NCBI GenBank assembly: GCA_030068145.1
Contig: JAPJBO010000282.1
Location: forward strand, 124,001 to 188,000
Length of the DNA: 64,000 nt
DNA from: Diplonema papillatum
Lineage: Eukaryota; Euglenozoa; Diplonemea; Diplonemida; Diplonemidae
Direction of reading: 5' to 3'
Positions within the stretch are counted from its first letter, which is position 1, and each line of letters opens with the position of its first letter. Positions 1-64,000 of this stretch are shown piece by piece. The position numbers were made by a program, and so were the translations under genes. The notes under the pieces are model-generated. The model was not told where the DNA came from. It saw nothing but the letters and a program-made list of their open reading frames with translations, and did no database searches.

Positions 1-3000
1 ATTTCGGTGCGGGCGTCGTTTGCTCCGTGGGCGGTTGCGAGGTCACGGAGGTACCCCAGTTGCGACTCGACTTGCCGCTGGAGGAGGTGGTTGGTTTCCC
101 GCTTCGCGAGCGCGGACGGCGAGTCGGCGAGGGAGACCTGCCTGTTCTGCAGGTCCCGCAAAATCGCGAGCTGGGATTCCAGCTGCTGCCGCTGCCTCGC
201 CAGCCGCTCGTCGATTCCCGCCGGCCGGAAGCCGGCTTCGGTCGCGTCGGCACCAGAACTCCGCTGCTGCAGCTGCTGGACGACCGAAACGAGCTGCCGC
301 TGTTGCTCCTCCATCAGTTGCTGAAGATGCGCGTATTGTGCTTGCTGCGCTTCCTGCAGGCCGGGATCGCGGTGCGCGCCAATCTCTGCGCGGAGAGACT
401 CGTGCTGCCGCTCCAGCGCGGTGAGGTAGCCTGCCTGGCGGGACCGGCCAGCAGCTTGCAGCATTCGCTCCGATTCGAGAACATGGTGCAACGTCTCTGT
501 TTGCTCTTGCTCGGCCACCAGTCTGTCGTGCATGTGCGCCCACTGGGCTATCACGTGTTCGGGGGAGTCGGCCCGCGGTCGATTCGTGCTGAGCGCGTCA
601 ACCGGGGCTGGCATCTGTCCACCGCCTGTCAAGCCGCCAGGACGAGGATAATCGGCGTGGTCCACGCTCGCAGGAGCGCAACTCCCCGGACTCGCATCTC
701 GGTGGTCCAGCTGATAGTGGAAGTGAATAGTGGTGGCAATGGGCCTCGGAGGTTCGGGCGTTTCTCGCAGGCGAATACCACCCGGCGGCCCTCGTGCGTG
801 AACTCGAGGAGACTGCAACGACGGCGCGCCGGCACCTTGACCCTGGATCAGGATTGGAAAGGTGATTCCTTGCCTTTCCAATGGTTTTTTAACGGGCGAT
901 ATGAGCTTGCTGTGGGTCTCGTACACAAGCGCCGTCGGCGACAGAGAGCGCCTGTCGCCGTCCAGACCCAGCGGACTAGCTCCCGGAGGCAGTGGACTAC
1001 GAGGACCCCCTGGAGTGGTACCAGGTGCCAGTGGACTACGAGGACCCCCTGGAGTGGTGACAGGTGCCAGAGGACTACGAGGATCCCCTGGAGTGGTACC
1101 AGGTGCAGGTGGACTACGGGGAGTCTCTGCAGTGGTACCAGGTGCCGGCGGACTGGGTGGGGGCTGCGCTGGGGCAGCGGGCGGGGGATCGGGGGACTTC
1201 CAGGCGTTGCGTGGGGTTATCCGCGAGAACATCAGCACGGCTTCGGGGGACGGGGGAGACTCGCCCCTCCAAGCTACAGTTTCGCCTGCGCCACGGAGGA
1301 CTACCGGTGGCGGTGGGCTTGCTGCGCGGGCGATGACTGTTGACTCCAACGTCTCTTCCAGCTGCACGACCGGCGGCGGCGTTCTCGGGCCCTTGGGGAT
1401 GAAGGAAGAGTCGACCGCCTCCTCCAAGGTCACCATCTCCTTCGGGATCAAACACGACTCCACCGAAGCTTGCAGCGCTGCCACGGCACTGGACATCGCC
1501 AAATAATCGTAGCTTTCGTGGAGAGTCACGGTCGTTTCGAACCGCGGCACCGACGACGATGTCCTCGCCGCTTGCAGCGCCGGCTGCGTGCACGCGAGGT
1601 ACGACGATTCGCTATTCTCCCGCAGAGCGACGCTGGTCACTTCGGGAGACGGGGAGACGAGTTGGCGGTCGTGCTTCCGCTGGGCCCGCCTCGAAAAAAT
1701 GATGCTGCTCGTCAGTTCCGGCGACGCGGGTTCCGAAATCGGGTCGTCGGCCGGAAAGCTGAGCTCCGGGTCGTCGTCGGCGCGCCGCGCCGATCTCCTG
1801 GCGAACGTGAAACTTTCCTCGAGCACCGCCTGGTTGGCGGGCTCAAGCGCAGGGGGGGGCGACCAGGCGGACCGCGGTTCACTTGCGAGGTCGAGGTCTG
1901 AGTCTTCGTCGTACCCCGTGCCGGTGCGGGAAGACTCGAAGATGATGGGAGGCGATGCAGTCCTCGCGGGGGCCTGGGAAAGGGCTTCCGGGTGGAAGTA
2001 GGACTGCCGGCGGCTCTCCAGCGAAGGGGCCCTCGGCAGCACGCGCACGCTGTCTTCGAACGCGACCAGCAGCGGCTTCCGCACGGTTTCAACCTCGTCC
2101 GCGGCGCGGAAGAACGAGGCCGTCGAGGCCTCCAACAGCCTCGCGGGCGGGTCCGCGGGAGGCGTGTCGAACCGGGGCCGGCGCGCTGCGCGCGGCGAAC
2201 GGTCGCTCCGCGCGGGAGAGAACCACTCGTTGGCGCTCACGCATGACTTATCTTCACTGGGACAGGCGGCGGGCGGGGACACCCGGCGGATGGGCGGCGG
2301 GGTCTCGTCTGCACGCCGGTGGATCGGCGACGCTCCGTCCACCAAAGGAGCCGTTTCCGACCGATCCGGCGACGCGGTCCAACCTTCGGCGCCCCGCCGG
2401 CCCGCCGGCATCCGGGGCAGCAGCGTGTACCCGACGATCAAGTCGTCCGCGTCCCTGTGCAGGTGGATGCCCTCCTCGCAAAGCTTCTTGATCCGATCCT
2501 CCCTCGCCCTCGCCGCTTCGAACCTGCCGGGCCGGGCGAGGCTGAAGACGGGCACGGGGGCGGGCGGCGGGAGGTCAATTTCGAGGTGGATGCCTTCCTC
2601 GCAAAGCTGGTTGATCCGATGCTGCCTCGCCCTCGCCGCCTCGAAACCACCAGGCGTCCGGCCGAGGCTGAAAACCGGCACAGATGCGGGCGGCGGGAGG
2701 TCGGTTTCAATGCGAACCCCCGCAGGCACCACGTCCTCGAGACCCGCCGCAGACAGGTTCCTGGGCGGCGAAAGGGACCGGTTTGCTATGTGCGGGCAGC
2801 ACCTCGGGGAAGAGTAGAGCCCGGCGTCGATCTGCTTGAAGGCGGCCTCCCACGCCTGCTTTCCGCGGGCCGCGCGACTCGCCAAGCCAAGGCACGGCGG
2901 CCCGTTGACGACCGACGGCGGAAGCGTCCGCAGGGCGAACCTCCCCTTCAACAAAGACGGCGGCGACGCCCCAGGTGTCCGCGGGGTGGGCGGGCTGTTC

Positions 3001-3434
3001 GGCCGGTGGAACACCTCGGCGCCCGGGTCCACCGGGTTGGTGTACAGGAACTTTTCGTACGCTCCGGCGCCCAGGGGACGGAAGGAGAGGGGGTCCGGTG
3101 CGTGCACTGGGTCGGCAACGGCAAAAGACGCGAAGCTGCCGGCCCGGCCCAGAACGGGCTCAGGCGGGGGTTGCGGGTGCGTCTTCCCGACCAAGGGGAA
3201 CGGACGCGCTTGCCGACGGACCGCGGGACGACCCGGCGGAGCGGCGTCCTCCCAGTTTACCTCCCTGCGGGGGCTGGGCCTCTGCGGCGCGGCATCCGCC
3301 CAATTGACTTCCCTGCGCTGGCTGCGCCGCGCAGCATTTGTGGCCGTCGTGCTCCGGTCAGCCGCGTGCCCGCCCCGCGCACGCGCGGACAGCCTCTCTG
3401 TCGAAGGGTCGCTCGGTTGCCGAAACCGCGACAT
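1..3434 (-). CDS. Large low-complexity/coiled-coil protein, C-terminus beyond left edge
   Basis: Reading the minus strand from an ATG at 3434, I followed one frame without a stop to the left edge: 1144 codons plus two bases. It begins MSRFRQPSDPSTERLSARAR. The N-terminal third is Arg/Pro-rich and has a short REVNW-(A/E)-DAAP duplication. A module of about 40 residues (DLPPPA-VPVFSL ... FEAARAR ... LCEEGIHL) occurs twice, encoded at about 2585-2703 and 2461-2580. A 13-residue Pro/Gly/Thr repeat (PGTTPGGPRSPLA type, about five copies) is encoded at about 985-1150. The part nearest the edge (encoded at about 1-560) is Gln/Glu/Leu-rich and looks like coiled coil (HLQQLMEEQQRQL). A two-codon upstream ORF (ATG TCC TGA) sits at 3449-3441. 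Plus-strand ORFs over this stretch are shadows. No known domain was recognised; a cytoskeletal or scaffold role is only a guess from composition. Confidence 0.8.
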   Translation of the reverse strand, partial: MSRFRQPSDPSTERLSARARGGHAADRSTTATNAARRSQRREVNWADAAPQRPSPRREVNWEDAAPPGRPAVRRQARPFPLVGKTHPQPPPEPVLGRAGSFASFAVADPVHAPDPLSFRPLGAGAYEKFLYTNPVDPGAEVFHRPNSPPTPRTPGASPPSLLKGRFALRTLPPSVVNGPPCLGLASRAARGKQAWEAAFKQIDAGLYSSPRCCPHIANRSLSPPRNLSAAGLEDVVPAGVRIETDLPPPASVPVFSLGRTPGGFEAARARQHRINQLCEEGIHLEIDLPPPAPVPVFSLARPGRFEAARAREDRIKKLCEEGIHLHRDADDLIVGYTLLPRMPAGRRGAEGWTASPDRSETAPLVDGASPIHRRADETPPPIRRVSPPAACPSEDKSCVSANEWFSPARSDRSPRAARRPRFDTPPADPPARLLEASTASFFRAADEVETVRKPLLVAFEDSVRVLPRAPSLESRRQSYFHPEALSQAPARTASPPIIFESSRTGTGYDEDSDLDLASEPRSAWSPPPALEPANQAVLEESFTFARRSARRADDDPELSFPADDPISEPASPELTSSIIFSRRAQRKHDRQLVSPSPEVTSVALRENSESSYLACTQPALQAARTSSSVPRFETTVTLHESYDYLAMSSAVAALQASVESCLIPKEMVTLEEAVDSSFIPKGPRTPPPVVQLEETLESTVIARAASPPPPVVLRGAGETVAWRGESPPSPEAVLMFSRITPRNAWKSPDPPPAAPAQPPPSPPAPGTTAETPRSPPAPGTTPGDPRSPLAPVTTPGGPRSPLAPGTTPGGPRSPLPPGASPLGLDGDRRSLSPTALVYETHSKLISPVKKPLERQGITFPILIQGQGAGAPSLQSPRVHARGPPGGIRLRETPEPPRPIATTIHFHYQLDHRDASPGSCAPASVDHADYPRPGGLTGGGQMPAPVDALSTNRPRADSPEHVIAQWAHMHDRLVAEQEQTETLHHVLESERMLQAAGRSRQAGYLTALERQHESLRAEIGAHRDPGLQEAQQAQYAHLQQLMEEQQRQLVSVVQQLQQRSSGADATEAGFRPAGIDERLARQRQQLESQLAILRDLQNRQVSLADSPSALAKRETNHLLQRQVESQLGYLRDLATAHGANDARTE

Positions 3435-6400
3435 GCCGGGTCAGGACATGTTGCCGCCACGAGGGTCGAGCTCCACGTTTCAACGGGAAACTTTCCACCT
3501 GCTGGGCAACCCAACCCCTCCTGTCGTAAGTTCTAGCGTTTATTGTGCTTTAGAGGTTCGGTGTTTTAGGGTCTCCGGTTGACCATTGGGGCTCTGAGGC
3601 GGGTAGTAAGGGATGCAGGTATGATTATACACTTTAACTACGGCTAGCCAAGTTTGTAAGTGTTGCGACCGACACCAAGAAGGAACTCGCTTTGAATTTA
3701 AATTGGGCCCCCCACGCGCATTCTATTCGAGTGAGTGTCCAATTGGTCGAAAGTATGAAGTATTATTTGTCACTGGGCTATATTTATTATCTAAGGTACT
3801 GCGACAAAGAACTGTGAAAACGGGTTTTTGCCTAGAGGCTTTTCGTGTTATTTTGCAAATGCTTTGAGCTATCTTCGTGTCTGTGCTTTCAGTCGTCTTC
3901 TTAACCATGGTTAAGTGCGCAAATGGTGTCAGCCGAAGCTGGTAAAGCTTCGGCGGAACGGTTAGAAAACGGAAATCGGCGAGGTATGCTCCCTCCAAAC
4001 TCCGAGTGACCTGCTTCGAGCAGGTTGCTCTTGATGATTGGACTAGAGGGGGGCGGGGGGCGGCGCGCGTCACGTACGGTGGAGTCCAGCCTCAGAAGCT
4101 TGAGTTAAGGAGTTGAAAAGCGGGAGCCATGCCCGCTTTTTCGAGCGTGCAATTGCACGATGTAGCACACCCGCTTTTCAGGTCAGATGTGTCTCGCCCT
4201 CTCTGTTCTCCACCGGGCACGATAGAGAAAGAGAGACGGAACGGCCCAACAGCGCACTCTTCTAAGTAAGGTGCTGCCAAGAAAGAGAGGTTTAACACGC
4301 ACTACTTGTACTGGGCGATATCGAATTCATCCCCGGCCGTGTAGTCGTCCTGCACAGCTGACAAAAACCTGGAAGCAGCACAAGGTCGTAAAGGAATGAA
4401 AAGGACTGACCGCATGACCAGTTGCTTCAGTTTGATACAGCCACCGAGAAGATGGGGCGGACAAGGTCGAAACTGATCGATGGGGATTGAAGAACACGCC
4501 CGCGGGCTGAAAGTACGGTTGACACAACGCAAAACACAATTGACGCAGAAAGGTGCGTAGCCTCGGAAAAGTGAAGCATGATTATAACTATCATGCGCAC
4601 AGTTAAGAAATGCTCTTCAAATAGATAGCGATCCGCTCCCGCGATAACAGAATCACGTTTATCTGGTTGTGTGTCGGATCCTGCCAGATTCAAACGGGGC
4701 AGCGCGTTTCGTGAACGGGGGGAATCGAAAAAAATAAGGGAAACGACAAAACGGAGTATATGCACCGTAGTTGGAATAATGGTGAACTGGACTGAAGCTG
4801 CAACGGGTAAATGACAGACCGGGGCAAAACCTGGGACTCCTCCTGGGAGCTTAACGAGCCAACCAGTGGAGGCCCTGCATCCTTTGACAGCGGCATCCAG
4901 GGGTCGAGCTGAGTAGCACCCGGTCAACATTAATCCAATTTCGGTAAATGGATTGCCGCGACGAAGTGGACTATAATCCGCCTCAAGGCTCATGACTATT
5001 TTGAGCTGGTTGAGTGCATTGAAGCCGTCAAGTGGTTTTAGGTCCGTCTTTCAACCGCAAACAGCGCCCGCGAAATTTGGTGCCTCTCATCCAATTTCGT
5101 CACGGCTCATCTTCCCGGTGTGTGCTGACGACAGAAGTGTGTGTGCGTGGGTGTTACACACCTGCTTCGATTGCAGGATAAAACCTCGGGGATAAAATGC
5201 TGCATGTTCAACGAATGTCTACTCTATGTGCGGACGCTGAAGACTTTCTGTGCGTCTTGAAAGGACGCTGGACAAAAGCTACCGATGCGGGCTAGTGCAT
5301 TCTTCTCCCGCTCCAAGCTGACCCTTCATTGCACGCTCGATGTGTGCAGGAGGGTGCAAGAAACCGGGAGTCGCAGGCAGCCGCACGAGGTGGTTGCCCC
5401 TATCGTGTGCTAGTTCCACAGACAAAATTCTCACAAGTGCCCTCGGAGCTCTTGCCGGCCCTCCTGTCACATCCGAATTTGCCCCGGCGAATTGCGTACA
5501 GACAACACAGTCCTTCGGGAAACCCGAGACGACGAAGAATGCTGCAAGCCTCACTTCATCCAGCAAGACACTCGCACTGCACCAGAAAATTCTCAGAACA
5601 GGGCTCTGGTTGCGGTAGTGGTGTTTTCGGCATACCAAGGAGTGCCGCAGTAGACCAATTTCGTTGCGTGTCGGTTGTGTGAGTGGGCAATGGGACCTTC
5701 CCCCCTCTCAAACTTCCGCGTCGTAACCTTACACGAGCACTGCCAACCACTTTCTAGCGATTTCCGAAAGAATTTCCGGAGCGGTGGGGAGCACGGCTGA
5801 GAGATGTGCGGGGGTTGAGTGTTTCTATAGGGCGAAGCCCACGACTCCACGCTATTTGAACGACCAGTTTGCAGAACTTCGACGCAGATTCCCCCACAAG
5901 GGTCAGACCACCCACAACCAACCAGATGGAGTGACCGTCCTGAGCCCACGTAGCGCCAAATACGTACGCAAACTGGCGATACAAACTGAGGGCTGCGCTA
6001 GGTAGCCACCACGAGATTTATGTCGGACAATCTCTCTATTCTGCAGAAACATTCTCCTTTGGAATTGCTTGGATTGTGGAAGAACTGTTTTTCTATGTCA
6101 ACGATCAACCGGAGTTGGCGTGTATTTTTCTAGACTGTTTTGCGTCGTCTCGTGCCTTGCTTGGTTGAGTGGAAAGAGCTCGGAGAAACCGAGATTTGCT
6201 TTGGTTGCGGTTTCATACTTTCGTATAGCGTACTTTTAGGTGTGGAGGGTGGCTGATCTTGGTTAGCGCGATGAGTTCTCGGCCGGTCTTTTCCCGCATC
6301 GGATGTAGTTTCCCTGACAACACGGCAACCCTCTGCTCAGACTTCTTGTTGATTTCGGTTTCGTGATTTTCCAGCGCCACTTTTTCAAGTTTGTGTTTTC

Positions 6401-7256
6401 ATTTTTTCAACTCCTCCGTCTTCCAGGCGAACCTTGTTCGGTGGCCTGACAGCCGAAGGACAGGCGCTTCGTTTTGTTTGTGTGTGTCGAACGGCCGACC
6501 CATCGGCAAAAAGCTGTGTACGTCGACTGTGAGAGAAATCCTACGATCAGGTAACTCAACTCCAATAACGCGCTGGTCTAGACAAGTCTGTCCTGCCGAC
6601 CCTGCTTCAGACTACCGCGATCTGAAAGTCCGGGGCACTGGCGCACCGTTCTTAAACATGTGCGGTGCCATCACGCACTGGTCTAGACAAGTCTGTCCTG
6701 CCGACCCTGCTTCAGACTACCGCGATCTGAAGTCCGGGGCACTGCACCGTTCTTAAACATGTGCGGTGAAGGAAATGCCGGGAGCAGGTCTTCGCACGGC
6801 AAACCCGCGTAAAAATGACAGCATGCCTAAACGTTGTGTTGGACACTACGTCGCGGTTGCTTTCACCCCCTGAACTGGAAGTGCGGTTTGCAATGGATAC
6901 AAAAATAGATCGATTCATAAGACTCGACCCCTCGGTTCGGGTGGGCGATAGCACTGAACACATTCTTGGCCCGCGAAGTCATGTTCCTCGATGTAGTCTT
7001 AGGGAACATTTGGTCTTTGACAATGAGTCTTACCGGGAGGGCAGGTGGATGGAAGTACCAGTGCCTAGTAAGAGGCTATCTGCGAGTTGCCACAGATGGT
7101 GGAAGAAGTGAAAAGAATACGTCCCGCGGACGTCGGTCCAAGTGTATTGTCTCTGGAGACAATGCTTGCGTGCTCGCGAATTCAAGCACGCGCTACTATG
7201 ACTCGCAAACTGCACTTTTCCAAGAAGTGGCAAAGGACGAGCAAAATGCAGCCACG
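3435..7256. other. Intergenic, no convincing gene
   Basis: Lower GC than the flanking genes. The ORFs present (for example 4427-4993 minus, 5279-5638 minus, 6391-6756 plus) have no recognisable domain or coding-like composition. It holds one copy of a dispersed repeat (about 3805-3955) also found at about 58985-59078, and the 105-bp tandem duplication at 6571-6776. Confidence 0.5.
6571..6776. repeat. 105-bp tandem duplication
   Basis: Two adjacent copies, starting near 6571 and 6676, share CTGGTCTAGACAAGTCTGTC, then a common run through CAGACTACCGCGATCTGA and TTAAACATGTGCGGTG. They differ by a few small indels, so the duplication is fairly recent. Confidence 0.9.
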
Positions 7257-7775
7257 CTAAACTGCAGTCGGCGCCGGTTGCGCGAGATGGCACGCCACTT
7301 TGATCCAGAGGGGCAGCTCGATGAGGCGATGGACCTTCGCTCTCAGCCGTTTGCACGCCTCGGTCCGCAGAGCTTGTTCGGAGGAACCCTTGAGACCAGA
7401 GGCACGATTGCGGAACTCCCGCTCGACAATAGTCGATAGCCGGTACTGCAACACGGCTTCTACGCGGGCCTGCTCCTTCTTCAACTCCGCCGCTTTTGCC
7501 GCAGCGCTCCGCCGGACAGCGCAGTCATCCGTGACTGACACTCCGTCCTCGACGATACGATCAACGAACACCTGCTTTGCGGCTTTCAACGGGGATCCGT
7601 CCGTGTGGTCGTGAAGGTGTAGCTCCATATCCTTCACGTACTCGTCCATCTCGTCCAGAAGAATGTCCGCAACCCAAGCGTCGCCCTGATCGCCGTTCCG
7701 CGGGTGTGCCAACCACGCGAGCATGTCCTCTCCCGACGTGTACTTCATCAACTCCGTTCTCTTGCCGAACTCCAT
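7257..7775 (-). CDS. Hypothetical protein, possibly one exon of a longer gene
   Basis: ORF of 172 residues from ATG 7775 (MEFGKRTELMKYTSGEDMLA). The frame is also open upstream through GTG 7793 to the A/T-rich tract near 7880, so this may be an internal or 3' exon. The product is hydrophilic: an acidic stretch (DILLDEMDEYVKDMELHLHD) followed by a Lys/Arg/Glu-rich helical half (AAELKKEQARVEAVLQ ... KRLRAKVHRL), which could be coiled coil. Composition is more protein-like than neighbouring ORFs and the orientation matches the other genes. I recognise no family. It could be a lineage-specific protein or a relic of a mobile element. Confidence 0.45.
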   Translation of the reverse strand: MEFGKRTELMKYTSGEDMLAWLAHPRNGDQGDAWVADILLDEMDEYVKDMELHLHDHTDGSPLKAAKQVFVDRIVEDGVSVTDDCAVRRSAAAKAAELKKEQARVEAVLQYRLSTIVEREFRNRASGLKGSSEQALRTEACKRLRAKVHRLIELPLWIKVACHLAQPAPTAV

Positions 7776-7874
7776 TGCTTCCCACGCTCTCACGGCCCCG
7801 CTTTCTGTTGATACGCCGTCCTGATCTTCGTCAGCTCTTTCTGATACAGCAACGTTTCTTATAACGTGTGTTGT

Positions 7875-7893
7875 GTTTTTTTTTTTTTTTTTT
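7875..7893. repeat. T homopolymer
   Basis: Uninterrupted run of about 18-19 T on the plus strand (A on the gene strand), just upstream of the hypothetical ORF. Such runs recur in this window (for example about 13780-13794). Confidence 0.9.
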
Positions 7894-8043
7894 TGCTTTC
7901 GTGTTCCCGACGATCCCGTTTTTTTAATTCTGCCGGGGGAGCATGGCTGGAGCTTGGATTCTGGGGTACGAGCCGAAATCAGGTCAGAGCACGTCAGATC
8001 GGTGTTCCGCCCACACGATGCTCAGGATTGATACTTGGTGAAG

Positions 8044-8264
8044 GCATATCATGCAGGGTCAAAACCTTGTGTCTTTTTTAAACGCTCCCGCGGGGCCGAT
8101 GGCCCCCAAAAAAAAAATTGGAAAAAAAAAATTTGCTCAACTTCCTCAAAAATTACCGCAGTTTTTGTTCTAAAATTTTAAAATTCAAAGAACCCAATTT
8201 TTTTCCGGAAAAAAAAAATCGCCATTTCCAAAAAGACACAAGGTTTTGACCCTGCATGATATCT
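8044..8264. mobile_element. MITE-like inverted-repeat element
   Basis: Two perfect 33-bp inverted arms, at 8046-8078 and 8230-8262 (outer end ATATCATGCAGGGTCAAAAC), enclose about 150 bp of A/T-rich DNA with A and T runs and no ORF. Size and structure fit a miniature inverted-repeat transposable element. No clear target-site duplication is visible, so a plain palindrome cannot be excluded. Confidence 0.65.
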
Positions 8265-9235
8265 CTACGTTCCCTTGGCCTCCCGGCATGTTCAAGGAAT
8301 GACGTCCGCCGCTTCGTTCTTGCTGTCGTGTTGCAAATCGAAATCAAGAGCAACGGCGAGTGAACAGGGCAGAGGGGCGGTCTTTCAGCATCTCATGGGC
8401 CCAGCGTTCTGTCTCTGGTCGGTCGTGTCCTAGAAGGGCTGCTAAGGACGTTTCCCCAATCGAGGCTCAGATGACCTCTGCAAACCCTTAAGTATGTCAC
8501 CCCCCTTGAGTATGTCACCCCCCAGCGGATTTTTGCTCAAATGGGGGTGACATGTTCACGGGGGGGGTAGGTACAAAAGAATTTGACAGCAGGTGCGGGA
8601 TCGGCCTGACGCGAGGTGTCGTGGTGGAGCAGGAAAACGGGAAACCCCGGCATACAAGAAGCAGCCGCGAACGTATCGCAGCGACGGAATAAAACGCGGA
8701 AATAGGGAAAAACGACGACGGTAGAACGAGTGTTACACGAGCAGACTCTCATGATATTCCGGAGATGAGGCCTGGGGCGCGATTCGCGTTGTCGATGGTG
8801 GGACGGCTGCCGCCGTGCTGGGGCGCTCGCGGACGCAGACTGGGGAACCCAAAAAGGCTGCACAAAGCGAGTTACCTCGTTGACAGTTCCGGCGTCGTTG
8901 CGGCTGGTACGTGACCGCTTGCAGTGAAGCGCACTCGGATACAACTTCGACTGGGTGACGACGACGAGCCGTCGGCAAGGGGAAGGCTCACTAGCTCACG
9001 AATTGTATTCGTGACTAAATGCGCGACCGATACCTACTCCATCGACGACAGCGTATCACGCAATGCCTTCATGAAGCGAAACATGCTGGTGTCAACGTTG
9101 AGTACATGGCGCGGGTGTACAACGTCTTGTAACAAAACGCCGAAGCTGAATCCTGGAATGCACGGGGTAGAACCATCTTCCTGTGACCGCCTCGGCTTAC
9201 GCGTGGAACGTGCATCGGCTGGATGAACAAGACGC
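8265..9235. other. Intergenic
   Basis: No credible gene. A short direct repeat (TATGTCACCCCCCTTGAG type) near 8490-8522 is followed by a partly complementary GGGGGTGACAT at 8541-8551, so a small hairpin is possible. ORFs here, such as 8537-8944 minus, look random. Confidence 0.5.
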
Positions 9236-11337
9236 TCAGGCACCTTCAACTGAAGCGCACGCTGCTGGGGTTTCCCACACCAAAGTGTACGAGCACATGG
9301 ATGGTTCGTTCAGAGACCGCAGTTTGTTTTCTACTCCGCAAACCACCTTCACCTCAGTTGACCTTTCAGGTCCAGACCAACACTTTTGCCCCTGTTTGGA
9401 TTTATATCGTAGGATGAGTAGAACACTGACGCATTTTGGGCATACTAAGTCAGCATTCAAGAGCGTGAGCGAGTCCGTGAGGACTACCATTTCGTACGGG
9501 TGCGCGCTTCTTAGGTACTGGAGAAAACCGTTGACGGCCAGCATATCCAAGCCTTTCAGTACGTGAGAGCGGTCGTAAAGAAGCAACATACGTGTTCGTA
9601 GATCTGGATGCTGAGATCGTCTTGCCCACCCCATGAGCCGTAGGTCTGTTTGCCCCACGAGCTCCACTTGCCCATCGAGGTGCCGCCTTGCTTGACTTCG
9701 GAAAACGGGCACAGCTTGTAGACGTACTCCGGTGTTTTGAGCTCGAAGCACTGCCCCTTGAGTGGGAGGAACTCGTTTTCAGGCCCGTAGTTGAGCTCGA
9801 GATCTTTCTCGAGACGCTCCACATCTCCCTTGAGCGCGTTCGCCCGGCTCCGCGTGGACGTGGCCGCTTCGCGCGCAGCTTTGGCCTCCGGGCGTACGTG
9901 CGACGACCCGGTGTCGACAACGAACGCGGCGTCTTCATCGCCGACGACGTCGACTGTGGCAGCTTGTCGGTCTTCCCCGCACATCTGTCCGCACTCGCAG
10001 CCCCACGTGCACTCGTGCTCCTTGAACCATTCCGCGTCGCGGGCGCACCACGTGCCACAAGGGCCGCTGCCAGCCGCCGCGGTTTGTTCCGTGGTGTAGC
10101 ACACGTTGTGTTCGAAGTCGGTACTTTCTGCCGACGGGTACGGATACGCCTCGGGGCACCAATGCTTGAGCACGGTAGAGTCTTCGCCGGTTTCGCAGAC
10201 CGACTGGCACGTCATCGGCTCATGCTCGCACTTGTACTCCATCCGTCGGTCACCGTCGCAGAGGCAGTATCCCGACCGACCTTTCGGGATGACTTCCGAG
10301 CAAGGTTTGGTTTGCTCGGCCTTCCCGTTTGGGTCGCAGTTTGCCGTTTGCGTCCACGACACGCACGGCGAGCCAGGCGCGTCTGCAGAACGCGTGGCGG
10401 CCTCAGCGGCCTCCACGGGCTGCTGTTCCGTGGGGTGCACGTCCACAGGGCCTGCTTTGAAGTACAGAGTGTCCTCCCCAGGAATCTGGACTATCATTGA
10501 AGCGGCGCCCTTATCCGGTGTCGTCACTGAGGTGACCGTTGCTGCGGTCCCGGCTGGGTGCTTCTTCCCGTTCACAAATGACAGATCGCGTAGCAACGCG
10601 ACTTTGCCTCCTTTTGTCATGGCCCCGTGCTTTGCGACAGAGGCTTCGAGCGTGCTTTGGAGAGCGGCGGTCGCCTGCTCCCGTGCCTCCTTTGCCTGCG
10701 CCGCAAGTCGGTCGTGCTCTTCCTTCTTCTTCTCAGACTCCGCTTTGATGGCAGCTCTTTCCGACTCTTCAATCCCGATCTGCTTCTTCTCCTCCGCTTC
10801 CTGCAGTTCAAGGGACGCATGCAATGCCTTCAGCTCGAGATCTTTTTTGGCCTTCTCCGCTTTTTGGCTCTCGGACGCTGCCTTTGCTTGTGCCACCAGC
10901 TCCGCTTTCCGAGCAAGCCCTGTAGCCACTTTCCTGTCGTGCTCTTCCTTCTCCTTAGCCCACACCGTTGCGACCTCCTCGCAGATGTCCTTGCAACCTG
11001 CGGCGGTTCCGAGTTCGTCCGTGCCGTCGCAGCAGTCGCAGATACCGTCGTTCACCCGCGACTGTACGACCTTCTCCGCCTTGTGTCCTTTGTTGGCGCA
11101 GTAGAACAGCGCCCGCGGCGTCAACGACGAGCACGCGGCTGTCCCCGGCTCGTCGGAGCCGTCATCGCAGTCGCAGTAGTCGTCGTTGACCTTGTCCCAC
11201 GGCACGACATTCCCCCCCTCGAAGCACTTGAACTCGGCCTTGTCCGGGTAGCTGCCCGCCTCCTGCGGGCCGACCCCTCTAAGACCTGCCGAAGCGGTCC
11301 ATGCGAGGGCCGCGACTACCGCATTTCGGAGCATCAT
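9236..11337 (-). CDS. Glucosidase II beta subunit (PRKCSH-like), two exons
   Basis: Non-catalytic subunit of ER glucosidase II, which trims glucose from N-glycans. Exon 1 is 11337-9592 (582 codons) and exon 2 is 9391-9236; the 200-bp intron starts GTATGT and ends CAG. The join is phase 0 and rebuilds the MRH lectin domain (IQIYEH then GQKCWSGPERSTEV), matching the family CW-GP-RST pattern. Order: signal peptide (about 1-18), two LDL-receptor-A-like Cys repeats (about 38-120; DYCDCDDGSDE and CDCCDGTDE), Glu/Lys coiled coil (about 125-270), a Cys-rich insert (about 350-500), and MRH (about 527-630). About 633 residues. The end, TPAACASVEGA, lacks the HDEL-type ER signal of animal homologues. 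The ATG at 11337 is preferred because it starts the signal peptide. Confidence 0.92.
9392..9591 (-). other. Intron in glucosidase II beta gene
   Basis: 200 bp, donor CAC|GTATGT, acceptor CCAAACAG|GGG. Removing it joins the two halves of the MRH domain in frame, which makes this the best-supported intron in the window and shows standard GT-AG splicing. Confidence 0.85.
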
Positions 11338-12379
11338 CCTTGTCGTTCTTTGGTCCTGTTCTTTTTTTTGTATCGCCTCTACCCCCCTGTGTGAAACGCA
11401 TGCCACAAAGAGCAGAGGAAGCCAAAAAGATCGGGGCAACTTTGAGCGGGACTCAGGGCCGGCAGCTTTAACAGCCAAATTCGTGAGGTGGTGAAGTGCG
11501 GATAGACCGACGTAACGCGTATAAGATGTATGCGCTGCGACAACATTCCGGCTCGGGTTCTGTGTTATTTCGACGCTGTGGACCGTCCAGATGGTCATGG
11601 CCTAGAGCAGTGATGCGCGCACGGCATGCCATGCGGCCGTGCTCAGGTTTTGAGGGACGGCCGCACGGCGCGCGCACGGCTAACGCCAGTTGGCACAGCA
11701 TCGACACAAACAGCGCCGGAGACGGAATGGCAACAGGACACGGGTGTACTCCCGCGATTAGCGTTGCCGCAGCGCGTACATCTTATACAACGCGTGCATC
11801 AGCCTACGTTTCGCCACCTCGCGATTCGGTCATGTGAACAAAGGTAAAACTGCCGTCACTCACTCTTTGGCTGCACCGAATCAGCCGTGCGCGTGCGCCG
11901 TGCGCGTGCGCCGTACGTGCGGCCAAGCGCACCTTTCTGAAAAACGGAGGCACGCGTGCGCACTAGTCACTGCCGGGCCCCCCGGCTGATCCGAATGCTT
12001 CGGCTGCGTCACGTGTTCAGTACCCGAATATGAATATTTCTCGATGTTTGCGTCACAATCCGTTGTGAGAACGTTGCCTCCGCGAAAGATCGTCTGTCGC
12101 GAAGTGAAACGGACTCGCACAGACAAACGGGCAGTTTTACAAAACTTGAACACACGGCTTTACGCGGGAGCGCGACAGGTGAGCTGCGGGGTGGCAACGC
12201 GGGGACATTGCAGGTACCTGTTCACAAGTGGCGTCTGACGGCTTTGCAAAACATGGCTTGCTTCGACAGAGGACATCGTCGCTGGCAATGATTTAGGTAG
12301 GCAAGTACCGTGGCAACGGTCAGTAACCAGGACAAGATGGCAGAAACGGAGGAACACGGACGGTCACCACCATGCTGGG
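11338..12379. other. Intergenic between glucosidase beta and NadD-like genes
   Basis: No credible coding region. Short alternating tracts such as GTGCGCGTGCGCCGTACGTGCG occur in split form near 11885-11930, and the imperfect inverted pair ACGCGTATAAGATGTATGCGC (around 11515) and GCGTACATCTTATACAACGCG (around 11773) flanks about 240 bp. Confidence 0.5.
11514..11792. repeat. Short inverted repeats flanking about 240 bp
   Basis: The left arm near 11514-11534 (ACGCGTATAAGATGTATGCG) is nearly the reverse complement of the right arm near 11772-11792 (GCGTACATCTTATACAACGC). This could be a small non-autonomous element or chance; no target duplication was seen. Confidence 0.4.
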
Positions 12380-13051
12380 CTAGCTGTTTCGGGCAAGACT
12401 CCGGTACAGACCGTTCCGCCGCACATACGAAAGGACCGCGGGTGGAACAAACTCGGCAGCCTCGTCGTAGGCGCCTTGGGCGATCAGCCGCCGGATGAGC
12501 GTGGATGAAATGTCGACAGGCTTGAAGGGGGGCGCCACCCAACTAAACCGGCCCTCATACTTTGACAGATCTTCGCCGGCGTCGTATCCAGGGCGGGGAA
12601 CGACCAAGAATTCGTACTCTCGGACCAGTTTTGGACCCGTGCACCCCTCGCTGCTCTCCCACGTCGATATGTGCAAATCAGACGTCAGCCAGTCGGATCC
12701 AATGACGAAGGAGAGGTCTCGCTCTGGATGTTGCCCGGTAAAATGCTTCAGCAAATCATATGTGGCAAGGCCCTCTTTTTGCCAGAAGTCGACGTCGGAT
12801 ACGATGACGTTCTGTAAGTCCTGCACATCACTGTGCACGGTAAGCTGTGTCATCACATAGCGACCCAGCTTGTCGCTAAGGTTTGGCTTGTCCGGACGCT
12901 GCCCGCTTGGCACAACCAGCACCCCGCTAACAGACTTGGACTGCGCCAGGTGCCGGATAACCGCGACATGCCCTTTGGTAGGAGGGTCGAAGGCGCCTCC
13001 GAACACTGCCCAGCGCTCCCTAGCGAGCACCACGGGGGAGCGTCGAAGCAT
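12380..13051 (-). CDS. Nicotinate/nicotinamide-nucleotide adenylyltransferase-like (NadD/NMNAT fold)
   Basis: Predicted nucleotidyltransferase that joins AMP to nicotinate (or nicotinamide) mononucleotide in NAD synthesis. The nucleotide-binding motif is near the N-terminus (AVFGGAFDPPTKGH, residues about 13-27, the T-x-G-H variant of H-x-G-H), and the second signature ISSTLIRR lies near residue 190. FVIGSDWL and EFLVVPRPGYD match the central strands. ATG 13051 gives 223 residues, the usual size for bacterial-type NadD; the frame stays open further upstream but without another ATG. It appears complete in one exon. Substrate choice cannot be read from sequence, and a phosphopantetheine adenylyltransferase-like relative is a less likely alternative. 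Confidence 0.85.
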   Translation of the reverse strand: MLRRSPVVLARERWAVFGGAFDPPTKGHVAVIRHLAQSKSVSGVLVVPSGQRPDKPNLSDKLGRYVMTQLTVHSDVQDLQNVIVSDVDFWQKEGLATYDLLKHFTGQHPERDLSFVIGSDWLTSDLHISTWESSEGCTGPKLVREYEFLVVPRPGYDAGEDLSKYEGRFSWVAPPFKPVDISSTLIRRLIAQGAYDEAAEFVPPAVLSYVRRNGLYRSLARNS

Positions 13052-13841
13052 GGCCGAGCGGCAGCGATTGCCGTCGCGTGCCGACTTTCTTACGCCCCTC
13101 TCCCCCTCCTGGGTTTTCAGTTTCTGACAAATCCATGTTTTGCTCCAATGCGGTTGCAATCACATCCTCCCGTTCAGAGTATAAAAAAAAAAACACAGTG
13201 GGCACATCGGGGTTATAACGCGTAGAGTTCCTATACCCTATCAACAAACTTGCGGATTCCCGCTTTCATTGTTGCGAGCGCCATCCCCAAAGCGAGAGTT
13301 TGTAGAAGAATAAGCGGAGAAAACGCGATTGATTGAGAAGCTAGGTTTTGGCGGCATCCATTGCTTTATTTTGGACTTTCTTGAAGTGAATTTTGCTTGC
13401 GTGCTCGGAACTCGGAATCTTCTTCCCTGGAGTCCAAACGTTTCAAACGGCCTTAAATGCGACGGGATCGTCCTCGAAAGTAGGCTAGGGGAGGTGTATA
13501 ACCGCTTCGGCTGGTACTGCACTTAATATTCTCCTCCTGGGTGTGCGTCTCGTGCTGCAATTAGCTCCAGTCTCAGTGCCGCTGCGTAAAAGGGTAAGTA
13601 GAAAACGAACCAACTGTTAATGATCTTCGTGTGTTTGCTACAGCAAGAGCGTGAGCGGTTGTGTGAGGAGCGAGAGGCCCTGTTTCACAGTATATCATTA
13701 GTCGGTTAATATTAATCTTTTAAGACTAGCGTCTTATACGACAAAAAAAAACGGCAGCGGTCGTCTTAACTGAGGGGTTTTTTTTTTTTTTTTTGCGCAA
13801 CTCCTTCCTTCTTTCGATTATTCTCGGCCGTCAGGATAGCC
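13052..13841. other. Intergenic between CASP and NadD-like genes
   Basis: No credible gene. Contains A and T homopolymers (about 13188-13196, 13743-13751, 13780-13794) and lower-GC sequence. It must hold the 3' end of the CASP transcript and the 5' end of the NadD-like transcript. Confidence 0.5.
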
Positions 13842-15890
13842 TCAAAAAGTGTTGGCATGCCGCCGCCCAGTCGCATGGAATGTAGCTTCGTAGTACAGCA
13901 CGGCGGAGACGAGGAAGTGAAGGAACAGGACGTACAGGAAGAAAAACACTCTGGTAACGACGCTGGCATTCAGAATGCGGAAGACGCGGTATGTCAGTGT
14001 GTCAGCTGCGGCGAGCAACGATGAATGTTGATGGCTAGCAGAACGCGAGGCGGAACGAGCACCACTGCGAGATGAAGTTGTTCCCGGTTTTGAAACGGAG
14101 CGCACGAGGTTTCGGATAGGGATAGAAGTGGGGGGGAAATCCTGTGCAACCCCTGTCGACAAGCCCTCTCGTTCAACCAAACGAGTCAGCTCTTCGTTGG
14201 CTGCTTCGAGTCGTGTAGCCTTTAATTTGTATGTGTCTACCATGTCCTCTAATTCTTCCTTGGCCGCTTCAACTTCGCGAAGCTTGTCTTTCAAGACTTC
14301 TCGTTGCGTCTTGAGAAGGTGCACCAAACCCACTTCGTCCACTGACTGCACCTTCACATCAACCGGGGAAGCAATGTCGACGCTCACAAAAGCGTCATTT
14401 TGGTCCTGTTTCGTGCATAGCTCGTCCGCGTTTTCTTCACCAATGTTCAAACTCGTCAGGGAAAACGGCGATAGCTCTTGGCCACCGAGAGCAGGTACAA
14501 GCGTCCCGACCCCCGATATTTGCATGTCTCGAGGGGACTTCCCGCCGTTCGTGTGACCGTTGGCAGGGGACGCTGACGTCGTGAGAAAGTGGAGCCGATC
14601 CTTCGCCACGCGCAAATCGGTTCGCAAATCGTTGATGCGCCTTTCTTGCTGCTCCGCCGTAGTCGACGCTTCCGCAACTTGTTTCTGCAGCGCAGTGAGC
14701 AGTTTCTCCTTCTTCGACACGACGCTCTGCAACGCTTTGCACTGAGCGTGCACCAGCAGCACCGCTTCTACCTCATCAGTCTCGGGTGTGAAAGACACGC
14801 CGATTTCCCGCAGGGTCTTCTGCACAACTAGCCGTTTACGGTCCTCATCTGAAGGAACGTGCCCGAACACATCAGTGGCGGACCGTAGCTTTGCCGCCTC
14901 GGCCTTCACAGCCGACAGCTCTGACGACAATTTTGCGAGATCTCTACGCAGACTTTCTTCGGCGGCTTCGTGCTCACCAACCCTCTGTTCCGCTGCCAGG
15001 AGCTGTGCATTCAGCGCTTCCGATGCCTGATGGCGGTTTCTGTCGTGCATACGGGAAGCCGATCCACCTGCAGCGGTGTGTTCTGCTTCCAATTGCGCCT
15101 GGGCATCCGCAAGTTGCTGAGAGAGGTTTGTAGCTTCTTCCTGAAGAAAGTCGGCCTTCTTGTCGGATTCGACCTGTATACGGGCAATTTGCTCGGAGAG
15201 GGCAAGGTTGCGTTCTTCGAGCGCGACGCACTTCTCTTCTCCTCTTTTGATATGCTGTTCCAGCAGCTGCACGTCGCGCCGAAGGCTTTCGTTTTGACCT
15301 TCCAAGTCGCGGAGCTGCTGCTGGTGCGTCGAAACTTCCTGTCGGAGTTCTGTGACCGTGCCAACTTCGCTCTTCAACCCATGCAACTCCTTAAGAAGTG
15401 CGCCTTCTGTCTCTTCTCTTGCCCGAGCCTCCGCCTCAAGCTTCGCTACGGTCGCGGAAGCGACGTTGGTCGACAGAAGATGGCTCGTTGGATCGGGTAG
15501 TCGTCCGATCTTTCCGAAAAACCCGGTGAACGCCTGTTCGCTGAAGCCGGATCGTTCGAGTAAGCGCACGAACGTGGCTTTGCATACTTTGAGGACCCGC
15601 TGGATTTCTTCTCGCGTGCACGTATCGTGGCCGCTGACGCTGACGGAAAAATCCTTGACAAACGCGACGAGATCGGCCTTTTCCTTGATGCCGTGCGTCA
15701 TGTTGTCTATCACCTGCTCGTACACCTTTTGATACTCGGTCATGCTCGCGTCGAAGTCGAAAGCTTTCCATGCTTCGTATACGGACACGGATTGCCTCGC
15801 GACGGACGCCGGCGTTAGGGTCCGGGTGTTCAACCCACTCGCCGACTCCAGCGAAGACACATTGGAAGCTTCCTGGGAGGCCTGCGCCAT
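13842..15890 (-). CDS. Golgin CASP homologue (CUX1/CASP family), tail-anchored coiled-coil protein
   Basis: Single-exon ORF of 682 residues from ATG 15890. CASP is a Golgi membrane golgin involved in vesicle tethering. The N-terminal ~130 residues match the family start (EAWKAFDFDASMTEYQKVYEQ). A long heptad-rich coiled coil runs from about 145 to 590, including the conserved block ending RTDLRVAKDRLHFL. One hydrophobic segment close to the C-terminus (about 644-666, VFFFLYVLFLHFLVSAVLYY) reproduces the FFxYLxFLHLLVFxVLY tail anchor of CASP and is the strongest evidence. A short luminal tail follows. Length matches family members in other eukaryotes. No intron is needed. Confidence 0.9.
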   Translation of the reverse strand: MAQASQEASNVSSLESASGLNTRTLTPASVARQSVSVYEAWKAFDFDASMTEYQKVYEQVIDNMTHGIKEKADLVAFVKDFSVSVSGHDTCTREEIQRVLKVCKATFVRLLERSGFSEQAFTGFFGKIGRLPDPTSHLLSTNVASATVAKLEAEARAREETEGALLKELHGLKSEVGTVTELRQEVSTHQQQLRDLEGQNESLRRDVQLLEQHIKRGEEKCVALEERNLALSEQIARIQVESDKKADFLQEEATNLSQQLADAQAQLEAEHTAAGGSASRMHDRNRHQASEALNAQLLAAEQRVGEHEAAEESLRRDLAKLSSELSAVKAEAAKLRSATDVFGHVPSDEDRKRLVVQKTLREIGVSFTPETDEVEAVLLVHAQCKALQSVVSKKEKLLTALQKQVAEASTTAEQQERRINDLRTDLRVAKDRLHFLTTSASPANGHTNGGKSPRDMQISGVGTLVPALGGQELSPFSLTSLNIGEENADELCTKQDQNDAFVSVDIASPVDVKVQSVDEVGLVHLLKTQREVLKDKLREVEAAKEELEDMVDTYKLKATRLEAANEELTRLVEREGLSTGVAQDFPPTSIPIRNLVRSVSKPGTTSSRSGARSASRSASHQHSSLLAAADTLTYRVFRILNASVVTRVFFFLYVLFLHFLVSAVLYYEATFHATGRRHANTF

Positions 15891-16269
15891 ACGACCTCCA
15901 CCCTATAAACTTCCTTTTATCGCGAGACTTTTCCTCGGTCCCTGCATTTTTCGAATTGTGCGGGTGGACTAACCAGCAAACAACAACAGTTGTCCTGCAC
16001 TCCGTAAAGTTGAAGCATCTGGCAAACGCCGGAGGTTTTCGGTTCGAGTTCTCCGCTATTTTTGTGGGAGCAACGTTGTCTATATTGAATGTGGCAGAGT
16101 GAAGCTCGCCAGGTCACCGGTGAGCTCGTTTTAGTTGACTACAGGCTGGCTGCAGTTGCGCTCTACCTCCTGAGGTTCTCGAGCATGCAGTCGACGAAAA
16201 AGGTCCGCTGCAAGCAGAGGCAAGCGGAGGCAGTTCCTCCCTTGTCCCTCTGTTTCCGGGTTCCGGGTC
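15891..16269. other. Upstream region of CASP gene
   Basis: About 380 bp between the CASP start codon and the minisatellite, without a credible ORF. It should contain the CASP promoter; no TATA-like box or the CATTAAACTAAG motif is visible. Confidence 0.4.
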
Positions 16270-19200
16270 GCGACGTGCTAGTGTGCGTTGGGTGTCGCGG
16301 CGTGCTAGTGTGCGTTGGGTGCGTTGGGTGTCGCGGCGTGCTAGTGTGCGTTGGGTGCGTTGGGTGTCGCGGCGTGCTAGTGTGCGTTGGGTGTCGCGGC
16401 GTGCTAGTGTGCGTTGGGTGTCGCGGCGTGCTAGTGTGCGTTGGGTGTCGCGGCGTGCTTGTGTGCGTTGGGTGCGTTGGGTGTCGCGGCGTGCTAGTGT
16501 GCGTTGGGTGTCGCGGCGTGCTAGTGTGCGTTGGGTGTCGCGGCGTGCTAGTGTGCGTTGGGTGTCGCGGCGTGCTAGTGTGCGTTGGGTGTCGCGGCGT
16601 GCTAGTGTGCGTTGGGTGCGTTGGGTGTCGCGGCGTGCTAGTGTGCGTTGGGTGTCGCGGCGTGCTAGTGTGCGTTGGGTGTCGCGGCGTGCTAGTGTGC
16701 GTTGGGTGCGTTGGGTGTCGCGGCGTGCTAGTGTGCGTTGGGTGTCGCGGCGTGCTAGTGTGCGTTGGTGTGCGTTGGGTGTCGCGGCGTGCTAGTGTGC
16801 GTTGGGTGTCGCGGCGTGCTAGTGTGCGTTGGGTGTCGCGGCGTGCTTGTGTGCGTTGGGTGCGTTGGGTGTCGCGGCGTGCTAGTGTGCGTTGGGTGTC
16901 GCGGCGTGCTAGTGTGCGTTGGGTGTCGCGGCGTGCTAGTGTGCGTTGGGTGCGTTGGGTGTCGCGGCGTGCTAGTGTGCGTTGGGTGTCGCGGCGTGCT
17001 AGTGTGCGTTGGGTGTCGCGGCGTGCTTGTGTGCGTTGGGTGCGTTGGGTGTCGCGGCGTGCTAGTGTGCGTTGGGTGTCGCGGCGTGCTAGTGTGCGTT
17101 GGGTGTCGCGGCGTGCTAGTGTGCGTTGGGTGCGTTGGGTGTCGCGGCGTGCTAGTGTGCGTTGGGTGTCGCGGCGTGCTAGTGTGCGTTGGGTGCGTTG
17201 GGTGTCGCGGCGTGCTAGTGTGCGTTGGGTGTCGCGGCGTGCTAGTGTGCGTTGGGTGTCGCGGCGTGCTAGTGTGCGTTGGGTGTCGCGGCGTGCTTGT
17301 GTGCGTTGGGTGTCGCGGCGTGCTAGTGTGCGTTGGGTGTCTCGGCGTGCTAGTGTGCGTTGGGTGTCGCGGCGTGCTAGTGTGCGTTGGGTGTCGCGGC
17401 GTGCTAGTGTGCGTTGGGTGTCGCGGCGTGCTAGTGTGCGTTGGGTGCGTTGGGTGTCGCGGCGTGCTAGTGTGCGTTGGGTGTCGCGGGGCGTGCTAGT
17501 GTGCGTTGGGTGCGTTGGGTGTCGCGGCGTGCTAGTGTGCGTTGGGTGTCGCGGCGTGCTAGTGTGCGTTGGGTGTCGCGGCGTGCTTGTGTGCGTTGGG
17601 TGCGTTGGGTGTCGCGGCGTGCTAGTGTGCGTTGGGTGTCGCGGCGTGCTAGTGTGCGTTGGGTGTCGCGGCGTGCTAGTGTGCGTTGGGTGTCGCGGCG
17701 TGCTAGTGTGCGTTGGGTGTCGCGGCGTGCTAGTGTGCGTTGGGTGTCGCGGCGTGCTAGTGTGCGTTGGGTGTCGCGGCGTGCTAGTGTGCGTTGGGTG
17801 CGTTGGGTGTCGCGGCGTGCTAGTGTGCGTTGGGTGTCGCGGCGTGCTAGTGTGCGTTGGGTGTCGCGGCGTGCTAGTGTGCGTTGGGTGTCGTTGGCGT
17901 GCGCGTGTGCGTTGTGTGCGTTGGGTGTCGCGGCGTGCTAGTGTGCGTTGGGTGTCGCGGCGTGCTAGTGTGCGTTGGGTGTCGCGGCGTGCTAGTGTGC
18001 GTTGGGTGTCGCGGCGTGCTAGTGTGCGTTGGGTGTCGCGGCGTGCGTTGTGTGCGTTGGGTGTCGCGGCGTGCTAGTGTGCGTTGGGTGTCGCGGCGTG
18101 CTAGTGTGCGTTGGGTGTCGCGGCGTGCTAGTGTGCGTTGGGTGTCGCGGCGTGCTAGTGTGCGTTGGGTGTCGCGGCGTGCTAGTGTGCGTTGGGTGCG
18201 TTGGGTGTCGCGGCGTGCTAGTGTGCGTTGGGTGTCGCGGCGTGCTAGTGTGCGTTGGGTGTCGCGGCGTGCTAGTGTGCGTTGGGTGCGTTGGGTGTCG
18301 CGGCGTGCTAGTGTGCGTTGGGTGTCGCGGCGTGCTAGTGTGCGTTGGGTGCGTTGGGTGTCGCGGCGTGCTAGTGTGCGTTGGGTGTCGCGGCGTGCTA
18401 GTGTGCGTTGGGTGCGTTGGGTGTCGCGGCGTGCTAGTGTGCGTTGGGTGTCGCGGCGTGCTAGTGTGCGTTGGGTGTCGCGGCGTGCTAGTGTGCGTTG
18501 GGTGTCGCGGCGTGCTAGTGTGCGTTGGGTGCGTTGGGTGTCGCGGCGTGCTAGTGTGCGTTGGGTGTCGCGGCGTGCTAGTGTGCGTTGGGTGTCGCGG
18601 CGTGCTAGTGTGCGTTGGGTGTCGCGGCGTGCTAGTGTGCGTTGGGTGTCGCGGCGTGCTAGTGTGCGTTGGGTGTCGCGGCGTGCTAGTGTGCGTTGGG
18701 TGTCGCGGCGTGCTAGTGTGCGTTGGGTGTCGCGGCGTGCTAGTGTGCGTTGGGTGTCGCGGCGTGCTAGTGTGCGTTGGGTGCGTTGGGTGTCGCGGCG
18801 TGCTAGTGTGCGTTGGGTGTCGCGGCGTGCTAGTGTGCGTTGGGTGCGTTGGGTGTCGCGGCGTGCTAGTGTGCGTTGGGTGTCGCGGCGTGCTAGTGTG
18901 CGTTGGGTGTCGCGGCGTGCTAGTGTGCGTTGGGTGCGTTGGGTGTCGCGGCGTGCTAGTGTGCGTTGGGTGTCGCGGCGTGCTAGTGTGCGTTGGGTGT
19001 CGCGGCGTGCTAGTGTGCGTTGGGTGTCGCGGCGTGCTAGTGTGCGTTGGGTGTCGCGGCGTGCTAGTGTGCGTTGGGTGCGTTGGGTGTCGCGGCGTGC
19101 TAGTGTGCGTTGGGTGTCGCGGCGTGCTAGTGTGCGTTGGGTGTCGCGGCGTGCTAGTGTGCGTTGGGTGTCGCGGCGTGCTAGTGTGCGTCGGGTGCGT

Positions 19201-19446
19201 TGGGTGTCGCGGCGTGCTAGTGTGCGTTGGGTGTCGCGGCGTGCTAGTGTGCGTTGGGTGCGTTGGGTGTCGCGGCGTGCTAGTGTGCGTTGGGTGTCGC
19301 GGCGTGCTAGTGTGCGTTGGGTGTCGCGGCGTGCTAGTGTGCGTTGGGTGCGTTGGGTGTCGCGGCGTGCTAGTGTGCGTTGGGTGTCGCGGCGTGCTAG
19401 TGTGCGTTGGGTGTCGCGGCGTGCTAGTGTGCGTTGGGTGTCGCGG
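16270..19446. repeat. 3.2-kb minisatellite, 27-bp unit with 9-bp insert variant
   Basis: Roughly 110 head-to-tail copies of a 27-bp unit (GTGCGTTGGGTGTCGCGG followed by CGTGCTAGT). In about a quarter of units an extra 9 bp (TGCGTTGGG) makes a 36-bp version. Copies are nearly identical; a few carry T for A (GCTTGTGTG), one has CTCGG, one reads CGTCGGG, and indels occur near 16768, 17485, 17890 and 18040. Both lengths are multiples of three and the unit has no stop in several frames, so long ORFs appear on both strands (CVGCRGVLV, RVRWVSRRAS, TQRTLARRD). These are best seen as artefacts of the array. Confidence 0.95.
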
Positions 19447-20644
19447 ACCGACCGACAGGACAGGGGAATCCCGTCGGGCATCGGCTTGGTCTGTGAATAC
19501 CAGTCTCTTTCGTTTTCCAGTCTTTGATTTCAGTTCATGCGTGGTTGACCATCATATTACCAACAGGAGAGGTAGGGATCCTTCCGTCCTCCTCGCGCGC
19601 TAAGGCTTCCAGGAGGGGAGGACCCCCTTTCCTGTATTGGGCATGACCCCTTTTCCCTAACAAGCGGGCGGCTACGCAGCTATGGCAGTCAGCCACATCA
19701 TTCCCAGGGCTTCGTTGCATAAAAAGTTGTCGTCGCTACGAGCAAACCGTTTCCGCTGATCGTTTAGGAAGTTCTCCATCATCTCTCTCGTGCACAGCCT
19801 TGTGCTGTTATGATGGCCTTCTGAAGTGCCTCACCGGTGGTCACACTAGTGCCGCGAAACCCCTCGAAAACTCTCAACACCCAGGGGCTTGGGTCCAGAT
19901 CAGGTGGATTTTGGCTAAATCACTAGTCATTTTTACTAGTGCAGTCGTCATTTTACTAGTGGCACTAGTCATTTTACTAGTAAAAAAATTTGACTAGTTA
20001 AACCATGCTCGCCGGCGGACGGAGCAAGGAAGAAACCCAAAGGTTCGAAGAAAATGAGACTCTTTCTTGTACTTTTTTCTTGACCTTGTGGAATTCGACG
20101 GTGGATTCAGGCTAGCACACAGCAACATACATCGGAAATGCTGCGAAGAGAAGCAAGTTGTGGCCCTTCGGAAAACACATCGCACTGGCAAGTAGAGCGG
20201 CGCGTGGCTGCTGCTGCTCACCAATGCTCAGCTTTCTGCAGGAAACGTAGGTTCGTGCACAAAAGCTGTATTTGCCATTCCGAGGGACGACCAGTACCTG
20301 ACAGCATGATCGAGGAGGAGAAGTACGAACCGAAACTGAACAGTACACAATGAGACCGTGCTTCCGGGTCGAGCAACACAAGGGCAGACACACAGCATCG
20401 GCCGGTGCTTAGCTTTGCACTGGTGAAAAACACCGACGAAAGATTCCGACCGCGAGACAGTCTGCAGCCGAATGCCAGAAACCGCAGAGCCAGCACGTCG
20501 GTGCGGTGAGCTACGGTTTAACATGCCATGGTAAACCCGCACACGTTTTGCGACTATCGTCGGAACACGGTGCCAGTTCACGATGCACGTCGTACGGGCG
20601 GCTCACAATGTCAGACCTCCGCTTTTTGCTCCCCAGTCCAGGGC
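19447..20644. other. Intergenic, with ACTAGT-rich stretch
   Basis: No credible gene. Between about 19838 and 19998 the hexamer ACTAGT recurs about seven times in A/T-rich context (TCATTTTACTAGT spacing), forming overlapping small palindromes. Confidence 0.5.
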
Positions 20645-21319
20645 TCACTCGACGTCCATGCCTGACTCGAAGCGCTCCATCGCAGCTTCGAAACAATCCG
20701 CGGACTCGTCCAAGAATTCGGCCATCACGTTCAAGCCCGCGCACATGAGGTCCGGAGGATACGCTTTTGCGGTGACTTCCATGACCATCTCGTCCTCCAA
20801 GGGGTGTGGGATTGAGTACCCGCACTGGAGGACTGTAGGGTTCTGGATCATGAAGTGCCGCAGCGCGTTTCCGAGCGTATTACCCTCTTTTTTGATGGTG
20901 AAAGTCGCGGACTGGTGACCCTCCGAATGCTGCAGAACATCGACCTTGATCTTCGCGTTCGGGTTTGTCCCGTAAATGCCCCACTCTTCCTCGTCTCCGT
21001 CCTCCTTCTTACCCGACTCGTCGCGGAGGTGGTCTGCCGCATCCTGCAACGTCCCGCTTGAAATCAGCATGATCGTGCACCCCGGGGTCACTTGCTCTTC
21101 CGCAAGCGTTCGCCCGTCTTCAATCCGAGTCGACTCGCCTCCCTTTTCCAACATCAGCACCTGGTCCACCCGCCGCCAGTTCCGCAGCGTTTCGCCGATT
21201 TTGTGCTTGAGAACCTCTACGCGGTCGCTCGGCAAGAGGCCATCGATGACGACCTTCTGGCCCTGGCCGCTCGACTGGTCGATGATGGTTACCTGCATCA
21301 TTTTCTCGGTCCCAGCCAT
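20645..21319 (-). CDS. RNA polymerase I/III subunit RPAC2 (AC19) with N-terminal ubiquitin-like domain
   Basis: Complete single-exon ORF, 224 residues from ATG 21319. The C-terminal half (about 123-215) is the AC19/RPAC2 Rpb11-type dimerisation fold shared by RNA polymerases I and III: FTIKKEGNTLGNALRHFMIQ followed by NPTVLQCGYSIPHP is the family signature. RPAC2 pairs with RPAC1 (AC40) and nucleates polymerase assembly. The N-terminal half (about 7-88, MMQVTIIDQSSGQGQKVVID ... TIMLISSG) reads as a ubiquitin-like beta-grasp domain, joined by an acidic linker (about 92-122). Typical RPAC2 is only about 105-150 residues. No di-glycine follows the Ubl, so processing as in ubiquitin-ribosomal fusions is not indicated. 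No intron separates the domains. Confidence 0.93.
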   Translation of the reverse strand: MAGTEKMMQVTIIDQSSGQGQKVVIDGLLPSDRVEVLKHKIGETLRNWRRVDQVLMLEKGGESTRIEDGRTLAEEQVTPGCTIMLISSGTLQDAADHLRDESGKKEDGDEEEWGIYGTNPNAKIKVDVLQHSEGHQSATFTIKKEGNTLGNALRHFMIQNPTVLQCGYSIPHPLEDEMVMEVTAKAYPPDLMCAGLNVMAEFLDESADCFEAAMERFESGMDVE

Positions 21320-24300
21320 TCACCTTTCCCCCCTTCGCTGCAGATATTTTAAGGTGGTGCGCAGTGATCCCTGGCCACCGGGACTACGTTATGCATAAAG
21401 AAGCCAAGGGAGTCGGCGTTCGTTCGCTCGCACCGGATAAAATGGCGGATACTTCCGCCCCCTACCCGGAGGTCAAATACAAAGATGAGACGTGCCAATG
21501 CCCCTTTTTTGCGCCCCGGCTGTAAAATTGCTCGGCCTTACTTTTCGGTAGCCTTTGTTACTTGGGTCGAATACAAGAGGTACCTGTTGCATTCGGCGTG
21601 CCGATCCTGCAATTTTCCCGAGGGAATAGTGGAGTTGCAGGTCTTGACAAAGATAGATGGAAAAAAGAAGGTGTTTTTATTCTTCGCTTTTTCTCACGAA
21701 CAGGGGTCGGTCCTGCTTTTGGCTTTGTAGGTTCTCCCGACTCCCCTATTCGTGGTCAGCACAAACTCAAGAGGTCTAGTCAACTATTCCCTGCAGTATT
21801 GGCATACTTTCAAAAAAAAAAAATAATAGAAAAAAGTACCGCAAACCCGGAACCCGCGGGAACCCCCTTCTTCTTGGAAGACGCACGTAATTTGTGGTCC
21901 CCGGGTCTATTTTTCACGGTTCTCTTCATCGGAGCTGCACGCGAGTGCCTTTTACTTGAGTCATGTTGCAAAATGACCCCCTCTGTGTGGTGGGGCACGG
22001 GAAGAGAGACATTGCTCGGACTTCGGGGGTCGGAGAGCCTGGTCTAGAGCGCAACGACGTTCGCGCGGTTTCGGCAGGAGACGAGCGACAAAAGGAGAAG
22101 CGCCGGACGAATTTGCTTTGGAAATGCTGCGGTCAGCGTGACATCTCGCAATTTATTGAGAACCGCAGTACAGGTACTGCAGCGCCGGAAGACGAATTGG
22201 TCATGTTCGGTGGTGGGTACCTTTAACGGACAGACGGAATCGTCTGTGGAACCTGTGCCGTGTGCCGCAGGAGCAACGGCACTACCTGTGCGTGCCAAGT
22301 GACTCTATGGCATAAGTGAGAGGTGACACGCACACACTGGAAGGTCACCTCTTCTTTGAAGTTCCGCTGCAGCAGCATCCGAACGTCTGCATATGCGCGC
22401 GCATTGCACGCCGCAACACACAAGGCTCACGGAACGACGAACCGAGGATCGGAAAGCTAGCGACAGGTGGCATGGTGGCATGCGACGCAGTGTACGCTGC
22501 ATGGAATCGAAGTGCCACTCCTTGTTTGCATACAAGGTAACCCAACACCACGCTATCGCTGTCCGAAGTCGCTAGCATCTTCCATGGAATCCGCTTCGTC
22601 GTACGCCACTTGCGCCGCCATCGTGAGGCAGAAGCACGCGAAGCCAATTCGGAGAGGGTACCTCTTCTTGCCAGGGGTCGCTACCTTCGCAATCCGTGCT
22701 TCTCTGTGAGGTTGAGAGTAACCGCATTCTCGCGCACCTTTTTTTTTGCTGACGATCAACGGGAATGCGTTACATTCCACCGGGGGTCTACTCTGGGCAT
22801 CTTGCCAAAAACAAACAAAAAAATGGGATCTCGAGTAAATTTCTCGCTCATTTCCTACCAACAGGCACTAACCTGTCCAAGTTCCGGCCTGGCCTGTGCA
22901 CCGTACCTCAATGCTCACTACAGCGCGCAATCCTGCGAGTCTCCGGTGCAAAAATCCTAGGAGAGCTCGATAAGTCGGGGACATACCGCTGATGCGTGGC
23001 GTCGCTCTTTAGGTAGAACCACGAAGCCGGGGCCACAACGCAAGTCAGCAGAAATGGAAGGTTGCGGGGTGGCCTCCACTCCTGTTGCCACGGTTTCCGC
23101 GCGATTGCGCGCGGCGGATGCGACGGTTCGCCGTTGGTTTCGACCATTTCGCAACCGCACCCTCCCCCTTGATACAGAACGTGAGGTTGTACAACACTTC
23201 TCCAATCGAGCCTGGGGCTCGTCTAAGCTGCAGTCCCCTGTCACACGAGCTACCCAAGGAGGCCATCGTAGTGTCCGCGTCACAGTCGCAATCTTCAGCC
23301 AGACACCTGGTGCCGGTGGATCCACGGGTACTAAAAGAGCTTCGTTCCAGGGGTTGACCAAACACCCCGGTTCGGACCCTCAACCTCTCAAGAGAAAAGT
23401 CGAAGAACTCGATGCGAGCAAAGCGTCTGTCGCGAGGTAATTATTTGGGTCCCTTCGGACGAACCGCGAACGTGACGCGATCAGAGGATCCGGGTCAGTT
23501 CCGACGAAAGCCGAACTGAAAAACGCGAAGGACGGGGTTTGTCAGTGAGAAGGCGAGCTCTTCGATGAAGAAGACCAACAGCCAGCCAGGCATCAGGCCC
23601 GCAAAGACACGGACACAACCCTCAAAAAAAGTGGTCAACATTTTCCATTCGGATCTGTGTATTGTGTCTGGGACCGTCAAGGACAAACGTGATCAACATC
23701 CTTCCAATGCACAACGCGAACTAGTTGTGAGTATCTGGAGTCTATCCGCCTGGCGAGCAAACAAAAAAGACAGGCGCTTCGTTTTGTTTGTGCGTGCCGG
23801 TTGATCGTTTTCCCACTTCTATTTACCCTGAGTATATGCAGGCAAGGAATTCTGATCAACCACCAAAACACGCTGTCTACGTCTTTTTAGCCTGCACAAT
23901 ACATTGAAGGGCAACCCGCACGATTGCTAGTACTAAAAAGAAAAAGAAAGAGAAACATGGGTTTTGAACCGCGTGTATCCGAGACACACCTGCTCCCCTT
24001 CTGGCTTTTGTGATTAACAACGAAGGCGAGGTGAAGAACGCGACATTCCACAAAGGCACAAAAAAGGAGAAAAGGTGAAAGAAAAACAAGAATGAACAAG
24101 CATATAAAACTTTGAAAAGAACGCGGGTGTGTCCGGGTGTTCGAGCGTGTTTTTTTTTGGGCGAGCCCGCGTATGCCGGCGTGTGTGCAATCGTGTTTGT
24201 TGCTCTGTGTGGTGCAACAGCAACAACATGCCAAACACAGGGCCCTGTACAGACCAGGGAAACTAGTTTGGCCGACCTGACGTCGGAGGCCCACAGCTTT

Positions 24301-27300
24301 CGCACTTGCATTGTCTCTGGGAAAGGTAAACGCGGTGGCGATGTCCATGAGAATACATGCAGGTGGGAGGGGGAGAGGCCCACTGCTAAAGCTTCCCACG
24401 ACTAACCCCGCCCCTGAGACGCCGTGGATCAAGCTTGGCCCAACGCTGACTGTGGAGGTCCACCCTTCACTTGTTTTGATGTGTTCTTCCTCGATTTCCC
24501 TCACTCGAAAACACCCAACCACGACTCTTCTGCATCCGAGGTGGGTGTGTGCGTATGCGGGACAAGTGTGGACTCTGTAGCACGGCCGCAGGGCGAACCC
24601 CCCCAAGACGTACCCTCGAAGAGGGGTCGCAAAGCGATTCAAATCGGGGCACCTCACGTTTAGCCACGAAGAGGCAGTCACCTGAGTGAATCGGGAGCGG
24701 ACTGCGGGCTGGCACCTTCTCTAACGAACCGTTCTGCTGCTAGCGGTTCACACACCTCGCAGGGGCGAAGGCCGAGGGGAAAAAAACGATGGTTCGTTTT
24801 CGGGTCGGAAGCAAGAATCACCGAAGAACCGCTTGAAGGTGAACAGTCGAAACGCGCCTGTTTCTCCCTTTCAGGCATGAACGGGGGGTAACCCACGAGC
24901 GAGCAGCAAGATTTGGGGATGCGTTTAGGATCCCAACCAGTGCTCCTTTCATCCGAAATCATCAGTCGAGACGTCCTTCACGGTGCGGTGGGTTCAGAGC
25001 ACAAAAAAAATCTACTTTACTGTGCACAGAAACAAGAATTTAGAGGAAGACAAAAAGAAAGCAACATCACAAAACAAAGAGAATGAAACTAAGAACAACT
25101 CGAGCAAGACTGGGGGCACCGCAACGAGGACTCTTTCGGATTGTGAACTTTGCTAGATCTTGCTACAACTTGTTGCAACCTGGCGTCACCTGTTGACCCA
25201 TGACGAAAGCGTGGCAAATACGTGACTCACGTAACGTGTGATAGCCATTGGCGAGTCAACGAACCCTACGGTTTCTCGGTGTTTCTCACGAAGGGCGCAC
25301 CACGTACTATATCATGTCATACGCTCGACAACTACATCTACTAGTCATAGTATGACAAGTAGATGTCGTTTGACACGTTAACATGCGGGAAGGTCTCTAT
25401 ATCTCACATCAATTGGCAAAGTGTCGTAATGACTTGGTACAGAAAACAGCACACTTGCGTAGGGGAATATAGAAAGGCATGTGGGGGGGTAGGGGGCGGG
25501 CCGGTTAATAAAAAACAGTGTTTTGGGGAGCTTCCGGGCTCCGGGCTGGTGTCAGTCCCTTATTAACCAGCAGATTGCGACACTGAGGTGCAGCTCGTCC
25601 GCCAGGGCGGTGGTCACTTACAGTGCATCGAGTCGGATTCTCGTCTAAACTCGTATTCGAATTCTCGTCAAATGTCTCGTATTTTCGTGGCAAACTCGTC
25701 TAAACTCGTCCAAACTCGTATTGACGAGTACAGGTGGATCACTGTTTTGGGCATCTTGTGTTGCTTTCCTTGACCACGACATCGGTGTATTCCAAGACCT
25801 CTGCTCCCTAACTGCCGCGCTCCGCGGTGGATACGAGTGGTTACGGTGATTAGATGATGGCCGACCGCCCAGAGGGAAACTCCTAGGCTGCCTCTCGTTG
25901 GTCGTCGCGGCGGTAAACGGCTTACGCGTGCCGGAACAGGTGTTCCGCAACATTCTTCTGTTTTTAAAACTGCTTCAGGAATTCGTCTCTCTGTGCGCGC
26001 ATGGTGGTCTGTGCCAAATGGAAAACAAGTTCGGACAACCCAAGTCAAATTTTGGGCACAAGCCCGAAGATTTGACCGGTACAAAGTATGTCCGGTCCAA
26101 CACATTTTCCATTTACGCACTTGCATTCAAGGTGAACAAGAAGATTAGGCGAACAATCCGCCGAGAGAAGAAAAAAAGAAGTCTACAGAGGGGAAAACCG
26201 AAACTTCGGTATTTTCGTCCTTCACTCGTTTTGCTTTGCTCCTTGGTTCCGACTGTTAAGCAGAGATGGCTTTTCGCTGGCGGAGCAGTTGGGGGGGGGG
26301 GGCTGCTCTACTGGGGGGGATTGCAACGTGTTGGAGTGGTAAGGTTATGTGTGTGTTCAACACCGCACTGGTCCTGTCTGCACCGAGTCCTTTGAAGCCA
26401 CGGGCACACAATGCGGGCCATCATCAGCGCGGAAGGCGAGTGTCTGCAGACAGGACAGCGGTAGGCGGCTGTTCGTAGCCAGGACCCTCCCATGCTCCGA
26501 GGGCACAGGAACATTTCCGGAGTTGGGGCTTGCACTGATAAACGAAGCAACGGACGATCACACGAGTACAGATGTACTAATAAGAAAAAATTGTCTCGAG
26601 GAGGACGCTGTAACCGTGAGCAATCATCTGAAAACACCTCATATAAACGCAACAGCAGCAAAATTTCTGGGACCAAACCGAATGTCAGCTATTTGTGTTG
26701 ATGTGCATTCGTTAATCCACGATCAAGCGGATGCTGCGGCAATGTTTACGGCCAGGGGACAAGCGCCGAAGGTCGGGAATCATTTTTGGTTGATGCGAGC
26801 CCATGATTGAAAAGTACAGGCCACGAGCACCCGGGCCGGGCCGCGTTTGGCAGGGGGGAACCCGTGCCGAACTCGCAGCAACAAAATGAGAAAGCGAGAT
26901 GAGCGCGCGTCTCTTCGGCTTTGTTGACTGCGTGCGTCGTCGGGTTTCCCGGCGAGGAGGCGGGGAGTGCTGAACTGGGTCAATGAAGAGCCGGTTGAGA
27001 CGTGGGGCGTCTGCTGGTAGAGACAGCGACCAGCTCGTGAAAGTGCCGTGCAGATCACCAGCACCAGACATTTCTAAGCCCTAGCGAGAGCAGATTCCTG
27101 TTTGCGTTGTGCGTTTTGCCGAAGTGACCAACGAAAAAGGGCAGGCAACGATCGAAAAGCCGCTTCAGCGAGCTTTAGCTCTTCTCAATGGCTCAGAAGA
27201 AGAGGGGATGCAAACTAGCCGCCGGAAAGGCGTGTCCCTACAAAAAAAATCGTCTCCGACCAGAATGCGCATTTCTTTTTTCATTCGTTGCCAACGGGTC

Positions 27301-27541
27301 CCGCCGTCATAAGTGAGGGACACACGTGGGCGGTCCACGTAGGCTCATCCTTCCATTCTAGAGAGTTCCCTGATAACAAAAGGGGGCAAACGGTGGGGCC
27401 TGCGTTTGTCAGTTTTTGCTTACCCCTCGCTTTTGGCGAGTGGATATGAGGAGTTCGCTCAGAAACGTAAGGATTCCAACTTGCTGCCAGCAAACTTGCT
27501 AGGTGTGTGTTTGTGTGAACACGAGCGAACGGAAAACGCAC
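21320..27541. other. Gene-poor, repeat-rich 6.2-kb region
   Basis: No convincing gene on either strand. The largest ORFs (23887-24681 minus, 25668-26126 minus, 26349-26810 plus) overlap each other and lack recognisable domains. Contents: homopolymers (A near 21812, T near 24152, G near 26291), an AAACTCGT-rich stretch at about 25640-25730, a dispersed repeat at about 23774-23866 shared in inverse with 55736-55816, and another at 26509-26570 shared with 31478-31540. A short hairpin (CTACATCTACT/AGTAGATGT) lies at about 25333-25370. The 3' end of the SRPK-like gene should fall in its right part. Confidence 0.5.
25640..25730. repeat. Short AAACTCGT-type direct repeats
   Basis: The octamer AAACTCGT, with variants such as TTCTCGT and TGTCTCGT, recurs about six times in 90 bp. 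Simple degenerate direct repeats; no function is evident. Confidence 0.6.
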
Positions 27542-30500
27542 CTTGATTGCTTCTAGGTGAGTGGGGAAGAACAGGGATCGGAGCTTTCGGCGGTCGACAA
27601 GCTCCTCGCGGCGGAGGATGGCGTAGTCGGCGCGCTGCCGCAAGTCGAGGATGACGAAGTCCTTGGCGGCGCGCGAGCTGCTCATGGCGAAGCCAGGTTT
27701 GGAGAGGGACGCGTCGTGGTGCACGGTTGCCGACGAGTACTTCGACCCCGAGAGGCCGGCCAGCAGGTCGCGCACGCCGGCGGGCGACTTGGTGCGGGGC
27801 GGCGTGGATACCACGGAGTCGACCGCGCCGTAAAACGGCGAAGGCGACGGCGCCTCGAGCGCAGCGGTGGCTTGGTCTACTTCTTCATACGTGACGCTCT
27901 CTTCGTCGGTGTCGTCGTCGCCGCGGGCGAACTGGCTGAACTTCGAGAATCCGAAGCTGGCCATGCGCTGCCGGCCTTCGTGCGTAAGAGGGACGTCGTC
28001 GTCCTCTTCGACCTTCAGCCACGGGTGCTGCAAAATCGTCAACGCGCTCGCCCGCTCCGACGGGCTGTACTCGAGCATCGGGAGGAGGAACGCCATCAAC
28101 TTTCGAGTCTGTCGCAAGTGGATCGTTTTACTTTCCTTTGCTCGGTGCCATTTGACTCGCGGGATTAAGCGATCCACAGTTGCATTGTAGCTGGCTCTGC
28201 CTGCTGTCTTGGGAAGGCGTTGCAAGAATGAGAAAAAACCGTACACCGCGAGCGTAGGAGAAAGTAGAAAGGGAAACTAGAGTTTTCGTTGACCGCACTA
28301 CCCTGAGCCCAAATCCTGGACGTGGTTTCAGGTGGCAAATTTGGCAAATGATCATGATCAGAAGGTCCTACTTGGGCGGTTCAGTTTCCTCACACATTGC
28401 ATGTGGCTAAAACAAATGTTGCAAATGGAATGGTACGTGTGCAATTTCTGATCCCTACCGCACTGCTCTGACGAGAAGTGCCAAGACAGAGGCAAGTAAG
28501 AACACGGTTCATAACTTAACTTCTTTCACCCACCAACACCCTAAGGCTGTGCAGTTCTCTTTTTTGGCCTGTGGTGCATCGACCCTCGGTGAACATGTGA
28601 AAGAAATTGACGGAACGAACGCTGAAATCGCTGAAGTCACGCACCTGTTCTTGCGTCGCGCCGGTCCGCTCGATGAAGACCTCCTCGAACTCGTTCTGCG
28701 GCACGGGCCCGGGGATGAAATCGCCGTTTTCGTCGAAGTACTGCCCGCAGTGCCACCCGCCACCCGTCCTCATGCTCAGCGGAAGAGGACCGAGCGTCTC
28801 CATGAAAAGGACGACGTGCTGCACGTTTTGGGGCAGCGGGCCGTCGACAGCCTTCGGGTTGAACAGGAAGCAGCCCGTCAGCAGCTCGTAGCACGTGCAA
28901 GCGACGCTCCAGACGTCGATCGCCACGTCCGGCGAGTAACCGAGGACGACTTCGGGCGCGCGGTACTCGAGTGTCTGCATGTGGTGGACTGTTTTGTCCT
29001 CCTCGACCCACTTCGAGCTGCCGAAGTCGGACACTTTGCAGCTGTAGGTGCGGTCCATGAACTCAGCGAGGGTGAGGTCGTCCGGTTTACGAAGGGTCCC
29101 TGCTAGGAGCTGCTTCGTGAGTTCCGGGTCGCTTTGCCCGTTGGCGTCGAGCGTTTGGATCAATACGTTCTCGGGTTTGATGTCCGCGTGCGCGAGTCCC
29201 ATGCTGTGCAAGAAGGCGAGACCTTCAACCATATGCTTGATTAGGGTCTTCACGATGCACGGCGACGCGCCTGCAAACTCGTGCGCGGTCAACAGCTTCA
29301 GGATATCCGGCCCAACGGCCTCTAACGCCATCGTCGGGTGTGTTCCGTTGGGGCCCTCGATTTCAAAGTAGTCCGACATCCGCACCAGCCGCTGCGCGCA
29401 CTGCTTGAGCACTTCGATCTCCGTCTTCTCGTAGTGCGCGTTCGTTTTCTGCAAGACGTCAACCTCGAACTCCGACATGTCGTGGAAGGACCGCGCCGCC
29501 TTTCCGACCTTCAACGCCACCGGCCGGCCGCCGGTGAGGTCCTTCGCGAGCCAAACGGTCGAAAAATTGCCCCAGCCGAGCTTTCGTGTGACTTCGTACC
29601 GCTCGTTGTAAACGTCCGCCACCGACACCCTGTGGTAGCCTCCGACACAATAGGAGCTCTCGTCCTCGTCGTCCTCCGCATTAAACGTGTGGTCCTCCTT
29701 GCGCTGCGACGCGATGTGCTCGTAGTGCCGAGCTACATGTGAAGCCAGGAGGTACTCATTCGCGTTGTACAACTCCGCGAGCATGTCCCGCGTGATTCCC
29801 TTCGAAGGATCCGCATCCACCACGCTGCAGCACTGCTCCCACGAATCGAACCAGCCGAAATCCTCCAGCCACATGGCCCCCGACTCCGCGTCCCAGTACC
29901 CCTTTTCGTCGAAATCATAGCTGCGGAAGATGACGTCCAACAGCGACTCCAACCGGGCGTAGTCCCGCTCTGCCAGAGCACCGATTTCGGGGTCAAGTTC
30001 GCCGGTCCCCCCACTCGCGTCGTCGAGGGTGGTCCAATGCCGTTCGAGTGACCCGGCCCCTCGGTACCACTCGTTCATAGTCTCCAAGTCGAGACCTGTC
30101 ATGGGGTTCACCTCGGCTTCCTTGCAGGTGTGCTCCCAGTCGGAGAGGTCGCACTCCTGCCCTTCGGTGACCGACATCCACTTGTTGGTCTCGGTGATGC
30201 ACCAGAGCCCGTCCTTGTTCGAGTCGAAGATTTCAAAGATCTTCTTCACCTTCTCGACGTCGATATCCTCCCCGTCCCCGCGAGGCGGCGGCGGCGGGAC
30301 GTCGTTGGTGAGCGACAGCCGGGCCGCGGCGTCCTTCGGCTTTGCGGAAGACTTGCTGCTGCTCAGCTCGTCGTCGTTCGAGAGGAACGACGCGCCGCCG
30401 TGGATCGACGCCCCTGCCGCCGCTTCGATGATCCGCAGGTGCACCGGGAAGAATTCGCGGCGGAGGACCCGTCGCCCTTCGAGCTCTTCGAGCTGCATCG

Positions 30501-30546
30501 CAGCGCGCTTGGTGCGCTCCTCCAACGCGAGGCTGACCATCGTCAT
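27542..30546 (-). CDS. SRPK-like serine/threonine kinase with N-terminal EF-hand-like region; 3' end unresolved
   Basis: Exon 1 is 30546-28645 (634 codons) and exon 2 is 28108-27542 (189 codons); the 536-bp intron is CAG|GTGCGT ... CGACAG|ACT, phase 0. Two degenerate EF-hand-like loops lie at about 108-120 and 209-222. The kinase domain starts at about 318: glycine loop GWGNFSTVW (324-332), ATP-binding Lys 346, catalytic HADIKPEN (Asp 455; the Arg of HRD is Ala, as in the SRPK HTD form), and DFG 507-509. The large gap between lobes and the last helix in exon 2 (FLLPMLEYSPSERASA ... LQHPWL) are SRPK-like. SRPKs phosphorylate Arg-Ser splicing factors. A short motif is repeated at both ends (RREFFPVHLRII and RSLFFPTHLEAI). 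Exon 2 ends at AAG|GTGCGT; the terminal exon was not found. Confidence 0.88.
28109..28644 (-). other. Intron in SRPK-like kinase gene
   Basis: 536 bp, donor GTGCGT, acceptor TTGCGACAG. Its removal joins the kinase C-lobe in frame (GATQEQ then TRKLMAFLLPM), as in SRPK proteins. GC is visibly lower than in the exons. Confidence 0.8.
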
Positions 30547-30633
30547 TCTCTCCCCCCCCCCCAACGGAACGCGTCGCCCGGCCTGGCCGCGTCCGGCCCT
30601 GTCGCCGCCCGCACGCAAAACGTGGGTGTGCTG

Positions 30634-30659
30634 CCCCCCCCCCCCCCCCCCCCCCCCCC
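30634..30659. repeat. C26 homopolymer upstream of kinase gene
   Basis: Uninterrupted run of 26 C on the plus strand (G on the gene strand), about 90 bp upstream of the kinase ATG. A G tract this long could form quadruplex structures and is prone to length change or assembly error. Confidence 0.9.
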
Positions 30660-30752
30660 GCTGCCCTCCGTCCCTACGCCACCGCTTCCCCTCTGTTTCG
30701 GTACACCCGGATCGAGACGTCCAGACCCGCTTCGCTCGCGGCCGGAAACCCC

Positions 30753-30764
30753 CTTAGTTTAATG
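30753..30764 (-). promoter_or_regulatory. CATTAAACTAAG motif upstream of kinase gene
   Basis: Exact 12-mer on the gene strand, about 207 bp upstream of the kinase ATG. Related sequences lie upstream of the genes starting at 41628, 47562 and 59823. The role is unknown (promoter element or splice acceptor). Confidence 0.4.
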
Positions 30765-32544
30765 AAAGTGCGAAGCAAAAGAGAGAGAGAAGAGAGAGAG
30801 AGAGAGAGCAGGAAAGCCCCCCTTCTTTTTCTCTTTTCTTCGTGTCCCCTCGTGCGAGGGGGGGATCCGCGTGGGGGGGCGGGAGGTCGCAGCTGAGGGT
30901 TTTTCTTTGCCCCCCTTCCTCCACTCCGTCCCACCTGTATTGCAGAATTGCACGAGACGACCCCATTGTTCGCGCGAAGAAGTTGGAGGTGGTAACGGGG
31001 TAGCCTCTTCTCTCGCTCACGGCGGCTATATCGGGGGGCGGCATGCAAGGCGGTTCATGCTCGTCGCCGTCTGCTGGGTACGTTGGCTCGCCGGTAACTC
31101 CCTACCGATGTAACAAGCGCTCCTTCGTTCAAATTTAAATCGGTCACAAAATTTTAAAACGCTCTCGCCTTGGCGCCAGCATCCCGGCAAGCATCATCTT
31201 TTCAGCAGAACGGGGAGAACGTTTGGACCATGTTTCCTTAATAGGACGACCGCTTTCTTTGCCGAAGCTACTCGTTTGACGAGACCAATCGGGGAAGGGG
31301 GGGGAGAAAGCGAGCTAGAAAAAGAGTCGGAAAGAGAGGTGATACAACTGCAGGCACGCTGCACGCGCTGTCGAGGAGGGGGGGTGTGGCCGGTGCCTGA
31401 GAGTTCTAACATATCCATTACTTCTGCCCGCGGATGATATTCCTAAACCGCTGGAGAGCAAGGTCGTCGGTTCGAGCGAACATTTCTGGAGCTGGGGCTT
31501 GCACACAAACGAAGTGACGGACGGTCAGCATCAACTGACCAACGATGATGAATCCACACGTTTCATGGTGGTTATTTCCGTTCTTCGCGTAACCAAAAAG
31601 GGGGTTTTCTTATAGTTGCACGTCTTCGTTGGCTTCGTTTTCTTCGTCATGTGCAACCGTTGTTTCCGGAAATGTTCCCTTCCCACTACAAAAGTACTAT
31701 TGAACAACGGTTGAACCCCCCTTTTTTTTCAGGACAGGGACTAGGGTTCTGTTCGCGCGCTCTTCCGGTGGATGGCGCGTGATTTATTTCCGGCTTGTTA
31801 CCCTACACGGTGGTGTAGAAGCTGGCGTTGAAAAGCGGTAAATGTACATTTACTACGTTTCGGGTGGAGGATTTTCGGGGGTGACTCGGGCACACCCTCT
31901 ACAACACCTGCTGCTAAGGCTGGACTCAGCCGTGAATTTCTTTTACGGGTTACTTCCATCCATTCCCCTTTGCGGCCAAGGGGGCGGCCGTTCTTGGAGA
32001 CACTAGGACCTCATGCAACCAGCGACCTTCTTCTTCTTCTTCGGTGAACTACCTCACCCCACTGTCTACATACATAATGCCCTGTCAGGATCATCATGTC
32101 GACACCCGTCTCTCTCTCTCTCTCTTCGTGTGTTTTTTTTTGATTTGAAGCTCTATTTAATTTATTTCTGAGCGCTGGGGCATTGCCTAATAACCCGCAG
32201 CAATCATCGTCTAATCGGCAAAGGTGGCATCCGGTCGTTTCCCTGAACGCCTAGCTGGCGACAGGATACGCTTTGTTGTGTGGTTGATTGTTTGTGAGGA
32301 AAGGAACGGCAGCATGGTTCATGCACTTGAGTGTGGGGGGGGTACGGCTGGAGGGAACTTCATCCTGGGCAAGGTTTCGGCTGATGATCTAAGGACAAAG
32401 GCCTCCTGCTGCCGACTGCTGAGGCAAACAGCCGTGTGCAATTGGTTTGGGGGACAAACAAATCCCTCAGCGTACCCGAACAAACTTATTCTAGATAAAC
32501 CTCTATTGAGGTATGACGAAACGCGATGGGGTGGTTTACTTCAA

Positions 32545-35500
32545 TCACAGATCACCGAACGAGTGCGGAGTTTCACTCCGGCTCCTGGTCCACCGAGATC
32601 CGGCGCTCGCATTCCATTTGCCCCTTTCCCTCACACGATTCCACAACTCGGCAGCTCTTGACGCCGTGCCGGAGCGGAGCAACGCCGTCGATGCGATGCG
32701 AGCGTCCTCGCGAGCGGACACGAAGAAGCCCATGACCTGCTCCTGCTCATATTGGATCTCGAGGCACGCTAGCAAACCCATGCATCGCAGCTTCATGCGC
32801 ACGCCGCAACCGAAAGGCGACGCTGCATCATCCTCAACACTCTCGACACGAAACGTCATCAACGGTCCCAGAAGCAGCTCCTCCTCCTCCGGGTACTGAG
32901 AAAGGGTGCTGAGCAGGTATCCAGACAGTACGTTCTCGACCGAGAACAAAATCGTCCCCGGCCGTTCGGCGGTCGGCTTGTTCCGGGCGTTCGCGGCCTC
33001 GCCGTACATGTATGCTATGCTTTGGCTTTTATGCAGTGAAAGAGAAGACAGTGCGGGCCATGTAAGCATAGTCCCCGGTGCCATGAGGCGGTGTGCGTTG
33101 ACGACTTCTGCTGGGAGCCCGCCTGCGCCGAGTCCTCTCCACAGCGTCAGGGATGAGAACGTGTGCTTCTCCGCCGCAACCGCGGCGGCTACGGTGATCA
33201 GCCACTTGATCCACTTCCTTAAGATGGCCTCCGACCAAGCACTCCGCGCCCCTCCCGGGCCTTGGTCTCGCAACGCTGCGCACACGGGGCCGAACAAGCT
33301 GCCATTCCTCCGCAACGGGTCGTCGTAGTGCAGGGACCAGTCCCAGTCGGTATACCGGCGCTCGTACTCGTCCACGGCTAGCTTGCCTGCGAGGTCGCTG
33401 GGTCCCTCGGGAGGGAGCGGAACGTCGGGCCAGCCCAAGTCACGGTCGACGTCCATGGGCTTTTGCGTGTACTGCCGGAGAACCAATGCTTCGACCAGCG
33501 AGGGCTGCTGGCCGGACGAGTTGCTCCGCATCGAGCTGTTGAGCAGCGGCGAGGACATTTGCCCTTCCGTCGACAGGATGGACCGCGCGATCCGATTCAG
33601 GACCCGGCGCTTCAGTGCTCGGGTCCGCACCGAGGAAGGGAAACGGAGGTTTTGCACCAACTCCTGCACCACGTCGCCAGGTTTCGTGGTGTACCATTCG
33701 ACCAGCCGGTTGACCAGCTCCCGGGTTTCATCGTTCGACGTATCGTCCGGGCGCTCGGTTTCTTGGACATCGACGTTGCCTTGCACGCTGCCGAGCCACT
33801 GCTCTATTTTTTTCTGCAGCCCGACCGGGGCCGCGGGCACGCTCTCCCGCTGCGGCGAGGCCGCGGAAGGCGCTTCCTCCGACGAGGCGGCGTGCGCCGG
33901 CGCTTTCGGGACCGGCGGCCGACCGTGCTGCTGCGGGTTCGGCTCGAAGATCTGGAACGAGAAGCAGCCGGCAGCAGCCGGAGCCACGGAACGGATCCGC
34001 CCCGCGGGGATGCCGAGAGAAGCTGCGAGGTTCACCCTGCAGTTTTCGGGGTCCTGCTCGTCAGGAGACCCCATTCTGGCTTTGGGGAGGTTGATGGTGT
34101 AGCTTTTGCCGATGACCGCGGCGCGGGGGACGCCGGCGTATCCAGCTGCCGAGTCGATTGCTTTTTGATCGGACAGGCCGCCGAACCGGAGGGTTCCGGC
34201 CGGCAGCAACTCGTCGTCGTCGTCGTTGAATTGGTCGCTCAGGGCGCCGTCGTCTGTCCCGAAATCGTCGTCTTCCTCGTCCGACCACAGGCCTATCGCG
34301 TCCTGCACGCGGACATGCTCTTCGAGCATGTTGAGGGTCATCGCAGCCAAGCGTTCGGGGGTGTACTTCTCGAGGCTGTCATGCGGCATCGTCGACAGCT
34401 GGTGGACCGGCGCCGCGGGGATGGAGCCCGCTCGGATCTCGTGGATGAGGCGAGCGGCCAAAGGGTCGCTGGTGCCGATTTGCTCCGAAAGCTGCTCCAA
34501 CGCCTCGTCGGCCTCCTTCGCCTTGCCGGCCCGCATCGCCAGCCGCGCGGCGGCGATCGAGCCCGCGAGCTGCGAGTTCATACTCGACGCCCCGCTGGCG
34601 AAGCTGTTCAGCTTGACGTGGTTCCTCAGCCTCGGCGACATCAGCATCGAGCTCCCCGACCGCCCGCTGATGGCCGACCGGGGGGACAGCATCGGGCTGA
34701 AGATGTCACCGCTGTTGCCCAGGTTGCCGACGCCGTACTTCCCGGGGATCCTCGGCGGGATCTTCAACCCGGACGCGCCGCCCGCGCCCTGCGGGGGCAG
34801 CGGCGGGAGCAGCGGCGGCCGACTCCGCGCCGGCGACGCTGGCGACTTGAACAGCGGCGGCGAGTCTCCACCGGAGGTCAACGACTTGTCCACCGGCGAC
34901 CCGGAGCCGCCGGACGAGACCGGCAGCGTCGAGATCTGCGCCTCGCTGCGCTGCGACGGGCGCAGCGGCGACGTGTTCAGCGTGTCGACGCGGCAGTCGT
35001 CGTCGGGCGACTCACCCACGACGGCAGGGAGCGCCGCCGGTGGAGGGTCCGTGCCGTCTGCGCCTGCGTCCACGCGCGACGCGCGGAGGACCGGAGAAGG
35101 GAGGTCGCCGCTGTTGACCGATTGGTACGAGGACGTCGACTTACCAGCGAGGTCCGGCGGCCCGGTGACTGATATCTCGTGTGGCGTCGAGCTGTGCCTG
35201 TGCGGCGGGCTGTCGCCTTCGAACGAGACGTGCGGCCGCTTCGAGCGGAGCGGGTTGGTCGGCGACGGGAAGCTGCACGGGATCGATGCGTGGCTCGTGC
35301 TGAAGTTCTGGGGCGACAGGTCCGCCGCGGCGCCGTCGGCGGTCGGCGACTGCTGCGGGGGCCGCGGCCCGCTGTGGACGTTGTGCGCGGGCGGCAGGGG
35401 CGGGCTGTCCTGACGCGGCGTCCTCCGCTTGATGGAGCTCGCCAGCTGTGGCGTGTGCATAGGAGACATGCTGCCCCTGCGCTCCTTGCCGACGGAATGC

Positions 35501-38500
35501 GTGGGCGTGGGGCTGCCTGCGCGGTTGTTGCGCGGAGACGACTGCATCAATAGATCGTCGTCGTCGAACGGCGCTGGGTGCTGTCGTTCAGGAGCACTGC
35601 TGCCGGCTGCTTTGGGCTCGGTTGTCGCGCGCTCCGGCGTCGCGCCGAATAATATAGAGTCCGCAGACGTGCACGACTGCATGGACGAGGCGGGTGACAC
35701 GCGGCGAGGGCGAGGATCCGACTTGCGAGACCCACGCCGGCTCCCTGGAGGGCTGCCCTCCATCGCACTCGCCCAGCTCTCGGTGTCGGATGCGACCGAC
35801 GCGAACCCTTCGTCCCGTGAGCTCGCGCTCGACGCAAACGCGGCGGCTGCCGCGGTGCTCCCGCGCCTGGGCAGGTCCAGGAGCAGGTCGCCGTCTTTAG
35901 TTAAAGTTTTCGTGGGTGCCGCCTCTTCGTGCGCCGGCGGATGCGCGTTCAACGGCTCGGCATCGGAGTCTTCGCTGACGGTGACGCGGGCGCTCGCGGG
36001 TTGCGGCTCGAGCGTTTTGACGGTTCCCGCATCGCTGTGCACGTCGATTCCGTGTCGCAAACCGAACTCCAAGCCGAAGGCTTCGTCTAGCGGGCGAGCG
36101 AGCGTCGAGGCAATGCTGCCGCCGGCGTCGAACGGGGACGCTGGGTGGAACAGGCCGGACTTTCGGTTCGTGGGCGACGCGGCTGGGGACGGCGCGGGGG
36201 TCCCGGCCTTGGCGCTCGGCCGGTCGAAGCTGGCGCCGGAGGCCTTCGGCCGGTGGGGCGGGGAGTACGGGTAGTTCGGGTTGTCGACGGCGGCGCGCTG
36301 CATGCGCAGCGGCCGCCACGCCTTCGCGGCCGACGGGCGGAAGGGGTCGTCGACCGCGGCCGCGAAGTGCCCGCTGCCCGAATCGTCGCCGAGCTCGACG
36401 GTTTTCTGCGTGCCGCCGCTCGAGTTGCCGCAGCCCCCGCTCGTGACCTTGCTGCTCGCGTTGCTCTTCTCAGTCAGCTTGCTGCGGAACGACGTCGTCC
36501 CCGCGAACGCGTTCGTCGTCTCCAGCCGGCACTTCGGCGACTGCAGCGGCGAAGCCGCCGACCCACTGGCCACGGTGTCGGACAACACGCCGGGGAGCTC
36601 GAGGAAGCTGATCTTGAATTCGTCCTCTTTGGCCTCCTCCTTTTTCGCGGCGGTGGTTGACATCTTCACGACGGTGCTCGGGTGGCTTTCGGTCTCGGTG
36701 TGCTCCCCGTGGCTCGTGCTCACCGTGCCTTCGTCGACGACGACTTGGTTGACACGGGGGGAGCAGCCGAAGGGCGCGCCTCCGTGGATTTGCGGTTCGA
36801 TCCATTGGAAGTGGCGGAGGCTGCCAACGGTGCTTAACTCCTTCGGGCTGCTGTCAGACTCGCAGACGTAGGGGGTAGGGGGCGTGCCGGCGGGTGACGT
36901 TGCGGCCAGGGGGGCGAACTCGACGGGGGAGAAAGGGGGCGGGGTCGATGGGTTTTGCTGCTGCTCGTTGAAGAAGATCGCGGCGACGTGCGCCTGCGTG
37001 TCGAGCCGCTCGCGGGTTTCGAGCCACTTGGAGTAGCTGAGACTGTCCTGGATCTCGTCGAGGACGAACGTCTCGTCCGCCATCTCCGACTCGCCGTCGC
37101 CGGCCCGCGCGAGCATCTCCGAGATGAACGTGCTGTTGCCCGCGGTCATCTCGCTGCTGGTCGGGTGCAGCCGCAGCCCGCCCTCCCCCCGCGACCGGGC
37201 CCCGGCGGCTATTTGGTCGAACTTCACCGTCCGCGTGTCCGGCTCGCTCCCCCGCCGGAGCCGCCCCGACTGCCCCGATGAGCCGGTCGCGCCCATGGCC
37301 GAAATCCCCGTGTTCCCCATGGCCGAAATACCCGTGTTCCCCAAGTTCATCGACACCACCAGCGAGCTGGGACCGGTCGTTCGGATCGGCGTCGCCGCGC
37401 CCCGCTTCAGAATCCCGGTCGTTGGCATCGTCCACGAGTCCTCGAGCACGAAGCCGCCATCCCTCCTCCCCCTGGACGAAAGCCCCGTCGGCGACGGGTC
37501 CGACGAGCTGAGCTGCAGCGACTCCGTCGCCCTCGTCGCGCTGGTCCTCGCGGTGTCCGCCGTCTGCCCGTGGTGCGAAAACGACGGCGCCGCGGCGCTG
37601 CCCCCGCTGTTGTCGTGCGCGTCGGAGCGCCGCGACTTAGCCTCGGCGGAGGCCGAGCTCTCCGAAGGAGACGGCGAGTCGTCGGGCATCGCGGAGACGA
37701 TGAGCGTGATGCCCTCGCCGACGAGGTGCACGGCGGGTTTTTCCTCCTTCTCCTTCTCCCTCTCCCCCGGGTCCTTCGCGGCCGCGTCCCCGCCCGGGGC
37801 CTCGAACCGGCCCGCCAGCTTGACGGGCTCGGCGGTTTTCGAGTACTCGAGGCTGTCCAAGTCGCCCTCCACGGTCAGCCACTTCCCCGCCTTCCCGCTG
37901 CCCTGGTTGCCGCTGCCGGCACCCGGCGGGCTTTTCGAGCTGTGCCGCCCGCTGCTGTTGTGCGCGCTCGCTTTGCCGAGGCTGCTGGGCGCGGCGTGCG
38001 CGTTGTGCAGCGTCTTGTCGCTCGCGAGCTGCTGCGGGCTGTGTTCGTCCGCCGCGGACACCGACACGGAGAAGGTGTCGCGCCGGCCCTCCGAGGCAGT
38101 CTCCGGGGAGCTTCCGCCCGTCGGGATCGGCGCGGCGGCGTCGGGCGGCGACGCGCGCGGCCGGCGGATCGACGTGCGGCCGCTCTCCTTCAAAAAGTGG
38201 GCCGCCGCCGAGAACGGGGTCTGCTGCTGCGAGCTGCTCCCGCTGGTGGTCGCCTGGCCCTCGCTGCCCACCGCGCTCAGCCGCGTCTGGTCGTGCGGCG
38301 CTTTGCACGTCGCCGAAGACGGGCTCCCCGCAGTCCCCCCCGAGGCCCCGTGCTGCGCATCGAACACGCCGCTGGACACTTTCGTTGCATCGGTCTTCCC
38401 CGCGGAGCCCGTGTCTCCATCCTGAGTGCCCTGCGGGTGTCGGCTTCGACCACTGAGCACGCTGCCGTGTTCAGCGGTCGATCCTGATTTCTCCTCACTT

Positions 38501-41500
38501 CCAACGCCTTGGTTCGTTGCTGGTTCGGGCCCGGGTCTCATTGAATCCGTCGCCCCTTTCGGTGACGCCGGGTCCGCGTCCCCCCGTTGGAGGCTGGGCA
38601 CCTTCTGCAGAACCCTGCTGCGCATCTCGAAGTAGCGGCTTTTCGTCGTGCCGTCGCCGGTCCTCTGCGTCGAGGAGTTGGTGGCCTCCAGCGCGCCCAG
38701 GCGGGCACCGACGATCTCGCGGAAGTTGTCATCTGCGCTCGGCGCCGTGTCGGCACCCGGGGCCCGCGAGACGGTAATGGAGCACTCCAACGGCTCGGTC
38801 GTCTGCTTTTCCAGGAGCTGCAGCGGCTTTCGTTCCGCACCGGACGACGTGGACGCCGTGTCGCTGCGCGTGAGGTGCGAGCACGAATTCGCTTCGTCGC
38901 CGGGCGGTGAACTGGGTGGAGAAGAAGCGTGGCTGTCGCGGCGGAGTTGCAGGCTTTTGGTGATGCGGAGCAAACCCTTGCGTTCATCGCTGCCGCTCGG
39001 GACGACCTGCGGGCGGGAAGGCAGCGTCCGCGGGCGAAAGGCAGAGGACGGCACGGAATCGTTCGACGGCGTGCGTTTGAATAGCTCGTCGTCGAGCGGG
39101 CTCCGGAACCCATCGGAAACGCCGTCAGACGACTCCTTCCCTGCTCTCGGTGGGTACGAATTCGCCGCGCGCGGCGTCGAAGCGCATGACTGCATGCGCA
39201 CAAGGAACGAAGGTCTCGCGTCGTCATCGGCTTCATCGGTCCATCCTTCCACCTTCCGTGGGGAATCCGCCTCTTCGGCCACTTCGATAGACACGTTCTG
39301 ACCGGGCATCGGGCTGTGTACGCCTGTGCTCCAAGTACCGCTCGCGTCGTTTCGCTTCTTCGCCAGGGTACTTTCCCGTGGGTTCAGCAAGTTCCGCCTT
39401 TGCTCTCGCGCATCGGGCGGTAGCCTCGGCTCCACCGGCAGCGTGTTCACCGGGTCCGTCGAGTCGGCCGTCGACGCTTCAGAAGATAGGACGCTCACTT
39501 CCGCCGCCGGCACAAGTCTCTCCGGCGGAGAAAGCGTGCGACGCACGCGGACGGGCGGCGTCACTTTGGGTTCCCTTCGTTCAGGGGATACCGGGTCCGA
39601 TACCCGCTTCCGGCTTGTGTAGTTAGAAGATGGGCTGGGGGCACCGGTGACTCGATCAACGACCGGGGAATCGGATGAACTGGAGGGATTGGAAAGCCGC
39701 GCCGGGACGCTGCCATAGGGGCCTACGGATGACGATGGCGTATGTGACGCGTATCGCACCGTGGTGGCTTGCAAGGGTGTCAGCTGGCGGGGAGACGCGG
39801 GCTCGACGGCGATGGCGGTGAGGCACGTCTTCGAGAAGTCAGCCGTGTCCGTCAGAACCACGACGGGCATTTCGTTTCCGTCGCCGAAGAGCAGCTTCGC
39901 CGCGTGCTTCGTCGCCGGGGGCTCCGTGTTGACGGCCGCGTGCGCCACCGACGACGGGCGGCCGTCTTTCCGCGCCGGCGAGCGCCGCTTTTGGTCCCCG
40001 CTGCTCGCGCTGCTACCGCTGCTGTCGCTGGACTGCCTGCGGGGTTTTCCGCGCGCTGCGGAAATCAGGCACTCCTCCGGCGTCGTTTGCTGCGCGGCGT
40101 CCCTCCGCAGCAGGGCCCTCCGAGACCTCCGGCGGCTGGCACGACGCTCGGACGAGTCGCTGAGCGACGTTTCCCGACGACGGCTCTCACTGCTTCCGCC
40201 TGTGCTTGCCCTGTTCGACCTCCGGCGTGCTTCGAGAGCGGCGGGGGGATCTGATTCCTTGTGCGGTCTTGCAACGGAATCTCTCCTCCGGCGGCTGGCA
40301 CGACGCTCGGACGAGCCGCTGAGCGAAGCTTTCCGACGATGGCTCCCACTGCTTCCACTGCCTGATCTATTTGCCCTCCGGCGTGCTCCGAGAGCGGCGG
40401 GGGGATCCGGTTCCGTGTGCGGTCTTGCGACGGAATCTCTCCTCCGGCGGCTCGCGTGCCGGCCCTCGTCGTGCCCGCCGTCGCTGCAATCGCTGCTCAT
40501 CTCGCTCCGCGGCGGCGTTCCCGGCTCCGCGGTCGCCACCGTCTCCGGAGTGCCCGCGCGCCGGCGGCGCTTGCGTCCCGAGTCGCTGCTGCTGCTGCTG
40601 CTTCTGGCCGCGCCGCCGGAGTGGCCAGCAGCTCCCCCGGCCAAGCGGCAGCCGTGGAGCATCTTATCGGGGTCCGACGCCCGATCGGTTGACGCCCGCC
40701 GGCGCTCGTCGTGCTGCCGGCCCCCGGAGCAGTACCCGCTGTTGCCCGACGGCCGCGCCGCGGTCTCCCGCCGCTGCCGCTGCTGCTGCAGCGGCAGCTG
40801 CTGCTGCTGCTGCCGGCGGGCGTCCGCCTCCCGGGGGTGCTGCTGCCGCTGCCTCGCCGGCGACCCCGAGTGCTCGCGCTCGATGGACGTGCGCAGCTCC
40901 CGCGACCTGCGCAGCAGCGCGTCGTGCCGCCGCCGGCGCTCGAGCACGTACCGCTCGAACTCAGCCGCCGCCGAACGCCCACAGGCGGCCGGCGGCGGAG
41001 CCGATCTCGTCGCGGGCCACGCCTCGGTCTTCTCCGAGGCGAAGCCGTCCGCGTCCAACGCGCGCTGCCCGCGGGCCGTGCGGACCGGGCTGCAATTCGA
41101 GCACAAAAGCACCGCCTTCCGCTCGGGAAGCCCGCCACCGCGGCGCCTGTCGACGCTGTCGCTGAGGGGCCCCGCGTCGTTCGAGGAGAACAGCAACGCG
41201 GGCGGCGACTTCCGCCGCTTCGCGGAAGCCGCGTTGAAGTAGCTCTCGTACTCGAGGGTCCCCGCTGCTTGCCGCAGGACGCCGCCGCCGCGCTGTTCTG
41301 CGGGTGTCGGCGGCGGCGGGGACAGCCGGCAGCTGGGGCTGCGCCCGCCCGTGCGCCCCTCCAGCGGCAAACCCGGGCGGGTGTACAGCTTGGTGTACGC
41401 TGTGACCGGCTGCGCCCGCGAAGCCGCGGCGCCGCCGGTCGATCGGGCCCCGCCGCACACGTGTAGGCGCGGGTGCCCGCTGCCGGCCTCGGCCGCCGCG

Positions 41501-41628
41501 GCCCCATCGGCGCTGCCGCTGGCGCCGCGCTGCGGCCGTGCCGCGGGCAGGTCGCGTCTCGGGCCGTCGCTCAGCGGCACCGGGCCGGCGTACCGATGCA
41601 GGGGCACCGATCCGGGACCGCCGTGCAT
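32545..41628 (-). CDS. Giant disordered protein with C-terminal R-S-E class ADP-ribosyltransferase domain
   Basis: Uninterrupted ORF; the first ATG (41628) gives 3027 residues. Residues 1 to about 2600 are low-complexity (Ser, Pro, Arg, Gly, Asp), with Arg/Ser-rich blocks, polyGln/polySer runs and near-duplicate segments (RASRRRDSVARPH ... PPAALEARRR, three copies near 400-520). The last ~350 residues fold-match an NAD-dependent mono-ADP-ribosyltransferase: a helical lead-in, then R2831 in LTLWRGLG, an S-x-S (2862-2864) in PALSSLSLHKSQS, and E-x-E (2915/2917) in QYPEEEELLLGP followed by MTFRV. Together these give the R-S-ExE triad of arginine-directed transferases. Such enzymes move ADP-ribose from NAD to protein. 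There is no signal peptide or membrane segment, so an intracellular location is inferred. A short uORF (41704-41684, MLTAYQ) precedes the start. The last ~55 residues match nothing; an unseen intron there is possible. Confidence 0.82.
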   Translation of the reverse strand: MHGGPGSVPLHRYAGPVPLSDGPRRDLPAARPQRGASGSADGAAAAEAGSGHPRLHVCGGARSTGGAAASRAQPVTAYTKLYTRPGLPLEGRTGGRSPSCRLSPPPPTPAEQRGGGVLRQAAGTLEYESYFNAASAKRRKSPPALLFSSNDAGPLSDSVDRRRGGGLPERKAVLLCSNCSPVRTARGQRALDADGFASEKTEAWPATRSAPPPAACGRSAAAEFERYVLERRRRHDALLRRSRELRTSIEREHSGSPARQRQQHPREADARRQQQQQLPLQQQRQRRETAARPSGNSGYCSGGRQHDERRRASTDRASDPDKMLHGCRLAGGAAGHSGGAARSSSSSSDSGRKRRRRAGTPETVATAEPGTPPRSEMSSDCSDGGHDEGRHASRRRRDSVARPHTEPDPPAALGARRRANRSGSGSSGSHRRKASLSGSSERRASRRRRDSVARPHKESDPPAALEARRRSNRASTGGSSESRRRETSLSDSSERRASRRRSRRALLRRDAAQQTTPEECLISAARGKPRRQSSDSSGSSASSGDQKRRSPARKDGRPSSVAHAAVNTEPPATKHAAKLLFGDGNEMPVVVLTDTADFSKTCLTAIAVEPASPRQLTPLQATTVRYASHTPSSSVGPYGSVPARLSNPSSSSDSPVVDRVTGAPSPSSNYTSRKRVSDPVSPERREPKVTPPVRVRRTLSPPERLVPAAEVSVLSSEASTADSTDPVNTLPVEPRLPPDAREQRRNLLNPRESTLAKKRNDASGTWSTGVHSPMPGQNVSIEVAEEADSPRKVEGWTDEADDDARPSFLVRMQSCASTPRAANSYPPRAGKESSDGVSDGFRSPLDDELFKRTPSNDSVPSSAFRPRTLPSRPQVVPSGSDERKGLLRITKSLQLRRDSHASSPPSSPPGDEANSCSHLTRSDTASTSSGAERKPLQLLEKQTTEPLECSITVSRAPGADTAPSADDNFREIVGARLGALEATNSSTQRTGDGTTKSRYFEMRSRVLQKVPSLQRGDADPASPKGATDSMRPGPEPATNQGVGSEEKSGSTAEHGSVLSGRSRHPQGTQDGDTGSAGKTDATKVSSGVFDAQHGASGGTAGSPSSATCKAPHDQTRLSAVGSEGQATTSGSSSQQQTPFSAAAHFLKESGRTSIRRPRASPPDAAAPIPTGGSSPETASEGRRDTFSVSVSAADEHSPQQLASDKTLHNAHAAPSSLGKASAHNSSGRHSSKSPPGAGSGNQGSGKAGKWLTVEGDLDSLEYSKTAEPVKLAGRFEAPGGDAAAKDPGEREKEKEEKPAVHLVGEGITLIVSAMPDDSPSPSESSASAEAKSRRSDAHDNSGGSAAAPSFSHHGQTADTARTSATRATESLQLSSSDPSPTGLSSRGRRDGGFVLEDSWTMPTTGILKRGAATPIRTTGPSSLVVSMNLGNTGISAMGNTGISAMGATGSSGQSGRLRRGSEPDTRTVKFDQIAAGARSRGEGGLRLHPTSSEMTAGNSTFISEMLARAGDGESEMADETFVLDEIQDSLSYSKWLETRERLDTQAHVAAIFFNEQQQNPSTPPPFSPVEFAPLAATSPAGTPPTPYVCESDSSPKELSTVGSLRHFQWIEPQIHGGAPFGCSPRVNQVVVDEGTVSTSHGEHTETESHPSTVVKMSTTAAKKEEAKEDEFKISFLELPGVLSDTVASGSAASPLQSPKCRLETTNAFAGTTSFRSKLTEKSNASSKVTSGGCGNSSGGTQKTVELGDDSGSGHFAAAVDDPFRPSAAKAWRPLRMQRAAVDNPNYPYSPPHRPKASGASFDRPSAKAGTPAPSPAASPTNRKSGLFHPASPFDAGGSIASTLARPLDEAFGLEFGLRHGIDVHSDAGTVKTLEPQPASARVTVSEDSDAEPLNAHPPAHEEAAPTKTLTKDGDLLLDLPRRGSTAAAAAFASSASSRDEGFASVASDTESWASAMEGSPPGSRRGSRKSDPRPRRVSPASSMQSCTSADSILFGATPERATTEPKAAGSSAPERQHPAPFDDDDLLMQSSPRNNRAGSPTPTHSVGKERRGSMSPMHTPQLASSIKRRTPRQDSPPLPPAHNVHSGPRPPQQSPTADGAAADLSPQNFSTSHASIPCSFPSPTNPLRSKRPHVSFEGDSPPHRHSSTPHEISVTGPPDLAGKSTSSYQSVNSGDLPSPVLRASRVDAGADGTDPPPAALPAVVGESPDDDCRVDTLNTSPLRPSQRSEAQISTLPVSSGGSGSPVDKSLTSGGDSPPLFKSPASPARSRPPLLPPLPPQGAGGASGLKIPPRIPGKYGVGNLGNSGDIFSPMLSPRSAISGRSGSSMLMSPRLRNHVKLNSFASGASSMNSQLAGSIAAARLAMRAGKAKEADEALEQLSEQIGTSDPLAARLIHEIRAGSIPAAPVHQLSTMPHDSLEKYTPERLAAMTLNMLEEHVRVQDAIGLWSDEEDDDFGTDDGALSDQFNDDDDELLPAGTLRFGGLSDQKAIDSAAGYAGVPRAAVIGKSYTINLPKARMGSPDEQDPENCRVNLAASLGIPAGRIRSVAPAAAGCFSFQIFEPNPQQHGRPPVPKAPAHAASSEEAPSAASPQRESVPAAPVGLQKKIEQWLGSVQGNVDVQETERPDDTSNDETRELVNRLVEWYTTKPGDVVQELVQNLRFPSSVRTRALKRRVLNRIARSILSTEGQMSSPLLNSSMRSNSSGQQPSLVEALVLRQYTQKPMDVDRDLGWPDVPLPPEGPSDLAGKLAVDEYERRYTDWDWSLHYDDPLRRNGSLFGPVCAALRDQGPGGARSAWSEAILRKWIKWLITVAAAVAAEKHTFSSLTLWRGLGAGGLPAEVVNAHRLMAPGTMLTWPALSSLSLHKSQSIAYMYGEAANARNKPTAERPGTILFSVENVLSGYLLSTLSQYPEEEELLLGPLMTFRVESVEDDAASPFGCGVRMKLRCMGLLACLEIQYEQEQVMGFFVSAREDARIASTALLRSGTASRAAELWNRVRERGKWNASAGSRWTRSRSETPHSFGDL

Positions 41629-41683
41629 GTAACGCACGGGGACGGCGGCGTCGTCGGCGGCGGCGTTGTTGGTAGTCCACTCA

Positions 41684-41704
41684 CTACTGGTACGCCGTGA
41701 GCAT
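41684..41704 (-). other. Upstream ORF before the giant ADP-ribosyltransferase gene
   Basis: ATG CTC ACG GCG TAC CAG TAG, six codons, in a different frame from the main ORF and about 56 bp upstream of its ATG. If transcription starts further upstream it could dampen translation. Confidence 0.45.
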
Positions 41705-41720
41705 GTAACGGGGGGGAAGG

Positions 41721-41758
41721 GGATCTTAGTTTAGTGTTGTCGGGCAGGATCCTGCCTC
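41721..41758 (-). promoter_or_regulatory. Upstream motif copy A (palindrome plus ACTAAGAT)
   Basis: On the gene strand: GAGGCAGGATCCTGCC, then AACACTAAACTAAGATC. A perfect GGCAGGATCCTGCC palindrome precedes the core. It lies about 95 bp upstream of the ATG at 41628. Confidence 0.5.
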
Positions 41759-44264
41759 GGACGCGGGAAGACGACCGGTCTACCGCTTTGGAGAAGCATG
41801 CAACTACCGCGGGCACGCGGACACGTGTGTTTTGCTTTTGGGCGGTTGGTTCCTGGCGAATGTGTCTGGCTTCGGAAATGCAACAAGTGGAACAAAGGCT
41901 AGGTGAGGTAGCTGCGCTATCACTGACAGATGTCGTTCGTGCGGAGGCCCTGGCAGAGAGCTGGTCAAAGACGCTGGTGTTTGCGGCGAAGTCAGCGAGT
42001 CGACCTCACTACTGCGAAGGGCTTTCGTGTGGATGAGAATCCGTATCAATTGTTCACATGGCCACATATCTTCTTCGGGGGTTCGCGCGTGCTGAGCTGA
42101 TATGTGAGCCGGGCTCCATCGCGCTCCTGGTGTTTAGTGGCGACTATGCACGTGTTTATTTTCCCGAGGTAGCTCATTCGGTGTGCGATCGTGTCCATCA
42201 GAAATCCGAAGAAAGTGAGCGAAAAGCTGCCGGCAACGAGCCATAGCCTCCAGGGAGGGGCCGAGACAAGAGGAGAGAGGGTCGTCAGTCTTGCACAATT
42301 CGTGAGTCCGCGTTGTCGGTTGCAGAGGGTCGAGCACGCGCGAGGCTTCGAGCGGGAGGCCCAAAAAGCCCCTGCGTAGGAGAGATGCACACCGTTTGGC
42401 GAAGGGGGGATCCCATGCAGTCGAGCTGTGTCTAGCTGCTCACAGATCCTTCGTTGTCGTCGCTTGGATATACACACACACAGACACACACAGCTTCGTA
42501 GTACCTCCTGGTAGGTACGCACCCACGGGCAGGCAGGAGTTGAGGCTGGAGTCTGGTGACTGAGAGTCGCACTCTGGGACTGCGTTTTCTCAACTTGAGT
42601 TGCTACAGAAAATACCGGCTACGAATAAATGAACTCTTCTTAGGGCCGGTTTCACTATTTTTTGGGGTAATTGTCCGTTGCAAGAGCACTCCGCAAGCTT
42701 AGGTAGTCGGAAACTTGCGGACGTCCTTCTTTCATTATTTTCTTGCATTTCTTTGTTGATGTTGGCGGGTCTTTATGCATTTGTTTTTGCCGCCTTGCGA
42801 TCGACATCTCTTCTTTTCGCGCGTCCGCTTTTTTGACGCGCGCGCCGTGATCCAGACGATCTCTGGGATCGTACCCACGAGAATTACAACAAGCTTCTGA
42901 CCCAAAACAATATCGGGGGATCGCGTTTCGAATCGGAAAGCTTCTGGGCTTCAATTGAAAGGATTCCAGCCCGCACGGACAGGTGGGTGCGGAGTGGAAG
43001 TGGACAGATTTTTTCGAGAAAATGATGGGGCACTCTCTGAGTTCAGGGAGTGATGAGGACCCCTAATACGGGTTTGACCGTCAGTACAACACAGAAACTT
43101 GTACGGGCAGCGCGAATGTACGTCCTTTTTAGCGTTTATTTTTGTTATCGCCGCGCTCTCAAAAAGCTACCAGTAGGCCGACACAACGTCAGTGTGTAAT
43201 ACTGTCGGCGACGGGTAGTACGAGTGTAGCTTGGTGGCAGCCACCAGTTCACCAGTGAGCAGTACAAACCCGATCGAGGAACCGTAGTTACCAGGGTCTG
43301 AAAACGGGATCTTCGCCTCGCGTCCTTGAGCTGCACCGGTTCTTTGAAATTGTGGACGGTGCGGTGTCATGGACCGCTACTTCAAACATGGCACTGAGCC
43401 GGTTCACCCGCTGCTGATAGACTCCTGATAGACTGTGATACACAGCTGCAGGCAATTCGATGCAGTTCCAGGAAATAGGGGTGGACCGGCTCAATGACAC
43501 GCTGCAGGGGTAAGGGGACGTTGGTTGCAACTTCTTGCCCCCATCTGGTGGAATGTAACTCGGGGAACCAAGGGGACAGTCAGTCGGGCAGGGTGGACAC
43601 CTGCGTTCGTTAGGCCTGTTTGATGGTAAGTCTTTTCTCTGCGTCGCAAAAAATACAACCAAACAAGACTCGAGGTCAGAGCTGCGCGGGGTAAATGTAA
43701 CACTTCCTCAAGGGAAGCTCGGGTTCGCCGTTCCACGTCCAAGCCTTGGTGCCTAAAGGTTTTGGCGGGACTTTTCTTCGGCATGTCACGAGAGAACACA
43801 CTCGAGAAATTGTCGTGGAAAAGAGAAACAAACTGCGTGACTTCCAAAAAGTAGATTTGAAAGAATTTGGAGCTAGGCACAGCCCTGGCCGGAGTCCGGG
43901 GTGAGGGGGGGGGGAGGAATCTGTGCGAGGCTGTGTGTTGATTGAAGCAGGACGAGGGGATTGGAGGCACCGTTCCGCCGCTTGACAGCACGCGGGACTA
44001 CCGGCATGATGAGCGTGGTGGTATACAGGTTATCTTGTAACTTCAACAACACCGCAGCCGGCGGATGCAAGCAGCGAACGACGTTTTGAGAAGAATTTTG
44101 TTTCGGGTATATGTTGGCACCCGACAACATTGGGACTTGGCCGGGGCGAGCCTGCTGAGACCGCAAGCAGATCGGAAACGACACGCCGTTGGACCGGGCA
44201 AACCCTTGGCACTCACGTCGCCGAGATCTACGCGATGCCGCGGTCCAGTACGAAGCGGCTCTGC

Positions 44265-45638
44265 CTAGTCTTCTTCGTCTTCGAAGTCCTCATCGTCGTA
44301 GGATCCCTTCTCCATTTCGGAGTCGTACACCGTTCGGATGCTGTGTGTGTGCGGGGTGTGTGGGCGAGGTGTGGGAGAACCGCAGGTGGACTAGCCGACC
44401 TGATCTCTCAGCGACATGCAGGGCACTGGCAGAAGCTATAAACGAAGCGAAATGCTGTGTGTTTTAATTACCAAGTTGGATTCCTCTTGTTCGTATCAGT
44501 TCCATTATTGCGGGGCCTCCCCGGACACGAAAACAACACCGCTTCGGGGGCACCACGTTGTGGAGTCAAGTGTTGCGAAGGCACTTCTTCGAAGTGATAC
44601 TCGAGGGCGCCAGTTGCGAAAAGCAATGGGATGTGGCCCCCACGCGAAAGACCCGTGCCGCTTCTCCTCCCTCCCCTCTAGTCCCCCTGGATACCGTCGC
44701 CCTCGGGTATTTGTGTTGCTACTGTCATTGCAAGAGGGACTGTCCTGGTCGCACCCTGCCCGTCCGACACAACAAGAAGCGGGATCACTAACACGACGGC
44801 AAACGCATACATTTGGTACCAAGCAAAGGCGAAGATCGCACAAGAGAACGTCGTCATGCACCGCTCTGTGTTTCGTTTTTAAAGGAATGCGCACACGGTT
44901 TCGCTCACTGCTGAGAGCGCTGGTGCTATACTGTGCGCATGATCATTTTGTGTTGTTCTTCAACGTGGTTTGTTATTACGTCTTCTTCGCTAAGCCAATG
45001 AGAACTAGAAATCAGGAAGGGATGCGAGTATCTGTAGCTTTTTGGGCCGTCTGCACGTTTAACTTGGCGCTTTAACCTGCCTTTCCTTTCCGTTCCAAGA
45101 GTCGTGACGCGCGCACGCAACCCCCTGCCCTCCCGATTGAAGCCCGCACTTTTTCGAATGAAGCGAATGAGGTCAACTGCAAGGAATGCTTTGTGCGCTT
45201 CACTCGGTGACGATTTTGACGAATTCAATGAAATGAACGCGACCCGGCAGACCGCGTTTGCCATTTGAAACGAGACGGTGGGCAGCATATCGTGTTGTCA
45301 CTAGCTCCAAACAGGGACTGCACACGTGCGTCCGATTCCTTTGGAATCCGGTGCCCAACACCTTACCTAGTGAGTGGCTCGTTACGCGCTTAGCATTTCC
45401 ACGATGAATCGACAGAAGGGACGTGAAGAAACGGAGCGTGCTCTTTCGCAAGACGGAAAGGAAGCACACCAATGATTGAAGCTTTCACGGTCATTCGGCA
45501 CACGTGCGCGCGGTGCTCGGTGCTGTCCACCACGTCCTCGATAGACTTCGGTTCCGCTGCCTTCGTCTGGAACATGCGCACAGACCGAGCTGCGGCGCAG
45601 CGCGCCACAGCAGGTCGTGCAAGGTTCATGAAGCTCAT
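44265..45638 (-). CDS. Tentative three-exon small mitochondrial membrane protein
   Basis: Assembled by eye from three minus-strand pieces. Exon 1, 45638-45504 (45 codons), starts MSFMNLARPAVARCAAARSV, an amphipathic Arg/Ala-rich leader typical of mitochondrial import, and ends CAC|GTGTGC. Exon 2, 44863 to about 44755, follows ACACAGAG and encodes RCMTTFSCAIFAFAWYQMYA and more, forming one long hydrophobic segment that ends SDGQ at CAGG|GTGCGA. Exon 3, 44340-44265, follows CACACAG and ends in an acidic tail (MEKGSYDDEDFEDEED, stop). The exon 1-2 join is phase 0; the exon 2-3 phase does not fit my chosen sites, so a boundary or an exon is missing. The pattern (leader, one membrane span, acidic C-terminus) suggests a small inner-membrane complex subunit, but I recognise no family. 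Confidence 0.35.
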
Positions 45639-47055
45639 TGTGGGTGTGAGTGAGAGTGTATGTGTGTGGGTGGCCGATTTTTTTCTTGTGTTTTGTTTCC
45701 CTTCTTGTGTTGCCGATGATCATCCGGTGGTCGACGCACAGTCTTGTCGTCTTTCGACGGTTCTTTCGCATCCTCTTCTGACAGTTGGCTCCTGTGCTTC
45801 CTGTCTCTGGGTCGCAACGAGGTTCGGGCGGCCGGATAAAGTCTGACGAGAACACCAAGCACTGATCTCTCTTTCCGACGACTTAGTCTGGTGGTGCACA
45901 TTCGTCGGTTGGTTCATTGGGACTTCTTGTTCGTGAGCCGATTAACGTACCCCTTGTGGAAGCTGCTTAGAATTGCGTGATCAGCACACAACCACGGTAA
46001 TGCGGACGATCACCAAGCTATCACGGTGTACGACTGTCTCAGGAGGAGATGGATCGGTTAAGACTCTTTGGACTCGCGTGCTTTTGTTCTTGAGTCCGGC
46101 TAACGATGGTAGAACGAGGGAAGGCGTTACCCAACGAACAAAGCAACGACAAGTTAAAAAAAAAAAACGAAGGGAAAATGAACACTTCCAGGCAATAAAA
46201 AAAATGGACCCGCCCGCACGAAACAGCGCGTGCGGGAACCGCACAAAAAGAAAAAGGTTGCGCGGGAAAAACGCGGAAAAAAAGCACACACACCCTCCCC
46301 CCTCCACGCAGGACAGAGAAAAAAGAAGACGGAAGCATGTCTTGAGGGGGGTGGCTGCCACGTCGTGCTCACCCCTCCCGCCCCCCAAGAGGTCTACGTC
46401 AACGATCCCCTGTCACGACCGTACGTAGAGTAAAGAGGGAAACGAGAGGTAAGTTGAAAGAGCCGATTACCGGTATTTAACCCGAGGAAGGGCGACGCCG
46501 GGGGAAGATTCCCTGGCGCCGCCCTTCTTCGTTGTTCTTCGCGCCACGACTGCGGCCGCGAGGTCACGGCGCTTGGTTGCCCTCGTCGCTCGGTGGAAAG
46601 GTCGTTGAAGCGGACTCAGCACCTTAAATCAGAGACAGTTGGATCTGACCGTTCGGCAAGCGGATCGCGTCGCTCGTGTCCTGTGCGGAGATGGTGTTTG
46701 ATCGACTGTTTTAAGGCGATGCGAAACGAACGCGAAAGGTTGGTTGTATCCTCCTGATGGAGAGAGCCCATCGGGCCAGCGCATTCCGACAGCAATACGC
46801 GGTGGTACGAGAGGTCTCCCGTTTCTAGTCCCTGGTGGATCTCTGGTTGTTCGATCGGATGCTACCACTGGATGGTGATGCTGAACTCCTCTTAGCCAGA
46901 CTAGACCCCAGAAGAAGGGACCCAGTCGAGAGAAAACGACTTGCTACGACCAGGCAACAACCCTCGTCTGTCCGTCGAGCAATACAACGGGAGAAGGGAT
47001 TTGCCTAAAAACAAACTTGCCTAGAAACAACAGCAAAAAAAAAACGGGAGCACAC
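45639..47055. other. Intergenic/intron-containing region
   Basis: No firm gene. Probably contains further exons of the gene starting at 47562, whose exon 1 ends at a donor at 47056. An open minus-strand stretch at about 46480-46610 (RFNDLSTERRGQPSAV) might be coding but its phase and splice sites were not resolved. A 17-bp inverted pair (46483-46499 and 46515-46531, two mismatches) forms a GC-rich hairpin. Confidence 0.4.
46483..46531. repeat. GC-rich hairpin
   Basis: Arms CGAGGAAGGGCGACGCC and GGCGCCGCCCTTCTTCG pair except at two positions around a 15-base loop. It resembles a bacterial terminator stem but lies in eukaryotic DNA, so no function is assigned. Confidence 0.6.
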
Positions 47056-47562
47056 CTTGTCGAGCGAGCCGAACACGGGGGCGGAGGTCAGGGTGCCGTC
47101 GTCGATTCTTCCGGCGATGTCGCCGAAGTTGGTCTTGTCCTTCAGCGACAGGTACGACGACCACCGCTTGCACTCGGACAAGTGCGTGAGGGCGGAGAGG
47201 GTGAAGAAGGAGGGGAGCAGGCACCACATCTGGCGGTAGAACCCGGTGGACTGCGGGCGCACGCCGTTGACGCCGAGGATCGTGCCTGCGATGGCGTCCT
47301 TTGCCATTCTCCAGGGCGGGATCACGAGCAAGTCCGGCGGCCCGAAGATCCTCTTCACTTGTGCAGTTGGGGCGCTGAACACGTACATGAACGCGTACAC
47401 GTCCGCGGTGATGATGTATGACCACATTCTCTCGCTGTAGGCCTTCTTCTCAATCTGCCAGTCTGCCTTGGTCTGGTACCGCCTGTTCGCCTCCATCACT
47501 CGGTCCAGCGCCGCCAGCTTCAGTTCCGGCTTCCCGAACAGAAACATCATCGGGTCGGCCAT
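47056..47562 (-). CDS. Unknown protein with two hydrophobic segments, first exon
   Basis: ATG 47562 to a GTGTGC donor after AAG at 47056, 169 codons, phase 0. The track-style start upstream is TTG, so MADPMMFLFGKPELKLAALD is taken as the N-terminus. Two moderately hydrophobic segments lie at about 47-64 (MWSYIITADVYAFMYVF) and 106-128 (FYRQMWCLLPSFFTLSAL); the Trp/Tyr/Arg-rich stretches between look like a folded or membrane-embedded protein, and an organellar membrane protein is plausible. No family recognised. The 3' exon(s) were not located. A hAT transposon sits 45 bp upstream, between this exon and a conserved upstream motif. Confidence 0.65.
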
Positions 47563-47598
47563 TTTAACAGCCAACTGTCACTTTTTTTCCTTTTGTCC

Positions 47599-47606
47599 CT
47601 GTAGTG
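47599..47606. repeat. hAT target-site duplication, left copy
   Basis: CTGTAGTG, identical to the 8 bp at 48908-48915. Confidence 0.92.
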
Positions 47607-48907
47607 CAGGGGACTTTAAAAGTTTGGGGTCCGAGCCAAAAACCCGGTTTGAGCCAAAAAACCGGTTTGGTTATGTAGGTCGGTGTATCACACTTGCATG
47701 CGGTGCTGCATCACGAGCGGGCTACTTTCTGCACTCTGTGTGGAGTTTTCCGCACTCTAGGCACTCTCGGTTTCCATGATCCACATGAAGGAAGCAAAAA
47801 GAAGCACTGTGTTGGTCAGAAAAGCACATTTTTCTTTCAGAACAAAAGGTTGCAATAAGAAATGACAAAAAGGCGGAGACGTAAAGAAACACCAGCTTCA
47901 TACACCAGCTACTCTGTTTGTGTGTGTACAGAGACAAAAGTTCGATTGTCCAAAGCGCGTACGCGCACCAAGGCCTCCTTGTATGTTTTGAACGAGCAGT
48001 AACGGGTTGTTCGTGATCTTCCGTCCTCGTCGGGGTTTGCGGAGTGAGCCCTGAATGCCTCAACAACACACTCGAGGTCCTCGTCTTCCATCCCTTTGTC
48101 GTGGGAGAACGGTACTTCCAAGGTGGTGAACATTATGTCCTCCAATGTATCGTCGTACAGAGTGGCACGGAGACGGCTCTTGACAAGCTTCAGGAGCGAA
48201 AACAGCCTCTCTACACCGGCAGTCCCGATGGGAACTGTTGCTGCAATCAGCAGAAACTGTGTCGAAACTGGGTACAGTGATCTGAGGTATGCGTCACCCA
48301 GAACGTTTGCAAGGACCTGATTGAAGTCGGTCCATCCCCGTGCCTGGATCAATGCAATCAGATCCTGTAGCTCGTCGTTAACGTCGTGTGCATTAGGGGA
48401 CTCCCTGATCCTTGCTTGATAGCACAGGAAGTCGTGATACGAAGTTAAAGAACGAGGCCCCTTGGGCAAGGACTTCCACAGCTCCTTCCCCTCATCGTCC
48501 TTCTCTGCCCACTGTGCATAACCAGTGTGGTGGTTTTCGTGCAGTACACAGGTGTCTCGCACACTAGCCCGCCGACGCTGAGCTGCTGGCAACCCGAACG
48601 CAGCCAGAATGTTTTGCGACCCCCGCCCATCTTCGACCCTGAGGCGCCTTGGGGGCATACTACCGTGATGAGCCCCCCACTCCCCCCCACTCCCCGTTTT
48701 TCCCCCTTTTTAGGTTAAGCTGTTTTTTGAGGGCTTATTTGTACGCTATTACAGGCAGGTACGTTCATTACTACTATAGTACTACTACACAGTGAAGGTG
48801 GTAAAACTTTGAAATCGGTCTATAAGATTTTTTTTTTTTCCCCTCAAAAACTCAAACCGGTTTATTCGGTTTGTCAAACCGATAAACCGGTATTTTAAAG
48901 TCCCCTG
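47607..48907 (-). mobile_element. hAT DNA transposon, complete ends, shortened transposase
   Basis: 1301-bp element bounded by 15-bp perfect terminal inverted repeats (CAGGGGACTTTAAAA) and an 8-bp target duplication (CTGTAGTG at 47599-47606 and 48908-48915), the hAT hallmark. CCGGTTT-type subterminal repeats lie inside both ends (47650-47672 and 48855-48890). It carries a partial transposase gene and is probably not autonomous. The exact target duplication suggests recent insertion. Confidence 0.93.
47909..48658 (-). CDS. hAT transposase C-terminal fragment
   Basis: 249-residue ORF from ATG 48658, inside the hAT element. The block from about residue 140 (ATVPIGTAGVERLFSLLKLV, then KSRLRATLYDDTLEDIMF) is the hAT C-terminal dimerisation region (family pattern P-ST-GVER-FS-L--IK--LR). 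Full hAT transposases are 600-800 residues with an N-terminal zinc finger and an RNase H-like catalytic core; the N-terminal two-thirds are missing here, so the fragment cannot catalyse transposition alone. It could be an internal deletion derivative or have an upstream exon outside the ORF. Confidence 0.85.
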   Translation of the reverse strand: MPPRRLRVEDGRGSQNILAAFGLPAAQRRRASVRDTCVLHENHHTGYAQWAEKDDEGKELWKSLPKGPRSLTSYHDFLCYQARIRESPNAHDVNDELQDLIALIQARGWTDFNQVLANVLGDAYLRSLYPVSTQFLLIAATVPIGTAGVERLFSLLKLVKSRLRATLYDDTLEDIMFTTLEVPFSHDKGMEDEDLECVVEAFRAHSANPDEDGRSRTTRYCSFKTYKEALVRVRALDNRTFVSVHTQTE

Positions 48908-48915
48908 CTGTAGTG
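48908..48915. repeat. hAT target-site duplication, right copy
   Basis: CTGTAGTG, matching the left copy at 47599-47606. Confidence 0.92.
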
Positions 48916-49359
48916 CGCGCACGTCCTGCCGATTTCCCTCTGGTGACAGGATGCGCTCGCAGAGCCGCGACAACGACTGCACGACGCGCTGCCCACCAAA
49001 ACGAAGATGCTGCGGTTGGTGTCTTTCGACGTTTTGTGCTTGTGAGGTTCAGCTTTATGTGTGAGGGGAAAAACTTAGTTTAATGTTTAGGCAGAACACT
49101 GCCTCGCATGCATGTTTGATGCTAGCATCAAGTCTTCGTCGAAGAAAGGGTAAAATAAAAGAGGAAGCGGGAAAAGCTTTGCTGTATCGGGCTGGACTTT
49201 ACATCGACAACTCATGCTTCAGCCAGGTTGCCCACTCTGCTGCCTTTTCGCTAGGCTCCTGAAAGCGTACCCTTTCGCATACGCGGTTTTTTTTCGTTTC
49301 CCGAACGTTTTCCGGAAAGCGCACAAAAGCTGGCGAAAGACTTGCCGAACAAGCTTCAA
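48916..49359. other. Displaced upstream region of the gene at 47562
   Basis: Before the hAT insertion this DNA adjoined position 47598. The minus strand at about 48916-49010 is open and GC-rich (VVQSLSRLCERILSPEGNRQ), so an upstream exon interrupted by the transposon is possible. Motif copy B follows at 49071-49136. Confidence 0.4.
49071..49136 (-). promoter_or_regulatory. Upstream motif copy B
   Basis: Gene strand: GAGGCAGTGTTCTGCC, then TAAACATTAAACTAAG. It shares a further 30 bp (GATGCTAGCAT ... CATGCATG) with copy D at 59891-59966. Without the hAT insertion it would lie about 200 bp upstream of ATG 47562. Confidence 0.5.
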
Positions 49360-50090
49360 CGCGTGCAGACGGAACCCGTTTCCCAGGCTCTCGCCTGGTG
49401 CTGCGTCACGACCACAGTCAGGATGGAATAGGTGAGCACAAGCAACTGCGTGCTAGAATCGCAATCTTGCCAGCCTTTATCTATTGTGGTTCCGTACTCT
49501 GCGTCACGCAGCGGGCAGAATTTCTCTGAACGCGTTGGCACGACTACCAGTGAACTCGCATGGTCAAGTCGTAATGGAATAGCCTTCATCTGAGCTTGTT
49601 GCTCTTGCTAGGCAAGCTGCCCTGGGATTATATATCGATGCTGTTGCGTCACAACAAGAGTCGGGGTAGAAGTGGGGAGCACCAGCATCAGCGTGCAGGT
49701 AGCACACTATTGCCAGCTTCTGGTTTCGTACTCTGCAACACGGGGCAGGAATCATTCTCTGAAGGCGTTGGCACGACTACCAGTGAACTCGCATGGTCAA
49801 GTCGTAATGGAATAGCCTTCATCTGAGCTTGTTGCTCTTGCTAGGCAAGCTGCCCTGGGAGTATATATCGATGCTGTAGCGTTACAACAAGAGTCGGGGT
49901 AGAAGTGGGGAGCACCAGCATCAGCGTGCAGGCAGCACACTATTGCCAGCTTCTGGTTTCGTACTCTGCATCACGGAGCAGGAATCATTCTCTGAAGGCG
50001 TTGGCACGACTACCAGTGAACTCGCGTGGTCAAGTCGTAATGGAATAGCCTTCATTCGAGCTTGTTGTTCTCACTGCGCAAGGATTGCCT
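49360..50090. repeat. 233-bp tandem repeat, about three copies
   Basis: The marker GTTGGCACGACTACCAGTGA starts at about 49534, 49767 and 50000, a period of exactly 233 bp. Copies 2 and 3 are nearly identical and copy 1 is more diverged; the third is incomplete. Units include GGAATAGCCTTCATCTGAGC and TATATATCGATGCTGT and have no conserved ORF. Confidence 0.92.
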
Positions 50091-53000
50091 TCATACAAGC
50101 CCGAAGGTCGGGGTGAAATCCCATAAACGTTGGCCCAACACAGCTTGTGATAGACTTTGAGTCGCAGCACCACGTTCCATACACCAATGGCTGTTGCGAC
50201 GATAGACGGAGCACCGTTATGCGAGGCCGTTGGCCAACGTGCTCGCCTCCGAGAAGATACTCTGTGAGAGGCCTACTTCGCACGTGCAATGCGTGAAAGG
50301 CGCGCAAACGAACGACGAGGAGCGAGAACACGAACATATGAACACAGGCGTGTACATTACACAAAGGGGGGGTGGGGGTGCCTTCTTTACTGTTATTTTT
50401 TTTTTTCTTTCTTTCGTTTTCTCTTCTAACCACTACTTTTCACCTCGTCGGGGGTCTCCTTTTTACCCCGGCAGCAATTGCGGCTTCGATATTCGCGATT
50501 CCATTCAACGCACACTCGAACCCATCCACAAAATCCTTTGTCGGGATCTCTAGAGAAAGGAAATATTGCTGGTGCGTCCGTGTTTTTTTTTCTGGAAGCT
50601 CCGTTGAACAAAACAAGAGAAGAAAAGGAGAGCGTGTGTGTGTGTGCGATGTGGGTTTGCGTGGCAGCCTGACACGTGTGCGCTGGCTGTTGCACGAGCT
50701 TGATGCTCCGCATGGATACTTGGTGCCGTGTGCCGTGGGCACCGCCCGCTGCACACGGGGATTCGTTTGCGACAATAAAACCTCGGAGGGAAAAAGACTG
50801 CGTGTTTTTCCCACTCAAGAAAATATTTCACGGAAAAATTTTCACTAATTTCGACTGTGTCGCTGTGGTCTGAGCTGTCGCTTGGCAGGGGAAGATCGGT
50901 AGTGTCATCAGAGGTGCCAGGCTCAGCGCCAGATGCTGATTGCGAACATCGTCTGTCCTGCCCACGAGAATTGGACCGGTATCGACGTCCGTGTTCACAA
51001 TGGAGGCACCATGTAACGCCTTTTGCCCCCTTTCGACTCGCTGGCGCTGTTTATTGTCAGCACCCGCCGAGGTGTCTCATTGGTGTGCTTCGTCTTTCCT
51101 CCCCCCTTCTGTTGCTACTTCGGAGGGCTCATGTGCAGGGCGGTTTCGACGATGCGTCGAGGGAATTTTGATACCGGACGAATGATCCAGCAGGTCTTTG
51201 GGGTTTGCGAAGTCTAAAATACAGCGGCTAGCTCAGGGTTCCCTCATCGTAAGTGAACCTCTGGTTTCTTCTGTGTTCTTCCCATCGTCTGCTGAGAGAG
51301 CCGACGAGCGAAGCGGACTGCACTCGTCGATACAAACCTTGTAGGATCGGCCGGAAGCTTTGCGGATACTTCCTTGCTCGGGGAGGACCGTGGTTTCGCC
51401 TTTTTTATCTCGTCTTCACGATCGAGGTCACGATCGAGGTCGGCGAAACTGGAATCCACAACGGAACACAATTTTTTTGACTCCAGGGCATGCGGGACGT
51501 CAGTGCGGGTCTAAGTTCGGGCTCAGACCGCAGGTTGCGGTGAGAGGCCCTCTCGGGGCAGCTCGCACGCGCGCCCGATTGTCTTCCGTTCTTTCTTGCA
51601 GGTCTGCCCCATGCAGGAGCACCCATTGCAGTTGCGAAGACGCGGCGCGCGATGCGGCACTGCAAATAATAAGCGCACAATGGAGCAGTGGCAGGAGCAA
51701 GCCTGGGAGGAGAGCGGATCCTCTCCTGATTGACCGTGGTGGAACGTAAGGTGGAATGCTAAGACTCTGTGACGATAGTCCGCGTCAACCACTCACGTGA
51801 CCATCGTTGTGAACGCACCAAGTCGTGTTTTCGGTGACTCCGTTCGCTTGTGTCTTCGCCTTCGTGCGCCGCTTGGCGCCATGTAGTTGGGACGGACCTG
51901 ACAGATCGTGGTGCATGTAATGGAACGATGCAGTTCCACGGATGGGGGTGGACCGGCTCAGCTGAGTTTCCCCGGCTGCGTCGTGTTCAGGTACAGCGAA
52001 AAGTATGGACTACACGCGGCTGGGAGCACGGGCATCTAAGGGGAGGGAGGAGGGGCTGGTGAAGGAAGAAACGTCGCCTTCAACGGACGGATGACGGAAA
52101 AAGAAGAAAACTAACTCTTCGGTTCGTAAGCACACTGTCAGCACCTACCTCCCGTGGCATCGGGTCTGGCGAACCGATCTTCAACACGGTCAAGCCGTTC
52201 TCAGCCACCGGTGAAGATGCATCGTATGTCACGGGGGAAGAGGTGGCTCTAAAGAGTGCACGGAGGCCTAAACTCCGTCTGTTGTTCGACGGCAAGCCTG
52301 GATTGGAGTGCCAGTCGAAGATTCTACGAGCACTGTGCACCCTGTGCTTAAGATCGGTTTCAGCGGGCTTCGGAACAGATGGCAAAACACGGGGCGTGGG
52401 TGCTGAAAATGTGTGAGGGAGCAAGAAGACGGGGAAAGGGGGGGCAGTGACGAGGTGGTGGGACACCGCCTCCATTACACACGTTGGGAGTTGGGACGGA
52501 AGGACGGAAGGGCGAAGGGCGCGCCGTTCAAGGGTTGTACTCGTGCCCCGTCGGCCTTTCGAAAAAAGACGGGGGCGTACCGTATTTCGGACTACGCGTC
52601 GACGATGCCAAAAGGGGGAGGGTTTGGGCAGAAAGATTCTGCAGAAACGGGGCTCGATGCTCCGGGCTCCATTGCGCCTCGCAATACGGGTTCTGGAGAG
52701 TATGGGTTGCATACCCCACATGCACAGCATCGTACTTCGTCAGAATCTTTCTGCCCAAACCCTCCACCTTTTGGCATCCTTCCATATGACGGACTGGGTA
52801 AAACCAGGAGCACCGAATGCCTTGGTGCAGAGACCTGCACCAAACCTAGCGAGCGGTTGACCGGGCTTGGCAGTGGATGGCCTTGTGTCGTCGTGAAGTA
52901 CACAGGATTTCATCTCAGGAATTGTGGTGATTCTATCGGTTTAAGCCCGACAACCCCTTCATCGAGTTCTGAAATGCACAAGCACCGTATAAGAGTATGT

Positions 53001-53579
53001 ACAGTGGCACCGGGCATATAAATGTTGTAGGATAGCAGTGGGGTAAGCGCGCGACAACTTTTGTATAAGCAGCTGCTTTGTAGAGGAAATGCTTGAGGAG
53101 ACTGCCAGTTGCGATGGATCAAAGAGGTGAAAGTGCTGTAGCCCACACGAAACACAGGTAAATCTGGGTTTAGTGGCGGGCGTAAGCGTTCAACAAAAAA
53201 GTGTTTGCTGCAGGGGCTCTCCGAGAGGCACTGCACCTTTTTTTGTCGTCGCGCGCTTCACCGTGCAAATCCAGTCGCTTTGTCATCTGCACCGGAAGGC
53301 AAGCCCGGCGGCGCCGATCCGAGCACAGACAGCAGGGCCAGAGACAATATTTGCACGTCAGGATGGGGGCGGTCACTAACGGCCAGCGAGTGTCGGCTCG
53401 GGTTCAAATCCCGAGGAACCACGCGCCACGCCGGCCGGTCCATTCGGAGACCCGGTTGGAGACACGGTTGGGGATTGCCGTTCGCCGAAGCTGGGTCGTG
53501 ACCTGTACGATGTACCTCAGCCCATGCACCTTACCGCATGATCTGCACAAATGAAAAAGAGAAAATAAGAACAAGCGTT
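50091..53579. other. Gene-poor 3.5-kb region
   Basis: No confident gene. The 52080-52730 minus ORF runs through a MITE-like palindrome (52604-52778) and was not accepted. The minus ORF at 51244-51471 (DLDRDLDREDEIKKAK) is short and unsupported. Low-complexity T/C tracts occur near 50394-50425 and 50582-50592, with a GT run near 50632-50647. A tRNA-like T arm without a matching 5' half lies at about 53396-53424. Confidence 0.45.
52604..52778. mobile_element. MITE-like element with 38-bp inverted repeats
   Basis: Arms at 52604-52641 and 52741-52778 (outer end GATGCCAAAAGG, inner GGGTTTGGGCAGAAAGATTC) are reverse complements apart from one base, around a 99-bp centre. The structure is a small inverted-repeat transposon or foldback element. 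No obvious target duplication. Confidence 0.65.
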
Positions 53580-53865
53580 TCACATGGTAATGCGAGCGGC
53601 TTCGGGGCCCGTTTCTAGGTCAGGACCGTTCCTGAGAGTCGCCGGCGAAATCGCGGAACGAACGGGCTGCTGTTGCATTGGCGGGGGAAGTCCATCGGCA
53701 AGCGGACTCGGAAGCGGATCCAGGTGAGCGGCCGGCCGTCGTGCGAGGATGCGTGCGAGGACTTCCCCCGCAACTCCGTTGTGGAGACTCACCTCGAGGA
53801 CGGCTGTATTCCCGAGCTTCGAGTCGGACGTACGAACATCGGTCCAAAGCGATGCCCTGCAGTCT
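53580..53865 (-). CDS. Possible terminal exon with ankyrin-like repeat
   Basis: The minus frame after CTGCAG (about 53866) is open to the stop at 53580: ASLWTDVRTSDSKLGNTAVL continuing EVSLHNGVAGEVLARILARR, then a Pro-rich tail. The segment GNTAVLEVSLHNGVAGEVLA resembles one ankyrin repeat (GNTALH-A---G--EVV). GC-rich with protein-like codon use, same strand as the other genes. It could be a 3' exon of the gene starting at 55404 or a separate fragment; a phase-compatible link was not proven. Confidence 0.3.
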
Positions 53866-53940
53866 AGTACGTAGCTACGTCACGCGCCCGTCGTGGCGAA
53901 CCCTGCGAGGAGGTGTGTTTGTGTGTATCCTCCTCCTGCC

Positions 53941-54108
53941 TAGTACTGTGCACCCACAATTTTCCCCCTAGTACTGTGCACCCACAATTTTCCCCCTAGT
54001 ACTGTGCACCCACAATTTTCCCCCGAGTACTGTGCACCCACAATTTTCCCCCTGGTACTGTGCACCCACAATTTTCCCCCGAGTACTGTGCACCCACAAT
54101 TTTCCCAC
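53941..54108. repeat. 28-bp tandem repeat, six copies
   Basis: Unit TAGTACTGTGCACCCACAAT followed by TTTCCCCC, six head-to-tail copies with changes only at the first two bases (TAG/GAG/TGG). Followed by two copies of ATGTGGTCAGAA(C/T)AGCT. Confidence 0.93.
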
Positions 54109-54351
54109 AATGTGGTCAGAACAGCTAAACAACACTTATTCACGATGTGGTCAGAATAGCTCGACAACATGCGCCCACAGTGAGGCTATTGAGTCCTTTG
54201 GATCCGGTCTATATCCGGTTCGATACATTGTAGCGGAAAGGCAGAGGGGAAACGAGTGGATGGGCAAGAGAGCGCGAGCGGCTGCGTGTGAGGGTGAGAA
54301 GTCCGTGTTAGCCGCTGCTAGCAAACGAACGAAACGGGGGAGAGCCCAAAC

Positions 54352-55404
54352 CTTGCTCGCCGCCCCGCGGTTGAACTTGGTGGACGCCTCTTGGAACCTG
54401 GCCTGCTGCATGCGCATCTGGTCCTTCTGCCGCTCCATTTTGATCTCCTCCTCGAGCAGCTCCTTCTCGTCGGGCGTGATCTCCTGCCTCTTCTGCGCAG
54501 CGGCAGCGGCCTGCTGCTGCATGGTGCCCACCTGCGACCGGAGCCCGTGGTTCGTCGCCGCGTTCTGGTCCGACTCCCGCTGCAGCTGCGCGATGCGCGC
54601 GTGGTTCGCGGCCAGCTGGTCCTGCGCCCGCTGGATCTGCCCCCGCAGCATCGACTCCTCCGACGTGTCCTTGCAGCGGAAGTACAGCGTCTCGACGGTG
54701 TTCGGGTAGATCTGCGCCCAGTTGACCCACTCCTCGAACGTCACCCGCCCGTCCCGGTTCAAGTCCGCCTTGTAGAACAGCTCGCCGGTTGTGTTCGCCG
54801 AGAAGTCGAGGCCGCGCTCGTGCAGGGCCCTCTCGAACTCGGGGTAGTCGATGTACCCTTTGCCTTGGAAATCGATCTCCTTGAACACGACGGCGACCTT
54901 CTCCGCCGTCGGCAAGTTCGGCCTATCAGCCCCCGCCGGCACGAACCCTGGGTACCCCTGCGGGCCAGCGGGATACCCTTGCGGCATGTCATACCCTGGA
55001 TGCATGCCAGCACCGCCCTGCGGGGCGTACGCTGGCATGCCAGGGGGGACCATGGCGCCGCCGTAGCTTCCTCCTTGCGTGGCGGGTGGCCGGGGGGCGG
55101 GGAGGTCTTGCGTGGTGTCGACGTGCCAAGGGGTCTGAGGTTGGAAGGCGTAGATTTGGTCGTATTCGTGCAGCTGGGTCGTGCTGAGGAGGTCGACCCA
55201 CTTCAGGAGCACGTCGTCGTAGATCTGCAGGCGGTTCACGCGGAACTCGACGTTCGCGTACGGGCCGCCGATGACCTTCATCTCATGCCCGAACACCTCC
55301 TCCGTTTTCCGCGTGAGCTCGCCGATGGTGGGGAGGGCCTGGAACGTCAGCTCCAGGTTCACTTTACCCCCCTGCAAGTCCGCGCATACTAGAAGCGTGA
55401 ACAT
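54352..55404 (-). CDS. Ubiquitin-like/EF-hand/coiled-coil protein (BILBO1-like architecture), first exon
   Basis: ATG 55404 to a donor AAG|GTTTGG at 54352, 351 codons, phase 0. An N-terminal ~95-residue beta-grasp-like domain (MFTLLVCADLQGGKVNLELT ... QLHEYDQIYAFQP) precedes a Pro/Gly/Tyr linker (about 105-180). A degenerate EF-hand (DFQGKGYIDYPE) and a canonical one (DLNRDGRVTFEE) follow at about 195-255, then a Gln/Glu/Arg coiled coil (about 275-345). This order is that of the trypanosome flagellar pocket collar protein BILBO1; similar proteins occur in other flagellates, so a cytoskeletal calcium-responsive scaffold role is a reasonable inference. Homology of the N-terminal domain to BILBO1 is from memory of the architecture, not an alignment. 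The 3' exon is not established. Confidence 0.72.
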
Positions 55405-57300
55405 CGTTATCCGGCGCGGAAGGACGCTGCGGCAGCGGGAGGGGGGCGACGGGAGGCTCCGCTGTTCTCCGACGGGGCGGCGGCGGCGGCGGGGGGGTGT
55501 GGAGGGCGTCCCACGGGGAGGTGCGAGGGCGTTCCTCTCGTGCTCGTGGGTGCTGCCCCGCACGGTCGGCCTGACGACCGAACGACTCGGGGAAGGGGAG
55601 GGGCGGTCAAGCCCTGGTGTCTCACCACGACCTGTCCATTGGTTGGGTTTTTTTTAGTTCTGACAACTCTTGCGGTTTTGCCCTTCAATGTATTGCGCAA
55701 GACTAAAAAGACGTACGGAAGCGCGTGTTTTGGCGGTTGATCAGAAATACCTTTCCTGAAAATGACACAGGGTAAATACAAGTGGGAAAACGATCAACCG
55801 GCACGCACAAACGAAGTTCGCTTGAGTTCACTGGTACTCTCCTCGCCCGGTTCGCTGCGCCGTACTCGCAGCTCTCGTCCTTGCTGCTGCGTGCAGAATT
55901 GGTGGGGCGTAACAAACATGGAAAGGCCATGCAAAGATTCTCGTGTGTATCACACGAACTTCAGTTCGCTGTGAAACCTGTACGATGCGTGAAGGGTGTC
56001 GTGTGTACCGTGTCGCTGTGAGTAGATGGGTGCTGCGCCTAGGGACGTGCAACTTGCGGCTGGACAGCTGTTCTCGAACCATGAACGCGGCCTTTCTCTC
56101 CCGATTTGGAAAAGCGGGGTTTAATCGGCAGAAACCTCATGCGTGGATTAGGACATGGCTCTGGCAATCTCCTCTTTTGTTTGTGCGCACTAGCGGCTTT
56201 TCACCTGATTTGGTGAGTTGCTTCTAGTACGCTGCCAACTACTAATTTATAGTACCAACAATGCATTGTTAACACAAAAAACTGGCTGAGCGAGGTGAAA
56301 CAGTCACAGGCACGCATATTGCCAGTCATGTGTCGCGCGGCTCCGACCAGAGCAGCCTTGCAATACCAGATGAATGCATTGCCAGCTAGAACGGCGCGCA
56401 GAGCAGAGCATCTACGCGTCCAGTGCCTTTGTGCTGGTGGGTAGCGGCAATTCTTGAGCAAAGGGACAGGGGAAATTCGTCTTGGCTGCGCATGCATCGA
56501 CCCAGGTTCGCTTTGACGCCAAACTGGGCCGGGGAGAAGAAAGCGAAGATGCGCTGCAAGGACCGGTGTGTGGGGGGAAAATGCATGAACGTGCGTAGGG
56601 ACAGGTGTTGTCCGCGAGAGCAAATGCAAATTGGGAACTAAGAGAGGGAGGAACCGCCCGAGGAGGATTCGGGAGAGAGACGGCAGACGCCGCACCGGCC
56701 GGTCGATACTCGGCGATCGGACAACTGAGTTTGGGTTAGAATGCAAAGAATCTGTGGCGATGCTCTACATCGACAACTGAGAGTTGCTGCACGTGTACTT
56801 CCGCTTGCGTGCCAGCATTTTTTCCGAGCACCCCTTTTCCGGACCCTAAACATGCTAGGTCATCATATGCATGAACCATAGAAATGACCGCGTGTCATCT
56901 CCCCTCCATCGCTCCTCTTTCGCGTGATGGTGACGGTACGTGCGTTGGTGGGTGCGTGGACCAAAGCTTGAAGCATGGGAATTAGTCGAGTCGTAGCTCT
57001 AGAAGAGAGAGGTGGGTTTGTGATCACTCGCTGTTTTGTTCTCACGAACCGGAGGGGTCGCTCCTGCCTTTACGGGACGTCCAGTTTTCCGTCTCCTGCA
57101 AACGTGAGCAGCACAAACTCAAGAGGTCTACGACATCTATTCCCTGCAGGATTTGCGTGCTTTCAAGGGGAAAAAGACAGGCTGAAAAAGGAAACGTTGT
57201 GGGAGGGCAACCACCACGCGGGGGTGCCGACAGTGTTCGAGAGAGGGTTCGAACGCCCATCTAGAGTATGCGCATTCGAGTTCGTGGGTTAGTTGGGGGA

Positions 57301-57345
57301 GAGGATCTTAGTTTATTGTTTGGGCAGAACACACCTGCCAAGTCT
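57301..57345 (-). promoter_or_regulatory. Upstream motif copy C, no identified gene
   Basis: Gene-strand reading GGCAGGTGTGTTCTGCCC then AAACAATAAACTAAGATC. Same family as copies A, B and D but with no credible start codon downstream; ORF 57042-57260 minus is weak. Confidence 0.4.
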
Positions 57346-57660
57346 TGTTAAGCAAGGAATGGCCGGTCGCACCCTCAAACTGGCTGGTCGAGCGTGCTCC
57401 GTGACCGTGACCAATCCGCCGTGCACTTTGCAGTTTTCAATTATTTGTTCGGTTACGCGCTGCTGTGTTTCTTTTTTGCGAAACGTTTGACAACTGGATT
57501 GTCTCTCGCGACGTTTTTTTTTCTCCCCCAACGCAGACCTATCCGAAGGTGGTCATTTCCATCCAGGCGATTCTCAAGCCGCAGAAGGGGAAGTTGCGTG
57601 CAATCGTTTTGTGTTTCCGGCGAAATCGCTCAGTTAGTTGTCTGTGAAAGGAGAGCAACA

Positions 57661-57683
57661 GGGGGGGGGGGGGGGGGGGGGGG
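57661..57683. repeat. G23 homopolymer
   Basis: Unbroken run of 23 G on the plus strand. Similar but interrupted G runs occur at 58838-58858. Confidence 0.9.
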
Positions 57684-58012
57684 CAGCGCTCTTGTTAAGG
57701 ATCAGCCACTTTGGCCGGATGGCCGGATAAACCAGACCCCCCCCCCCTCTACAGTGCAGTTGCCTTGGAGGCTGGGTGGTCAAATTCTCTAAGGTGAAAT
57801 GGTCAAAATTCCCTGCCAAAAGTGGGCCCACAAAAATTTTCCAAAGTGTGGTATTTGGGGTATTTGGGGCAAACAAAAAAAATAGCTATTTTTTGCCCGA
57901 GAGAAAAGTTGTTTTCTTGCACGAGAGTTTTCCGGATTGCCACGAGGGCCCCCCGGGGGTCAGCCGGCTGATGGATGGATGGATGGTTCTTAACAAGATG
58001 CCTGGGGGGCCC

Positions 58013-58833
58013 GGCAGTGTTCCAGGTAAACGGAAAACGTTTACCGTTTATAAACGTTTACGTTTACTCATTTTGGAGTAAACGTTGAGTAAACGTTGAG
58101 TAAACGTTGTGTAAGCGTATACTGTATCAAGGGCGGCATCCACTGGAAATGCAATCTATCAGGAAAGAGGAGCGACTAAGCAAAATATCCAGACGCACCT
58201 TTCGCCCCAAATGGCGAACAAGCGCAATGGAGACGCCTGGGAGGGGGTGACATTCACGTACCCGGATCGAAGATGCACAAGGTAACCTGCAAGTTCTGCG
58301 ATAAGGCCTTCTCCACCGCCTCTGCTGAGCACCTGCTCGGCCAAGGCAGCGGCATTGGCGGCTGCGCCCCAAAAGATCCCATGGTGGTAGCACACACCCG
58401 CCTTCGTCGTCAAGCTGAAGGCAGCAGAAGAAAAACGAGAAAGCCAAGACGAAGCAGCTGGATATGGTGGCATTCCTCACTCGAGCGACCACTGCAGTGG
58501 ACGCCCACGAAGCCATCAGGGACTTCTTCTATGAAGAAGCCATCGGGTTTAACAAGGCTACTGGTTGTTCGTTCCTGACCATGGTTTCAGTCCTGTGCGG
58601 GCTATCAGCACACGATGAGTACACCCCCCAACGCCCGAAGAACTCGGTGGGGTGATGCTTGACAACGCCATAAAAGAGATGGACAGCCTGATGGAACATG
58701 GGTTGCGCCAGGAGGCCAAGTATGGTCTAACCGTGCTCTGTAGGCGAGTAAACGTTTACCGCGAGTAGTAAACGTTTACGTTTACTCATTTTGGAGTAAA
58801 CGCGTTTACTCAACGTTTACCAGCTTCACTGCC
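58013..58833 (+). mobile_element. Decayed hAT-like transposon
   Basis: Ends GGCAGTGTTCCAGGTAAACG (58013) and, in reverse, GGCAGTGAAGCTGGTAAACG (58833) are inverted copies starting with the hAT-type CAGTG. Both ends are filled with GTAAACGTTTAC and GAGTAAACGTT repeats (58025-58118, 58744-58822). The interior carries hAT transposase remains. About 820 bp. No 8-bp target duplication is evident, suggesting age or a shifted boundary. Confidence 0.75.
58273..58735 (+). pseudogene. hAT transposase 5' fragment, frameshifted
   Basis: Frame 1 from 58273 encodes a BED-finger-like start (MHKVTCKFCDKAFSTASAEH). A shift near 58430 leads to a second frame with KQLDMVAFLTRATTAVDAHE and AIRDFFYEEAIGFNKATGCS, the hAT block that precedes the catalytic core (I--F-YEE-I-FN). 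A further shift is needed to read MLDNAIKEMDSLMEHG. The catalytic core and C-terminus are absent. Clearly a non-functional relic. Confidence 0.7.
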
Positions 58834-58984
58834 CTAGGGGGGGGGGTGGGGGGGGGGGGTTCATTTTGCGTTCTCGGCGGTTTCTTCGGTCAGTTCCCGT
58901 AAATGGATCCATGTTTAATAATAATAAAGCGTCGTAGAAAACTACGACCCTGCTTCAACTTGAGTACTCTTCGAAACCTTGTCT

Positions 58985-59078
58985 ACGAGTTGTGAAAACG
59001 GGGGTTTGCCCTATATTTGTGCTTAGGTTTTCGTTCGTCTTCTTAACCATGTGCGCAAACGGTGTCAGCCGAAGCTAC
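58985..59078. repeat. Dispersed repeat copy (partner at about 3805-3955)
   Basis: Shares TGTGAAAACGGG, CGTCTTCTTAACCATG and GGTGTCAGCCGAAGCT in the same order with about 3808-3952. It ends right at the 3' end of the GRAM-like gene. Confidence 0.75.
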
Positions 59079-59082
59079 GTGT

Positions 59083-59823
59083 CTACGAAGAGTGGTACGT
59101 TGCGGCGGGGTTCGGGACCACACCGGCTTTCCTCCAGTAGAAGTCGATCCAGTTGTGGGCCTCCATGAGTGTCTCGTCCACCTCGACGTGGTGGAGAGAT
59201 TTTGAGCGGAAGTTCTTGAAGTGGTAAACCTTGCGGTCTGTCGTGTACACATCGAGCTGCCTCGGCTGGCCGAGGTCAACGTGGAGGCTCGCAGTCAGCT
59301 TGTACGGCAGCGACTCCTGCACGGTGTGTTCCTTATCTTTGTTCCCGTCAGCAAAGTGAATGCCGCCGTCGGTGACGGCAAGCTTGCCGACGATCTCCTG
59401 CGCCTTCCCGTCAACGTACGTGCACTGGTATACTTCTTTGACGTGCTCGTGCTTGTGGCAGTGGGGAAACGCGTGGGAGAACCACTTCTGCTCCGCGTCG
59501 CCCGACTTCTTCTCGAACTTGTCGCTGGCCGAGTGCTGCGCGTGCGAGAGCGCGGCCGTCGCTTTGGCCCCGGCGACCTGCGCCGCGGACCGCGCCTTGT
59601 CCACCGCCCCCTTCTTGTGCTCCTTGTTCTCCTTGTGGGCCGCCTTCGCGTGCTCCACGCGCGCGTCGGCGGTCGCCTTCTCGTGGTGCTGTTCCTCCTG
59701 CCGCTTCTCCGCTGGCGTCGCCTTCTGCGCAGGCTCCGACGGCAACGGTGCCCCGCCTGTGTACGTTGCAGGACCGGACGACGACGGCTGCGTCGCGGTT
59801 TTCTCGGCTGTGGTCGTCGGCAT
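59083..59823 (-). CDS. GRAM/PH-like domain protein
   Basis: Complete single-exon ORF of 246 residues from ATG 59823. The N-terminal ~110 residues are disordered, rich in Ala, Lys, Glu, Thr and His (EKRQEEQHHEKATADARVEH). The C-terminal half (about 115-235) contains alternating strands and ends in a helix: KEVYQCTYVDGKAQEIVGKL, AVTDGGIHFADG, LDVYTTDRKVYHFKNF, LMEAHNWIDFYWRK. This fits the GRAM subfamily of the PH fold, which often binds membrane lipids; assignment is by pattern, moderately sure. The run HCHKHEH near 120 is unusual. It has upstream motif copy D about 70 bp before the ATG. Confidence 0.72.
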   Translation of the reverse strand: MPTTTAEKTATQPSSSGPATYTGGAPLPSEPAQKATPAEKRQEEQHHEKATADARVEHAKAAHKENKEHKKGAVDKARSAAQVAGAKATAALSHAQHSASDKFEKKSGDAEQKWFSHAFPHCHKHEHVKEVYQCTYVDGKAQEIVGKLAVTDGGIHFADGNKDKEHTVQESLPYKLTASLHVDLGQPRQLDVYTTDRKVYHFKNFRSKSLHHVEVDETLMEAHNWIDFYWRKAGVVPNPAATYHSS

Positions 59824-61187
59824 TGTATGTGTGGGGTAGCTAGGCTTGGTTGGCTTGGTGAGCTGCAGGGGGGGTGTTTTGGTTTAATGGGGGGAAAATC
59901 TTAGTGTAATGTTTAGGCAGGACACTGCCTCTCATGCATGTTTGAGTGCTAGCATCAAGTCTTCTAATAGAAAAACTAAGAGGGTATGAAACCTTGAGGA
60001 ACTAACTAGTTCTCTTCATGATTGTTCACCGCGGTGTTGTGTGTGCACCTCGTTCTTCGTCTCGGGTTTCGCTCGTGAACGCAGACCAATCCAACGCTAG
60101 AGCTCATCAGTGGGTCCTTCGGAGGTCCTGTCACAACTTTCTGGTTTCAATGATTTTCGCATCCTCCCTTCGTCAAAACAGGGGGGGGGGCGCAAAGAAC
60201 TTGCTCGGACTGGGAATGTGCTCCGCACCGGTCCCCCATCCGCACCTTGTTTCGGTCTTCGGTGTTCCGGACTCATGTGGCGGGGGGGGTGACCCAATTC
60301 TTGCCCTGGTGGCTATCTCTTCGTGGGGTAGAAGTTGCCGAAACGTATGTTCTTCGTACTTCCAAGTCAATTGATCATGCTTTCTCTCTCCATGCACAGA
60401 CACACAGCCGCTGCGACGGGGCAAAACCGCAACTACTAGGGCCGAAGCACGCCGCTTCAACGCACGCAGCGCACGAAAACCGAAACGGCGGAGGCAAAAA
60501 AGAAGGTTGAAGAATGAAGACAGCTTTCCTGGCAAGGAAAGGCACCCTTTCTGAAGCGGCCGGAATGGGGAGTCGTTGTTATCGGTGCTGGTTTTGAGGG
60601 ATAAAAGGAAAGGTAAGAAATCTTTTTGCGGTGGCCTCCGCCGGTCTGGTAGCTCGTGCTACCTCCGTTCTTTTTTACACTCGTTCTCTTCTCTACTCAC
60701 TACCGGAAGCGGCCGGAATGGGGATTGCAAGAACGTGCTTGGAATGGGTATGTCGGCCGGAATGGGGAGGAGGGATACAAGCTGTGTGTAAATGTGTCTG
60801 AAGGTATACGAAGCGAGCGTGAGCGTACGACGATAGGTGGAAATGCATTGGCACCACTATCGATCGAGTCGATCCGGTTTGAATGAGAATGTGGCGGTGC
60901 AAAGATCATTTACCCGACTGATGCTTTCATTGAAATCCTGGGTCCGAGAACGAGCACCGCATATCTTCTGGATTTGAAACGCAAGGTCTGATAAAATTGG
61001 ACGGTGTTCGATCAATGAATCTTGGATGAGAGCGACCGACGATCTCCAAAAATCGTCCCGTGCACTGGTAGCTGAGTCCCCACTTGCAGAAAAGTGCTGC
61101 GGGGATCGTGGACGGGCGGGTCTCATTGAAAGCGTACACACGAAAACGGGCAGGCGGTCGCACCCCTCAGATTTTCTCGGTTCGTGC
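59824..61187. other. Intergenic between EF-hand/polyQ and GRAM-like genes
   Basis: Holds motif copy D. A minus ORF at 60857-61141 (IQDSLIEHRPILSDLAFQIQ) has some protein-like character but no recognisable domain. CGGCCGGAATGGGGA recurs near 60558, 60712 and 60753. Confidence 0.45.
59891..59966 (-). promoter_or_regulatory. Upstream motif copy D
   Basis: Gene strand: GAGGCAGTGTCCTGCCTAAA then CATTACACTAAGATTTTCCC. It lies about 70 bp upstream of ATG 59823 and shares an extended flank (GATGCTAGCA ... CATGCATGAG) with copy B. Confidence 0.5.
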
Positions 61188-61313
61188 GCGGCGGCCCCCC
61201 GTAGCCAGCAGCTGCTTCACACGCTGGGGGAGGCTGGGGGGTGTCTAATGCGCGGCGGCCCCCCCCGTAGCCAGCAGCCGCTTCACACGCTGGGGGAGGC
61301 TGGGGGGTGTCAA
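61188..61313. repeat. 64-bp tandem duplication at the 3' end of the EF-hand/polyQ gene
   Basis: Two copies of a unit containing GTAGCCAGCAGC and GCTTCACACGCTGGGGGAGG, ending GTGT(C/A)AATGCGCGGC. The second copy runs into the stop codon region of the CDS at 61310. Confidence 0.9.
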
Positions 61314-62755
61314 ATGCGCGGCAGCGACAGAGGGTACGTCGGGCCGTCCTTTTTCTGAAAATACAGCATCGGGACGCGGGAGTTCTTCTCGTCCGAGAGG
61401 TACGTGAGCTCCATGATAGACGCGAACCCGTCGAGGTCGATGTAAGGAAGCTCCCCCGACTGCAGCCGCCGACCGGGCGACGGCGGCAGAGACGACGCGA
61501 CCGAACCAGGCGTCGGCTGCTGCTGCTGCTGCGGTTGCTGCTGCTGTTGCTGTTGCTCCGGTTCTTGTTGGAGTTCCTGCTGCTGGTCTTGCTGCTGCTG
61601 CTGCTGCTGGGGGAGGCAGACGACGTCTGGGTCGAGAGGGGACGGCTTGGCGCCCGCGGCCGACCCGGGGTGGGTGAGCTGGTCTGCTGCCGAAGCGTCG
61701 GCGCCGGCGTCGGGCGCGCGCTGGCCCGGCCGAATGGGAGGGCAGGGCTCGTCGTCCGCAGTGGACTCGGCAGCCCCACCCAGCGGCGGGTGGGAGGCGG
61801 CCGACTCCGCGCTTTTTGCACCGCCGCCGCCGCCGCCGCCGAGGGCCGGGGGCAGCGGCGCTGTGGCCGGCCCCGCGGTCGCCGGCTTCTTGGTGGGGCC
61901 CGTGACGGCGTACTGCTGGAAGAGGTCGTCGAGGATCTCGTCGCCCAGGTGGGCGTGGTGCTTCAGGGACGCCTTCCGGATGCCGACGACGCCTGCGGCG
62001 ACCTGCTCGCCGAAGAGGTCGAAGATTTTGAGGAGCTCGTCGAGGGACTCTTTGCTGAACAGCTTCCTCCAGTCTTTGCTCTCCTCCTCCGCCTTCTTCG
62101 CCCGGGCCGCCGCCTGCGGCGTCGAGTACTTCTGCACGGCCTGCTTGATGACTTGGACGGGGGCCTGCGGGTAGAAGCAGCGGAGCATCTCGACGAAGTC
62201 TACAGTCCCCGATCGGTCCTTGTCCATCTTCTTGAACAAGTTCCGGTCGATGACCAGATCGCGCCGCCCCACGATCTCGGGGATCCGCGCGATCTCCTTC
62301 ATCGTCAGGTCTCCGCCGTTGTCCGCGTCCATTTCGTTGAACGCCTGCCGGTAGCGGTGGTACTCCTCCTCGGTGAACGGGCACTTCGTCTTCTCCGCGG
62401 CGCCGGGAGCCGGCAGCGCGGAGGAGGCGGAAGGCTCGAGCGGCGGTGCCTCCGGCGCCGCCCGCTCGGACACCGACCGCCGCGCCTTCGCGCCGCCGCC
62501 GCCGCCGCCACCCGCGGCGCGTGCCGCCTCCGCTCGCCGGCCCTTCGACGCGCCGCTCGGGGGGCAACCGCCGGTGCTCCCCCACGTGCCGCTGGCGTCC
62601 GGGCTAGCCTTCGACTGCCCCGTGCCTGCACCGCCGCCGCTGCCGCCGGCGGTGGTTCTGAACCGCCAGCTCCGCGCGGGCGCGACTCGTGGCGGCTTGC
62701 TGCCCGATGCCCTCAGGACACGCACATGGTCTTGGATCTCCTTCAGGGTCACCAT
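61310..62755 (-). CDS. EF-hand protein with Gly/Pro-rich and polyglutamine segments
   Basis: Single-exon ORF of 481 residues from ATG 62755 (MVTLKEIQDHVRVLRASGSK). The N-terminal ~130 residues are Gly/Ser/Arg/Pro-rich. Two EF-hands follow at about 150-200: DADNGGDLTMKE (near canonical) and DKDRSGTVDFVE (canonical, Asp/Asp/Ser/Thr/Asp/Glu). Downstream helices (about 215-290, LFSKESLDELLKIFDLFGEQ) could include degenerate EF-hands. The region 300-450 is Ala/Pro/Gly-rich, ending in a Gln-rich run. The C-terminus (LDGFASIMELTYLSDEKNSR) is better conserved-looking. A calcium-sensor or regulatory-subunit role is inferred from the EF-hands only. Its 5' end and first ~75 codons are repeated just upstream. 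Confidence 0.75.
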   Translation of the reverse strand: MVTLKEIQDHVRVLRASGSKPPRVAPARSWRFRTTAGGSGGGAGTGQSKASPDASGTWGSTGGCPPSGASKGRRAEAARAAGGGGGGGAKARRSVSERAAPEAPPLEPSASSALPAPGAAEKTKCPFTEEEYHRYRQAFNEMDADNGGDLTMKEIARIPEIVGRRDLVIDRNLFKKMDKDRSGTVDFVEMLRCFYPQAPVQVIKQAVQKYSTPQAAARAKKAEEESKDWRKLFSKESLDELLKIFDLFGEQVAAGVVGIRKASLKHHAHLGDEILDDLFQQYAVTGPTKKPATAGPATAPLPPALGGGGGGGAKSAESAASHPPLGGAAESTADDEPCPPIRPGQRAPDAGADASAADQLTHPGSAAGAKPSPLDPDVVCLPQQQQQQQDQQQELQQEPEQQQQQQQPQQQQQPTPGSVASSLPPSPGRRLQSGELPYIDLDGFASIMELTYLSDEKNSRVPMLYFQKKDGPTYPLSLPRI

Positions 62756-63560
62756 TCTGCTGCCTCGGTCCGGATGCGGATCACATCCACGATGTGTGTG
62801 TGCCCACGTGCCAATGATCAACCGCGGTTTTTTTGTTTTCGCAGTTGGCGATGAGCCGGTTGTCTGGGCGGACTTCCTTTTGTTTTTCCGGCGATAATCG
62901 CTCAGACAGTTGCCTGTGAGGGTGTTATTCTTGTTTTGTTGGCAATTCTGTGTTTCCGGCGAAATTCAGTCGGTTGCCTGTGAAGGCGTTCTTTTTGAAT
63001 GGCGCGCCGCCTCCGCCCGCCGGCCCTTCGACGCGCCGCTCGGGGGGCAACCGCCGGTGCTCCCCCACGTGCCGCTGGCGTCCGGGCCCGCCTTCGACTG
63101 CCCCGCGCCTGCACCGCCGCCGCTGCCGCCGGCGGTGGTTCTGAACCGCCAGCTCCGCGCGGGCGCGACTCGTGGCGGCTTGCTGCCCGATGCCCTCAGG
63201 ACACGCACATGGTCTTGGATCTCCTTCAGGGTCACCATTCTGCTGCCTCGGTCCGGATGCGGATCACATCCACGATGTGTGTGTGTGTCTACGTGTCAAT
63301 GATCAACCGCGGTTTTTTAGTTTTCGCAGTTGGCGATGAACCGGTGTTCTGGGCGACCTTTCTTTTGTTTTTCCGGCGATAATCGCTCAGACAGTTGCCT
63401 GTGAGGGCTTGTTTTGTTGGCAATTCTGTGTTTCCGGCGAAATTCAGTTGCCTGTGAAGGCGTTCTTTTTGAATGGCGCGCCGCCTCCGCCAGGAGGGCA
63501 ACCGCCGGTGCTCCCCCACGTGCCGCTGGCGTCCGGGCCCGCCTTCGACTGCCCCGTGCC
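62536..63560. repeat. Tandem partial triplication of the gene's 5' end (about 483 and 451 bp offsets)
   Basis: The block running from inside codon ~75 of the EF-hand/polyQ gene, through its start and about 240 bp of upstream DNA, is repeated at about 63019 (offset 483 bp) and partly at about 63475-63560 (offset 451 bp). Copy 2 has its own ATG at 63238. Copies differ by scattered substitutions. Confidence 0.88.
62966..63238 (-). pseudogene. Duplicated N-terminal fragment of the EF-hand/polyQ gene
   Basis: ATG 63238 restarts MVTLKEIQDHVRVLRASGSK and matches the intact gene for about 75 codons (with GGGAGAGQSKAGPDAS against GGGAGTGQSKASPDAS), then leaves homology at the duplication junction (RRAEAARHSKRTPSQ) and stops. 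It lacks both EF-hands. It could serve as an alternative promoter and first exon, or be inert. Confidence 0.75.
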
Positions 63561-64000
63561 CAACGAAAGCAATCGGTACGGCTTTTCGTGCTTCCGGGCA
63601 ATTTTTCGTCTGTTGCCTGTCATAGCAACAAGCAGTTGCTTAAGAGGAGCAGGCTGCTGATCTGCAGGAGTTATGTCGGTGCTGCGACACCTTGGTCCCC
63701 GATCGGTTGCGAAAAGAGAGGCGAGCGGGATTCGTTTGTTGCTCATCCTTTTTACCGAAGCTTTCTTCATAGCGGACCTTGGGTAAACCCACAGTTAGGG
63801 TGGGGGGACGAAGGTGGGTGGGGTGCAAAATGACGGAGGGGGGGGGCGGGCGCACCGCCTCACCACCACAGCCACTCCCGCTTTGAGACTGATCATATTA
63901 AGTTTCGTTCTCTTTTCTTCTTTTTTGGAGGGTGCCAGGGAAAGCCTGCCACACGGCCGCTGATCCACCTTGTTTTCTGTTTCTTCCGCCCCTCCCTTTG
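63561..64000. other. Right-edge flank, no gene seen
   Basis: Contains short copies of the TTCCGG-CAATTTT ... GTTGCCTGT motif near 63592-63625 and GC/G-rich low-complexity sequence near 63836-63850. No credible ORF. Confidence 0.4.

Follow-up and report, generated by a model that had tools for sequence, protein, structure and literature searches.

A putative ubiquitin-like domain joined to the RNA polymerase I/III subunit RPAC2 in Diplonema papillatum

The genome of D. papillatum very probably encodes a fusion of an N-terminal ubiquitin-like (Ubl) region to RPAC2 (AC19), a subunit common to RNA polymerases I and III. The gene lies on the minus strand of the window analysed here, a stretch of 64,000 nucleotides of contig JAPJBO010000282.1, and brings two known domains together in a combination that is new, known here from one genome.

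An open reading frame running from a ubiquitin-like region into RPAC2

The open reading frame (ORF) occupies 20645..21319 on the minus strand, with its ATG at 21319-21317 and its stop at 20645-20647, and is uninterrupted over 224 codons (224 aa plus stop, in a single exon). A TGA in frame, directly 5' of the first ATG (21320..21322, minus strand), bounds it. An earlier note on this DNA had given the same coordinates, which stand with the coding strand placed on the minus side; a plus-strand reading of 20645-21319 contains stops in frame and was dropped.

For the codon log-odds, the training set consisted of about 1600 codons from four ORFs in the window, restricted to their domain-bearing parts. 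In-frame scores were +33.5 for the Ubl (aa 1-88), +20.7 for the linker that follows it, and +40.9 for RPAC2. In their other five frames the three pieces scored from about 0, reached by one antisense value, down to -94, and the sequence upstream of the ATG in the same frame scored -42.5. Codon use thus looks coding-like from the Ubl through the linker into RPAC2 and non-coding-like upstream of the ATG, and GC3 is similarly 0.79 (aa 8-88), 0.79 (linker), and 0.75 (RPAC2). The linker holds donor-like GTAAG (near codon 103) and GTGGG (near codon 112), and an intron within it may be possible, although the coding signal on either side nonetheless lies in one frame. The single frame with coding-like codons throughout agrees with the earlier proposal that Ubl and RPAC2 share an exon.

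Pfam and PDB matches place the RPAC2/AC19 dimerisation domain at aa 123-224 (20648..20953, minus strand). The RPAC2 signature recognised earlier is borne out by PF13656 (RNA_pol_L_2), which matches aa 138-201 well over its cut-off (62.7 bits versus 27, E 2.7e-17), and by the top two PDB matches, both fungal RPAC2 (7aoc, 54.3 bits, E 1.5e-13; 4c2m, 50.5 bits, E 2.2e-12). The best RPB11 in this search reached 47.2 bits (E 2.4e-11) and human RPAC2 41.6 bits, below two RPB11 sequences; the RPAC2 assignment holds when the search is repeated with the C-terminal part alone. The protein thus appears nearer to RPAC2 than to RPB11, by a modest margin. It resembles RPAC2/AC19/POLR1D in its dimerisation domain and in the stretches TLGNALR and CGYSIPHP, which it shares with fungal RPAC2. 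The RPAC2 chains matched in the PDB have lengths of 125-142 aa, leaving no room for a Ubl before the domain, whereas the Diplonema protein has 224 aa. It had been described as roughly twice the normal size, and it is indeed larger, with the factor slightly overstated: the ratio is 1.6-1.8 relative to PDB RPAC2 chains of 125, 142, and 133 aa.

A PF13656 search of the whole assembly (271 Mb, 2910 contigs) gave three matches at two loci, namely the Ubl-RPAC2 gene and two exons on contig C409. After manual joining of these exons, the top match of the product is RPB11 at 55.5 bits, ahead of the best RPAC2 at 46.6, and the C409 locus is assigned to RPB11. The Ubl-RPAC2 gene appears to be the sole RPAC2 candidate found by a search that a copy split by many introns could escape, and the genome yielded no second copy of the Ubl-RPAC2 protein. 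AC40 was not identified in the genome, the sole PF01193 match at E <= 0.001 sitting in an RPB3-like ORF. This ORF (L047 727-2205, minus strand; RPB3-like by eye) has a long Ser/Arg-rich stretch before its conserved part, and its start codon is uncertain. Among NCBIfam models, only those for archaeal RNA polymerase subunit L match the protein, below their cut-offs, and none matches the Ubl. Relatives were sought in a non-eukaryote collection, where 0 of 42 pattern matches in prokaryote genome contigs and 0 of 8 in viral contigs were confirmed.

The ubiquitin-like region and alternative readings of it

The ubiquitin-like (beta-grasp) region spans aa 8-88 (21056..21298, minus strand) and is placed by Pfam, phmmer, a structure model, and shuffled sequences. 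PF00240 matches aa 20-86 with 15.5 bits (E 0.015) in the whole protein and with 18.4 bits (E 0.0019 over 24736 models) when aa 1-94 are searched alone, both below the 25.4-bit cut-off. For aa 1-94, PF00240 ranks first, followed by TECR_N (0.044), itself a ubiquitin-like domain by Pfam's own description, and TilS-like (0.094), all under their cut-offs; these three were the families returned at E <= 10, where HMMER filters lose many weak matches. A phmmer search with aa 1-94 returned mostly ubiquitin chains, those of single ubiquitin at E 0.036-1.2 and those of di- to tetra-ubiquitin down to E 5.1e-7, solely through summed repeats, as well as two ribosomal proteins (E 0.32 and 0.92). PSDxxExxKxKI and EDGRTL are shared with ubiquitin. 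On a profile built from 20 Ubl segments and ubiquitin of the same genome, 1 of 5000 shuffled sequences scored at least as high as the real Ubl, and hhalign against this profile gave E 5.6e-5 with probability 66. No close paralogue of the Ubl was found in the genome at E <= 10 besides itself. The similarity to ubiquitin-like domains (CL0072) thus appears to be beyond chance, and the region is very likely a divergent ubiquitin-like one; it is not filed as a PF00240 member because 18.4 bits lies under the cut-off. An Ubl of about 80 residues before RPAC2 had been claimed previously, and the profile and the shuffles uphold a divergent one at aa 8-88, short of the Pfam threshold for ubiquitin.

A single-sequence model of the Ubl (mean pLDDT 71.5) has strands at aa 5-14 and 22-30, a helix at 31-47, and strands at 53-57, 63-66, and 82-86, which is the beta-grasp order; the full-length model had a mean pLDDT of 41.4 and was left out of the fold search. 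Of the beta-grasp fold that the earlier note expected from structure prediction, the predicted order of strands and helix is in place, while the fold matches are weak. An alternative reading makes the N-terminal region a different sort of beta-grasp domain (PB1, UBX, RA, or TBCB/TBCE type), or an extension specific to this lineage whose likeness to ubiquitin is fortuitous. In VIA-align, PB1 entries take the top two rows and those for UBX, DIX, and TBCE/TBCB follow within 1 Z, and the sub-threshold Pfam score for ubiquitin points the same way. Against this, the sequence searches rank ubiquitin first, aa 27-86 align with it almost collinearly, and neither PB1 nor UBX is among the three Pfam families at E <= 10, a list from which HMMER filters drop weak matches. 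We consider this reading improbable and retain that of a ubiquitin-like domain.

Whether the domain would stay on the mature subunit depends on cleavage and on the translation start. The acidic linker (aa 89-122; 20954..21055, minus strand) has a coding-like score and can in part be aligned, in the PDB search, with the N-terminal extension of yeast AC19, which is acidic too; it contains no Gly-Gly. The Ubl end reads TIMLISSGTLQ and likewise lacks the cleavable Gly-Gly whose absence had been noted before; the sole GG (aa 60-61) is inside the Ubl. A cleaved precursor like Ub-eS31, Ub-eL40, and FUBI-eS30, in which the Ubl aids folding and is then removed to leave a normal-sized AC19, would account for an N-terminal Ubl on a partner from the ribosome-making pathway, and retained Ub or Ubl hampers assembly in the ribosomal precursors, according to the available text of PMC8354635 and PMC8122580. 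An intact diglycine is, however, required for FUBI-eS30 processing (PMC8354635, available text), and the Diplonema domain is both without one at its end and distant from ubiquitin in sequence, which makes removal unlikely; the Ubl probably stays uncleaved on AC19. It would also be missing if translation began internally, or a leader were trans-spliced inside the ORF, so that the polymerase used an AC19 of 141 aa from Met84 and the long form were minor. That length is near that of yeast AC19 (142 aa), and Met84 has A at -3 where Met1 has T, but A is also at -3 of Met7 and Met8, which retain the whole Ubl. Leader trans-splicing is common to all Euglenozoa, according to the available text of PMC10161547, and alternative leader sites are therefore possible; in a scan of about 460 bases upstream of the ATG and about 360 inside the ORF, the 15 AG sites listed as richest in pyrimidines include 5 inside the ORF, but the seven top-ranked are all upstream of the ATG. 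Since codons 1-88 are also coding-like and Ubl-resembling, and Met84 falls within the final strand modelled for the Ubl, we give this short form little probability relative to the full-length fusion.

Possible role on RNA polymerases I and III

As an explanation of the whole, we lean slightly toward an uncleaved, integral Ubl that would serve as a docking or assembly module on the AC40-AC19 dimer. AC19 would then carry a permanent N-terminal Ubl, joined through about 34 mostly acidic residues and not cut off. AC40 and AC19 are peripheral on the enzyme, belong to an intermediate formed early in its assembly, and are bound by Rrn3, and disease variants of the alpha-like subunits concentrate in dimer interfaces (PMC13374769, in the text available). 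The Ubl might project on a flexible acidic arm from the dimer, at the periphery of the polymerase and in the early assembly intermediate, and could act both as a folding aid in cis and as a docking surface for a Ubl-binding partner in Pol I/III assembly or regulation. The earlier note had suggested chaperones, the proteasome, or p97-type factors as candidates that it could recruit. A retained Ubl would need a site on the polymerase where it is harmless, because retained Ub or Ubl hinders assembly in the ribosomal precursors. The available text of PMC8122580 describes a minor but positive cis-chaperone role for the ubiquitin on eL40 and eS31, and interaction modules formed by ubiquitin-like domains left uncleaved. 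By analogy, a docking or assembly role for the Diplonema Ubl is a tentative proposal that falls a little short of even. The AC40-AC19 dimer acts as a hub when Pol I and Pol III are assembled; a natural fusion to it would point to a Ubl-binding factor as a route for controlling assembly or turnover. It is conceivable, if rather unlikely, that diplonemids, perhaps all Euglenozoa, built a Ubl docking domain into a core subunit of Pol I/III, and that one Ubl-binding partner runs the assembly, turnover, or regulation of both enzymes.

Known fusions share parts of this arrangement. Ub-eS31, Ub-eL40, and FUBI-eS30 also have an N-terminal Ub or Ubl on part of the ribosome-making machinery; as far as the available sources describe them, they are cut at Gly-Gly and have ribosomal partners, whereas the Diplonema fusion lacks Gly-Gly and has a polymerase subunit as its partner. 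Rsa4/NLE1 and Ytm1/WDR12 carry an N-terminal, integral, uncleaved Ubl in a ribosome-production pathway, but theirs is joined to WD40 domains, and midasin is the partner described for it. Rrn7 is a Pol I factor, and its name appears in that of the Pfam zinc-finger domain joined to ubiquitin in Ub-zf-RRN7. In that case the domain is true ubiquitin (at least 80% identical to yeast Ub in the survey) and the partner is another one. The available text of PMC8122580 is the source for Ub-zf-RRN7, for the binding of the Rsa4/NLE1 and Ytm1/WDR12 Ubl to the midasin MIDAS, and for a reported uncleaved case, Giardia Ub-eS31. No report of a Ubl-RPAC2 fusion was found in searches of the open-access literature on RPAC2/RPC19/AC19, POLR1D, Pol I, ubiquitin-like domains, Euglenozoa, and Diplonema. 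The review of alpha-like subunits (PMC13374769) has no occurrence of "ubiquitin" or "fusion", and the available text of the trypanosome paper PMC6562600 names RPC19 once and "ubiquitin-like" not at all.

Host lineage and other features of the window

The earlier note had looked to alveolates for the host, which does not hold: the genome is diplonemid, with 329 + 299 = 628 matches to a euglenozoan spliced-leader end (19 bases, one position open) and 0 for the reversed control. The open position lets this 19-base end fit both the diplonemid and the kinetoplastid form; among the matches listed, 100 of 100 carry the diplonemid letter. Diplonemids are the sister group of kinetoplastids. For D. papillatum, a euglenozoan, the available text of PMC10161547 gives a genome of 280 Mb with introns in 41% of genes. 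Trypanosomatid Pol I is unusual in its RPA31 and RPB5z/6z/10z (PMC6562600, available text), and a further change to Pol I in diplonemids would fit this pattern.

Elsewhere in the window, a minisatellite at 16267-19446 comprises about 109 copies of a 27-base unit and also shows higher-order periods, of 90 and 117; the repeat gives long open frames on both strands. A stop-free frame of 3061 codons on the minus strand (32548-41730) lies in very GC-rich DNA and matches no Pfam family at E <= 0.01. Between 9559 and 62965, 8 of the 11 first-scanned minus-strand ORFs have a Pfam match over cut-off, compared with 0 of 9 scanned on the plus strand; the matches are glucosidase II beta-like, cytidylyltransferase-like, CUX1_N/CASP-like, RPAC2, kinase, hAT dimerisation, and two EF-hand ORFs. 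In this scanned subset of ORFs, the minus-strand bias of domain-bearing frames fits co-transcription on one strand. The two EF-hand ORFs lie at 54154-55653, which also has a sub-threshold BILBO1_N match, and at 61313-62965, both on the minus strand. The kinase ORF (28519-30753, minus strand) has its protein kinase domain at aa 386-646, preceded by a weak, sub-cut-off EF-hand at aa 169-189, an order that is the reverse of the usual one in CDPKs.
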